Positions 1 through 64,000 of a DNA stretch of 64,000 nucleotides are shown in pieces. The notes beneath the pieces were generated by a model. It did not search any database. It worked only from the letters and a program-made list of their open reading frames with translations, and had not been told where the DNA came from. The first letter of the stretch is position 1. The number at the start of each line of letters is the position of its first letter. Source of the stretch: Stichopus chloronotus (lineage: Eukaryota > Echinodermata > Holothuroidea > Aspidochirotida > Stichopodidae); the NCBI GenBank assembly GCA_021234535.1, contig CM037843.1, positions 39,681,200-39,745,199 on the forward strand, written 5' to 3'. Position numbers and translations under genes: made by a program.

Positions 1-2180
1 TAACAATACTAACATCATAATAAGCCGATATAAAGCAAGAAATTAGTCCATCTTCACCTTCCTTCACTGACCTTTGGGCACCGCAGTTGGGCGTGAGGTC
101 CCGTTAGTATGTGCTGGGAGCTAAACACAAGTTGACGCAACAACAGCAGCAATGGAATACACAAACAAGACTAAACAGGGAGTCGTGCATGCCCCCCCCC
201 CCCCCACTGGTTCGACCGCTGGGTTCTGCTTTAGCTCCCAGACAAACAGATAGCAAGAAATAAACAAAGCAGATGAAACAGAATATCGTGCTGGAGAAAG
301 GACGTAAAAAACAAAATGGAAATAGTTTAATGCTCAAAAAACTAATTGTACTACATACGGAGAATGTGCTATTTTCCACGTCTATCGCGTGTTGGTGATG
401 GTGAAAATTTTCTACATATTTTTTTTTTTCCAGAAATACAATTTATACATCTTATTGTGCTCAATCTGTATTGACAAACTAATAATCTTTTGACACAAAA
501 GGGTTTCTTGCCACAGATCTGATTAGTTTAGATCTGCGATAAGCATACTAAGATATAAGTTTACACCAAAATTGTGTCCACTCCCACCTAAGTACGGCTG
601 TTTCTTAAGTTAGACTACGTTCATTTGAAGTCGGTGCTCATTGTTTTATTGTGGTATCATTAATAAATTATCAATACCATGCAGAGTGTTTGCTGTGTTT
701 TATATTTTCCATTCACATTAAAACGCGTAATCTTTTCGTAAACCATGTAACATATGAAAAGCTTCTGTTGAAATTACAGAACATTGTATGTGAATTAGAA
801 ATACAGAAAGTATGCTAAAGGTTCTACAGAAGTTAAACTATGTAATGAGTGTTTTAATGTGGTGATAAGCTTGTTGTGCGTGATTCCATTTCCTCCGAGT
901 CCTTGTCAAGTATGTATACATGAATAACTTATACCTGAGTGAAGTTACCACTAACGCATGGACAATGACATTACTACCAGACACAAACATCACCCAGCGC
1001 CCCAAAATTGGTTGCATAGTCACTGCAGGGAGTTGCAACAGAACTCCCTGGTCACTGTATGACAGTCATGAAAAAAATGTGAGGTCATGTTGATAACATG
1101 TCCTACCAGCACCAGTACCACACTGTATTATATGCTGTAATGTCACCGGTAGGACGGATACATCTCATACTCGACCAAATACCTTATAGGTCTGAACTTT
1201 ATCCGACTCACCGTGTCTAAAAACAGATCATGACACACTTTTTGAGATCATAGGCCTTTGATCTCGTGATCTTTGATCCCGTGATGTGAATAACATTTTC
1301 AGAGATATTGTTGTATCGTCTACTTTTCGTTTATGGTGGTTTCATAACTCGAATACACAGAGATAATGGTGACCATCTTCATTTCCATGACCTGTGTCTC
1401 TCGACCATTGACGGTATGACTTGATCGGTGGTGCGGACATTATACCACATACTTAGGCACCTACCCACCAGGTTTGAAGTTTATGTGACTTACCGTTTGG
1501 TACGAGAACGTGACATTTCCTGGTGTGTTTAAAATGCGTTTTTCGTTTTCATGACATCCGACCCTTTACCTTTGACCTGTGACGTTATCGATCGGAAGGA
1601 CACTACACCCTATACCCAGACGCCTACCCATCAAGTTTAAAATTTATCTCATTAACCGTCTAGGAGGACATCGTGACACATTTTTGTACACACCCAAACA
1701 CACACATACCCGTATACTGTGCCGAACGGGGACATGGACTTTACCACCCCCCCCCCCTCCTCGTAACCCAAATCAATAATTTTGATCCCATGAGGTACCC
1801 TTGATAAGTCCCACCGACACACCCAGTTTTAGTTGAATACCACAAGTTGTGTAATGTGGGTGGATTGTGTGTAGAAAATTATCGTTATAAAACTTCAAAA
1901 GTGGTGGGATACATTTGTTGGCGTAGACACAGCTTTGAAGCTGTCTCTACCTCAATACATAAAAAAGGTGCACTCAAAATAAGTAATTCATTGCTGGAGA
2001 CGGATACATTTAGTGCATAACAAATACACGAAACCCTTTCGAAATAGAGTGGATGGTAGTCTCAAAACTACATTAGCTCATCAAAAACTTAAAAACTTAC
2101 TGTTTATGTTGAATTTGTGGTTTTGTGAATTCGTCACCACGCTGGAATAAGAGTACGTTCTGATTTCTTCAACATTACAG
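1..2180. other. Left flank / presumed intron 1 of SelL gene 1
   Basis: No exon could be supported here. The first exon of the downstream selenoprotein gene should end in phase 1 and lie upstream of 2181, but nothing resembling exon 1 of the tandem paralogue was seen, so it is probably outside the window. The stretch holds a 14-nt C run at 192-205, a C run at 1746-1757 and a dispersed repeat at about 1130-1800. Confidence 0.5.
1130..1800 (+). repeat. Diverged dispersed repeat, tandem-like units
   Basis: Recurring phrases are 'gacctgtgacgt', 'cggacac/cggacatt', 'cacctacccacca(a/g)gtttgaagttta', 'ctgacttaccgt' and 'aggaggacatcgtgaca'. They appear several times here, spaced about 280 bases or less. 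The same phrases recur at 30180-31290 on this strand and at 6660-7700 on the opposite strand. No long open frame or terminal repeat is visible, so the element class is unknown. Confidence 0.7.
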
Positions 2181-5100
2181 ATGCGTTTCGCCTGCTTGGT
2201 ACCAACGCAAGTCCCCTCATTATGCTGTATGCTAATGCCTATAAAAGGTGAGTTCACAAGGTAAATTACATGTAACACATGTTGATGTGATTTGATAAGC
2301 ATGAAAGACTATAATCATAAATTATCTTTGTTTGATAGTTGCTCAGTCAAAGTTAACTCTGACTTGGTCTGATTTTGCAACTTTTTGCAACTTGTGTACA
2401 TAAATTCATGCGTAGCTTGCAAGGTGATCCACTTTCAAACCTGATCACTGGTCCCTAATTTGGACATACATTAAAGTATTCTGATCTTTAGAAGACCATT
2501 TTACGGCACAATCGGTTGACTTATTACATCAAATAGAATTCTACCCCTTGCTCATTGGAAATTTGAGTCTTTTATATCTTTATTGGAAACTTACTTTTAG
2601 CATTTTAAAGTTACCTTTAAAAAGTACATTCGGCTTCGTGTAACTTTTTTTGGTACGCGTGTTGGTATTTTTGTGTCATTTAATGTATACATTTTCATAA
2701 TCAACTTAATTTTTAACTTAATCTTTTGTCTCTCATTATCAGTTTGAAAGTCACATCCAGGAGTGCCTTTGACGCGTTGTTTCAAAAGTATTACCGTTAT
2801 CAAGATATACAGGACATATATGAGGAACTACTCGAGTTGGAGGTAACAATCTTTGATGTGAAGATGGCACTTTGATAATAAAGATGTTAGATATTATGAT
2901 AACGAAACCTACATACAGTAATGTGAACATTTCCATTGCATCACTACGTGAAACTTGGAAATGATGTACACATTTACATTTAAATTAATTTGACGTGAGG
3001 ATCGTAAAATCACATTCCATTGATTGGGGGATATGTTACTGACAAAACTATGTTGAATGTAGTAATAACGTTTAAAACATTGTATGCATTAGGCATTTTA
3101 TATTTTGTTCATTCTCACAAATCGCAAAATAGGGGAAAATAGAGAGTTATGCAAGGTTTGTCATGTACCTAGGTTACAAGAGCAGGAGCCTTAAACATAT
3201 TGGTATGTATAACCTAAGGAAAGAAGACATATCAGACAGCCATGTCTGTAGGCAAACGATAGGCTGGATATGATATTCAAACGAATGTGACCGCCAGAAA
3301 CCAAATCATAAAATTTGCAAAAAAATGAAAAAGACAGTTTAGTACGCCACAGATGCAGGTGTCGGAAAAGGTAACACAGAAACGTATGGATAGTTCTCAA
3401 GACATCAATTGCGTGTAATTCCAGTGCAGTGTGATCTAGAATTTACCATGCTAATTTTCTTATTTTAATTCATTAACAGGCAGAATGGAACGAATCTTTG
3501 CTACTCTGCGAACAGAGACTCGGTGGAACTTCTCCAGCTAACAATGTAGCAAAGGTTGGCGATAGAGGTCCACTTGACATTACCCTCGTCAATGGACGTA
3601 CAGAAAAGTAATCAAACAGATACTTTCTTTTGAGATGTCTTATTACAACTGTAACTTGCTCAAAGGGTTGCTTTTCAACGGTAATGCCGATTAACGTTTG
3701 TGGGAATCCAGAACATTGTTTTACCTTTGATATTAAAATACAAATCATGGGTTGAACAGAGAGCTAAATATTCGTCTTTCAGCCGATCACACCTTCCATT
3801 AGATATCAACCATATGTACCATTCACCCATCATGACTGAAAATCCAACTAAAGCTATCATGTAGCAATTGTCTTATTTCAAGAGAACATTGACCACAAAT
3901 GTGCTATTGCCACTATGTGTCTCGATTTTTGTTTCACATAACTCATGGTGGAATCAAAATCCGTTGAAACCTTCTTCAAATAATCAAACGATGTCAAGGT
4001 CCTTAAATGCGGAATACCAAACAAAGCGATCAATGGGAACACCAGGATTGCCCTGATTCCTTCTAGCTCATTCTTACCATAGGAAGGAATAACTAATCAG
4101 ATATTTAAATATTCATTGGTACAACCGATTCAGTGCCAGGGAGGCATTAGATCTTTCACAAGTTGTAATAAAATTCTGAACACAAAAACGTATTGAAAAA
4201 CACTAAAAGCACTCCCAGATTGGTAGTAATCACTAAATTAGTAATTCTACATTGTCAAAGTTTGAGTGACTTTGTCAAATAAGTTGACGTCAACAAGGTG
4301 AAACAATTAATATTAATAATGATAGCAATAATTGGTAATAAACTGCAGATATTCTCACAACCAGTTGCGGTGTTGACCAAAGTGAATGTATATATAGGAA
4401 GTTGATGCAGGAGCTAACATTGAAATGTGAATTGTAATTGAATTGCTTTCCTTTTTAGCTAGGTTTGTGCACATCTTGAAGAAAGGTGTTTTAAACGGTG
4501 AACTCTGTGCCGTAAATCCTATAAATGAAGGCCGTTCCTTCAGTGGTTTTTTTCAAACATATATGAAAAATGTTTAAAAATGTTTAATTTATTGCAATAT
4601 TAATAAAAGGTAGGTTCAGAGCAACCTGAGGAATAATTTTTCAGATTGACATGATAAGCTGTATAAAGGTGTGTTTTCCTGTCCCCCAAACAATGTGGTC
4701 TATGGCTAACTGCACTTCTTTCAGAAACGTCATGGAAACCAAAATTTGTCTTCCAGAGAAACAACTCTTTCTACGTACCTTGATGGAAGAAGTAGCCTGG
4801 TGCTGGTACTTCTCCGACATTTTGTTTGACAACCGTGACGCAATCACGTCGCTGCTCTTCAAGAGCAGGTGGATGTGATTAAAAGTCTCGGAGCTGAGGT
4901 GGTACTGGTATCTTTTGGTTCCGCTGTTGGAGTCAGACGGTGGATTGATGAAACTGGTTGTAAATTTGATGTACTATGTGATGAAAAACGAGAGGTGAGA
5001 TGATCGTAATGTCATGAAGATAAATGTGGGAAGGGTAGGCCTATGTGTATCTGTGTTATGACAGTTACATCTACATAATATTCTACCCTATTTTACCACA

Positions 5101-8100
5101 ATCTTAGACATCCTTGAATTGCATTACGGTATCGATGTACCGTTTCATAAACCTGATGAGATTAAATCGATTAGTTTAAATGGAACTAATTTTGGAAATA
5201 ATGTGTTGGGGTTTTGCAATCGTACTATGATATTCCATCCTATAGTTGATGTGTAAAGAGGACACTGTAAAGTTTGTCACACTAAAAGTGTACAAACGTG
5301 CAAACGTATATAAATTTCTTGGGTTTGAAGAGTACTCTACCTAGGTTGAATTGCACAAGATAGAGAGAGATAGAGTGAGAAAGATATTTAGTAATTCTTG
5401 TTTGAAAGTGCCTACCTGTAAAGTGTACATACCCTTGCACTCAATATTCTACATAGCTATATGATAAACAAACAAACATGCTTGCTTAGGTAAACCGTTA
5501 TTTTTTCACATTAACTTTTCAATGTTTTTATTACTTTTTGGTTTGATTATGCCTACTACTTTTTCTTGAGCCTGTAGCAAAATATACATTTACGAGACTG
5601 TCTTCTGTTAGTACTAAACTCATGTAGACATTGATTTAAAAGAATTAAAAAATTACTTGTTATTTGTCAGCCTGGGAAAAACATGTTCATTAATTAAGGT
5701 CTTTAATTGATGTGCATTTGATCATGTGTCTGCATGATATCAATTTCTGAAAAAAAAAAAATCCAGGGAAAGCAGTTGCATCAAATACCTTCCTTCTTTT
5801 AAGTGATTAAGTTTGTAGTTGTTGGTTGGATCATTTGTTAGCCCGCATTTAATATTCGATCTTTTCAAAAAGTCACGTTGATGTTGAGAGGTAAAAAACG
5901 CAGTACCGTAACTGTCAATTTCTTCCAGATTTACTCATACGTCGGAGTACTGACGCCAACTTCCAAAATGTGGCATCTCGATACCATACAAACCTTTTCA
6001 CAAATGAAGGTTAAGTTCAACAGACCAGATCCAAAGCAATTTGAAAATGTTTCAGACGATCTGATACAGGTAATTTTAACGTATTCGATTAGTACCTCTT
6101 ACACGAATATAATATTAACTTGAATGACCGTGATTAAATCAACACTGAAAGGCTATAATCATCCGTAGATGAAGACGTGTCCTTATTTTGGAAATTGATG
6201 TTTGGTAAATCATCCTCAAATTGTTAACAATTTCCAACGATTGCTTCTGACGGAGATCAACAGTGGTTTAGAGAAATCAATTGGTAAAATGTAAGCAAGA
6301 ATCAAACACTTTTTCAACTAAACACAGTGTGCGAGTTTGGAAGAGAGTCAGATTCAAGAGCTACAATATTAAACGTAAACTTCTAAATGGAGATGGAGTT
6401 AATAATAGAGTTTACAGGGAGAAGCTATACATTAATAAATCCGTCTGAAAACTAAATCACATAATCTTAAGGGTGGTAAATTTTATTGACCAACTTGGAT
6501 ATTTGTATTATATGAGTAAAGATCATCAACTAATGACTTCATTTTGTTAGTTTAGTAGTGAAAAGTTCAAGTCGAAGTCGAAATTCATCGAAAAAATATG
6601 AGTCAGTCTTGAAGATAATTATCTCATCCTTGTACGTAATACACAGGGAGCAGATATTGTGCTCAGATGAGCGGGTGAATTCCCCCCAAAATGACACTTA
6701 AATGGTAGACCACCGTACACCCCTTGTGGTACTCACTTAAAACTTGGTGAGTCATTACTGCTTATACAGGGGTACCTCATGGTATACAAATGACATGGAT
6801 CGAAATTACCTACTTGGGTTAGGTGGTGAGAAGGGCTGTTCAGAAGTGCCTATGAGTGATTGTGTGTGAGTGCTAAAACGTGTCACGACCCCCCCCCCCC
6901 CCGACGATAAGTCGGAGTGACCGTCAACCTTGGTGGGTAATTGCCCTGGTACAAAGTGTAGTATCCGCCCCATCAATATTATTAGGGATCAAAGGTCAAG
7001 AATCACAAGTCACAAAAACACATTTTATCCTAGAATTATAAAACTACAATAGGCCTATGGAAAGAAGGCAATACAATGATAGTTTAAAGAAATATTGATG
7101 ACATCACGAGGTTCAGGTCACGAGGTCAACGGTCAAATCTATAAAATGCTCTGAAAAAGTATGTCACGATCTCTTCCTAGACGGTAAGTCAGGTGAACTT
7201 GGGTTTGTGGTATATTAAAGTAAAGTTTTCAATACAAAAATATAAAGAAGATTCTTGAAATATTGATGACGCTACGAGGTCAAATGTCAAGTCGGCAAAA
7301 TACTACGAAAAAGTGTGTCAGTGTGTCAGGTTGGTAGCTGCCTGGGTATGTTTATAGTGTTCGCCTGACCAATGACGTAATAGACCAAATGTCAATGGTC
7401 ATGAAACAGAAAAACACATTTTTATCATTATTTCTATGTGTGAATGTCTTAGAGTTATGAAACTTCTATATACCTAAAATAGTCGATATAAGATTGTTTT
7501 TGACGAATGACGTCACGAGGTTACAGGTCAAATAGACAAAAACGCTCCGAAAAAGTGTTTCACAATCTACTCCTAGACGGTAAGTCGGATTAACTTCAAA
7601 CTTGGTAAGTAGATGGACGAGTATGAAATGTAGTGTTCGCCGGATCGGTGACGTCGTATAGGTCAAGGCAAAAAAAAAAAGGGGGGAGGGGAAAAGAAAA
7701 ATAGGTAAGTTGTCATTATTGGTGGCTCTGAAGGTTCACTTTTACTATTCGTTGCGGCTGTTCGTTACCTTTTTTTCGAGCAGAGCGAGTCGCTACCTTT
7801 AATTGCAAAACAAAAAACTCATGTTTTGGAGAGGGAAACCTCTTGAGTATTCATTTCAGAGTAAGTTTTCAGTCAAAAGAAAAGAGAGCTGTGTTGGAAA
7901 GGTAGATGAATTCTGTCTCAAGAAAAGCAGACGCCTCGGACAGAGACTTACGTCTCCAAGCAAGGAGCTGCGACTCAAAGAGCAGTTCCCTTGCAGGAGT
8001 AAACCAAATGATTCTGTTATCGTCCACATCACTGCTTGCAGTAAATGGTGTAGTGCCAGGTGCAAATTTAATATACGGGGAGGGAAACGTAAATGAAACT

Positions 8101-9542
8101 TAGAGTCAACTTTCTTTCTTGCCATTTTCTCATGTTCTCTTATGTTAAAGTGCTATAATACGCTCTTTCTTACTGAAATAATATCCAACTAAATGATGTG
8201 TACTTGTATGATTTTACTATGATTATTTACAAAGAAAGCAAATTCCTTCCATAACCTTATGGTAACCAATCAAAAACGAAAATGGAAGATAAGTGACTCT
8301 GTCGTTGAGATCATAATTTCTGGCCTTTAATGGAAAATATTATGTTTTCTTTAAGAAAAGTCCGATTTTGAAAATCAATGCTTACGGATACGGAATAATA
8401 TAGAATGAGCAGAGGGTTGCCTCCCTTGCAAGAACTAAGTTTCTCACGAAAAGAAATTCAGTTATTTGTTGCTCAAGAGTAATTTGTTCTCCCCTCCCCC
8501 CTTAACTCGCTCAAAAACCCGAATTATGCACTTTTTGTTTCTGATCGTATCTGTAATGTTTTGAAAAGATGAAGCTATTGGTGTTGTGTACTGGTGAGAC
8601 TGAATGTTTAATCGTTCAATCTCACCAGTTACATTTCTGTGGATGCCACGTTAGTGAATTTTCAACGGCCAATATTTTCGATTAACGCAAAAGTGAAACT
8701 CGGTTTTAAACTAGTACGAACTTCTGGATTCTTGCAGTTTTCTAGCCAGCAATGAAATCCTTGTTCTCCCACCAAGGTTCCTTTCACTTTTGGCAAGGGA
8801 TCAATAAGTATTTTAGTGAGACAGATGAACACAAATTGCACAACCTGAAACGTTTATTACGTTGGAATATCCATCATATTTTCTTTAACCTATAGATGGG
8901 AGGAGATTTCATTCTAGACAAGGATGGTAATTTCGTTTTTATCTACCGTAATAAAGCACCAAATGATAGACCAACCGTTGATCAAATCATCGTGAGGTTG
9001 AAGGTGAGACAAAGTAGAAACAAACTCTAATTTAGAGGCGCATATTTTCTAAAAGCAAAAGAGTGAAATTTACTCATGTAAGAATGTCTACATGAACCAC
9101 TCGTAGCAAGAGTGAATTTCACCCCGAATGGAGTGAAAATTTACTCTAAATAAAGCGATATGTTATACACATGGAGTGAAATATCGCTCTTTATGGGGTA
9201 AATTTTCACTCCATTCCCGGTAAATTCACTCTTTTGAGTTAGAGAGTATAACGTTGATGTAAAGGACTCAGGTATGGTAATAATCCACGTAAGTATAACA
9301 CTAACTAAGGATGTTGGGTAGCAGTAAAGTCGTTCTGTCAATTTTCTCTCTTTTGCAAGCATAACTGTATAAATCTGGCTTATTGGACTTTTTGAAATGA
9401 CAATGAGGTTTCTGCCTTACTACTCACGTGACTACTGTAAATAAATCCAAGATGAATAATATTACATTTGATACAAACGTCTAGGATTAACCCCAAATTC
9501 AATTTTTAACTATTTTGCTCTTTGCAGACATTACCTCACTAA
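2181..9542 (+). CDS. SELENOL: Selenoprotein L-like, peroxiredoxin-like (PRXL2/AhpC-TSA_2) protein with UxxU motif, copy 1 (5' partial)
   Basis: Exons are 2181-2247, 2743-2842, 3480-3607, 4757-4994, 5929-6069, 8896-9003 and 9528-9542 (stop TAA 9540-9542). All junctions are GT-AG and the frame is continuous. The N-terminal part (AFRLLG..., then a helix-rich segment ending ELLELE) leads into the thioredoxin-fold domain: LVLVLLRHF, then TGA-Q-P-TGA, RNHVAALQEQ, VVLVSFG, RRWIDETGCKFDVL, then LDKDGNFVFIYR near the C-terminus. This order matches the PRXL2/AhpC-TSA_2 family, where the motif is normally CxxC. Two in-frame TGAs sit exactly at the two Cys positions, so selenocysteine is inferred at both (UQPU), as in the diselenide selenoprotein L family. 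The likely role is thiol/peroxide redox chemistry; the substrate is unknown. Two SECIS-like elements follow the stop. The first exon (phase 1) was not found. All other exons match the tandem copy in length except the last. An ordinary gene finder would truncate or split this gene at the TGAs. Confidence 0.9.
4827..4838 (+). other. SELENOL: Double UGA (Sec) recoding site, U-Q-P-U, gene 1
   Basis: In exon 5, read in the frame set by both neighbouring splice junctions, codons TGA CAA CCG TGA follow CGA CAT TTT GTT (RHFV). The frame stays open and clearly homologous afterwards (CGC AAT CAC GTC = RNHV). The two TGAs fall on the catalytic CxxC positions of the PRXL2 fold. The paralogue has TGAs at the same two codons. 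Confidence 0.92.
6660..7700 (-). repeat. Dispersed repeat (inverted copy) inside intron 6 of SelL gene 1
   Basis: Reverse-orientation copies of the phrases found at 1130-1800 and 30180-31290: 'agacggtaagtcgga', 'aacttggt(a/g)(a/g)gt', 'tgtagt(a/g)ttcgcc' and 'gacgtcacgaggt'. At least three diverged units are recognisable, with a 14-nt C run at 6889-6902 and an A-rich/G-rich end near 7670-7690. It explains much of the large size of this intron (6070-8895). Confidence 0.65.
9107..9236. repeat. Foldback (inverted repeat) element in intron 7 of SelL gene 1
   Basis: The left arm from about 9107 reads agagtgaatttcaccccgaa then tggagtgaaaattta. It is matched in reverse complement by the right arm (about 9181-9236: atatcgctctttatgggg then taaattttcactccattc). 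The arms are roughly 50 bases around a loop of 25 or so. A further partial copy (gagtgaaatttactc) lies just upstream at 9061. It looks like a small non-coding foldback/MITE-type insertion and does not overlap the exons at 8896-9003 or 9528-9542. Confidence 0.75.
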
Positions 9543-10065
9543 GCAGACACATTCGAGGAGTCCGAGGTATTCATTCATCACCAATTAATGTCCAACCTCA
9601 ATAACCATTAATTACATCAATTTACTCTTCATAATCGGTATTTTCGTTAGTTAATTCCAATTATGAATAAGATTTCTGGTGTCACGTTTGTGTTTGTCTT
9701 TTTTTAAATGATTGTTTTTACGTTAAAGGTTATAAAATTAAATCAGTCACGTGTTCCTTTACGTGATCGAATACTTCTGTCGTCGTTTTTGTCCTTACTT
9801 TCAAGTTCGCTGCAAATTCTATATTTACGAACACGCATTCACTATCCAATAACGAAGAAGGAACATTGTGGACTTCACAAATGATTTACAACAAAATACA
9901 CACCAAATTGCAAGTCATTGTCTCTGTGATAAGGCCCAAAGGGTCAAAGGCTCATTTATTTTCCACCGTAGTAGTAACATAAAATTTCGCAGAGCTCTGG
10001 CAATTACTAGCATTTATTTTCTTGCATGCACATATTTCTAATTCGAAAGAGAAAAAAAAGTGTTA

Positions 10066-10170
10066 TTATTAAATATGTTCCTATGATGATGTCATGATGC
10101 CTAGATTTTAAAGTATGATATCAGATCTAGGTGGAAGTTAGTCTCATTTTAATAGGTACATATTTAGTAA
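10066..10170 (+). promoter_or_regulatory. SECIS element A, 3' region of SelL gene 1
   Basis: Basal helix: 10069-10084 (ttaaatatgttcctat) pairs with 10152-10167 (ataggtacatatttag), nearly complete. SECIS core: ATGA at 10094-10097 opposite GGAA at 10133-10136, giving the tandem G.A quartet. Helix II is GCCTAGATTT with AGATCTAGGT, 10 pairs including G-U. AAA at 10110-10112 forms the apical motif, with a short GTA/TAT mini-stem after it (form II type). It lies about 520 nt after the stop codon, in the expected 3' UTR position for recoding the two UGAs upstream. Confidence 0.85.
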
Positions 10171-10248
10171 GTGAACCTCTGTTATTTTATTTTTAGTGTG
10201 TACGAATATTTGGCATAATTGTTCTAGGTGGGTTGAAAATTGAACTTA

Positions 10249-10363
10249 ATTTATCAAACATGGTTCTACGAAGATGTTATGAAGCCTAGATCTTAAAGCG
10301 TGACATACCCGCAGATCTAAGTGGAAGTTAATTCTATCTTTCTAGGGACATGTTTGATAAATG
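10249..10363 (+). promoter_or_regulatory. SECIS element B, 3' region of SelL gene 1
   Basis: A second hairpin of the same design about 80 nt after element A. Basal arms 10249-10268 (atttatcaaacatggttcta) and 10342-10362 (ctagggacatgtttgataaa) pair almost perfectly. Core ATGA is at 10279-10282, AAA at 10295-10297 and GGAA at 10323-10326. Helix II is GCCTAGATCT with AGATCTAAGT, with one C.A mismatch. A GCG/CGC mini-stem follows the AAA. A GATAAA at 10356-10361 could serve as a variant poly(A) signal. A clear AATAAA was not found soon after it. Confidence 0.82.
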
Positions 10364-12159
10364 AGTAATTTCTCCCCAATATACCGATGTAGCACATGCG
10401 CAGAGTAGCACATGTAGGAGTCAATAATCGTGTAATCTTTTAAGAGGAAAAACAAAGGGTATATAACAAGGTCATGGTAAGAGCTGAACAAGAGATATGT
10501 CAGGTGTAATGACGAGGATTTGAAAACCAAGGTACATGTAATTCAGGAATATTCATGGCATTCAATTATATTTCTTTATAATATGGGGTCCACTGTGTTG
10601 CATTTCACTATCGAATGTATAGTTTTTCTTTTGTAACAAAACAGGCCTAATAAGGTTATATATGTGTGGCCGACTATCAGAGGTTTGGCCATCAGTTGTC
10701 CCAACAATGATATTTCGAACTGTATCCGCTTGTCCATCATTCGATTGACTACTTCTATATAGTTGAAAATCAATAACTGCGACTATATTGTTCAAAGTGG
10801 TTAATTTGTTCTGTCATTTCCATTAATGAAAAGAAAATTATGAAGGAATGTTTGTATCTATTTTTCTCTCCACCTCTCCTCTACGAAATGTGATCTGTAA
10901 TCTACATATGAACTTAAATGGTTGATAATGTGCTCGCAAATGCAAATTGATACTGCAATTTGCAGTTCGGTATCATAAGCATAGATTACTACTGTGTTAG
11001 TGGTCACTTAAGGTCACAAGACTTTTGTTTTTGCAAATTTATTGTAAAAGAAGACTATTTATTGGTTGGCATAATGGAAAATTGTGATAGTCTCTTGGAA
11101 AAGTACACAATGACCAAGTTTTTACCTTTTGTGACCTTTGACCTCAGGCGACGTTTGGTTACTTTTCTGTGCTCTGGATACGGTTTTAATAGATGAGCGA
11201 AAAACTCACTAAGATGACACTTGTGTACTCCTTTCATCTGAAGTTATCTGAAATGGTATAAAAGTACTAAAAATGCTTCAATTTAACACTGAAAATACTG
11301 TTGACAGGATATATCAATGTAGGGTAAATCGAAAATTTGCCATCATAAGACGAGCAAATGCGTTACAGTGTGAGGGCGCATGTTGTGTCTTTTTGGTCTT
11401 GTTTTATATAGTACTCGCGGTTATGTTTGAAGATAAACTGGAGTTGTGACGTTCATACTATTACACACTCATTGAATGCTTTTTTGATTGGGCACTCTCC
11501 TTACTCAAATTTTATCTAGAGAGATCCAAATTCCAAGGTATCTTAATCTAACCATAACACTTTTGTTTTGCGGCAATTATACCTTTGAACTTTTTTTTTG
11601 TTAGTGCAATTGTCGATGATAACATAACTAAACGGAGTTTGAATTGTACTGATAACTGTTATAAATGGCAGTAACCACGCTGAGAAAAAAAATTCTGACA
11701 TGTATGCAGTATTAATTTGCATCTTTTTGAAAAAAAATGCTTAACTGAGACTCAAAACTCCAACTTACTAGCATTTCGGATTTTTAATTTCGTCGCTCTG
11801 ACAATTGTTTTTCGGGATGGGTATGAGACCTCCACATACGCACGCACATACAAACATACACCTATAACAAACCGGTCAAGTTGGTCCCGGATATGAATAA
11901 TCAGGTTTAAATAGTCAAGTCTAAAGCATATCTCTATAAATTATTCAAGCATCATGTAACAGCTGCCATCCACTGGATGCATGATTGGTTACAAGTTTTT
12001 TTGTTTTTTTGATTACTTGAAGTAGCCCCATAAATCTTGCATGTTCACCTTGTAGTAAAAGTCAGGTTCCAGCTATTGTAAGTTGCATTTTAATTATTCT
12101 GTATTTGAGGTGTCATGTGTAAAGAATGCATGCACTAATAAGAAATGAGGGCATGGTTT

Positions 12160-12235
12160 CTTTATCATTATTATTATTTTCAGCATATATTTAGCCCTTA
12201 TCTTTAGAAAAACTCTAAGCGCTTTACACAGTCCA
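12160..12235 (+). repeat. Interspersed repeat fragment with 'aagcgctttaca' end
   Basis: An ATT-rich lead (cattattattattttcagca) is followed by 'tatttagcccttatctttag' and 'aactctaagcgctttacaca'. The 'AAGCGCTTTACA' ending is common in interspersed repeats of invertebrate genomes; that is recollection, not a search. No flanking duplication was established. Confidence 0.45.
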
Positions 12236-13593
12236 CAAAACTATATAGTAAAGTTGATAATTAAAAGGTCATAAAGAAAAGAAAAAAAGTGGCAAGAGAG
12301 AGTAGTGCACAAGCAAAGCTAAGACATAGCAAAGAATAACACTTACAAACTACTTAAAGTTAATACGATAAAAGAAAGAAAGTAAATGTCACAGAAACTA
12401 ATAAAAGCAAATATGAACAAAGAACAAAGATAAAGCTAAGGAAGAAAAGGCGAGAAAATTGATATCTAAAATACAAATATGATAAAATAAGGGAAAATTC
12501 AATAAAATAGTAATTATGGGAACGTATCCTACAAAGATGTGTTTAAGAGGGCGTTTAAAAGAGTGAAAAGAGCGGCAAGTATATTGACACGTAAGTTGCT
12601 CCAGATGTGCGATGAGACATTGGAATATCATCTATCGCCACATTTGTTGTGGGACTTCGGAAATGAGAGTAAATTGGCTGAGTTGTAACCGACTCAGTAA
12701 AATAAGACTAAAAGTTTAAAAGCACAACGTTTGTCAATTGGAAGCCACTTTAGGGGGTGCGGGAGCATGTAATGAAGTGTAAATGAGCCTACTTGTACTT
12801 CATTTAGTACAATTTGTAGCCTTTTGAGCAAGAATTCCAGTACTATTTGCATAATCAATGTGTGAACTGATAAACACATGAACAAATATCTTAGTCGCTA
12901 CAAAAGTTGAAAAGTGACGAATAATGTGAAATATTACGAAGATAATACGTACATGACTTGGCTTCATCATTGACGAAAAGTGGCTACCACGATCCTTTAC
13001 ATAGTCAGATTCTATTGTACTCTGTATTTAAAGCCTCGTGGTAGAGACAATTACACTTCAGGTATAGGTACGCAATGAAAGTGTTTATGTAAATAAGAAT
13101 GATGACGAAATGGCTTATCGAGCCAATGGGCATATCGCACGTGTTAGTCTACGGGGTAGGATCTTCGTAATTGTTATCTTGTTTGCCACAATAGACTGCT
13201 CACAACAGGCTACAGGTGTACTGGTTCGTTTTCACTTGGTCTTGAAAGTAGTGTTTGATTGGTAGGTGATAAGTCAATCATACCAGCACGTAATAGTGGT
13301 ATGTGAGTTAGGTTATACTATAGGGTCCATTTCACAGATAACATGATGACAGTTTTGCCTTGACTTTATGTCTTAAATCGTTTTGTTTGTTTACGTTCAT
13401 CAGAGCTTATCTTGATTAGTGTGCACCCGTGTTTTCAGGAGCGTCTGTCAATAAAGTCGAACAATTAATATACTTATTTAATATAGTTAATCACTTACCA
13501 GTGATGTACCTAATCGTTTGCAAACAAGTTAACCACTCAATTCATTAAAATGCTAACACCAAATGCCTTGTCATGATGGTGACTGCTCTTTCT

Positions 13594-14008
13594 TCCGACA
13601 CCCCTATGTTCCGACACACGTCTATTCGGACAGCAACGGCTTAGTAAGACCCCTTGGGTCAAATGGACCAGGAGGGGTATTTGGCCCCAAAGCCAATGGT
13701 ATCGCAATCTTTTATGCATGAACTGTCTCGGAACAAAAGCCGGCACACACATTTACAAATTAAGAAATTGAGTGTGGTACTACCTGTGATATTTTTTCAT
13801 GCTGTTAATACTGGATTCTTATTAACAATGTGTTGAAACTTTAAGTAAGTCCTGCATAATATGATCAATGCATATTAATTATACGCCGTGCCGAGCATCA
13901 TAGGCGGGCCCCCCAAATGCTGTCTGATGTAATGGGTGTGTAGTAACATATGAGTGTATATGAGTGAACATAAGGGTGTCGGACCGTAGGGGTGTCGGAA
14001 CGTAGGGG
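13594..14008. repeat. Inverted-repeat pair bounding a ~415-bp block
   Basis: 'ttccgacacccctatgttcc' at about 13594 is the reverse complement, with few changes, of the segment at 13975-14008. That segment itself contains a direct repeat: 'ggtgtcggaccgtagggg' followed by 'tgtcggaacgtagggg'. This suggests a terminal-inverted-repeat element or two oppositely placed copies of a short tandem repeat. Confidence 0.5.
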
Positions 14009-14389
14009 TTTAACCGTTATGATCAGCTTTTTTCCCAGGCTAAACCTTCGTTTCACCTACTTTTCCTTTAAAGGGGTAAATGCGGTCAGCCCAAATTGAA
14101 TTAGTATACTTCCTAATTATGCTAATTCATGACTGGCTCTTTTTCATTATATGATATAATTAACTTCTTGTCGAAGTTATTAAGTTTGCAGCATAACACC
14201 TTGCTTTTTCAGTACTGATATTCAGCAACATGATAAAAAAAACTAATAAAAGAAATGACTAGAGAATTTGCAAGGTTTTAATGATTTTTCAAAGTAAAGG
14301 AGGGACTTCCTTTAAAGAGCCACTACCATAAATATCAATTTAGAGGTTAAGGTCCAACATGACTAAGCACATAATTTATGTCAGGGAAG

Positions 14390-14400
14390 TATATAAAATA
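14390..14400 (+). promoter_or_regulatory. TATA box of SelL gene 2
   Basis: TATATAAAATA stands 32-42 bases before the ATG at 14432. With normal TATA spacing, transcription would begin near 14420, leaving a very short 5' UTR. The ATG context (agctATGGc) has G at +4. A longer 5' UTR starting from an upstream promoter cannot be excluded. Confidence 0.5.
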
Positions 14401-14431
14401 CCATATCGTTCAAAATTGAGCAGCATCAGCT

Positions 14432-17400
14432 ATGGCAGAAAGCGAGGAAGGTTCGACTGTTGTTAGCTCGAGAACTCAGCTCTGTGAAGCAATTAATACC
14501 ATTAAAGCAGGTTTAAAACCTAGAACGAAGAGGAATCTAGAAGACAGTGAGACAGGTAAGTGGGCGATAAGAGGAATTGTTGAATACTTTTATCTTCACG
14601 GGTATGTCAGAAGCACTATACATGACGATAATTTTTATTAAAACCTTTTTCGATTGGTGAATCGTTGAATACATTGAATATCGGTAAAAAGAATATTTAA
14701 GAGTTAGTCAATGTTGGACGGTGCATCAAACTATAGGATCATGGTTGTTTGGGGATTAATGCTATTGTCAGATGCCCTCGGTCTGCCGGCCCTCGTGCAT
14801 CGCTTGCATTAACTTCCTATCGTGCATGATCCTCCATTGAATGCATAAGTTTAGCATTGTTTGACCCTGTTCATTCACACGCAATGAGATTTTTATATAA
14901 GAAAGACGAAAATGAAAGAAAGTTTTGGTTTGTAAATAACCTCATTTTTATTGAAATGAAGAAGATACACTGCGAAAAGGTAACATGATGAACAACCTGA
15001 CAACAATTACCTTGCGGTTATCCAATGATACCCCACGGTATGATTGCAATGGGCCAATAGCAGTTGAGGATTCTCATTAAGTATGAATGAATATAACCTA
15101 ATGATATGTGGTAACAAAATTATTGCATAACTTCATGTAACAACCCTACGTGAAATGATAATCGTAGGGATGAGGAACCTTTGTCTGACAATGTTGTATT
15201 CGACAGTTGATAGAGACAATAGGTTTTCATAGAGCATTTACTTACATTGGACCCATGGATATCGTTTAATATCATTTTGTACCTACACAGGTACTTGACA
15301 CATGTAGGTCTAAGATCTAAACTTGTGAAGAAACTCATCCTACAACGTACATCTTCAGTAATACCGAAAGTGTTCTTCATTGGTTTGTATAAGGACGGCT
15401 TAGATCAATATAACATGGGACGGGACTGGAACCTCTTCAACTGTAGGATGTTAAATTGTGCTCTACGTAGCGGACGGATAATCTACGCCAAAAAATAAAT
15501 AAATAATTGCAATATTACACATGGAGTAGCATGCAATATATTACTAATGTGGATTTGCTATATGTTCGCCAATGATACTGTAACACAAGGAACATACATG
15601 CCCTTATTTTCAGCAGAATATCAGTGCAAATGATACCCAGTTATACATAAGGAGCCTTTTATTTTCAGCACCTTTGGAAAATATGTTTCACTATCTAGTC
15701 TTCAAGTGTGCGTCCGGGGCATGTACCTTTTAATCGTATTTTCGTTGGTGATGGCGCCAAAATGCAATCGTTCATAATCACAATAACAGAAAATAATGGT
15801 CAGTTTTGTACATTTTACGTGGGAAATGATATTCCTACACTTAACAGTGCCATAAATATGTTCCCAGGAGTAGGTTCATGTATGTATGACCACTGTGTTA
15901 TCACAATGAACGACTGGAGAATTTAACAAATTTAACTTAATAACGGTCTCGTTTCTTTCATTCCCCATCCACTCCACCAACCCTCTTCAAATAAAAAATA
16001 ATGAAAAATTCAACTAGACGAAGTCTTTAAAATCTTGAAACAGTGTTGTTCTTAGTGATTACCCGACTGCTGTTTTGTTCGTCACAATTTGGAAGCATAA
16101 AAAGACTGGTGAATACATTTACATTGCAGATGCTTTCCGATTACTAGGGGCCACTGGAGGCCCTCTGGTCTTGCTGTATGCCACAGTCTATAAAAGGTGA
16201 GATTAACTTATCACCAAGTACCCTACATTGTCATTTGAAAGGACAACAGTTAAGGTATAGGGAAACTTATCAGCTTATCAATGACCCGGCACTGAGAAAC
16301 CCTGAAACCAATTTTCAGTATGGACTATTTTAATCTGGAGTGCATTAAAATCTATAAAGCGCAATCTTCGTCAATCGTATCTCTCTATAAGGTTATAAAC
16401 AGTGGCCTATAGTCTGTATTTTTAGTGTGTTTGAAAACACAATAGAGTTAAGTTGATAGAGAGCGTAGTGCAGTGCACACCTCTTTTGTAAACTCAACCT
16501 GTGAACCATACACCAGGATTTCATAAACGTCCTATTTGACAGGAATGTTCCCATACATTTACCACAGGAGCCTATTCTGCCAACATGATTACCGTATTTA
16601 GTTTAAACGTTCTAGTCGCATGGTCAGTCATAAGACTGTTAGGGCCAACGGACATGCAGTGAGGGTTAGGAGCACGGACGCACTTTACAAGTGTGACGTG
16701 CCAATAACTTCCATCTTTCATCAATTGTCAGTTTGTTAGGGTGTCGTTTGCATTGATTTCTCTTTTAAACTTAAGGGGAAGCCTGTCTTCTACCCTTTAA
16801 AAATGGCTCCTTAAATTTGTCAAGCTCTGTTATATTGTTTAATCAGCTGTACGAATTGTTTATTCATGCATAGTATAAGTGAGAATTAATTGAATCTAGC
16901 TACTTCCATCTTCATATTCCAGTTTGAACGTAAAAAACAGGACTGCATTCGATGAATTGCTTAAACAATATCTTCACCATCAAGACGTGCAAGACACCTA
17001 CAAGGAGTTGCAAGAATTGGAGGTAACTTTTGGCATAAGGCTGTGTAATGTACACTCAACGCTCTTAGCAACAAGGGTTCTTCGTTCATTCCGTTGGAAG
17101 AACCCTGGAAGTTCTTCCAGAATAATTTACAAGAATTGCTTGCAAAATAAAAGCCCTGTTGGAAGCCTACGATTATGTTTTGTCCCCCAGGGAGAGAGAA
17201 CCCTGTTCGTCAAGAACCATTTTCCTTAGAGTGAAACGACGTGCAACATATTGCACATTTGTAATGCTAGAATGTACAATTGTTGGCATGCTGGGCCATT
17301 ACTGGCACTTATAAATCATGTAAATCATGTGCTATGGACAAATGCACCAAACTTTCAACTTTGTTGAGACCTTTCGCATTCATCATTGGTACTCATCATT

Positions 17401-20400
17401 TAAACAATACAAAATCACAACGGCCATCGTTGAATACGTTTTTCTACAGGTGGAATGGAGCAGATCAGTTCTAGAATGTGAAAAGAGGCTCGGTGCGAGT
17501 TCTTCAGGTGACGATGTAGCAGAAGTTGGAGCAAGAGGTCCACTTGACATAACCCTCGTCAACAGTCGGACAGAAAAGTAACCATCAACAAACTCATTTA
17601 TTTATGTATATCAAAAGGCAACTTGACGAGTACTCACTGCATTTACTGGTGACACTTACAGAATTCCTACTTTGAGATAATATGACCATATATGTACTTT
17701 TCATGCCCATTGTGGATCATGTTCGTATTATCATTATCACTATTTGATTTTAATTTTAGTTTTTTTATCATCAAGCATTCATTGTTGATTTCTGGTAAAT
17801 GAAACTAAAAATGCCGATAGAAATGTATGGTAGATAAACTCTCGATGTTACCGTACTTGTTTTCAGAGAAGCGACTCTTTCGTCTTACTTGGACGGAACC
17901 AATGGCCTCCTACTTATCCTCCTTCGGCATTCTAAATGACCCTTCTGACACAACCACATCGCTGCTCTTCAAAAGCAGAAAGATGTGATGAAGGACCTCG
18001 GGACCGAGGTCGTAGTGGTGTCTTACAATTTAGCTAGTAAAGTCAGGAAGTGGATAGATGAAACTGGCTGTAGATTCGACGTTCTCAGCGATGAAAAACG
18101 ACAGGTGAAATGACAAGTATTTTTCGATTATCTCAAATTACAGGTCATGTACATGCATAATGGCATTGTGTATAATGTGCATTACTTTACTCCCCTCTGT
18201 AACAATTACGTTGGTTGTGCTTGCGCATGTTTAGAGCTTTGTGTGAAAGCGCTTTGCGTGAAAGCGCTTTGAGTGAAAGCGCTTCACACTTTTCATGTGA
18301 TCCCTATCTGTCAGATCTTGATAACACTCCATCAAAAATATAAATGCAAAGAAACAAAAGCAAAACGTAAAACAGATCCAGCAGCTACCTCATTTTCAAA
18401 GGTAGGTTTTGTTTATTGCGACATGACAGCATGTTAATTTTATTTTACAGTTTGCTTCCTTAAATACATATACTTTCCCAATCATGCGTGAGTCCTTGTG
18501 CATTATAATGAAAGTGTTTATGAAATATATGTGTGTGTGGGTTTATGTATGCATTTGTGGCACTTTATTGCTCGAGAATGAAATATTAGATGGATCTCGT
18601 TTTTGGTAGGTGTTACAGTGACTGCAAAAAGACTACTTCGTTGAGTGAAGGTCAAGATAATTCCCTGTCTACAGATTTCGAAGTTGAACAATTTTACAAT
18701 CCGCTACTGGAGAATATGTAGATGTTGATATTGGAAAAGTTATAACACATAACAATCCGTATTTATTCAGATCTACCGCTATGTTGGACTGTTAAAAGCA
18801 GCGTCCAAAATGTGGCATATGGACAACATTCAACGCTTTGCAGAAAGGGCACTTAATGTCTACAAAGAACTACCAAAAGATCTTGAAAATGTCCCGGAAG
18901 ATCTTCAACAGGTAATATCATGTTAATGATGTCATGATATGATGTGAAGCTTGGACAGAATGTAATATTTATCAGTTATCAGAGTGAGCCAACAGACAAA
19001 TCTCTTTCAATTAGAAACTTGCTAGCATTTTATGGTCTCGGTAGACAACGTAATTGTGATAGATCGTTTTTATCCATATGTGGTAAAAATAATTGCTGTT
19101 GGCTGTGATCAAGGGCTACTTGGCAGACGTTTGGCAGAAGTGTGAAGATAGGCCTATTTAGTACACTGTCTCCGAGTACATAGGCTACTAATCAAGCAGA
19201 ATCTTAAAATCAAGAAACGTATAATTTCTGCATGGCAGAGTGTCATGTCTCTATAGTAAGTTTCCTTCAATTCATACACAAAAGAGATAAAAAGTACTCT
19301 AGAACACTAACAAATTGAAAAGTGATATTTGCCGGTTTTCTTTACTGAAATTCGACTGTGGTCAAACATAGAAACTGGTACAAATCTGATGGTGGAGAAA
19401 CATTATGTAGGTTGGGCCTTAAACGAAACATATGGCAGTTGTACAAAACTTCCTGCAATACCAAATCTTGGGAATAATGTGAATTTCGGTGAAGGTTCGG
19501 TTTTACTGTCAGTGAAAAAAACGTTTGGCAGACTACTGTACCATGCAGTCACATTTCATTATGCACCCATGAGCTTTCCACTCAGTGACTATAAGATTAG
19601 CAGGAGCTAATTTAATTTTCGAAACAAAATCATTTTTTCTTTCTCCAAACGGATTATCAAGTCCCCTCCTTTCGAATACTTCGTATTTCATAGCATGGAG
19701 GAGACGTCATTCTAGACAAACATGGTAACTTTGCCCTCGTCCACCTGAGTACTACACCGAATGATCGAGCAAGCGTCGACCAAATCATCACCACTTTGAA
19801 GGTGAGCCAAAGAATCTCAAGTCATAATTCCAATAATTAAACATCATATGTTATTTACAGTTTGTAATGACGTATAATATCCACATAATTCTTTTATAAC
19901 CTTCACCAATGATCTTCTTACTTCACCCTAACATTGTTCATATCATCAAAATGCTGGATGTGAGGTCTTCTTATCTTGCGGATGTAACTCTTGTGTTAAT
20001 TGATAAAGGTCCCCACTGAAACCTTTTCCAAGTTGAATGTAATCTTGACCTTGTCAGTTACAAACCGTTACTTGCATATAACGTGGTGAACTGTCTCAAC
20101 TTTAATAAAGAAACATCTAGAAGGAATGTAAGTGACTTAATTGTTCAAAATCAACCTTAAGCTGCTCAACAGTGTAACGGTAATGACCTTACATAATAGA
20201 GTCGTCACAGTATTTAACAATAATGATAAGGCATAAAAATCTATGTGAAAAAAAAATCGTTTTTTTTTTCTCGAAGATCCCATGGAAACTTCACATTGTT
20301 AAATGAATGTCAGGTGACATTTAAGTTCATCGATCATCTGCATATTGTAATATTCATGTACATTTGCAAAGCACAGTGTTTATCACATGATAGTTCTGTG

Positions 20401-20624
20401 CATCAAGTAACTGCTAGAAGTTCTCAAATAAAGGGTGCTTAATATGAATGTCACCGACAGACTTTTCTGGCACGTTGTTTGCAACTTGGAAATGTAAACG
20501 AGATTCAATTACTATCACTATTGTTTGTAACTTAATTCTTCAAGTATTATCTATCAAATCTTAACATCACTTTCTTTTCTCCCTCTTCTCATTCTCTCTA
20601 CAGACGCTTCCAAGTTCCCAGTAG
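14432..20624 (+). CDS. SELENOL: Selenoprotein L-like, peroxiredoxin-like (PRXL2/AhpC-TSA_2) protein with UxxU motif, copy 2 (complete)
   Basis: Exons are 14432-14555, 16130-16196, 16923-17022, 17450-17577, 17867-18104, 18771-18911, 19694-19801 and 20604-20624 (stop TAG). They total 927 nt, or 308 residues plus stop, all with GT-AG junctions. Residues 1-41 are a polar N-terminus (MAESEEGSTVV...). About 42-140 is a helix-rich region without a recognised domain. From about 143 comes the thioredoxin-fold domain: LLLILLRHSK, Sec164-P-F-Sec167, HNHIAALQKQ, VVVVSYN, RKWIDETGCRFDVL and LDKHGNFALVH. No signal peptide or membrane segment is evident, so it is probably soluble. Exons 2-7 have exactly the lengths seen in copy 1, which marks a tandem duplication. 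The family role is redox (diselenide) chemistry; substrate and partners are not deducible. Two SECIS-like hairpins lie downstream, then AATAAA at 21468-21473. Active-site neighbours differ from copy 1 (KUPFUH against VUQPUR), so the two may have diverged in specificity. Confidence 0.93.
15247..15498 (+). other. Unexplained open frame in intron 1 of SelL gene 2
   Basis: An 83-codon open frame with protein-like composition (...LVKKLILQRTSSVIPKVFFIG..., ending SGRIIYAKK). It has an AG acceptor-like site (cctacacag) at 15290. No ATG start fits well and no family was recognised. It could be an unannotated exon, a relic or chance. Confidence 0.2.
15708..15926 (+). other. Second unexplained open frame in intron 1 of SelL gene 2
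   Basis: About 72 codons (from a GTG, no ATG at the edge) reading VPFNRIFVGDGAKMQSF... and ending CVITMNDWRI-stop. The composition looks protein-like, with several Cys and aromatic residues. A stop lies just upstream at 15696, inside an acceptor-like 'tctag'. The family is not recognised. Confidence 0.22.
17937..17948 (+). other. SELENOL: Double UGA (Sec) recoding site, U-P-F-U, gene 2
   Basis: Codons TGA CCC TTC TGA follow CGG CAT TCT AAA (RHSK) and precede CAC AAC CAC ATC (HNHI), encoding residues 164-167. Both TGAs align with those of gene 1 and with the CxxC positions of the family, although the flanking residues have changed. Keeping both TGAs while neighbours diverge argues against chance stops. 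Confidence 0.93.
18241..18285 (+). repeat. Three 15-bp tandem repeats in intron 5 of SelL gene 2
   Basis: Units gtgtgaaagcgcttt, gcgtgaaagcgcttt and gagtgaaagcgcttc follow each other without gaps. AAGCGCTT inside each unit is a perfect palindrome. It starts 137 bases after the donor at 18105. No function is evident. Confidence 0.85.
19329..19610 (+). other. Unexplained open frame in intron 6 of SelL gene 2
   Basis: A 93-codon open frame (TTG at the edge, not ATG) with normal-looking protein composition: MVEKHYVGWALNETYGSC..., ending FPLSDYKISRS-stop 83 bases before exon 7. No domain was recognised, and there is no counterpart frame in gene 1. Possible retained or alternative terminal exon, nested gene or relic. 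Confidence 0.25.
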
Positions 20625-21086
20625 ATGTGGAAGTCTCTTAATTAATGCATCATCACACAACACAAGTCACATCCATTAACGTATTTCTCCTCCAAATACC
20701 TGTTAATCGTTTGTCTTGTTAATTTGCAGTCATAGGGACATATTTCTCTGTGACAGGTTTTCGTACTTTTTTTTTCCTTCAGTGCGACTAAAATTATCGA
20801 ACAAAGGCTCAACATCTCAAAACAAACGATGACCTCGTTGTTGTCGGTTAATATGGTGTAAACTGTCATAATTAAGATAGCAACCATGAAAAGATTCTTA
20901 GGAGGATGTAATCATCCAACTACATTGAGTTTCATAGAAACTTTGATACATTTTTTAAAAAAATCAATGCAAAAACCGGAGAGTTAGCCCCATTTTCATT
21001 GAATTGTCTCATACATTTCCTGACCCTTTTCTTCTAATTTTTCAAACATTTATTTCACACAATTTCTCTGTAGGATGAAACATTGT

Positions 21087-21196
21087 AATTATTAAACATG
21101 TTTCTATAAGTACGTTATGATGCCTAGATTCTAAAGCGTGAAAGCACGCATTTCTAGGTGGAAGTTAGTCTCTTATTGGTACATGTTTAGTATATT
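21087..21196 (+). promoter_or_regulatory. SECIS element C, 3' region of SelL gene 2
   Basis: Basal arms from about 21088 (attattaaacatgtttctat) pair with 21174-21194 (ttggtacatgtttagtat). Core ATGA is at 21117-21120, AAA at 21133-21135 and GGAA at 21160-21163. Helix II starts GCCTAGA with TCTAGGT and has U.U mismatches above. After the AAA, GCGTG-AAAG-CACGC forms a perfect 5-bp apical mini-stem, the form II hallmark. It lies about 460 nt after the stop. It resembles element A most: both share 'TCTAGGTGGAAGTTAGTCTC'. Confidence 0.87.
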
Positions 21197-21294
21197 ATCA
21201 GTTTCATTATCTACATTTAGTTAAAACGGCAGGTTACAGTTATTTTTTTTTGTAACATGCAATATATATGTAGCAAAAGCAGGTTTAAGAATTT

Positions 21295-21410
21295 CATTTA
21301 TTAAACACGTTCCTACGAATAAGTTATGATACTTGAATCTTAAAGCGTGACTTGACGCGGATGCAGGTTGAATCCAATCCTATCCTTCTAGGTGCATGCT
21401 TAATAAATAA
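21295..21410 (+). promoter_or_regulatory. SECIS element D, 3' region of SelL gene 2
   Basis: Basal arms 21296-21315 (atttattaaacacgttccta) and 21389-21408 (taggtgcatgcttaataaat). Core ATGA is at 21326-21329, AAA at 21342-21344 and TGAA at 21369-21372. Helix II is ACTTGAATCT with GGATGCAGGT, almost fully paired with G-U pairs and one A.G mismatch. The mini-stem is GCGT/ACGC. It resembles element B most (shared ATCTTAAAGCGTGAC). Several compensating differences from the other three keep the pairing, which is evidence of selection on structure. Confidence 0.85.
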
Positions 21411-21467
21411 TATTTTTCATCTGTTTTTGCACAAGTTTCTTTATATTTGCTTGCATATATTTGGAGT

Positions 21468-21473
21468 AATAAA
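21468..21473 (+). terminator. Poly(A) signal of SelL gene 2
   Basis: AATAAA about 60 nt after SECIS D. Using it would place both SECIS C and D in one 3' UTR of roughly 860 nt. An earlier AATAAA at 21402-21407 overlaps the end of element D and would also keep both. Confidence 0.55.
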
Positions 21474-21806
21474 CATTTGCTAGAGTTCTCTCGAACAAGA
21501 AAAAAAGGCAATTATTAAATTTTTTCTCATGGATTTGTTTGTAGTGTAGACATCGTAGTTAACTCTTATCTATATTCATTATGCATATATGTAGAACGAT
21601 CGGTGAAATCGTATGGTCTCGCTTTTATTAACTGCATACGTAGGACTGAGCCCTACCTGCATACGTGGGAACGGTCCGTACGTGCTCATAAGTGCGTGCG
21701 GATGGTCGTACCGTGTGCTTGCGTGTTTCGATACAAACGTATGTGGGTGCGAGCCGCCGTCCGTCCGTCTGTACGTACGTAGGACGATGGATGACCGCCC
21801 TCCTTT

Positions 21807-22300
21807 TTGGAAAATATTTTGAAAACGTAGGGTGGGCTAGATGCAAAATGGTGCTACGTTCGATGCTAGATTTGGATTGAATATATCCTCAGGAATTCTT
21901 ACTTTTTAAGTCATGATTTTATTTTTTCATCTTTCCGGGTGAATTTTTCATTCCTAAACCTTTTCTGGGTAATTGAGATATTTTTTCTCAACTGGCACAG
22001 CCCTTGCACCTCAGTTCACACCTCTGCCCAGGTCATATTGATTTGTGTAAAAGACTGCTCTTGGGAGAGGGGTCAAAGGGGAACACCTCTGGAAAACGTT
22101 TGCTAACATAGGGTGGGCTAGATGCAACATGGTGCAGCATATGATGCCACATTTTAATTGCATGTATCTTCAGGATAGGTCCTCTTTTACTTTGTCATAT
22201 ACCTGGGTGAAATATTCTTAAACCATTTCTGGGTAATTCAGATATTTTTTACATGGCACAACCGGCGAACATCAGCCCACAATTCTACCCAGTTTTCGCT
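21807..22300 (+). repeat. Two diverged tandem copies of a ~280-bp repeat
   Basis: Both copies contain 'agggtgggctagatgcaa', 'atggtgc', 'tcaggaat/tcaggata', 'ctgggtaatt(g/c)agatat' and 'tggcaca', starting near 21825 and 22108. The preceding 21640-21790 is CpG-rich with ACGT runs (gtccgtccgtc, gtacgtacgt). Non-coding. Confidence 0.65.
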
Positions 22301-22359
22301 GAGAACTTCGAATACTTTGTGGGTGAGCACATAAGAAAGCCGACACCTAGAATTTTCTT

Positions 22360-23065
22360 TTTTTGTGGGGGGGGGGGGGCAGAGATTATCTGAATTATGT
22401 TTGTGACTAATTAGCGACAATATCCAAGGGGAGCGCCACCATTAGTTGGCGCGGAGCGTACAAGAAACGTTTTGCTTTGCAAAAGCTCAAGATGGCCGGA
22501 AACGGCACTTCCCGTGTGTAATTGAACTGAATGTACCCAGCCTCGAAATATGGATATCATGTCTGCAATTCCTCAACTCATCTGAAAAGGAAAATCAATC
22601 TATTGCAAGTGGTAGTACATATCATGTTTTCGAGGTGGCACAAGAATCGCAATGAATTACGTTTATGTTTTTTATGAGTACTCGACAAATACTTTTTAAC
22701 ACATTGGCACATGGGTGCCTAGACTTTTTTTTGGGGGGGGGAGGGGTGGATTGTTTGCCTGAATTATGGGAATATGTAATAATTATTGACTAACTTTCAG
22801 GAGGGTACTATTAAGCGGTGCGACACCATTGGTTGCCGCGAGGGTCCAAGAAAAGTTTGACTTTTCAAACGCTTCAGATTACAGGAAACTTCACTTCCCG
22901 TGTGTAATTGAATTATATGCACCCAGCCTTCAGTATGGAAATCATGTCTGTAATTAATCATGTCTGCAATGAATCAATTCGCTTGGAAAGAACAATCAAT
23001 TTGTTAAAATTGGTTATACAAATCAGTCGTTCTTAGGTGATACAAGAATCACAACAAGCTACGCA
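22360..23065 (+). repeat. Two tandem copies of a ~370-bp repeat starting with a poly-G tract
   Basis: Each copy begins with a G-rich tract (13 G at 22367-22379; G-rich at 22732-22747). It then has 'gcc(g)aattatg'-like sequence, 'caccattngttg(g/c)cgcg', 'acttcccgtgtgtaattgaa', 'cccagcct' and 'atcatgtctg(c/t)aat'. A third diverged copy is at 58094-58325, and a fragment in the other orientation lies near 55850-55880. Confidence 0.7.
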
Positions 23066-26000
23066 TCCCCCTAAAACTCCCCCCCCCCCCCCCTCCGAGT
23101 GTGATTGAGAGTAATCTATTTCGATCAAACAGACAATCCACTTTGTTTCTCTTTTAAAGTTTTGATGAGAGCATTGTAAATACTGCAATGCTTTTACCAA
23201 AAGAATCAGGAACTTTTTAGAGCAGCATAAATCCATCCTTCGACCGTCGATTTGAACAATCACCTAAGAACTTTTCTTCCATATTTGGGTGTTTGATTGA
23301 TTACCTTGATTAAGTTATTAAATCAATAGGTGATGACTGGCTTTACTTTTATCCGGTGTTTGAAAGGAAATGTTTCTATGTCAAGATTTCATTCGAAACT
23401 TTCTTTCCAAATCAACCATTTGCTATGATGCAAGAGAGACATACCACACTTAATGACACTGGACCAAGAGATGAGTATCTTCCTTGAAACCTATACCTTA
23501 ACATTACCCATCCTATCAATTCCAAAGATTGATGAGGTCATATTTTACCAACATCAAAGTTCTTTCTCTTTTCGCATTGGATGCAACGTGTGACAATATC
23601 CGAAAAGTATACGTGCATTAGACAAATTTGCTGGGTTCCGTCGTACAGTCACGTATCAATCTTTGGTACGAAAGGGTAGAGAAAAAATACAAGAGTATAT
23701 GGACAGCATTTGAAAACAAAAGGACAGATTGAAGGCCTTATACCTAAGTCAATTCACTTGATGATAAGGCACACATTTGAGGAGTATTACAGCCAAGACA
23801 GGAAAAAAATATTTCTTAATTAATCAGGACAATTCATTGGACATGGTAGTGAACTGTAGTCAATAGAATAATTCCCAACAGACAGAGAGCAGTCATTTTC
23901 ATGACGTTAAAATATTCGACAGCCCATCTTCCATCCTCGATCACACATGTTTTGCCCATGGACATGAAACCTATCCCCCCCCCCCCCCCCCGCGCCATCT
24001 AACTCTAGAAAGTGTAGACATTTGATAGGCATACCTGAAAACTACTTTACGAGAACGATGTTATATATCATGACAGCATGAGTTGATAAGGATGGCCTGA
24101 GGCTACGAGGAATTGCAAAAAGTTGAAACGTCACTAAAACTGTGAAGAGGTCAGGCTGGAGGGACTCTCATTAAAGTGTAAGAGATACGGTATGTTGTGC
24201 ACATGAGCAGGCGCTTTCAGTGCAGGAACACAAAATAATAGTAAAAAATGTATGTAATCTCTTCTTTTTTTGAGGGGGGGGGGGGTAGTTTTCTCTTCAA
24301 CGCGACTGGCAACTGAACGTAATTTAACAAAACCGGAAGGAGAGCATCATCGGCGGCGTGTGTGTTCATCTTTTCCAAAGGATGGGAGGATGGGGATGAG
24401 GCTCAAGTGATGCCCATCATCATTCAGACAGAGTGTCTGATAGTGTTCATTCTTAACATTTTTTGTCCGAGGCTAATCACGCCGCCAGGCACTCATTAAC
24501 CATATTCTCTGCACTTCGCTCTTCTCCTCCTCAACCTCCACCACAATGAAGGGGGGGGGGGTGTCGCTTCGGTCTCACAGATTTAACTGAAACGCATTTT
24601 TTGCTGTTGATGAAAGCGACGTAAGAAAAGATTTTACCCCCATCTGCCTTACGACGCTATTCAACAGAGTTTCAGTACTTCAGTGAATGATCAAAACCTC
24701 CTGGTGGCAATGCTTTGACAGCATTTTGGTTATGGGCATCAATATAACATTGTGATAACTGGCTTACTTCAGTACTTTATAACATTAATTCCTGCTACAG
24801 TTTGTAACAAACAAAAGGGGGGAATATTTGTTGATCAAATTTCTTGATAAATGTTGAATTAGTCCTATGGGCTAATGACGTTTATCGTAAACATGTATTT
24901 GAAAATATACTCATCACCTGATTGCACCGTGATCGTGACACCGCGGAAGAATATATTTTTTTTTTCTTTTCGGTAAATTATTAAATATCATTACAGAATC
25001 TGGAAAGCATAATGCCCGAATACTACATATTGCTCTTTGTGATGTCTGTCTGTTCTTGTATTGTTTAATACCTGTCTTGCAGATGTATCAGTGAAAGTCG
25101 AGCAAGTCTTTTTTTTTTTTTTTAAATCCGTGAACAAAGCTTTGTTGTCTCTCTCGTATAATTACGGAGATCAACATTGTCGGACGAAACTAAATTTTTC
25201 GTTTTTATTAACTTTGAATTAACCGAGTTAACGATTAAGTTCGAAGTAACTGGCGTACAATACTTGTACATGGAGATACAAGGCTACAAGGAGGTACAAG
25301 GAGGTACAAGTGCATAGTTAGTGCTCAGCTACAAAGAAATCTGAAATGGGTAGATTCTGTGAGTGAAAATCACTCTAAATGAAAAGCGGTCCACCGGGGT
25401 GTACTTACACATATAGTGCCATCATGAACACGAAATAAGCAACAATTGGAAGGTTTATGTAAAACCACTTCAGTATTTATAGTATCTTACTAATATTTTG
25501 GATAATTTGCACTAAGTGTAGTAATGTCTAAACATTTCGAGTATTCAATGTAATGGTGTCGTAAGAGATTCTAAAACAAAGGAGCCAGTCTTGGAGATAC
25601 GTCCAGATTATATTCCGAACACAAGAGAGCCAAAAAAAAAAAAAAAGAAACTTTCCCTACATAACCACGAGGTCAACACTGGTCTATATGCAGTAACTAA
25701 AGTAGACAATGTACCTCTGTCTGCCTCAAACTTTGGTACTATTGTTGTATAGAGATGGTAATTCTACCCCACCGTACTCAAAAGGTCGTACAAAGTTCAG
25801 TCTTACGGTGTTTAACCCAGATTTATTTAACTTTTTCTTTATTTCCCTCAGACAGTCAAATTAGACAATAAAACATTAAAAATAGTAAACTTAGACCCTG
25901 TTCTCAGAAAGGGTGCGCAATCCTTTCGTGATTGGGTAGATCACGGATGGCAACCGCCTCACTCCGTTACGTAGGTCAACCATTTGACCTGTGATTGGTC

Positions 26001-26990
26001 AGTGTCAAAGTCTATCCCATGATCCTTAGCAGTTCGGCGTGGGTTGATCCATCGACCTCGCCATGCCGCTGACACTGGCTCTCTGGACATTGAACCCTAA
26101 GCTTTGTCGTTTCTCTGTACACTATGTAGGCCTCCGTCATCTCGTCTTTCCGTTTTCTCTTTCCCTTCATCATCCTCCTCTTTATTTTGCTTAATTTGTG
26201 TGTGCCAGTCGAATCAACAATAAATGGAACTTAAATCACTAAAAATCTCTTTCTTGGCTCTGACGTCTCTCTCGTTACATCTAATCCGTCGCTTGGGCAG
26301 TCATTCCACGACTGTGAACCCCTAAAACCCCTCATATTCTACATGGTGGTCGGTAAGGTCTACATGGTGGCATATTTTACACTATAGTTCACGGAAGTTA
26401 AGATCTCCGACAAATGTACCTCAATATTAGAATCATTCTGGAGATTATAAATTCTTATGTACCGAAATGAATTTAGAATGACCAGACCTCTAGAATGGTT
26501 AAACTGTTGCTAATAAACTTTCACTGCATAACCACATGTTTCCTCACCACAGGCCTACTCACTTCCATATACTGTTGGAAGTGAAAGAAAGGAAGCCGCT
26601 ACATGTTTATTCGCCTTTTAATTGAACGCCTCTTCTGATCAGCTTACTATTCAGAGAAGTAGGTCTCCATAACAACGATAAATTTGTCTGACGTGGGGAA
26701 AAAATAAAAGGACATTTTACTTGACTGCTGACTTGCCTTCAACAATTTCTTTGCCCTCTTGTGGTTCACTGAAGGAGTTTACATTTGCCTTAAGTACATG
26801 TTGGTTCTTTAACCGAATACCGTTCATTTCTTAAGCTGCACAGATTTAATATGAAAGAGGACATGTCAAGAGTGTCATGTCATACCTGCAGACATAAAAG
26901 CCCGAGAAATAACTTCAGCGATAACTTTGTGAAAATGTAACCCTGTTGTCCACCAAATCAGCAAGAGACCACAAAACTTTTATTTTTTTC
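23066..26990. other. Gene-free stretch
   Basis: No exon could be supported. It holds C/G homopolymers at 23079-23093, 23975-23991, 24274-24285 and 24551-24561. A segment at 24830-25060 is similar to one at 62330-62600 (shared 'ccgtgatc(g/c)tgacacc', 'taatgacgttta' and 'ttattaatatcatt'-like text). The 25900-26100 region is less AT-rich but has no recognisable frame. Confidence 0.5.
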
Positions 26991-26993
26991 GGT

Positions 26994-27137
26994 TTATTTC
27001 AGTGAGATAGTGATCTTACATGCATGCTTTTCACCAATGAATGGCGGATGTTTGTTGTCTTCACCGTCTGTAACTATATGCACTTCGGGCGAACTTTGGC
27101 GCCTTTCTTCCCAATCGATGATTCCCCGTCCTATCAT
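26994..27137 (-). CDS. Weak candidate terminal exon / small ORF
   Basis: On the - strand a frame open from 27161 reads WRVLDDMIGRGIIDWEE..., then HIVTDGEDNKHPPF..., and stops TAA at 26994-26996. An AATAAA overlaps the stop (26998-26993). The ATG at 27137 gives 47 residues. The charged, ordered composition looks more protein-like than the opposite-strand frame. An AG before 'agtcctt' could be a splice acceptor. The family is not recognised and no partner exon was found. Confidence 0.25.
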   Translation of the reverse strand: MIGRGIIDWEERRQSSPEVHIVTDGEDNKHPPFIGEKHACKITISLK

Positions 27138-30100
27138 GTCGTCAAGGACTCTCCAATCGTGTTATAAAGCTAGAGTAATACTGGAATATAACATTTTCAT
27201 CAGGGTGTACTGGAACAAACTCTTCGACAAATTTGGATATCGGGGTCGTGTTCTTGACTGTAAACTGATAGTGGAATGCAAACCCAAGGGTGTATTTTTT
27301 TGTTTTTGTTTTTTGCCACTGTTGTTGGTGGGACAGGTCAGATAAGTTTCGTAGTTCCTGATGTTTTACTTCATATGTTTCGTGTCATCTTTCCATCTTT
27401 GACTCTCCACGTACTTCACCAGATGCTAGTGAACGGTATACTCTTTTTAGTTTAGTCTAACAAATGAATGTTAGCCTCAATTCCTAACTTGGTTAATCAT
27501 TTGGAATAATCTTTTCCTTTCGTCCGGGCAACCTTTTAATTTTGAATGTTACCAGAATCAGAAGAAATGCTTACAATTACAAAAAAGAGAGAAATACAAC
27601 TAATGCCATGATAGTTTGGAGATGCCTAAATGTTAGCAGGGAGGTGCAATTGAGAAGGGAGATACAATAGAAACTCCTTCCTTTGAAGTACCCTCAAATC
27701 ACCTCTTTTGTTCACCCCTTACAGATTCAATGTCATTAAAAGGTATTAGGAACTTAATGTAAAAGGTCCACGTTATCTATTCCCTTCTAAATTACAAATC
27801 GGAAAAGTTTGTACACAGCTAGACCACTGCCAGTCGATGTTGTGTAACTTGTTGAACATGGATACACCCTCTGCAAACTTGCGAAAGTTAGGGCAAAATG
27901 GTAAAATGCTTCAGTAAAATATAGTCTTATGACCGTTTTCGTCATTTGCCTATGGCAACCGTCTACGTCTTATTCTTATAAACCAGTCTGTCTTGATTCT
28001 AAAGAGATAACCGGTCGTTTTGATTTTTGAGACAGTGGTTCTGAGTTGAATGTCGGCAACGAACCTCCCCTGCAGATGAAGCACATTGAGGTTAATACGA
28101 CTTTTGCCACTGTACTGTAAATATCAAATGGCATTTTGGGTCAACAGAGTAAAATCGTTGAAACATTGAATATTTCCCTGTCTCAAGAATAAAAGCTTGA
28201 AAAGGTATGGTACATGGATTGACCTCACTGGTTTCAAGTAGATTTCTGATTTTCAAAACTCAAGTGCCGCGTAAGATCAGCAGGGATCAACTAACGATAC
28301 TATATAATATATCAAGGAGGAACACTTGGAGAGATTTCGTATTTCTTACTTGTTGGTGGGTCCAACTGAGCACAAAAATTAAAAATGTTTTTCATTGAGA
28401 AAAAAGGTTCCCCTAGGGCAGAAATAAATCGTCAAGACATTGTGAACAAAATACCTCAACAGAGAAAACTAGAAGGGGTAGTGTGTGTGATTTACAGGTA
28501 GACTTCATTGAGTGCAAAATGCCAAATGTATGTGATTGAATATCAACAGCTTTTGATGTCTTTGGTGGTTGAATTGAGTCAGTTATTCTTACGAAAGTTC
28601 AATTGTAGTATCATGTAAGCATCTTGCATCCCGTTTGGTGGAACAAAGAAAAACATTTCCGAATGTTTTGATTAAAACTTAAGCCCATCTACACACTCTC
28701 ATAACTTGCAGGCTTGTCACACTTAACAGAAGATCAAAATTCGACCAGGAAGAATTCATATAGCAATTCCACTAAACATTTGCCAAAAGAAGGATGATGA
28801 TGCATTTCTTCTCCAAAGAATAATTTAAAGCAAAATTATTTTTCAAATTACATTCTCAAAACGAATCCAAACTCACATGGGAATTTCAAAGCATGGTAGA
28901 CAATATCCTACAAGAATCGATGTGAAAGTTCTAATCCTTTGATACTTTCTGAGATCAACTTAGCAGGAACAGTATTGACAGAGACGGGGTGCACTGACTG
29001 AGACTATGAAGAAATAGATATAGTTTCATGCTTGTCATAAAAACATACTAAGTGTGACCGCGCTGACACATATTTTGTTGTTTTAGTGAACTTTCATCAA
29101 CGAGTCGAAAGTCAAAGTTTGTAGAAGAAATTCATTCCCACTTGTTATTCCTCTTGGACATGACTACCTTCTAAAGGTTACTGTGCTTATCTCTAACATC
29201 GAGTTCATAGGAGAACCTACTCCTGAGGTTTTCGTGAGTCAGTAGGCTTTATTGTGAAGACAAAAATAATTAAAGATATTACTCACACCAGAAAAATACC
29301 AAAGGTACTTGGCAAAAAAAATTCTGTTTATGACAAGGTATAATTGCTCTGTCGGCTGCTTATTTGCAATGAATCTATTAAAAAATTGATTTCGTTTCAA
29401 GAGTGTCACTTTTGAAGCCAAAAATAATCTTCTTATCTTCCTATAGAGGCTCTCGATCACACTAAGTAAAGGTATAAAATAAAAATTAAGAGAAAAGCAT
29501 AAACAATTTGACAATATAAAATGAAAGAAAGTATTTAACTTCACACAGTAGCATATAGAACATTTGAACAAAGTTAAGTGGTAAATACAAACAAAACACA
29601 ATTAAAAGACATGAACAATAGCATACACGCATACTTTGATGATCAGCTCTCTCGTACTTTGTTTACACCTAATTAACAAGTAGGCAATCCACGGAGTTGC
29701 AGATCTCATCCCTGTCGTTTTGCATACCCATTCTCCCTAAGTACGCTGATTTGTATATTCCATCAGTGATTCAGATTATTGGTTGTGGCTAGAAGTCCTG
29801 AATATTCAGGTTACTTGATGATATACCACTGCAATACACGACGTAACGCACACCGCGCAATACACCGTGAAACGGCACAAACACATCAATGAGCGTACCA
29901 ATGCGCCTAGATATTTATCGTGCGTCAAAAGTATACCCAGAAAACGTCAGAGGTTTCCTCATATCGGCACGCCCCGAGACTATGGAGCCTTTGAGTGCGC
30001 CTGAAAAGGGCGCTATGCGTGGCTCAGTATTTTCTTCACAGTGCGTAAACATCTCGAGCACTTGAACAATTTTGCAGTAGATCTATATATGTATACGTTG

Positions 30101-30179
30101 TAAACATAAACTGAGGGAAGTTATTATCAACGCACGGGATATTACATCTCTACCAGACGTAAATACTCAGCCCAGAACA

Positions 30180-31290
30180 TGATTGCATAGGTTGACTTAC
30201 CGTGTCACATTCATGGATAGGGAATATGTAAAAGTTATGTTGACACCATGTACTACCACCACCTAACACTGTATTTTCCGTTACAGTAATCACGACCTTT
30301 GCCCTTGACCTGTGACGTCATCAGTAGGGTGGACCCTACATCTCATACATCTACATCCTTCATTTACCCACCGACGAAATTTGTTTAAGTTAATCCGACT
30401 TGTCGTCTAGGAGGAGATCATGACATACTTTTTAGAGCATTTTTGCCGATTTAACGTTTAATCACTTGACTTTTTACCCGGTGACGTCATCAATATTTAA
30501 AAAAACATTCTCCTATTGTCTACATTTTTATTTATGGCGGTTTTATCACTCTAAGATATTAACCCATTGATATAATGTTAAAAATCCGTTTTTCGTTTTC
30601 ATGACCTGCGACCTTTGACCTATGATGTAATTGAGTAGGGCGGACACTAAAAGACATACCCGAACACCTACCCACAAAGTTTGAAGTTTATCTGACTTAC
30701 CATCTGGGAGGACATACTTGTTAGAGCATTTTTATCAATTCGACCTTTAATCACATGAGCTTTGACCTGGTGACGTCATCAACATTTTTAAAATTCTCGT
30801 AATACTTGCTTTCTCTATATGGTAATTTTACAACTCTAGAATATTCACACACTGAGATAATGCTAAAATGTGTTTTTCGTTGTCATGACATTTTACCTTT
30901 GACGTCATCGTTCAGGCGGACACTATACCACATACTCAGGCACCTACCCACCAAGTTTGAGGTTCTTCCGACTTACCGTCTTGGAGGAGATAGTGAAACA
31001 AGTTCGGTTCTACACACACACACACACACACGCACACACACACACACACATAAGACAGTCAATCTTGAGAGGACCGGAGGAATCTATTGAATTTTCTACA
31101 GAGGACCTAAAATATATTGTTTCGGTCCTCGATCCCACCCGAAAACAAGGGCATACACACACAAACACACATATGGACACACCTTCTCATCCCCTAACCC
31201 CATTGGGTAATTCCAATCCATGTCATTTGTATTCCATGAGGTACCCCCACATAAGGACTACTGACCCACCAGGTTTCGCTTGAATACTAC
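30180..31290 (+). repeat. Diverged tandem units of the dispersed repeat family
   Basis: The landmark '(a)gggcggac(a/c)c' recurs near 30326, 30635 and 30914, so units are about 280-310 bases. Each unit continues with 'cacctacccac(c/a)aa', 'gtttgaagtttatctgactt', 'gaggagat(c/a)', 'tttttagagca' and 'ttgacctggtgacgtcatca'. It is the longest copy in this window. A (CA)n tract interrupts it at 31012-31050. Confidence 0.75.
31012..31050 (+). repeat. (CA)n microsatellite
   Basis: An almost pure CA/AC dinucleotide run with one CG interruption, inside the dispersed repeat. Confidence 0.95.
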
Positions 31291-32286
31291 AAGGGGTGTA
31301 CGGTGGGCTACCATGTAGGCTAAGTGTCATTTTTGGCGACTTTAACCGCTCAAGTAATTTCCTCCCTGATACTACGCAGAATGATGAGATACATGAAAGA
31401 TTTAACAAGTTTGCACTTGCCATGTCATTATTTGTGTATTTATATTCAACCATATGGACCAAACGATGAAATGCTTGAAACTGAGAAAATTCTCCTTCCC
31501 ATTTTATCTACAGCAGAAACATTGGAGTAGGATAACATACAGCAAGTTGACAAGTCCAGAGAGTTCCTCCCTGACAAGACACAAAATCCCAAACTTACAG
31601 TATCTATACAGGTAACTCCGTGGTACACGTTGCAAGTATAGTACACTGGTGTTCCCCGTGTTGTTATATGGGCTGATGATTTGTTGTAAGTCATAATTCT
31701 AAGAATCCAAAGTAGCAGAGAAACAGGAAGTAGAAAACAGGATACCCTCTAAATCCACCCCATCGTAGATTTATCAAATCTTAATTGTAAGTAATGTAAT
31801 AATATTGAGATCATTGACTCAGTTAATGATTTCTGCAATACGCAATTGATCATATCACAGTTGTCAGTGATTAGACGTCTAATTAATATCCCATGTAACG
31901 TCTTTTCGTGATAATCATACCAACGTGATATATACCAACAGGATAACGTCACGAAAAATAACGTCAAATTGAGAGTATGAGTTATGCAAATTGGAAGGTC
32001 CTGTTTTCCAGTTTTCTCACATGACATGATTTATTGAGCAAGAACTGGTTGTCTTAAGTTATGCATGCAGATGAAATACTTCCAAAAAGAGTGTAATTTT
32101 TTTTTAATTTATGCAAGCCTTTGAAAACATAAAGGTGAGCACTGAAATTTGGTAATGGAGGGAAGTTCGTATAAATAAATGTATCGAAGGCTGATGTCAC
32201 TAATGTCACTTACACTCTAATGTCACTTAAACTGTCTTGACGGAGAAAAAAATGCTAATAGAAGAGGTGTGATACTCGATACTCTA

Positions 32287-32452
32287 AAAAGTAATAATAA
32301 TAATGATGAAAACAATAATAATGGTAGTTAATAATAATGATAATATTAATGATAAATAATAATAATGATACTAACAATGATGATGACTATAATAATAATA
32401 ATAATGATGGTGATGATGATAGTGATAATAATAATAATAACTATAATAATAA
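32287..32452 (+). repeat. Imperfect AAT/GAT trinucleotide tract
   Basis: About 165 bases built mostly of ATA/AAT and TGA/GAT triplets with interruptions. All frames are low complexity, so it is non-coding. Confidence 0.9.
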
Positions 32453-32980
32453 TACATGGGTACTCTGAGGCGAGATGACGTCAAATTGAAAACACGGTGT
32501 GTCAAAATTTCTGTAGGGTAGAATAAGAGTCGTTTGGGGTCATGAATACATCCTCTACAATTTAGTTCTTTTCTCTTGTTGCATTAAGGCTGTAATCGTT
32601 TATATTGCGAACCACATTAGTCGCTGCTTACATGGCAATAACAACTGATTTCAAGCGTGTGGCCTAAATAAGTGAAATGATTCTGTCTAGGGTGAGCTTC
32701 TCATACAGACTAAAGACATACGTACGTGGCCTATCATTGAGCGACCCGCGCGTGGTATCCGTAGCTACATTTTCTTAGTTACTGTTCAATAACATCAACC
32801 TCACTTCGAGGCGTGTCACTGTTTGATTTCCTTTCATTAGCGACATGCATGCAGAGATAAATTCTTGCATGTCGATAAGCACATGTCACTTTTACGTGAC
32901 ATGAATATTCAGAAACGTCAAAAGTTTGTAGCGACCCCCCCCCCCTCATGGTGATGCTTCCTTGCACTCACCGATTGCAT

Positions 32981-34738
32981 TCAAAACTGTAAGATATTAT
33001 TGAAAGATGAAGAAACTGATGTCTCATTGATTAATGTTTCTGTCCTCTTTTCACATCGACTAGCATATTCGCTTTGAAGATGTCCGTATTTCTTTGAATT
33101 AACCATCGCAAATCTTTCACATCTTTGCTTTCGTTTCTGAGACGATGACTTACAGTTAATGGCATTCCTCATTCCAAGATGAAACTCCTTGTTTCTCCTG
33201 GCGTAGATAATCGGATTGACCATTGAATTTGCTAAAGCGAAATATTCGCAAATCGTTTGCACCACGAACAAGGTGACGTCGTCGTAGGTAGAATAAACCT
33301 CGTAGAGGAACTGGAAACTCGTCGGCAACCAACATATACCGAATGCGCCAACGACGATTGCCATGGTTACCAAACCTCTGCTTCGCGCCTTCGCGTCTCT
33401 CTTGCTGTTGTCGCTGATAGATTTTGCAGTGGCCAGCTGATAGTGATTGTGTCTGCGTTGCATCACACGATGAAGTAAAATAACATACATACAGAGAATC
33501 CCAACGAAGTATACTGGAAAGAAAATCCCTGTACCCACTAACACCGCAGCTACGTCATTATCCCCTATGTGGTCGCCATCACAAACCCATTGGTCATTTT
33601 TGTCAGCTGGTATAAAGATTAGCGAAAATCCAAACGATACACTGCCAAGCCATATGACGAAGAGTGAAATTTTTGCTCGTAAAGGAGTAACAATGGTCAA
33701 ATAACGGAGTGGGCAGTAGACTGAAACTACTCTGAAGAAAAAGAAAATAAAGGGATGTAAGAGACATGTTTTATTGCCAATACAAAACTGTATTACCCTT
33801 CTCAGACACATTCGATGATACATTCCCTTTAAACATATTAAATTTTGTAAGACTACATGTCAGAGTGGTAATGGAGTCGCCTTGGTCTATACCCCCAAAA
33901 CAGGTTAAATGAACTGTTGTAGTGTTTACAAATCTACTTCCATGTAATCACAATGTAGTACAATAACTGAAACACGAACATGGTTCCTTAAAGTTCTCCC
34001 AAATGATTGGTACTCATGCGCAACCCAATGTGAAAACTGTCCAGACAAGGACTGCATCATTTAATGATAAAGAAAATTAGTATACATGACATCTATATAG
34101 TTGTAAAGGTAGCCCGCTGACCTTTAATTTAATTTATAGGCCTAGTCATTACCAGAATGTCTCGATACTTGAAGATTTAATACAGTGATGTATCACTTCC
34201 TTCGACCTACGCACTGAACATTCTATATTTGACCAACCTGGTACAAATAGCATAATTCACGGGGAATAATACTTCCAGTAATTTTAAATTCGTTGTTTTA
34301 TAAACAAGACAGACCTAACTCCAAACATGGCGAGACTTGGCATAATTTTTCTCACCTGTCGATAGTGATAGCACTGACGTGACAAATCGAAGAAACACCG
34401 AAGACAAATGCAGGTAAAAAGAAGTTAAACCTAGAGATTTCGTAACAAGTTGCAGGACTTTTCATCAACCGTGCAGCCAAGATCAACGGTAAGGCAAAGA
34501 GACCGGTGAAAAGGTCTGTCACCGCGAGGCTAAGCAAGAAATAATTTGACACTTTCCTCAGTCTAGCGTTTCTTGCGAAGGCTAATATGACTAACAGGTT
34601 TCCCATCAAAATTCCGACGAAAATGGGCATATAAATGAGCAGGTAAACCAAGGTGACGATTGGGCTAAACGCCAGATTGACCGACGAATGTCCAGTTTGA
34701 TTATGACGATCAGTCTCAGAAGAATTAAAAGGAAGCAT
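32981..34738 (-). CDS. Class A (rhodopsin-family) GPCR, adenosine-receptor-like
   Basis: Two exons on the - strand: 34738-34356 and 33731-32981. The GT-AG intron of 624 bp splits the Arg codon of the DRY-type motif in phase 2. The product is 377 residues with two N-glycosylation sequons near the N-terminus (N5, N13). TM1 has GNLLVILAF; TM2 has LSLAVTDLF. C98 before TM3 can pair with the Cys of WVCDGD in ECL2. TM3 ends I-D-R-V in place of DRY. ICL2 PLRYLTIVTPLRAK and the single intron at this point recall adenosine receptors. TM6 has CWLP; TM7 has NSMVNPIIYA with a basic helix 8. The C-tail is Ser/Lys-rich. It is a plasma membrane receptor, ligand unknown; an adenosine or aminergic-like orphan is plausible. 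No other gene is close. A - strand AATAAA near 32028 is the nearest clear poly(A) signal seen. Confidence 0.88.
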
Positions 34739-34739
34739 A

Positions 34740-37700
34740 TTCGAAGAGTATCTTCACTCGAAATAAAAAAGGTGTACCGACAGAGATTGAGTATTTTCAC
34801 AATGAACCGAACACGGGTATGCCTCAGTACCTCGGAATGTAATTAACGTAAATGCGCTCTGCAACCCACAATTAGAAATGTCTTAAGTCACAGTCTATGG
34901 TTCGAGACAGCCTTTTGGTTTCACTCTGATGAAATCCTCCCTCCTACAGTGTCTGTGCATGATCATGACAAGATGTAGTCGTTGGTATGATTTTCACCAT
35001 CATAGCATAATGATTGTCACCGCTTCAATCATACAGCAATTTTAGCACAAAAAAATTCAGGGTTTTTTTTCCCTTATGGTCGATTTCCTTTCTGACAAAA
35101 ATACAATGTACTGCAGATTTGATTTTTGCAGTTTGATTTTCCTGCATGCGTTTTAAGGAATAAATTCTTGATTACATTGTATTACTGAAATTGTGCGGCC
35201 GTGACTCCTTCAATCCTTTAAATATGTATGTACTACACAGATATTATATAAGCTGTATCCACCCACAGGTGAACATAGTGAGCGACATGTGGTGTAAGCC
35301 AAAAGTGATTATGAAATTCATCTCATTATCAAATTCGGTATGTATCTTTTGAAAACACTAGATGTAGCAAATGACATAATCATCACTTGGCACTAATATC
35401 GATGATATTCTGAAGGTGTGGGAATTAATTGAAAATTTTGCGAAAGCTACATTGATAGGTTTTTTTTCTTTACTTATGTTTGTTCTTGTTCTTTACTTCT
35501 GCTTACTTGTTCTCTGCGTTGAATCAGTCACCATCAGTCGAGCTAAGTTCAAGGCAATGTGGTCGACAATATGCAAATTTAAACATGCAGTTATTTAAAT
35601 AACAATGTGTACGAAGCACTTTTAAAACAATTTATTACTTTTGGCCATGATTGATCCATATATGATAATGTCAATTTTAGCTTTTTTCATTAGCAATGGG
35701 AAACTGCAGGCATGCGAGTATTTTTTTTTAAAGATGAAGATTCAAAACATGGGCATAAATATAAAAGACGCCACCCTACGTAACGGAAATACTGCCATGG
35801 CAACGAGGACAATCATGTATGTCAAACAGTGGCAAACTGCAGGATCAAGGTTTACATCGAAGAACCAACAAGTGATTCAGACACGGAATGTTAATTTCTT
35901 GGATACGTATGAGTCATGATGGCGGAAACACGTGACCGTGTGGAGTGTTAATCAGTTCTGCTAGAATCACTGACTTTGTATGACGGTATAGCTTACTGAC
36001 GTACGATTGCTTGATTACAGTCTTTAAACGGTGTAACTGACATGATTTTAACGATGATTACTCCTGTGTTTCCGTTACCGATAAAATCCAGTGACAGATT
36101 GTATGTTAAATCATTCAGTGAACATATCGCCGCCTCATTTGCAAAAAAAGATAACAAGTGTTTTTTTTCTTTCAATTATACATGTTTGTCGAAGAGAAAA
36201 GTCTTACGCTGGCGGAATAAATGTAAAGTAGAACTTTCAATGCGGGAAGCATCACCTGCCTGCAAAATATTCATGGCAGGTCTATGTTGAACCAGATCGG
36301 CTCATACATTGGACAAACTTGTCCATTCGTAAATGTCACAGTTTAGTGACAAAACAAGGGCATTAATGCACAAGTCATGAATTTATGCATTAGGTCTATA
36401 ATTTAATATAATTGACACCAAAACCATGGGCACTGTAATGAAAGGTTGTTTAACGGATCTATGTCACAAAGGATAAAACTACAAAAGAATTGACTAAAAG
36501 AGAATGACATCCCCTCCCCCCTCTGAACAGGACAGGGGAGGGGAAAAGTTCACAGACTAGCATTTTAGAATTTCTACCATACTGAGATATGAGGGCAGGC
36601 TCATCATATGCAAAGTAGGGTTCCTCTATAAAGGAACCCTAATGCAGAGTACCCATTCACATCGTGACTACCGTAACATTCATTCAAATCGCTTGAACTG
36701 GACACAAAAAAACCTCTTAGTGGTTGTGAGATTTTGGTTAAGAGATTAATTGCAAAACTTTGAGAGATAAGCAAGGTATGACGTCGAATTGTTGGTTGAT
36801 AAGACACAGTGCAATTCCAGAACAATCTATTTCAAATGGCTTCAATACGACAATTTAAATATACGAGCAAACAGCGTTCCATGTACGGCTCTATCTACGT
36901 CAATATCCGTGGACAATATCCAACGATCTAAAATGCCGCCGGTAAGGTGTATACGCACCAACCTGAGAGTGGAGACTCCACTTGAATTACGTTGTGTTGT
37001 ATAGTGAATAAATTGTTTAAGATTTACTTTTACATGTGATTTAAAGGTCGAGGTGATAAATCGATGGAAGAAAGCAACAATTGTGCAATGACAAAATTCC
37101 CTGCTAGTACAAAGGCTAGTAAAAACGATACGACGGATCCGATTGACAGCGAAAGAGAGATCAACGATCTCGGACGGACTCTATTGACTTCCGTAATTTT
37201 ATTTTCATTTCTTCAAACTGACCGAACAACAAACTGGCGACATTTGTCTATTAGTTATTACAGGATATATCACTCTCTCTTTACAAAAACATGCAGATCT
37301 CCGAAAGGCACGGTAATACAAAAAGGCGTACCGTTTGCGTGTATAAGAATCCTCTCCAATAATGGAATCGAAGCAAACATTGAAACACTGCTATTGACAA
37401 AAGAACGCACGGTAGCCTTAGAGTAGTCCAGTTATCTGAAAGCAATAGAGAAAGCGTGACTATTGAGCAATAGTTTTGATATTAAAATTAATTTGAGTAA
37501 TTAACAGTATAACCGTACGAAGTGTAAAACACTCAATATTTTTCCAGCGATTATTTGTGCCTTGTAGTACAAAGAGAAGTAGCCTACTTTACCAGAATTA
37601 ATAATACTAACAGCGACGCAATGGTTTGAACTGCTAAGGGTCGAGTTAGACCTGCTTCTAACAGACGCCCTGTATTTAGGACCGTGAGCTAGGATATAAA

Positions 37701-38512
37701 GTTTTCTTGGGACTACTGACAGTGCGATTATGGGCTTCAAATCAGTTTTGTTTCTGTCAGAGACCCAAGAGAATCAAAACAGGAACAAGAGTTCAACAGA
37801 AACAACAGGGAAGAGAGTGAATCCCGCAGTCTTTAGCCAAATTCCCAAAGGCTGGGAGGGGTAGGGGACCTGCCCAGCTCAGGAGCCCATTAGCTGTACC
37901 GAGCAACCCTGAAGCGGACAAGACCTGCATAGGACAACAGGAATCCGAAGTTAAAATCACCAAGTAAACCCTTCAGCACCACTGTAAACAGGTTTACTGA
38001 ACGAGAGGTTTATGTGTTATGTTTTGTGTGCTTTTAGCCTCGCAGGGATTTACTGCAGTTTAAAAGATGTGCAACAGAATCAGATGGAAAGGAAAAAAAA
38101 AATGCATTTTTAAAAATTTGTATTAAAGATATGAGTTATATCACTTGGCCACAAGCGTTCTTTCCTTCACTATTTTCACCTTAGTATCGACATACTGACT
38201 GCTCATAAACAGTATTAACTGGTAAATTTTGTAAAAACAAAAGAAAAAAATATAAATAAGAGTGTAGAGTATAATTCTAGTGATAGACTTTTCTGTTTTT
38301 TTTTTAAATTTTTGCCACCCCTTCAATATGTTGCCAAGGTTCTTTCACGTAATCCTCAGTGTTGACTCCTGTCTGAAGACTGGTACTGAAGACGTACTAT
38401 GGTGCCACGGCAATGTGTCGCTAGTATTTTTTCAAACAGAATGAGAAAAACAACTTGCTGTTAGGTAATGACGTCACTGTCACATGACCAGATTGAAAAT
38501 AATGGATGTTAA
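34740..38512. other. Gene-free stretch upstream of the GPCR
   Basis: No exon could be supported. Open frames at 35416-35598, 35641-35919 and 37064-37426 have no recognisable domain. A perfect 9-bp hairpin (agggttcct / aggaaccct) lies at 36617-36640. A C-rich/G-rich inverted segment lies at 36510-36545. Confidence 0.45.
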
Positions 38513-39045
38513 TTAAAGGAGAAGGAAAGTCAGGACTTTTGACAACGTGAATGCAAAACTACCATTTGGTAAACATCATCACCAAATTTCATTCAAATAT
38601 GTTGTTTACTTTTGCAAGATATTGCTATTGAAATGTTCATAAAAATTTATCCGGACGTTGCCATTCTGAGATTGTGATGACGTAACATGACCACATGTAA
38701 TTGAAAAGCTTTACTTTTGGAAAATAATGCATATTCAAATCAGAGTATCAATAATTTGATTATTGCATGATGCACTTCAGTAATTCAACACAAATGTCTA
38801 CGAGTGTGTGCGGATTTATGGAAATTTCTGCTATCGGTGGTTATGTGACATCGTAATTTTACTTTCTCAAGCCGGGTTACAGTCAACTTTGGCAAAAATG
38901 GCAACACCATTCTCTGGATTTCAAAACTGTAAAACTTGGATATGAAACAATGTTTCTGAATGACTGAAGTAAATTTGGAAAGATGTTAATCAAACACCTC
39001 TGCTTCATTTTCATTAACATATTCCAGGGTTTCCTTCTCCTTTAA
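38513..39045. mobile_element. MITE-like element with inverted ends
   Basis: It starts TTAAAGGAGAAGGAAA and ends with the reverse complement TTTCCTTCTCCTTTAA, at a distance of about 530 bp. There is no internal coding frame. The TTAA at both ends could be part of the target site. This is a non-autonomous DNA-transposon signature; the family is not identified. Confidence 0.65.
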
Positions 39046-40519
39046 AGAGTTGTTTATATGGGTATCAAGTTTGAGAGACCTAAATGATTGATTTGTTAGT
39101 ACATCAGAAATTGTCACAAACCTCAATATTGCAACAGCTAAACCATCCTCACAGAGAGGTGGCTACATAGTCATGGTGCTTAAGCTTTCATGCCTCTGGT
39201 TACTTTTGTATTTTACTTAAGTTTTAATAATATAAAAATTAGTTTGGGGTTTACAAGGTATCCTGAAAACCTGAAAGTGCGCTGGCCGCAATATTATCTC
39301 TTTTTGTGAAAAGACCAAATATTTCTGCAAAACCAACCATGGAGCTGTATGGGGAGAAAATTACCTACAAGTTATAATGCATCAGATCAGAATGTTGACA
39401 ATTCGAATGTAAGTATTCTTGCATCGCGGTAAATATGCACTGGAGTATAGAGACCTGCAAATGCTACATGTCGGTCTGCTGATTCAATAATACTTTCAAA
39501 ATGGTGCAAAGGTGACACAATTTCTGACAATAAATTTAAATAATTGGTAAATCAGACACCCGTGTGACATGAAAAGCCATGTTCTTGTTACAATGTTTTG
39601 GTTAAAATTGTTGAGCGATCGTCGAGCTGACGTTACTACACTCACATTATCAAATTTCCAACTTATGGCTGGAGGGGGCTGAATAGAGGGCGTCTGACAT
39701 AAATTCCTCCGAATAGACATTATCCTGTAGATAGATACCACACAATCACCGTCACTATCAAACTATTAATAGTTCGCTGTGTAGATCTAGGCCTTTTAAG
39801 TGGAGCTAGCATACATCTTGTATAAAACTTAAAACAAACTCAGGCTTGTAATAACTGGCTTGGTTTGATGCGGCCGCTGTTTCTGCTATTTATGAAGCTA
39901 TCCTTTACGTTTTCATCTTCATTTAGTCCAGGCCTATTTGGCTTGGTGAATATGTTGTCTAAATACCTGTATTTTACCCTATCCGTGGTGCGTAGTGTTT
40001 GTGACAGACACGTAGATGAGGGAGACTCTGTGGTTGTTCCCCCTATCTTGTCAATCTGCCAATAGCTAGATAAAACATGTCTATGAACGATCCAGCGAGC
40101 CAACAGATTATGAACATCAGGTGCAATAAATTATACCGATTGATTTATTTTGGGTTTATGATGGTTTTATTATAATAGCATTGTAATGCAGCATTGAAGG
40201 GACATTTCAGAGCAAAGACAGGTGTGTTAACCCTTTCCAAATGGACGATGAGGTAATCAACGCGGTACCTTTAGTACATATGACTTTGCCATGTATGTTC
40301 CCATTGCGGACTAATCAGAAAATTTCATTTGGCTCGTTTGACTTCATTTTCTCGTTTGGTGACTTCAACAGACAAGCAGACAATCCTTTTTACATGTAAG
40401 AGTATAGACCACTATAAATGATTTACGTATTTCATCTATTTTCAACAAGTTAAAGGAAAACAGTGCGTTTTGCATATAAATATATACCGTATATATATAT
40501 TATATAGACATATACAGAT
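39046..40519. other. No gene seen
   Basis: AT-rich, with short random-length open frames on both strands. No splice-flanked, protein-like segment was recognised. A TA-rich tract lies at 40485-40510, just before the retroelement relic. Confidence 0.45.
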
Positions 40520-40888
40520 TTCTTTCAGATGTTCTAAAATTGGTTCATTTTTCAAGGTTAAAGACAAAATTCCTGATCTTAAAAACAGTGGATGTATACA
40601 TCATATTCCTTGTGGTGACAAAACTTGTGAGGATAATTACATTGGGGAGTCCACCCTCAGACTTTGTGATAGATTTAAAAAACATGTAAATGCTACTTCA
40701 AGGAATTCAGTTCCATACACGATCACTGTAAAACGGCGTCCCATAAACTTCCAAACCCAGGTGATAGTAAAGTTCTCCATATAGAGAATGCCTGGTATAG
40801 ACGTAAGATCATGGAATCTCTTTTCATTAAGGACTTAAAACCTACCCTGAATCGAAATGTCCAGAGTTTTAATCCTCAGCTATTTTGA
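40520..40888 (+). pseudogene. Penelope-like retroelement 3' remnant (GIY-YIG-like segment), frameshifted
   Basis: One frame reads SKIGSFFKVKDKIPDLKNSG, then CIHHIPCGDKTCEDNYIGES, then DRFKKHVN. This is the layout of the degenerate GIY-YIG endonuclease end of Penelope-like elements (I-P-C-G, xYIGE, R-x-x-x-H-type core). After about 40760 the homology continues in another frame: HIENAWYRRKIMESLFIKD, LKPTLNRNVQ, ending NPQLF-stop at 40888, typical of the element's C-terminus. The reverse transcriptase part is absent. It is a dead 5'-truncated copy with at least one frameshift. Confidence 0.65.
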
Positions 40889-42336
40889 GTTGGTATTACT
40901 CACTTACTTCTGTTACAGCTGTTTTTGTAATGTACTGATTTGTATCATCAGTTTGCTATTTCGCCTTGACGACGGAAGGTGTATTCTTACGAAATATTGT
41001 CGTAATATATTTTATTCATCATGAATTTCAAACTCACCGCTATTTTCAGTTTTATTATACATATGCACTTTAATTTCCATAATCACAGCATAGCTGACCT
41101 AAAATTCGTCATGCTTTATGGCCACTTCGTACTTCCCTGCAGGAGAGGAGTGTCAGTGAGATAAAATCCATCCTCAGACTCAATACATACAAAATAGGGC
41201 TCAACATAGATTTAGCTTTCATGTGCCACCTTTAAACTTTCCAGACAAGTTCGAAGCTACTGGACTTTGGCCACATGTTGCCTTACGTTAAGGCTGTCTT
41301 TCTCCACTTTTAAAATATAGACGAAACTTGACAAAGCCCATGATGCTTTGGATAGGCCACATCCCAGTTTACACTTTGACAATTTTCAGCCTGACAGTTG
41401 ATAATTTGATAGGCCTAGCATCATGACCATCAAGTTAGTCTAACATGAATTTTCTTACATTGCGTAAAACACACTTTAACATGTATCACCGCGTGTTTTC
41501 CTAGTCTGTATTATTCATCCTTCAGAAGGCAAATATCGTGCTAAGATTCCGTCTTACTTCTTAGACCTTGAAAAATGTAACGACTAATAGACAAGTTACA
41601 TATTAGTCTTGTTATATATAGACCGTAAATCATCCCAAGAATAAAGTTAGGGTGGCCTTTCATATTCTAAGTTAGGTCTATACCAGAGTGACAACATCGG
41701 AATGAATTGCTTCAACTCGAAGAGAAAAATAACTAGACATGGTTATCGCTTATAAAGTACGTTGCTAATTTAAAGTCTAACCAGGAAGCTGCTGTTGGTC
41801 TAACAGTGTAAATTAAATACATGCAACACAACTCTCATTTCTTTTTACCGCGTTTAATCTATCCTATTGTAAGTAGGCTAATTTATGTCGACCATACCAG
41901 TGTAGCATTTGAAAAATACTCGACGTGCCACTAATTTAAGCTATGTGATATCTCTTCCTCAGTAAATGTTGAAATTTAGCTAAACCTTCATTAAAATTAA
42001 CCTTTAATTACAATTCTGTGAAGTGTCTGTAATCCCATGACAGGAATGCAATCTCTGCAGGGATTTATCAATATCTCTTAGTGTGAAATTTTACTGTAAA
42101 GCACTTCAAATCGTAAAAGCATAATTCAACAGGTATCGGATACGTGGTATTTAATCTTTTTTTTTTTTCAAACTAGACTCATTCATTTAATTCCATGCAG
42201 TTTAGGGATTACGAAGAGACAAGTTCCCACTTTGACACATTGACAATACCAACAATAATTAACTTTAAATGAACGTCAAGTGACAAGCATAGTCTAGGGA
42301 TTTGGGGATATCTGACTACACGTTTGTTGGACTTAC

Positions 42337-42541
42337 GTTATTGTTGATGGGTTGTGTTGTTTCACTTGCCTCTATACTTTCAGAACTGATCGAGTCTTCG
42401 TAAACTGTGCTTGATCTTCGTTGATGCGTCGTCGGACTGTCTGATGTCAAAGATCTTTTCACCTTCCCGCTTTTTGAATAGTTTGTTCTTACATGGCGCC
42501 TCCATTCCGTTTGCTCCCGTGAATCTCTGTCGTTCAACTTT
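42337..42541 (-). CDS. Weak candidate exon, Ser/Thr/Arg-rich
   Basis: On the - strand a frame reads LNDRDSREQTEWRRHVRT..., KSGKVKRSLTSDS, HQRRSSTVYEDSISSESIE and ETTQPINN. It meets a consensus donor GTAAGT at 42336-42331. The low-hydrophobicity, phospho-site-like composition suits a cytoplasmic tail or linker. No ATG precedes it in frame before a stop, and the acceptor is unclear. Family not recognised. Confidence 0.28.
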
Positions 42542-45500
42542 GATTTCTCTTCAATAATTCAGCTATATATAATCTTGCCTCCTTAATTCAGCATTTTACA
42601 ATTTGAGATGGTTGCAACTTTATGGATTTTGGCTCGTCAGATGGTTGACACATTTGATTTGCGTCTTGTTTTGTTTAATTTCGGTCTCTTAAATATCTGA
42701 AAATAAATCACATTTGGGAATATGTCCTTTTAATTCTCATCTGAATGTTCAGATAATTTTGCTCTTCAAGATGTCAAAACAAAGTTATGACCAGGAATAT
42801 TTATTAAGTACAAGAATAGCGTTGCTGTTTTTAAGGATCTGTAGCCCCTGGGAGTTGTTCAAACCATGTCAAATATTTATCTCAATGTCAGAAGATTGAC
42901 AGAGAATCTGCCGATGTGTCACATTTTACTTTGGTAGAGCATTTCAAAGGTCATTTCAGTAATATGCTCTTGCCAACGTTCTTTCACATTTTACAGAATC
43001 TGCATTTAACTGCTTAGTTTAGCCCTCAGGCATGCGTGTGTGTGTGTGCGTTTATATGTCTGTGCGCGTGACAGGAATGGGTGGCAAGTCTATCATGGCA
43101 TTCAGGAATGTTTCAAGTCCGGAGAAATTAACTTTTTGTGCTTGTTTGTATTCTCTCAAACATTACTTATTCGTAAGTTTTTAACTCACTAAATAGTAGA
43201 GTACTTGTTCTCTAGGACTCTATGCCATCCTATGTATTTTTTATTAATGCAGTATGAGTCAATCTCCGGACATTCGTTTTTAATCATTCACGTTTGCATA
43301 TATACTTCTTTTGTTAGCTCTGTATGTTGCATGCGTAACTGAGTTGATGATTGGTTGTATGAACTCTCCTTTTCTTTCCTTCATTTTAACTGCTATTCAT
43401 GTTAAGTGTTAATACATTAAATCAGAATTATCCGGTGCTTTGTTAAGTCGTAGAGGCTACTTATCTAACGATGTAGTGACAAATATCTCGCTTGTGATCT
43501 GACTGTCCGATAAATATTAAATGAACCATTTTCATTATTTCCACGATCAATGGAGTTACATTAAATAATTAGTTTATTCAACGAACTTCTGTGTGGAAAT
43601 TATTCATTATGTGGCAACAATTGGAACAGTATATACGTGCATTTTACAGCTTTTTGAGTGCTCATAGTCTCGGTTGCACAATGTCATATGATAAGGAACT
43701 GAAGGGAAAAGATAAAAACAGAAAAGTGACAGAACAGAATAGCATGGGCTATACCTACGTAGAGCAATCCACATGAGAACAATACACATGTGGCTCATTC
43801 ACGACAGGTAAATATCAATGTTTTATCACTAGCAGGATATTTCATTTCATTTTATTTCATTATAACAGGGTGATCTTCAGTGCGAAAATGACACGCATTG
43901 ATGTTCCAGCTAGCGGATAGAGCACCTTATACTCCATATATAGTGCACACTGCACAGGACACTTCACGTTAATCCCGATACTTAACAACTGTACAACTGG
44001 GTAGCAACGCAGATATATTGCAGTGCAACGGTCTTCATGAAATCACAGTGCACTACCCATGTATTGTCCAACAGTAGGGGCATAAATTTCTACCGACGCC
44101 AAGCCGGGAGTTTATACTGCATTGTCAAGTTTGGTACGATTCATTTTTTCCCTATGACAATTCTATGACTGAGCTTAGAATCATACTTTCAAGCATCTTG
44201 TGTGACAGCCGTGACGAGATCACCTTTCGTTTCTCCAGTGTAGAGGACATTTAATAACAAAAATATTGGTACTAAAACAGTAATTGTGCATTTTGCCTAA
44301 GTTAGCGAAATCGAACAGTAAATTGCCCACAGCTGAAACATATTTGAGTGCCTTTCGAGGTCACTTGGATGAAAACAGCGTGGGTTTCCAGGATATTCTT
44401 TCAGCTAATTCCACACATCTTGTTGGGAATATCTTCCTTGCTAAGGTATGATAAGGTTGCATAAACATATGTTTTCTGAATCTTTGCTTCTTACTCCCTA
44501 TTGCTATAGGCTTTCCTAAAATTCTCATCTCAAACCGTGCGAAGTCTTTTCTAGTCAATGTACTTTTTCAACAATCATTTTGAACAACAAGATCACTTTT
44601 TAATAGCCGATACATAGTGAAGCAAAGTTTCATCCTTGGTTAATTCTGGAGAGGAGACACAAAGAGTCCATTAAATGGTTAATGATGCCTTCTCCCTTCT
44701 CTCATTTTTCTCTCTTTTGGTTGTTTCATCATTTTTGTCCAATTAAAATTTTGTTCGAACAATTTCCTTCCCGATCTCGACTGAGAAACTTTCTTGAAAT
44801 GTTCTAATGATCCCAACTCCTTTTATCCTCGCCCTTGAGCTTTCGAGAGTACCTTACATCAATAAGACCACCATTGCGGCTATGAAGGGACAAAAAAAAT
44901 TTTATTTTCCTCTGTCAGTATTCTCAATCACCCTGCTATCTACATTTACAACTTCATTAAAGGGTTTATATAAATAATACTTGAGTTCTCTCGAATTCAA
45001 TAATCTCGATTTGTCGAATTCTTCCATTTCAGAATTTTCTGTTTATACTTGGTCTTCTAAAGCGTGCACGGAGCTCATCTCTTCCCTTTAGCACCTTTTC
45101 AACTTACATTGGTAAAGCTTTGTTAATGCATGTTTGATTGTGTCCCTGGCGTGTGATTGGAGTCTTTACAGCAGAGGTACGTCTTCTCCATTTCATAGTG
45201 AGTTTTACAGCCAATGCTATAAGTTTCTCTTTTGGGGGGCCATTGTTAATAGTTTGATGTTATGTTTGACTTTAGTCATAAATCCTCCAGTTACGGGGAA
45301 TTGATACAGCTGATCTTTTATTCCTCTGCACTTAAGAACATTTTTTTTGACACAAAGAGAATATCATCTTATGTCTAAAAGAAATGGTGAATGTAAAGGT
45401 ATTTCTTTGGAGTTTTTTTTTTAAATAATGCTCTCGATGTTGCAAGTTCAGTAGCTTTTGTAATGTAACTATGACAGAATACTCTTTCTGGTCACCAAAT

Positions 45501-46246
45501 TTACAAAAAGAACAAAATAGAGAAAAACAGTCATAAAATAGTTAGTCTATAATGAAAAGGATAGCCTTGTTTACAGAAACAAGTACAGTACTCTATGTGT
45601 CTTTAACTAGGATTTTCCTTTGAGAATGCTACGGATAAACTGTCACTTTTAATGGAATTAACAACCTTCAAGTGACCCCAAAATCTTGCTTGTTCAATTC
45701 GTCCACAACTCTTTCTAAACATATATACTATCTCACAATCAAATGTTAGCTTCATGTTTTTATTCTCATTCGTAGAGAATCGTAGGTATGATTCTCGCTG
45801 TATGTTTACGGATTTCTGCCATGTTACTTAAAACTATCGACAATTAATTACCAGTCTTACCGTTGTCAGTCTCTTACAGGTTACCAAAATTTAATTGAAA
45901 CCTTAAATCATGTTACTTGTTTGGCTTTGATATGACAGTGCGAACTTATATTGTGAGATTTAATTTAATCGCATTGGTTAGCCTCGACGGGTTATCTGGT
46001 TACTGGGGACCCCAAAACACGTTGAAAGAGAAAGTCTGCTTGTAATATCACATGCAATGGAGGGCGACAGTATTCGGTAACACTGTCAACATTTTGCATT
46101 AGTACAGAAAGAAATACACATTGACTGCATTGCAGATGAAAGTGGGTAAGGGAGTCTGGAGAATGGGGAAATACTTCCCCATTGTACATTGTGTTGTGTC
46201 TTTCTCTGAAGGTAACCCCTGTAACTGTCAAAGTTTGTATAGTAAA

Positions 46247-46265
46247 TATAAATATATATAGATAT

Positions 46266-46301
<36 letters not shown>

Positions 46302-46302
46302 A
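46247..46302 (+). repeat. (TA)n(TG)n microsatellite
   Basis: A TA-dinucleotide run passing directly into a TG run. Confidence 0.9.
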
Positions 46303-49019
46303 TTGTGACGTGCACTATCGCCATTGACGTGGCAGTAGCATTTTTTAGTGCTTGAAGCGACTGAGTGCGTTTCAGCAAAATGTATTTATGTATAAGTATT
46401 GGCCGTCTGTCTATTTTGCCTCCTCCACCTACTTCCAATCAGGCTTATAGGTTTCAATCAAGTGCAAAGTGGGGGATTGCTTTTACTTTAAGTTTGTCAT
46501 GAAAGGTTTTTATTCCTGAAGTGCATAAAACTAAAATACAGATCACATGATATTATATGAATATTCATATGTTTAATTGCTCAATTGAAAAATAAGCAGT
46601 TTGCTGTTTTGACAATTATTGCAAAGGGTCATCATTATATCATACTATTGTTCGTATGAATTGCATGGACACTCGTTCTCTGTAGACATTTTGATAAAGT
46701 CTTACATGTAAGGCTATTTATCTGTGTCAGAAATAAATTGACAAGTTTAGAGAAAAAAATCATGCACGTCACCGTACAACTGTTGAATAAAATTAAACGG
46801 TAGTTCATAATTGCAAATCTGTGCAAGAGATATAAAAAGGAAGCTATCAAATTGCTAAACGTATTCTGCTGTCATTTACCACTTAGCTTAGAGTTATCAT
46901 ATTTGTTTTGTTCCACTCAAATATTCATTTCTCTATTTTCGTAATTGACAGTAATGGCTTCCTTCTTTTGTCTTATGTAAAAGCGCTCACATCCATCTTG
47001 TTCAATGTCTTTCTCAGTCTGAGAATTTTTGAGATGTGAGTTTGTGTCTCCGGGCATAAAATTAACAGTTATAATTTATTAAAAACATTAAGACACCTTC
47101 TAGTGTCTCATTTTATCTCAATGAAGCAATACGTTGCAACGCATATTGAACAAAAGAATGTGTGCAGTTTGCTTTGATGTCAATTCAAGTGTATTCGATA
47201 GACATCTTTGTCATGTTGCCTCTTCCGTATATTCAACTCTTAAACTTTTAATTTACAGTGTCATTTAACTTAAGGGTGCAATGAAGCAATGGTATATCAT
47301 CTGCGTGTCATGTATTGCTATACAACAGGTCATGACGCATCAGCGAAAACTCCACATGGTCGCATGACAAGTCTATTTTGAAGATTCCTAAGATGGAAAA
47401 GATTGGATCGCAAAGTGTTGATTAATTGCATGATAATGGTGCAACATTCTTATTTCTCTCTACACAAGGATTGGGAGAATTTGGCGATAGTTTTAATACA
47501 AGAAAGTGAATTCATGTTTATGCTTTTTTCTTTAAAATCATATCATTAAGACCATGAGGTAAACAGTTTGCTGCACCTTATTTAGTATACAACAAACAAT
47601 AACAATAAATTAACAATATTACAAACCATACGTAAAGGTTTTGTGGCAGGAAAATGATATTTCGGAGTATTGTGTATACTTATCGTTCAAAACCCAATAA
47701 TTAAGTAATTAAGAGACAATATATAAAGAGTTAACAAAAGAAATACTTACACTGCACAACACTCTACGTCATTTGTTTTGCATTTTCATCGAACTTTGAA
47801 AGGTCATATCTCAAAGCTGTATTAAGTATGACAAAAAAATCCAACAAATTGTCATTTTTGGTTTCACACCGGAACTTCTGAATGAAGCCAGCTCTTTTTT
47901 AAATGCATGTCACATGACCTTTAACGACTGGGTGTGAGAAAAAATCTCAGCACTTATTTGTTGTCTGCTTCTTTTTGTATTCACAGAAGTTGATCGTTGT
48001 TTTTCGTAAACTTGATATTTGTGTGAAGCACAAAGCTGTTCACCTGTTCCTGTGTACAGTGCAGGCCTTACCGGACTTTTCATGGGGGATATAAGGCTGA
48101 GGGCGGAAAAGGTTGAAGCGGGAGCAAGCTGTAACGACACTATCTAAGCTGAGTGTCACCATCGTTTTGCTGGTACCTTACAAAGAAAGAGTTTTAATAA
48201 AACTGAATAAAAATGAAAAAGATAGCAGGAAATGTCTCTTTACAATGAATTTCTCTGGATTCGTAAAATTTGAAATCAACACTTCCGTTACAAAATATCT
48301 GCCGTCAGTTTCAAGAAGTGTTCGCACAATTTTTACACATTTTGTCCATTTGACTAGGGGCTCTTGCCTCCTTTTCCTTACGTTGGTTACGTTTGTGCAC
48401 TGAACAAAAGATCACATGTTCATGAATTTCAATTAATAGTCTTAAAGGAGCGGACTGCATAGGTTTCGGCAATATCACTAAACCCTACTTGTTCACCCTT
48501 TATCTTGTTTCCTATTATTTCCCGTTTAGGTACCTTCCCGACCCTGTCACTTATACCGTGTCGTCTCTTCCGTTGCCAACAACTGTCCTCTCATCTTGAA
48601 ATTTTACATTTGGTATGTACAACTTATACAATGCAATGCCAGTCTTGCTGGCGTTTGCCGTGGTCGAACACTGTCATCATCACTGTTGGACTTGTCTGAT
48701 GTATATACAGTCTTTTTGCTGTACGGTTATGCCAGTCCTTCACAAGGGTGGCCTCATCAGCCAGGTACGCTCCCGCCACCCTCTTCTGGACCCTGGCCTT
48801 TCTTTGCGCCTACCTCTCCTCTGTTGTCCTTAAAGTAGTAACAATATCTGTTGGTATGTACTCGATGGCAGCAAGAGCCCATAGTTTTCAGCACAATTTT
48901 CAGGGCTTTTAGAGGAATGGGCGCCATTTTCATCTCGCTCCTCCTCATGGAGTTTTTCGAGAAGCGAATGGAGTTCCTATATGTAATGATTTCTCACATG
49001 CACAACTGACCCATCCCAC

Positions 49020-49310
49020 TGGATTCCGATCGTTGTTCACCCGGTACTCGTTGGGCGTCTTACCGATGCCGGAAGAGAGTCGGTCGAGTGTCGGACACGT
49101 ACCGGCCGGGGACCGGCCAAGGATCGATCAACTAACGCTTACTATACTTGACCTGTGCGGACCCGTGCACACCCTTTTTAATGTGACCGTGTAAGCTTTA
49201 TCAGCCGATTTTTCCGGATCGGTAAACGCCGGCCAATGCTTAGAAATTTGACAAATCGGCCGGGCGCCGGGTTAAATGTGAACTATGCATTATAGTAAAT
49301 CGCTTGGCCG
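49020..49310. other. GC- and CpG-rich island-like patch
   Basis: Dense CpG and CCGG words (cggccggggaccggccaagg; tcggccgggcgccggg) in an otherwise AT-rich region. No clear open frame. It might be a promoter region, a repeat or a young insertion. Confidence 0.5.
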
Positions 49311-49894
49311 GGTTCTAAGTATGTATGCGTGTCAGGAATGTACACAGGTGAGTCGCGTGTATTCGTGTGCCAAAGCTATTCATTTCTGTGTCCTTCTCGT
49401 TGTGTTTGCCTGCATCCTCTGGCACCGCCCGTTTTCTTTCTGAGTAAGTTTCTCGTTGAAATGTCTGACTTTGTATGATATTACATTGATGTACCTTGTT
49501 GTTTTGATAACCGTACTCTGTCCGGCTTGTATATTTTCTAATTTACGGGTAGTTAAAAATGTTTTACTCCTCCTGACTACATGTCAGCTCATTTGTGGGT
49601 GCCCCGTGATGTTAAATTGTTTGGTTTGGTTTGTAATGTAATGAACTTTATATTGGAGCATTCACCCATTTATTCGAGTGTTACTCGGAATCCGTTCATT
49701 TTCCGAAACAGGTTTACCCCAGTCAACGCCGTCCGAGAGTTGTGTCGGACTATATAATATCTTCGAGAGCGCCAGGGTCATTTTATTTTGGAAGAGAACA
49801 TTTACAAGAATTATGTTTCAGTTTTGTTTCAAGCCTCTTCGGAGAGATAGCGAAACATTCTTGCAACACTCAGAGAATTATTTACCTAAATTAT

Positions 49895-50067
49895 GTAAAA
49901 TAAGAACTCCATAAATTTTATGTAAAAATAATGTAAGCAGTATTTGTAAATTTTACATAATTTTGGTAAATTTTACTACATTTTAGTAAAATTGTTATAT
50001 CATAATGTAAGACTTACATTAACTGTGTGTAAAATTTTACCAAAAAGTTATGGAGTTCTTACTTTAC
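49895..50067. mobile_element. Short foldback/MITE-like element
   Basis: The left end GTAAAATAAGAACTCCATAA is matched by the right end TTATGGAGTTCTTACTTTAC (reverse complement with one difference). The interior (about 130 bp) is AT-rich, with repeated 'gtaaaatttta/ttttac' words that are themselves partly inverted. No coding content. Confidence 0.75.
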
Positions 50068-53000
50068 TTTACGTTTTTTGTGAGTGAAAGAATCACTTAC
50101 TTTTCAACAATTGAAAAGAGACGATTATCTATTGGAGCCTTCAAGTTCTATTTTGCCTTTACTAATATTATTTCACATTTTCATTTCTACTTGTTTTTAC
50201 GGACAATCCAAGTAATATTAAATTAAAAGTATTATCATTTTTATTACTCACGGAATGTTGCAAGTGTATGTGTTGAACTGTATCAAACTCGTGACAAATA
50301 CATATATTTCAGTTGTACTCTATACTTACTATTAATGTTCAAGTTGTTTTCAATGATAAATTTCCAAACGTACTTGACAAAAAAAATATTTAATTTGCCA
50401 ATCAATTGCCGTTTAATGGTCATTCGAAGAAAAATTAAAAATTATTGAAGTTTGAGCCCAAATGCACTCTTAATTTAAATCATTTTTGTAGGAGACCCTG
50501 GATGCCCCCACCTACATTTGATCATGTGCCATCACTTGTTCCGTCCACTAATGATTACATTGTATCTTCAGTGTTGTTGTAGACAATACGTGTGTGTGGG
50601 TGTACTGTCGAGCTTAAATACAAACACCGTATTTAGAATGAAATCTTCAATATTTAGCCAGTGGCATACGTTACATTAGAAAGCTCTCGAGTTTTCTTGC
50701 AGATTATTTGAGGTCGTTGCATAATCAAATTGCTCTTTATCATATCATTTAGAGTATGTTGGCCATGTGGTAACAGTGCCAGTGGCGGATTTAGAGGAGG
50801 ATTTAGGGGCATATCTCCCACTTTTTGCAGAGCAACGTATTTTGTTTTCAGTTTGTAATGGTATTATACTCCAACATTTTAAAGTTAGTATTTTTATCAG
50901 ATGCTAGGAAAATGCGTCTGAGACAATGTAAAAATCATGTTTTCCTTATCCAACTTACCATACAAAGTTTGATATCAAAATGAACTTTTTGAAACGTTTT
51001 GAAGTTGTTCGTCTCTATTCGCTTGTACTGTAGTGATGTATAGATCCCATTAAGGGTCCCATCTAGGCGTTACTTTTGACATACGATGCATCCGGGAGTC
51101 ACCTACCACCTGCTCTATCTGAAAAAAATCCTATCAGTTTCGCAGAAACACCACAGCCCCTTGTATCCGTATACAAACCTCCTCTACATCGAACTGATGA
51201 TTGTAATTTGGGTAAATTAATCAAACCACATTAAAGTGAGCATAATTTTAAGAAATTTGAATATTTCTGACAGTTATAGTTGTAAATATCTATTTTTTTG
51301 GGGGGGTCTCTTCCACATGCTCTGATCAGGGTATCCTCATCCCTGCACACAGGAAAGTCCTACCGGCAGTTCGCATACAAATTTGAAAATATGATTTTCT
51401 TTTTCATAAATACAGACGGATCGCCAAATTCAAATGAGTGAGCCGCATGTATGGGATCGTAAAGTAGCGACCCGCATTCCATTTTTTTTTTTTTTTTTTG
51501 TTGCCATGACAGAGGGACAAAACTGGCAGGGAATGAGTTTGGAGTTAGCAGCTCTACAACTTCAGTACAATGAACCAACTCACATTTTCAGTCTGAATTA
51601 CCCAAGTAAGGCCTAAGAATGAATATTCCTTCCACCAAGTTGTTAAATTTAACATCATTAATTACAAGATAGGAATTCTGGAGAAATATGCAATTCAATC
51701 GTCAAAATGCAATCTAAACATGCTAATCTAGAATGGACAAATCTTGAACAAAACAATTTTGACTTCACAAGATGCTCAATTGTTGCACCAGGTTCCATTT
51801 GAAGGTACTTAATTATTCAAAAGTTTCACTTCTCTTTCAATGATAGCAATAATTCAAACTCACACACAAGGTGGCGACAGAACCGACGAAGAGGGGACCG
51901 CGAAGGTCTATGCCTCAATGAAATGCAAAACGTAGGCCTAGAGGATAAGGTAGGTTTACATCCTCCCATCCCATATTTGCCAAGTGCAAATGACTTAATG
52001 TGATACTCACTTTAATGTCACGTCTGTTCTACCTTTTTTTCACCAAAATGATGATTCTGTTTGGTTTTATTACAAGCAGTACCTTGAGCGTACGTAGCTA
52101 ACTGAAAGGGGCTCTATCGTTAACGATATCGTAAACTGTAGAAGAGTTATCACGTAGTTATTGCCTTGTTTACCATCGGACTGCATGTAGTGATATTCTT
52201 CTTCAGAGAGAGGAGAAAGGGATCGTAGATAATCGCACTGTTTCCAAGAAAAGTTGATTGCATTCTGCTTGCGATCGTAGCATTTATTAGACAAAGCTCA
52301 ATATATCGGGCTTAATATGCTCAGATGTTGTTAAACAATCCAACATTTACGAGAAAATGAAAGTCAGAGTCCCACTGTGCTGGATTTGTGGAGGCTATAC
52401 CAGTTCAGCGATGGAAAGGATCATGAATTATAGATAATTAGATGAATAGTCCATCATCAATAACCTCGGTTTGCGTCTTCATCCTCCGCAACGAACATCT
52501 TTACACCACCTACCTCCTGAGAATATGGAGTTCTGAAATTCAGTGCAGAACTGCCTGCAGCTGATTGATGTACAATAGAAACTTTTTTTTCACGTTATCA
52601 CCTGAATAAAACATCCTCCACAAAGATTTAATTCAATGTATTGTAACTTATTTCTGGCAAAAGAATGTATGTTTTTCAGAATATATAAGACAATTTTATT
52701 GCATATTTCATTTCTCCTCAGCCATCGAAGTATTTGGAGTCATTCGTTTTTTATTAAAGGGGATAATTGAGTGGGTTCACAAATTTCATATTTCGTCACA
52801 GCTGTTGTTGAGTATTACTCATACGTTGATCATAACAGGCCACAGGAAGAGATTTTGAGGATCTGATAAACAACCTAAACAATAATGACTGGTTAATTAA
52901 CGATCAAAATTACTTATGGCAAATCTGTGAACAGATGGATTCTACTATGAGGGATTAAACATAGACAACCCTTCTTCATGCATGAAAACATTGTTAATTA

Positions 53001-53354
53001 CCGCAGAAATAGATTCATGACTAATGAGGCTAATTAAAAGTACTAGTATGCAAGGGTTTCATTCCAACTTGTTACACAAGAAGCGATGTCAACTCAATGA
53101 GCCTCTTTAATGCAATAGAAAATTGCAAAATGAGCGGGTAGTATGAATTATAAATTGCAACGCATGGCAGGATTCAAATCTCAGTGAAAAAACTCCTGAT
53201 CTCATTATCTGTTGATAATGTTGGCTTTGTTTTACAGTAGCATGCAGCTATATTTCTAGCGTTCATTTTTCTTTTTGAGCTCTTAGAGAAATGTTTGTTG
53301 AAGAGCCTCAAGAAAGTATTGCCTTCGTTGTTGTAGTACGGTGTTAAACTTCGA
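50068..53354. other. Gene-poor stretch
   Basis: Only one weak exon candidate (51513-51605). The remainder is AT-rich with no recognisable gene. Confidence 0.45.
51513..51605 (+). CDS. Weak candidate internal exon
   Basis: A run of 19 T ending in ttgccatgacag (polypyrimidine plus acceptor) precedes 93 nt reading GQNWQGMSLELAALQLQYNE... FSLNYP, followed by the donor GTAAGG. Length is divisible by three. It is equally possible that a chance frame happens to sit beside a T tract. No neighbouring exons were recognised. Confidence 0.25.
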
Positions 53355-53427
<73 letters not shown>

Positions 53428-53457
53428 GTTATGATGATGATAATGATGATGATGATG
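53355..53457 (+). repeat. (GAT/ATG)n microsatellite
   Basis: About 100 bases of nearly pure GAT triplets. It gives poly-Met and poly-Ile frames that are not genes. Confidence 0.97.
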
Positions 53458-56214
53458 CGACCTCTGATTTTCTTTGTTAGCTGCATGGCCGATATTACCA
53501 TGCTCGTTCCAGTTACAGTTACAATCAATTCAAAGAAAAAGTAACTCGTTACAAGTTAGAACTTTGAAATTGTAACTAGGTAATTTTCTAAAGTAACTTT
53601 TGTCAATTACATTTGACTACATGAAAATACCAGAGTTTAAATGCCCAATGCTGTCTCTTTTGGATGATCTTTACAGGTAACATTTTTCAACGGGATTCAT
53701 TGGATTCTTCTTTGCGATTCACAGCAGTATATGAAAAATCAGTCTCACAAATGGGCCACTTTCAGCACTGAAAATTTGTGAATAGAAACAGCGACGAAAA
53801 AAAAGAGCAATCTTAGTTGCACTAAAAAGCGCATGCATCGGCTCAATGTTGTGGCTAAATACATCAAGGGTTTGATGAATAGGTATGTATGAAGAACATC
53901 AACGCTGGTGAAAAAGCCCCGTTCAGATTCCTTTCCAGAATGTATTTCCACAGGCAAACAATTAACTTTTCACTCGCATGCAGAGCATCCAACCAGCCGT
54001 ACACGCAATATATGTGTGCGTGTAAATTGTTCGAACCACGCAACCAACTGTAATTTTGAGGACACTTACTCACTGGAGAATTCCAATTGACTCACGTGTA
54101 TAGTTCCCTGAAATTTTGTATGAATTGACCCTGAAAAATTGAACTTTTAGATAAGTTTGAAAAAAAAAAAAGCAACACTCTTAAAAAAGATCGCAAATTG
54201 CGTTCGCACATACCGTGTTTCTGACAATCCCTGTATATTGCAGGGGTAATACGTCATGCGTGGACTGGGACCACTAATTGACACTCTTATGGATTTCAAA
54301 TGGTAGTCTGTACTAATATGTTGTTTGGCCATTGTCCATTTTCTGTCACTGACTGCGATGCACCCCAGACCGTGTGGGAGGTTGAGCACGATGCAGTTAA
54401 GTTACTACCGAAGTTAAGTTACTTGACTGAATTAGCACCAATTACTTTTACATGCAGCGTTGCAGTTTGGCGAAACGATACGTTCTGGGCATTTGTTTTT
54501 TCTTGAAGGGCGTCGGTGTTGCCAACCTTTTCCCATTTGCCGTCTATTTCTCCAACTATTAACGGGTTTTTTTTCGCTACTGGGGCGTTCTCTAACAAAA
54601 ATTGTCATTGGCAGATCATTTCTTACCACAAATCTGTTAAATAGGAATTCGTCTACTCGATTTGGAAAAAGAAAGAGGAAAGAGGGTAATGTATTTTACA
54701 ACGCCCTATGCTCCTTTAAAATCGTCGATACTTAACTCGCATTTAATCATCAAAATTTTAAAGGGGCCCCTTCAACAAATAAGTGTGCAATCTGAAACAA
54801 ATTTGAGTTTACCACTCAGATTTTGAAATTCAAGGTAAGACAAGAAATGACAGCTTAATGTTACGATAAGATGTGTTACATATTGAAGATAATTCCACGC
54901 ACGACAAAATACTGAACTAGTACAAAATTGTGCTAGAGAAAGAAACATTCGGTCAATACCGTTGAAATTGAGGTTTCATGTTTCTTGCTTTCGATGACTG
55001 GAAGTTTAACCATCAAATTTGCAGACAACAGCATATTCTGACAGTACATCACTCAACTAGAAATCAACGCCGGTATAATGTAACTTTCTTTGGTAATGTG
55101 CATACTCAAATTTCCTAACATTTTGAGGAGAAAAGTTAGTTACGAATATTAACTTGTTAGAAAATGTAAAAATGTTTGGGTCACTTTCGAAATAAGGAAA
55201 CATTCGTAATTTTGCTCAGGCTGGTAATCTGATGATGGGTATATATTTACATTTTTACTAAACATATATATATATCAGTATGCAGTGCACTTAGAACTGA
55301 GGGTACTTTCTTGCTTACGTTAGCTAGCATGCACAACCACATGTACACTCAGATTTCTAAATCGACACGAACCTCTCACTGCGGTATAGCATTTGATTTT
55401 TATTCGTGCACATGACCCATGATCTCAGTGAACATGACAACACTTTGTTTTCGATAAAACTGAATGTGCTGTTTGTTTTCTCTTGGAGTTATCAACGATT
55501 TTCAAATTTACAGTAGGATATGAATAACAAAACGAAGCCTGAGTAAGGAGACAATTAACGTTTGAGTTCTTACAGCTAAACTTGAGTCTTGAAAGAAAGA
55601 TACAACGCAAAAAAGAGTATTTGTAATTTTGCCCTACCGTTATATTGTTCGCTGGAAAAGTTCACTAGAACTGTGAATCTCTGACTTACTTTAAGCTAGG
55701 GGAATATCCCACCAAATTCTAAATTCTCCTTAGTTGTCATTAATTCACTGACTTCGTTAAAGTCAGCCAAGGAGGGGCGAAGGAGGAGCCCGCCCCCTGG
55801 ACATATTGGGGTATTTTGGGGGGTTTGTAAAACTAAAAATTTTCTTGTACGCTCCGCGTCAACCGATGGTGGCGCTCCGCTTAGATAGTCTTCACGAGTT
55901 TGCACCGCCCCCCCCCCCCTTCTTGGCATATTCCTGGCTACGTCCCTGGTTAATGTTATTGAAAGGCCGAATGGTGTCGGTCCTTCCAAGATACGTAGAC
56001 GTACGTTGTCTCAAAGCGGTTAGTTCAAATAGCAACTCTCTTCTCAAAGCTATCGTTCCTCTTTTTAAATCAAGGGGAATCCAGTAACAGTTTTGTAGAA
56101 GAAGAGAGATCAATTCATGTAAGCCAATTGTATACCCAGCAATAAATCGACTCATGTAGAAATAGTTGGTAGATAGAAGTACAAATTTGTATAATTACCA
56201 ATCCGAAGTACTGG
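53458..56214. other. No gene seen
   Basis: Several open frames of 60-97 codons on both strands overlap each other and none is recognisable. 55840-55925 carries an inverted fragment of the repeat at 22360-23065 plus a C run at 55908-55919. Confidence 0.45.
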
Positions 56215-56569
56215 CTTAAAGGGAAATAGGGCGTTTAGAATACACAACATAACATACAAAAGAAAATGGCTGTAATCATTGTTAAACCATTCAGTCTCAT
56301 TAATAAACATCTGCCAAAGTTTCATCTCCTCAAAACATTATGCATGTGATGAGTAATGGAAGATGCATCATTTAAATTTTGAAAAGTTTGGGTGAACAAA
56401 TTAGTGTCGAGCAACAAATCCCTGAAGTTTTCTCTGTAAGGAGCTTATTTCTTGAAGAGAAGGCTACTGTCCTTCCTTATTTTGAACAATCTATCATTCT
56501 TCATCCACAAAGATTAGTTTCAAAAGTCGGGATATCTTCTCTAAAACAAACGCCCTATTTCCCCTTAAG
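56215..56569. mobile_element. MITE-like element with ~25-bp inverted ends
   Basis: The left end CTTAAAGGGAAATAGGGCGT matches the reverse complement of the right end (aaacgccctatttcccctta), with the pairing continuing inward as TTTAG/CTAAA. The interior of about 300 bp has no supported gene. Ends and size fit a non-autonomous DNA transposon; target duplication not established. Confidence 0.7.
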
Positions 56570-56610
56570 TCTTTATGAACAAGGAAGAGAATATCAAGAG
56601 AGAAAATAAA

Positions 56611-56682
56611 GCCATGAGTGGGATTCGAACCCGGCACCTGTCGGTTACAGAACGACGATCCTAACCTCTGAGCTAGTAAGGC
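56611..56682 (-). pseudogene. tRNA-like relic (tRNA pseudogene or SINE head)
   Basis: The - strand shows a tRNA layout over 72 nt: TA-GCTCAGAGGTTAGGA (D-arm/A box) and GGGTTCGAATCCC (T-arm/B box). The anticodon region has stem GTCG/CGAC with loop TCTGTAA, so the anticodon would be UGU, but position 33 is C instead of U. The acceptor pairs only at GCC/GGC, and D- and T-stems have mismatches. The promoter boxes are intact but the fold is broken, which favours a relic. Confidence 0.55.
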
Positions 56683-56689
56683 TTTTAAG

Positions 56690-58090
56690 TATCAATATTG
56701 AGGTTTCTACTGCACCATAAGAAACAGATTCAAATTTGGAAGTGAAAATGACCTACTTTTAGAGTAGTGAAAAATACGTGATTTGAAGTAGGACCACTAT
56801 GTAGTCAATATTTTCAATAATTGATCAGAAATAGTATCCAAGGATACTCTTCCAGAAATAATAGCCTGCTGAAAGAGGCTTTCTATTCGACACTACGTAT
56901 ACAAGGTTCTGTTTGAAGGCAATAAAAACCAGATGCAGGACCGTGACAGGAAGGTTTCAGCTGAAGGACCTTCTTAAAGTTCTGATTTGAGGAACGTAAA
57001 GCTCTTTTACCACCCATTACAATACTTCTGGGCTGGTTTCATCAAAATGTGGGAAAGTATGGATACTGATTGGGAGTTCCTTCGTCTTTATTACTTGAAG
57101 TTCTCTCCGGGTTTTTTTTTTCAGAATGTCGTTCAACTTATCTAATTTAGTATGCGATATATGTGTAAATGTGTTGATTCTGATTTCTTGGACTTTAGTA
57201 GCTTCAGTTTGTCACTTCAGCTTCTTCATTTTGAAAAAAGTTGTACTTTCAGCACCAAAACCTTTCCCTTCTCTCCATCTTCAAGTGAAAAAGTGAAGTG
57301 GAAATTTTTGAGCGACCTTACAAAAGACGAATAAATGAAAAAGTAGAATTTTATGACTTTAGTTACAGACTAGTTGAAATGAAATGTCTGCAACTATTAC
57401 ACTTTTCTTATAGTGTTAAGTGAAAAAAAAGTGTAAGTGTGATATGTAAACCTACCATGAAAAAAAAAAAACTGTAAACGATATAAAGGAATTATCATAT
57501 ACTCCTTAACTAAGATGTTTCAAATGTATACACACAAGCACCTGTCCAACTTGAATTTATGTCTTTCACTAGCAAAAAAAAACAAAAAACAAAAAAAAAA
57601 ACTGGTCTTTCAGCAATTCTGTCTGTTCTGCAAATCTTTATATGTTCTTTGTTTTCACTGAATCTGGACGTCCTTAGAATTGGTAGGCCTATGTATTTTC
57701 TACAAATTCACCTTCCCTTTATCATCACTTCACGATTCCCTGTCAATACTCATACTCAAAAGTAGGTAGCCTACACACTGGGCGAGGCCTTAGGTTACTG
57801 ACATACCAACCCTACAGTGTACCCAATTAATTATTACCAGTAAAGAGATTGGCATTAGTCTGCATATAACGACTAGCTAGTAACTCTCATCTCACCTCGT
57901 AGACGTAGATTATAGCTACTGTAGGCCTAAGTAACCGGATGGCGGCCTCGATGTCCAACAGACAAGATTTTAACCTCCCAAAATTTACTCCCGTCCTATT
58001 TCTGGCCAAAGCATAACAAAGTGCCATTTTGACATCTGTTTGGTATGAATCATTGGGCTGATGGAGCTGAGTGTCGGAATGAAAATGGAA
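56690..58090. other. No gene seen
   Basis: AT-rich with A homopolymers (57458-57470, 57571-57600). No recognisable exon on either strand. Confidence 0.45.
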
Positions 58091-58093
58091 ACG

Positions 58094-58325
58094 AGGGCCA
58101 CCATCGGTTGGCGCAGAGTAAAGAAACATTTTTAGGCCTTGCATGTCCTCTGGATGGCCAGAAATGTCACTTCCAAGGTGTTCTAAACTCAATGCACCCA
58201 CCCATGATATAGGGATCTCATGTCTTCAACTTCGTGATTACAGAGGAAAAAAATCAACTATGAAAATGGTAATACATATCAAATGGGTTGAGATGATACA
58301 AGAAATCGTGATGAATTATGCCTCT
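58094..58325 (+). repeat. Dispersed copy of the 22360-23065 repeat
   Basis: It shares 'gggccaccatcggttggcgc', 'agaaac(a/g)ttt', 'gatggccaga', 'cacttcc' and 'atacatatca', then 'gaggtg/gagatg', 'acaagaatcg' and 'atgaatta' in the same order as the copies near 22.4 and 22.8 kb. Confidence 0.6.
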
Positions 58326-59394
58326 TCTTTCCTTTATTCTTGAAGTTATTTGCAAATATTGGGGGATGGGTCCTAACATACCTTTATCCCCCGAGTTTTT
58401 ATTTCCCACCCCCCCCCCCCCCATCTTCCCGGTTCCCCTGCTACATGACACTTTGCAGAAATAAAACACCTTAGTTGTGCAATTGTTCAGTGATGATACT
58501 TACCACATTACATAACCATCAATCTGTATAAGGAAACATTTTCATCGTTTGATCATAACAATACTCTATTGCGATGACAAAATAACCCTGCAGTTAACCT
58601 TTGATGTGTTTTGTCTCCCTTCAAAATCCTCTGAATGGAATCTGGGAGAGATTGAAAATGGACTTAAGTGCCAGTCTTGCGATATGATAAGCGGTTTTGC
58701 CAAAATCATTTTGTTTCTCCCAGTGACTTACAGCACGTCCCCTCTTTTATTACATTATCATGAGAGTTGCTTTTAGAGAGAAGTATGCCCACAACCATCT
58801 CAGTGTTTGCTCCCTGTCTAAGGCTTTTTAAGAGGCTTTTGCGAAATTCAAACTGATCTTTTCATGATAAACGCATTACGTAATAACCAAGGGGTTATGA
58901 GCCAAAGTCCCTGATTGACATGTAAATTGCCTCACTAGAAAGTGATTTTCCGAATAAAAGACTCTAGCAGTTGCAATCTAAATGTAGAGTATGCCTGATA
59001 CTGGCTTCATTTGAGATCACACGTTCCCCAACTAGGCCTGTTTTTCTTGTCCTCCTTTTGTCTCAACGAATATTTAAATCATTAAATCATCAGCATATGG
59101 AACCTGTGAATTAATCTTCTTGTCATTCGCTGGTTTTAATGTACTGATGTTATTTATCGTCTCCATTAACATTGAACACCATATATTGACCTATTTAATG
59201 ACAGTCAAGTCATGACTGTGCTAAAACTGAATATGGTCGTAGGCCTCTTCGCAGAACCGATACATAAACAATAGTACTGAGCAGAGGGGTTCATCATTGT
59301 AACTTGTTGCCACCAGACTATCAGCAACGTTTTAACAACTTATGAATCTGCAATGCAATACAATCCGAAAATTAAAGTGACCACTTGATTCCTC

Positions 59395-59665
59395 CATCAT
59401 CATCATCATCATCATGATCATCATCATCATCATCGTCATCATCATCATCATCGTCATCATCATCATTGTCATCGTCATCATCATCATGATCATCATCATC
59501 ATCATGATCATCATCATCATCATCATCGTCGTCGTCACCATATTCATTACATCCACATTATTATTATCATCACCAGGATCATCACCATCATAAATATCTC
59601 AGCGTCTGTACCACCATCATCTTCATCACCATCACTATCATCATCACCACCATTACCACATCTCC
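59395..59665 (+). repeat. (TCA)n microsatellite, imperfect at its right end
   Basis: Near-pure TCA triplets to about 59535, with interruptions (GAT, GTC), then degenerate CAC/ATC triplets to about 59665. The opposite strand gives a meaningless Met-rich frame. Confidence 0.95.
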
Positions 59666-62600
59666 TCATCACCTTTCCACGAAACATTGTACATCATGAT
59701 CCATGACCAAACCACTCAGAATTAGGTTAAATAAAATTTATGTCCCCAGCCCCCAGAAGCTTACACACACAAAGCTTTAAGTTTTCTGATGGACATGACC
59801 CTGTGCATCAGGATTCTCGCAAGTGATTGAAATTCTTATGCAGGATCTATATTATTGATTGTGTGGGTAGATCACATTCTAATTGCATGCTCTATTAACT
59901 ATCAGATGTATGAATGATGACACGAACGCTCGCAATCAGTGCTGTCGATCGAAATAAAGAAAGCTATATTTTGAAATCTTGATATAATTATTTCTAGAAA
60001 ATAAGACATCTCATGTATAACAAAGCAAAAACAAAATCAGGATCAAAAGCAAGTATAGGCCTGTGCCTCTAGGGTAAGAGCGATAGTTGGGGAATGGATT
60101 TACTTCACAAACATTTAGGCATGACTTGTGCCTTATTATTTGCTGCAACTTGTCTTTGATTTCTATGTGGCAATCAATTGTAATGTATTCATACACGTGT
60201 TTGTTAACCCTGTGAGTCCTTTGTTCGTTCATGTGTACGTACGTGACACTCAGCACGTTAACAAGAATTGGTTGACTGTGGCCACCAAAGGCTGAAAAAT
60301 ATCTGGAAATACTGGAGTTTCGAGGACTTGTAATATAGACTCATCTACAGTCAAACTTGTGTGTCCTATGAGATCACCGTACGACTATAGCCGGCTGGAC
60401 GCGGCTATAGCTCCGGACATCTTGAAAGTGGCTATAAGGGTTGGATATGAGCTCTGAAATTAGCCTACTATTCATTCCAAGAAAATTTCAACTTACCATC
60501 TGTCCTTGTTACATATAGTTTAACCTCTCCATTCAATCTCCCCATTTCATATCCTTTCTTACTAATTGTTTCTTCACATTAAGCGTGAAATTTGATCTTA
60601 AACGTGATAGAATGGTACTGATTAAGGAAGGAATTAGCAGCCACATTTGTTTGTATTTTGCTGTTCAGTGTCCATTCACTGCATAGACAAGGTTATTGAA
60701 TATGTAAAGTCCAGTAGGTGAGAATGTTGGAAGTCCTACATCGACCGAGTGGAATCTCAATACATGTTTTGCTGGTTCATTCTGTTTTTTTTCCAATATC
60801 CATCTCCCTGTGCAATCTTACGAAAGTCAAACAGTATGAGCAAACCAACATGAAACCATATCACTACACAAGAAGGCAGAACCAGAAACACGCAGATGAA
60901 AATCCGGCCCCACCCATCAACATTAACAAAGGCTGTTGGTACTGGTATCCCAAATTACTGATTTTTTATTGTACATTTTTCTGGACCTTATTTTCCAATC
61001 TGTATCTTAAAACGAAAAATGAGCATTAAAATGAAATGAGTGAATTGAGAATAGAGTGGGAATAGTTCCACACTGTAGCGTTAAAGGCTGTATTGCATCA
61101 CCCTAAGCTATATTTTTACCTCCCGGAAAGCAAAATTCTCAACTGGTTCTAAGTTAGAGTACTCTTAGATTGACAGCAAATTCGAAAGATGGCAGAGCAG
61201 CTCGTATTACACAGCGTACACAGGGATCCATTGTTTTGATTACACATGTAGAGGAATTAAAGACAGGCTGAGGGAGGGACTAGAGGTAGGTGGTTGGGAG
61301 AATTGGAACTGTCTGGGGTGATGAGTTAAACAATGTTTTAGGACGAGCAATCTATGGCATATAAATCTACGGCATATTGATACAAACACAAAAGACTTGA
61401 ACTCATCCGATCCAAAGTCAGACGATGATTCCGTAGCTAGCCTTTTCAAGTCTGGTATACTGCAAAGAGTTTCATTCTGATAAATTACTTCGAGTTTTAC
61501 TTTCAATTATTTATGCATTCACTTTTTGTCGTACGTTTTGTAGGACCACTTTCAGTAACTTAAAGGGATTAAGTCCCTTCTTGAAATAAGGAATACAAAT
61601 AGGAATGTTTTTCTTTCATTATTGGTGAAAACCCGTATATTTCGATAGTGTTAGTTATGGATGATTAAATAAATATCTACACCTTGCAATGCATTATTCC
61701 TTGAATGCTAAAGTATGGCTTCTTCGATCGTCTTAATATTTTGCTTTTCCCCTTTGTTTGCTCATTTAGGCTCAAATATTAACAACACTTATGGCGTATT
61801 TTAATTTCAACACCCGTTGTTTTCTTCACTCTATTAGTTCCATGTTCGTTCGTCCATCTGAAGCACCGCTCTCACCCCTCTGCGACTCCCTCAAATAACA
61901 CGCTATAAATAGGTAGGGGGTTAACTGTGACTAACATCCATGGAGTTAAGTGTATCCACCCCCCCCCCAAAAAAAAGAAAACTGTTTGCGACATATTTAG
62001 TGACATGTGACTGGTAATCTTACCTACTTTAAACAACGACGAAGCGGTACTCTTGAAAGTGGTTGTGAGATACAAAACAAAACAATGTCACAAAAAAGTT
62101 AAACTTAAAAAGTTTGAAATTTTATTTTTTATGTCGAGAATCGTCCGTTGCCAAACCATTTTAATGGCCATGTGGTAAATGTCATTATCTATATGTCGAT
62201 GAGATGACTCCTTAATTTCGTGTCATTTTAATGCCGGTCACTTTGCTGAATTTCCTCATGGAACAGAAAGCAGAAACGTCTCTGGAGAAAAAAACGTGGA
62301 TATGAGACTTTTTGAAACACTCTCCTCTGGTTTAATGACGTTTACAATTACCATATATTTGTAAGCGCTGTTCGTACGTTTTTTAAATATGCGTGCAGAT
62401 GAGTTTGCAGGCTGATCAGACCGTGATCCTGACACCTCCGAGAAAATTTATTTTCGATTTTCCGTTAATTATTAATATCATTTTAGAATTCGCCATATTT
62501 ATGCTTTAACTTTTTTATCCATCGTTTTTTCGTCTTGTCAGTCTATTCTATCATTTTTCTCTTTTTGAAAAACATCAGCCTTAAGCTGATTAGCTCACGT

Positions 62601-64000
62601 TTGTCTGATGAAAAACATATTTTGATTCTTGTTGTCATTCACAAGTCTTTTTTCAAATCAACATCGTACGAAATCGAAGGATCATAAACTGAATTGCCCA
62701 GCCGTTTTACTGACCTTGTGTGATGCTGACTCTAACAGAGTAGATCCACCTGACCCTATTGGACTTTGCAGGCATAGAGCAGTACTTGTGCAATGTCTGT
62801 CAATTACATTTTAAATCATTTATCTGATGTAAACTTGCTTGGGTGGCTTTACAAATTGAGACCACAATATGCGTGGACATATTGTGCATAAGGCGTCCTA
62901 TCAGTATTTTATATGTTGGTCACTCTACACCAATATCTCATCCTGGTTGTCTTTCTGGAAACTGTCCCTATTCTATATGCGACTCTCGGAGAGGTTTACA
63001 TTAATATCGTTCTCATATATTTCACTCATATCCAATAACAACTGTCATTTGAGATGACGTCACGACTTCATTGGCTGATATTCCATTTTAGAACGGGTAT
63101 TCGTCAACTTTTGGCTCTTTTCATCTTTGTTTGGAAAAGAAACTTACAGAAGTTGAAACTTACAGAAGTTGGATCGGATTTGAATCCGATATCGCTCTGT
63201 AGTGTGACCGGCCCTTGAGGATATTAAGCCAAACCAGGAGGAGGATTAAACCTTCCCCTTCAAGGGTGACCCGGAACAGAGTACATCGTTATTTTATTTT
63301 CTGTATTTTGTGCTGTTTGTTCAATCTCCAAACATACGAGGGATAATGATCGTACTCATGATAATATTTGTTCAAATTTTGTTCAATATCAATTACCTAT
63401 TCTTCTGCGATTTTTCGAACATTAATTAAGCAAAATATTCTAAGAGATTCCTCCCTCCAAATTCAATCTGATCCTCCCCATGCATGGTCTAGATATTCTG
63501 TCGACCGAGAAACACGGCACAGATGATCATAATTATTCTTACGCTGCAATGTACTATGTTATCAGAAGGCAATAATTGTAATTAAACTTTCAGCTTTGTT
63601 TAAGTATGCTTACACTGTAATAGTTGATACTTTCATTTGTTACAAATACAGAAGCGACCATGGGACTATATATGAGACGCCATATTACTATTTAATTTTA
63701 ATTAATTTTGTTACTCTTTTAGTACGACAATTATGATTTGCTCTAAATTATATTGATATAATGGCATTACATGGATTTTTTTTCAAGTTCGATACGTGAT
63801 ACAAACGTTTTTAGCAAAAATATTAAACTATGTAACATATAAAAATACATATTGAAGCTTATCAATCAACAGTCGATAGGAAAGACAGTAAACGAAATGT
63901 ATCTGTCAGGAAATTTGGAGGAACTACATTAATATCACCACAGTTACCTTGTTTTTTTTTTGGGGGGGGGGGTTGAGGGGATGTCTCGTGGGATCCAATT
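59666..64000. other. No gene seen; short palindromes and repeats
   Basis: No exon could be supported. It includes a segment at 62330-62600 similar to 24830-25060 and a 16-bp direct repeat (gaaacttacagaagtt, two copies, 63139-63170). A perfect 18-nt palindrome follows at once (63173-63190), and a G run lies at 63962-63972. An AAGGGA/TCCCTT hairpin lies at 61563-61579. Confidence 0.45.

Follow-up and report, generated by a model that had tools for sequence, protein, structure and literature searches.

Tandem selenoprotein L genes with probable paired SECIS elements in Stichopus chloronotus

Two adjoining genes of Stichopus chloronotus, here called A and B, are very probably selenoprotein L (SelL) genes that carry a pair of SECIS elements each in their 3' UTRs. 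They lie in a stretch of 64,000 nt (contig C15:39681200-39745199, hereafter the window, meaning the whole stretch that was analysed) of a genome of 719 Mb in 267 contigs. The SelL family is already known; what is new is an array of three copies together with a fourth gene of the UxxU type, and the doubling of the SECIS element in A and B.

Gene models and genomic context

Gene B is whole in the window and gene A is there in part, its start being 2.9 kb ahead of it. The original prediction described two neighbouring genes of the same exon structure, and the gene models bear this out. A and B match in the length of each exon from 2 to 7 (67, 100, 128, 238, 141, and 108 nt) and in the 124 coding nucleotides of exon 1. 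Throughout gene B, and from exon 2 to exon 8 in gene A, the borders are GT/AG with identical phases. Two in-frame TGAs, three codons apart, are found as predicted at 4827 and 4836 in A and at 17937 and 17946 in B. The features of the two genes are listed below, with the evidence for each in brackets.

C15:39678284-39678407, about 2.9 kb upstream of the window: SelL gene A, exon 1 (homology)
2181..2247, + strand: SelL gene A, exon 2 (splice borders, homology)
2743..2842, + strand: gene A, exon 3 (splice borders, frame)
3480..3607, + strand: gene A, exon 4 (splice borders, frame)
4757..4994, + strand: gene A, exon 5, 238 nt, contains UxxU (splice borders, frame)
4827..4838, + strand: gene A, UxxU motif TGA CAA CCG TGA, UQPU (frame, alignment)
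5929..6069, + strand: gene A, exon 6 (splice borders, frame)
8896..9003, + strand: gene A, exon 7 (splice borders, frame)
9528..9542, + strand: gene A, exon 8 coding part, stop TAA (splice borders, frame)
14432..14555, + strand: SelL gene B, exon 1 coding part (splice borders, frame)
16130..16196, + strand: gene B, exon 2 (splice borders, frame)
16923..17022, + strand: gene B, exon 3 (splice borders, frame)
17450..17577, + strand: gene B, exon 4 (splice borders, frame)
17867..18104, + strand: gene B, exon 5, 238 nt, contains UxxU (splice borders, frame)
17937..17948, + strand: gene B, UxxU motif TGA CCC TTC TGA, UPFU (frame, alignment)
18771..18911, + strand: gene B, exon 6 (splice borders, frame)
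19694..19801, + strand: gene B, exon 7 (splice borders, frame)
20604..20624, + strand: gene B, exon 8 coding part, stop TAG (splice borders, frame)

With TGA read as U, the exons of A and of B join into frames that are open and homologous on both sides of the motif. The deduced proteins measure 306 aa (A) and 308 aa (B); they agree at 175 of 306 aligned residues (57%), and each U of one is aligned with a U of the other.

The genes had been described as a tandem pair. They do adjoin, but the array comprises at least three copies rather than two. A search of the genome with DNA matched three places, and a search with proteins gave 23 matches that form five loci, all on contig C15 among the best candidates scored. 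Copy Z, 20-32 kb upstream of the window, has its coding exons at C15:39649301-39660738 and a SECIS element extending to 39661497. It is complete, with eight exons, a UDPU motif, and an intact frame of 307 codons including the stop (L018, L019, L020). A fourth UxxU SelL gene, Y, lies 8.7 Mb away on the minus strand (L022, L023; C15:48439499-48447463); its model, at about C15:48442536-48447463, is partial, with five exons and the motif ULPU. We also observed a SelL-related locus, X, on the minus strand near C15:4430000 (L025, L026), where the motif is UPVC, that is, one Sec-like TGA and a Cys. At L025 3111-3159, on the minus strand, lies a SECIS-like element with a pattern score of 18; Rfam does not report it as SECIS.

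A 306 aa protein of a relative, P0001, encoded on a contig of 2330 bases, is 93% identical to Z. The protein tree places A and B together (94/92, not starred) and separates them from Z and P0001; X forms a long branch of unsure placement. None of the trees, of proteins or of SECIS elements, has a starred branch.

Three other features of the window were recorded. A rhodopsin-family receptor gene with at least two exons lies on the minus strand at 32984-33859 and 34355-34753 (PF00001, 76.3 and 54 bits). The last intron of gene A contains a long hairpin at 9131-9211 (GAGTGAAAATTTAC... arms), which matches mir-507 weakly (25.5 bits for a gathering score of 79) and looks like a small inverted-repeat element. 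The list of patterns includes similar stretches on opposite strands at 6790-6831 (+) and 31185-31226 (-) (ATGACATGGATYGRAATTACC...), probably a dispersed repeat.

Selection on the reading frame

Purifying selection continues past the TGAs, in line with the original prediction. The dN/dS values are 0.18-0.38 both upstream and downstream of them for the pairs A-B, A-Z, and B-Z (NG86 and YN00), and 0.17-0.38 in a separate run in which A was taken without exon 1 and a third method was added. The dS values among A, B, and Z are at least 0.84, hence the copies are old and their silent sites are near saturation. We simulated neutral evolution of the 141 codons that follow the second TGA of gene B, with 5000 runs per divergence. 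A stop-free frame survived in 10 runs at 1 substitution per site, in 41 at 0.5, and in 348 at 0.2. The exon that bears the TGAs has a length such that skipping it would shift the frame.

These results bear on the reading of the TGAs as ordinary stops, by which A and B would encode truncated N-terminal proteins or be pseudogenes. Standard annotation takes TGA as a stop, and a record of A. japonicus, P0006, is a "partial" protein whose first residue comes four after the motif. Yet selection acts on both sides of the TGAs, no in-frame TAA or TAG occurs in A, B, or Z, the same two TGAs are common to four genes, and SECIS elements are present, so that we consider this explanation very improbable. 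The further copies with the same TGAs carry no other stops, and the 306 aa frame of the relative crosses both TGA positions.

Assignment to selenoprotein L

The original prediction took UxxU as the signature of SelL, and the assignment stands on family profiles, likeness to a fish selenoprotein L, and the SECIS-like elements downstream of A and B. As predicted, the TGAs take the place of CxxC in a thioredoxin-fold domain of the AhpC/TSA type. The alignment places TGA-x-x-TGA at this position in four genes (A, B, Z, and Y), all of which score above the cut-offs of Pfam PF13911 (AhpC-TSA_2) and PF00578 (AhpC-TSA). For the NCBIfam family "SelL-related redox protein", with a cut-off of 120 bits, A without exon 1 scores 120.3 bits, B scores 109.3 bits and is thus under the cut-off, as is Z. 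A and B show sequence kinship to SelL, in particular to that of Mugil cephalus (P0005), which is displayed with C at both U positions.

In the fold model of P0001 helix 162-173 begins with the motif, and the best structure matches are BCP/PrxQ and prostamide/prostaglandin F synthase. The latter, PRXL2B (human, 9usa), is the second-best Foldseek match, with a TM-score of 0.81 by target length and 0.45 by query length. It shares the fold, but differs in having CxxC (C44 and C47, per the title of the entry) in place of UxxU, 163 residues versus 306, and low identity (21%).

The UGAs could in principle be read as another amino acid without any selenocysteine machinery. The records of P0001 and P0002 do give W at both UxxU positions (WLPW in P0002), which is most likely the gene caller's code. 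Against such a reading, the motif aligns with the CxxC of relatives, including the record named selenoprotein L that is shown with C, and the genome has SECIS elements and a tRNA-Sec. We regard it as the least probable of the explanations considered. The tRNA-Sec scores 76.1 bits for an Rfam cut-off of 47, a threshold that was also passed in 5 of 14 control genomes, and its presence leads one to expect Sec insertion at both UGAs.

SECIS-like elements in the 3' UTRs

The 3' UTRs of A and B contain two tandem SECIS-like elements each, while one was found in Z. Y has one strong element, preceded at a distance of about 200 bases by a weak candidate. Neither the elements and their doubling nor the genes Z and Y figure in the original prediction.

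10066..10170, + strand: gene A SECIS 1, A1 (R1 107.1 bits; leave-out R2 70.8 bits, E 4.8e-15; Rfam SECIS_1 20.7 bits)
10251..10360, + strand: gene A SECIS 2, A2 (R1 113.1 bits, A2 being in R1's building set; Rfam SECIS_1 23.4 bits)
21089..21193, + strand: gene B SECIS 1, B1 (R1 102.4 bits; leave-out R2 71.8 bits, E 2.7e-15)
21298..21406, + strand: gene B SECIS 2, B2 (R1 106.6 bits, B2 being in R1's building set; Rfam SECIS_1 14.6 bits)
L020:189-298, outside the window: single SECIS of Z (own model)

The leave-out model R2, built without the upstream elements A1 and B1, still detects both. None of the elements in the window reaches the Rfam SECIS_1 gathering score of 35, and Rfam reports neither B1 nor the element of Z, even up to E 10. 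Chance alone yields a hit to the plain SECIS pattern with a score of at least 16-17 roughly every 35-50 kb, and A2, B1, B2, and Z accordingly do not rest on the pattern alone.

Outside the coding sequence, A and B share no position-matched conserved blocks other than the pairs A1/B1 and A2/B2. The conservation of these pairs (76% and 74%) has a P of at most 2e-8 under neutrality for the dS values tried, uncorrected for the prior choice of the blocks by BLAST. RNAalifold, run without guidance, recovers the same main helices in the four elements of the window, all of which have the core motifs ATGA, AA, and GA. In an alignment of five sequences, 87.5% of the cells are paired, versus 27-49% when it is slid, and five pairs have changed on both sides. 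The shuffling control for this covariation is only moderate: of the five observed values, four are reached in 17-31 of 500 shuffles and the fifth in 222 of 500. The folding z-scores are -4.5 for A1, -5.2 for A2, -3.5 for B1, and -1.8 for B2. The fold of B2 is equalled by 8 of 200 shuffles and, as a single sequence, is not SECIS-like (core pairing probability 0.00), with 2 of 11 pairs of the core helix being non-standard.

Both elements are likely carried by one mRNA in each gene, judging from the positions of poly(A) signals, which leave this reading unproven. No AATAAA separates the two elements of A or of B, and ATTAAA occurs at the start of A1, B1, and B2. The last bases of B2 overlap an AATAAA at 21402, which is followed by another at 21468, and a search of the 1.1 kb downstream of A2 found neither hexamer.

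We give even chances to the proposal that A and B each have two active elements and that the pair has been selected for more efficient or processive decoding of two Sec codons. Somewhat less probable, but still a serious contender, is that A and B are the same real SelL genes with one active element per pair, the other being a decaying or differently used duplicate; the two explanations differ on the second element alone. The poor folding of B2 on its own and the single element found in Z speak for such a duplicate, as do the argument of PMC3737529 for a single SECIS serving several UGAs close together and the report in PMC2874816 that the upstream SECIS of human Sep15 proved nonfunctional. 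It fits less well with conservation of both members of the pair above the neutral expectation and with the retention of the core motifs in all four elements.

In the tree of five elements A1 groups with B1 (90/91). When Y is added, A1 joins the long branch of Y (86/82) and no longer B1, so that, with no starred branches, the order of the duplications is unsure.

Discussion

We propose that A and B are paralogous SelL genes that arose in a local expansion, now a tandem array of three copies or more, and that both UGAs of each mRNA would be decoded as selenocysteine. Sequence and fold suggest that the product is a thioredoxin-fold, peroxiredoxin-like redox protein whose Sec-x-x-Sec active site starts the catalytic helix and may form a diselenide, as reported for SelL. 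The tandem lineage would have had a single SECIS, as Z still has, that was duplicated in the 3' UTR, presumably before A and B split, with both copies apparently retained since then in each gene. If both are active, their most likely role would be to raise the odds of decoding two UGAs nine bases apart versus termination.

Like the SelL of animals and marine bacteria, A and B have UxxU in an AhpC/TSA thioredoxin-fold domain and a SECIS in the 3' UTR, and they share sequence similarity with the Mugil cephalus protein and the NCBIfam SelL-related family. They differ in that one genome has four UxxU genes, three of them in tandem; a table in PMC3473315 gives one SelL for five of six invertebrates. 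They also differ in having two SECIS each, whereas PMC3316567 describes for vertebrate SelL a single SECIS that inserts both Sec. A single element for both codons is a reported habit of the family and not its defining trait, and A and B remain SelL, as a variant.

SelP likewise combines multiple Sec codons with two SECIS in a single 3' UTR (PMC2397514, PMC5133445), and PMC5133445 inferred different roles of its two elements in mice. A and B differ from it in that their Sec codons are side by side, whereas in SelP one lies far off towards the N terminus and the others cluster at the C terminus, and in that their SECIS elements are similar to one another. The Pfam hits of the two proteins, taken up to E 1, include no SelP domain, and instead of the SelP N-terminal domain and a Sec-rich C-terminal region the proteins have only two U, three codons apart. 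The Ciona intestinalis SelW1 described in PMC2874816 is, like A and B, a gene other than SelP with two predicted SECIS, but it has one Sec codon and belongs to a different protein family.

The paired elements of A and B contradict the printed claim that the two Sec of SelL use one SECIS (PMC3316567, on vertebrates). They also contradict the conclusion of PMC2397514, where a screen of ESTs for paired SECIS gave SelP and two other sequences, that mRNAs with two SECIS are unique to SelP, which the Ciona gene had already called into question. The purpose of a second SECIS has been studied mostly in SelP, whose many distant UGAs complicate matters. Here, one array offers the same motif of two UGAs in two paralogues with paired elements and in one with an apparently single element, which could be tested with small reporters, and the proposal in PMC3737529 that one SECIS can serve several UGAs in one region finds a natural test in A and B. 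If both elements are indeed active and selected, decoding with two SECIS would have originated outside SelP, and Z, with its single SECIS, would be the natural control.
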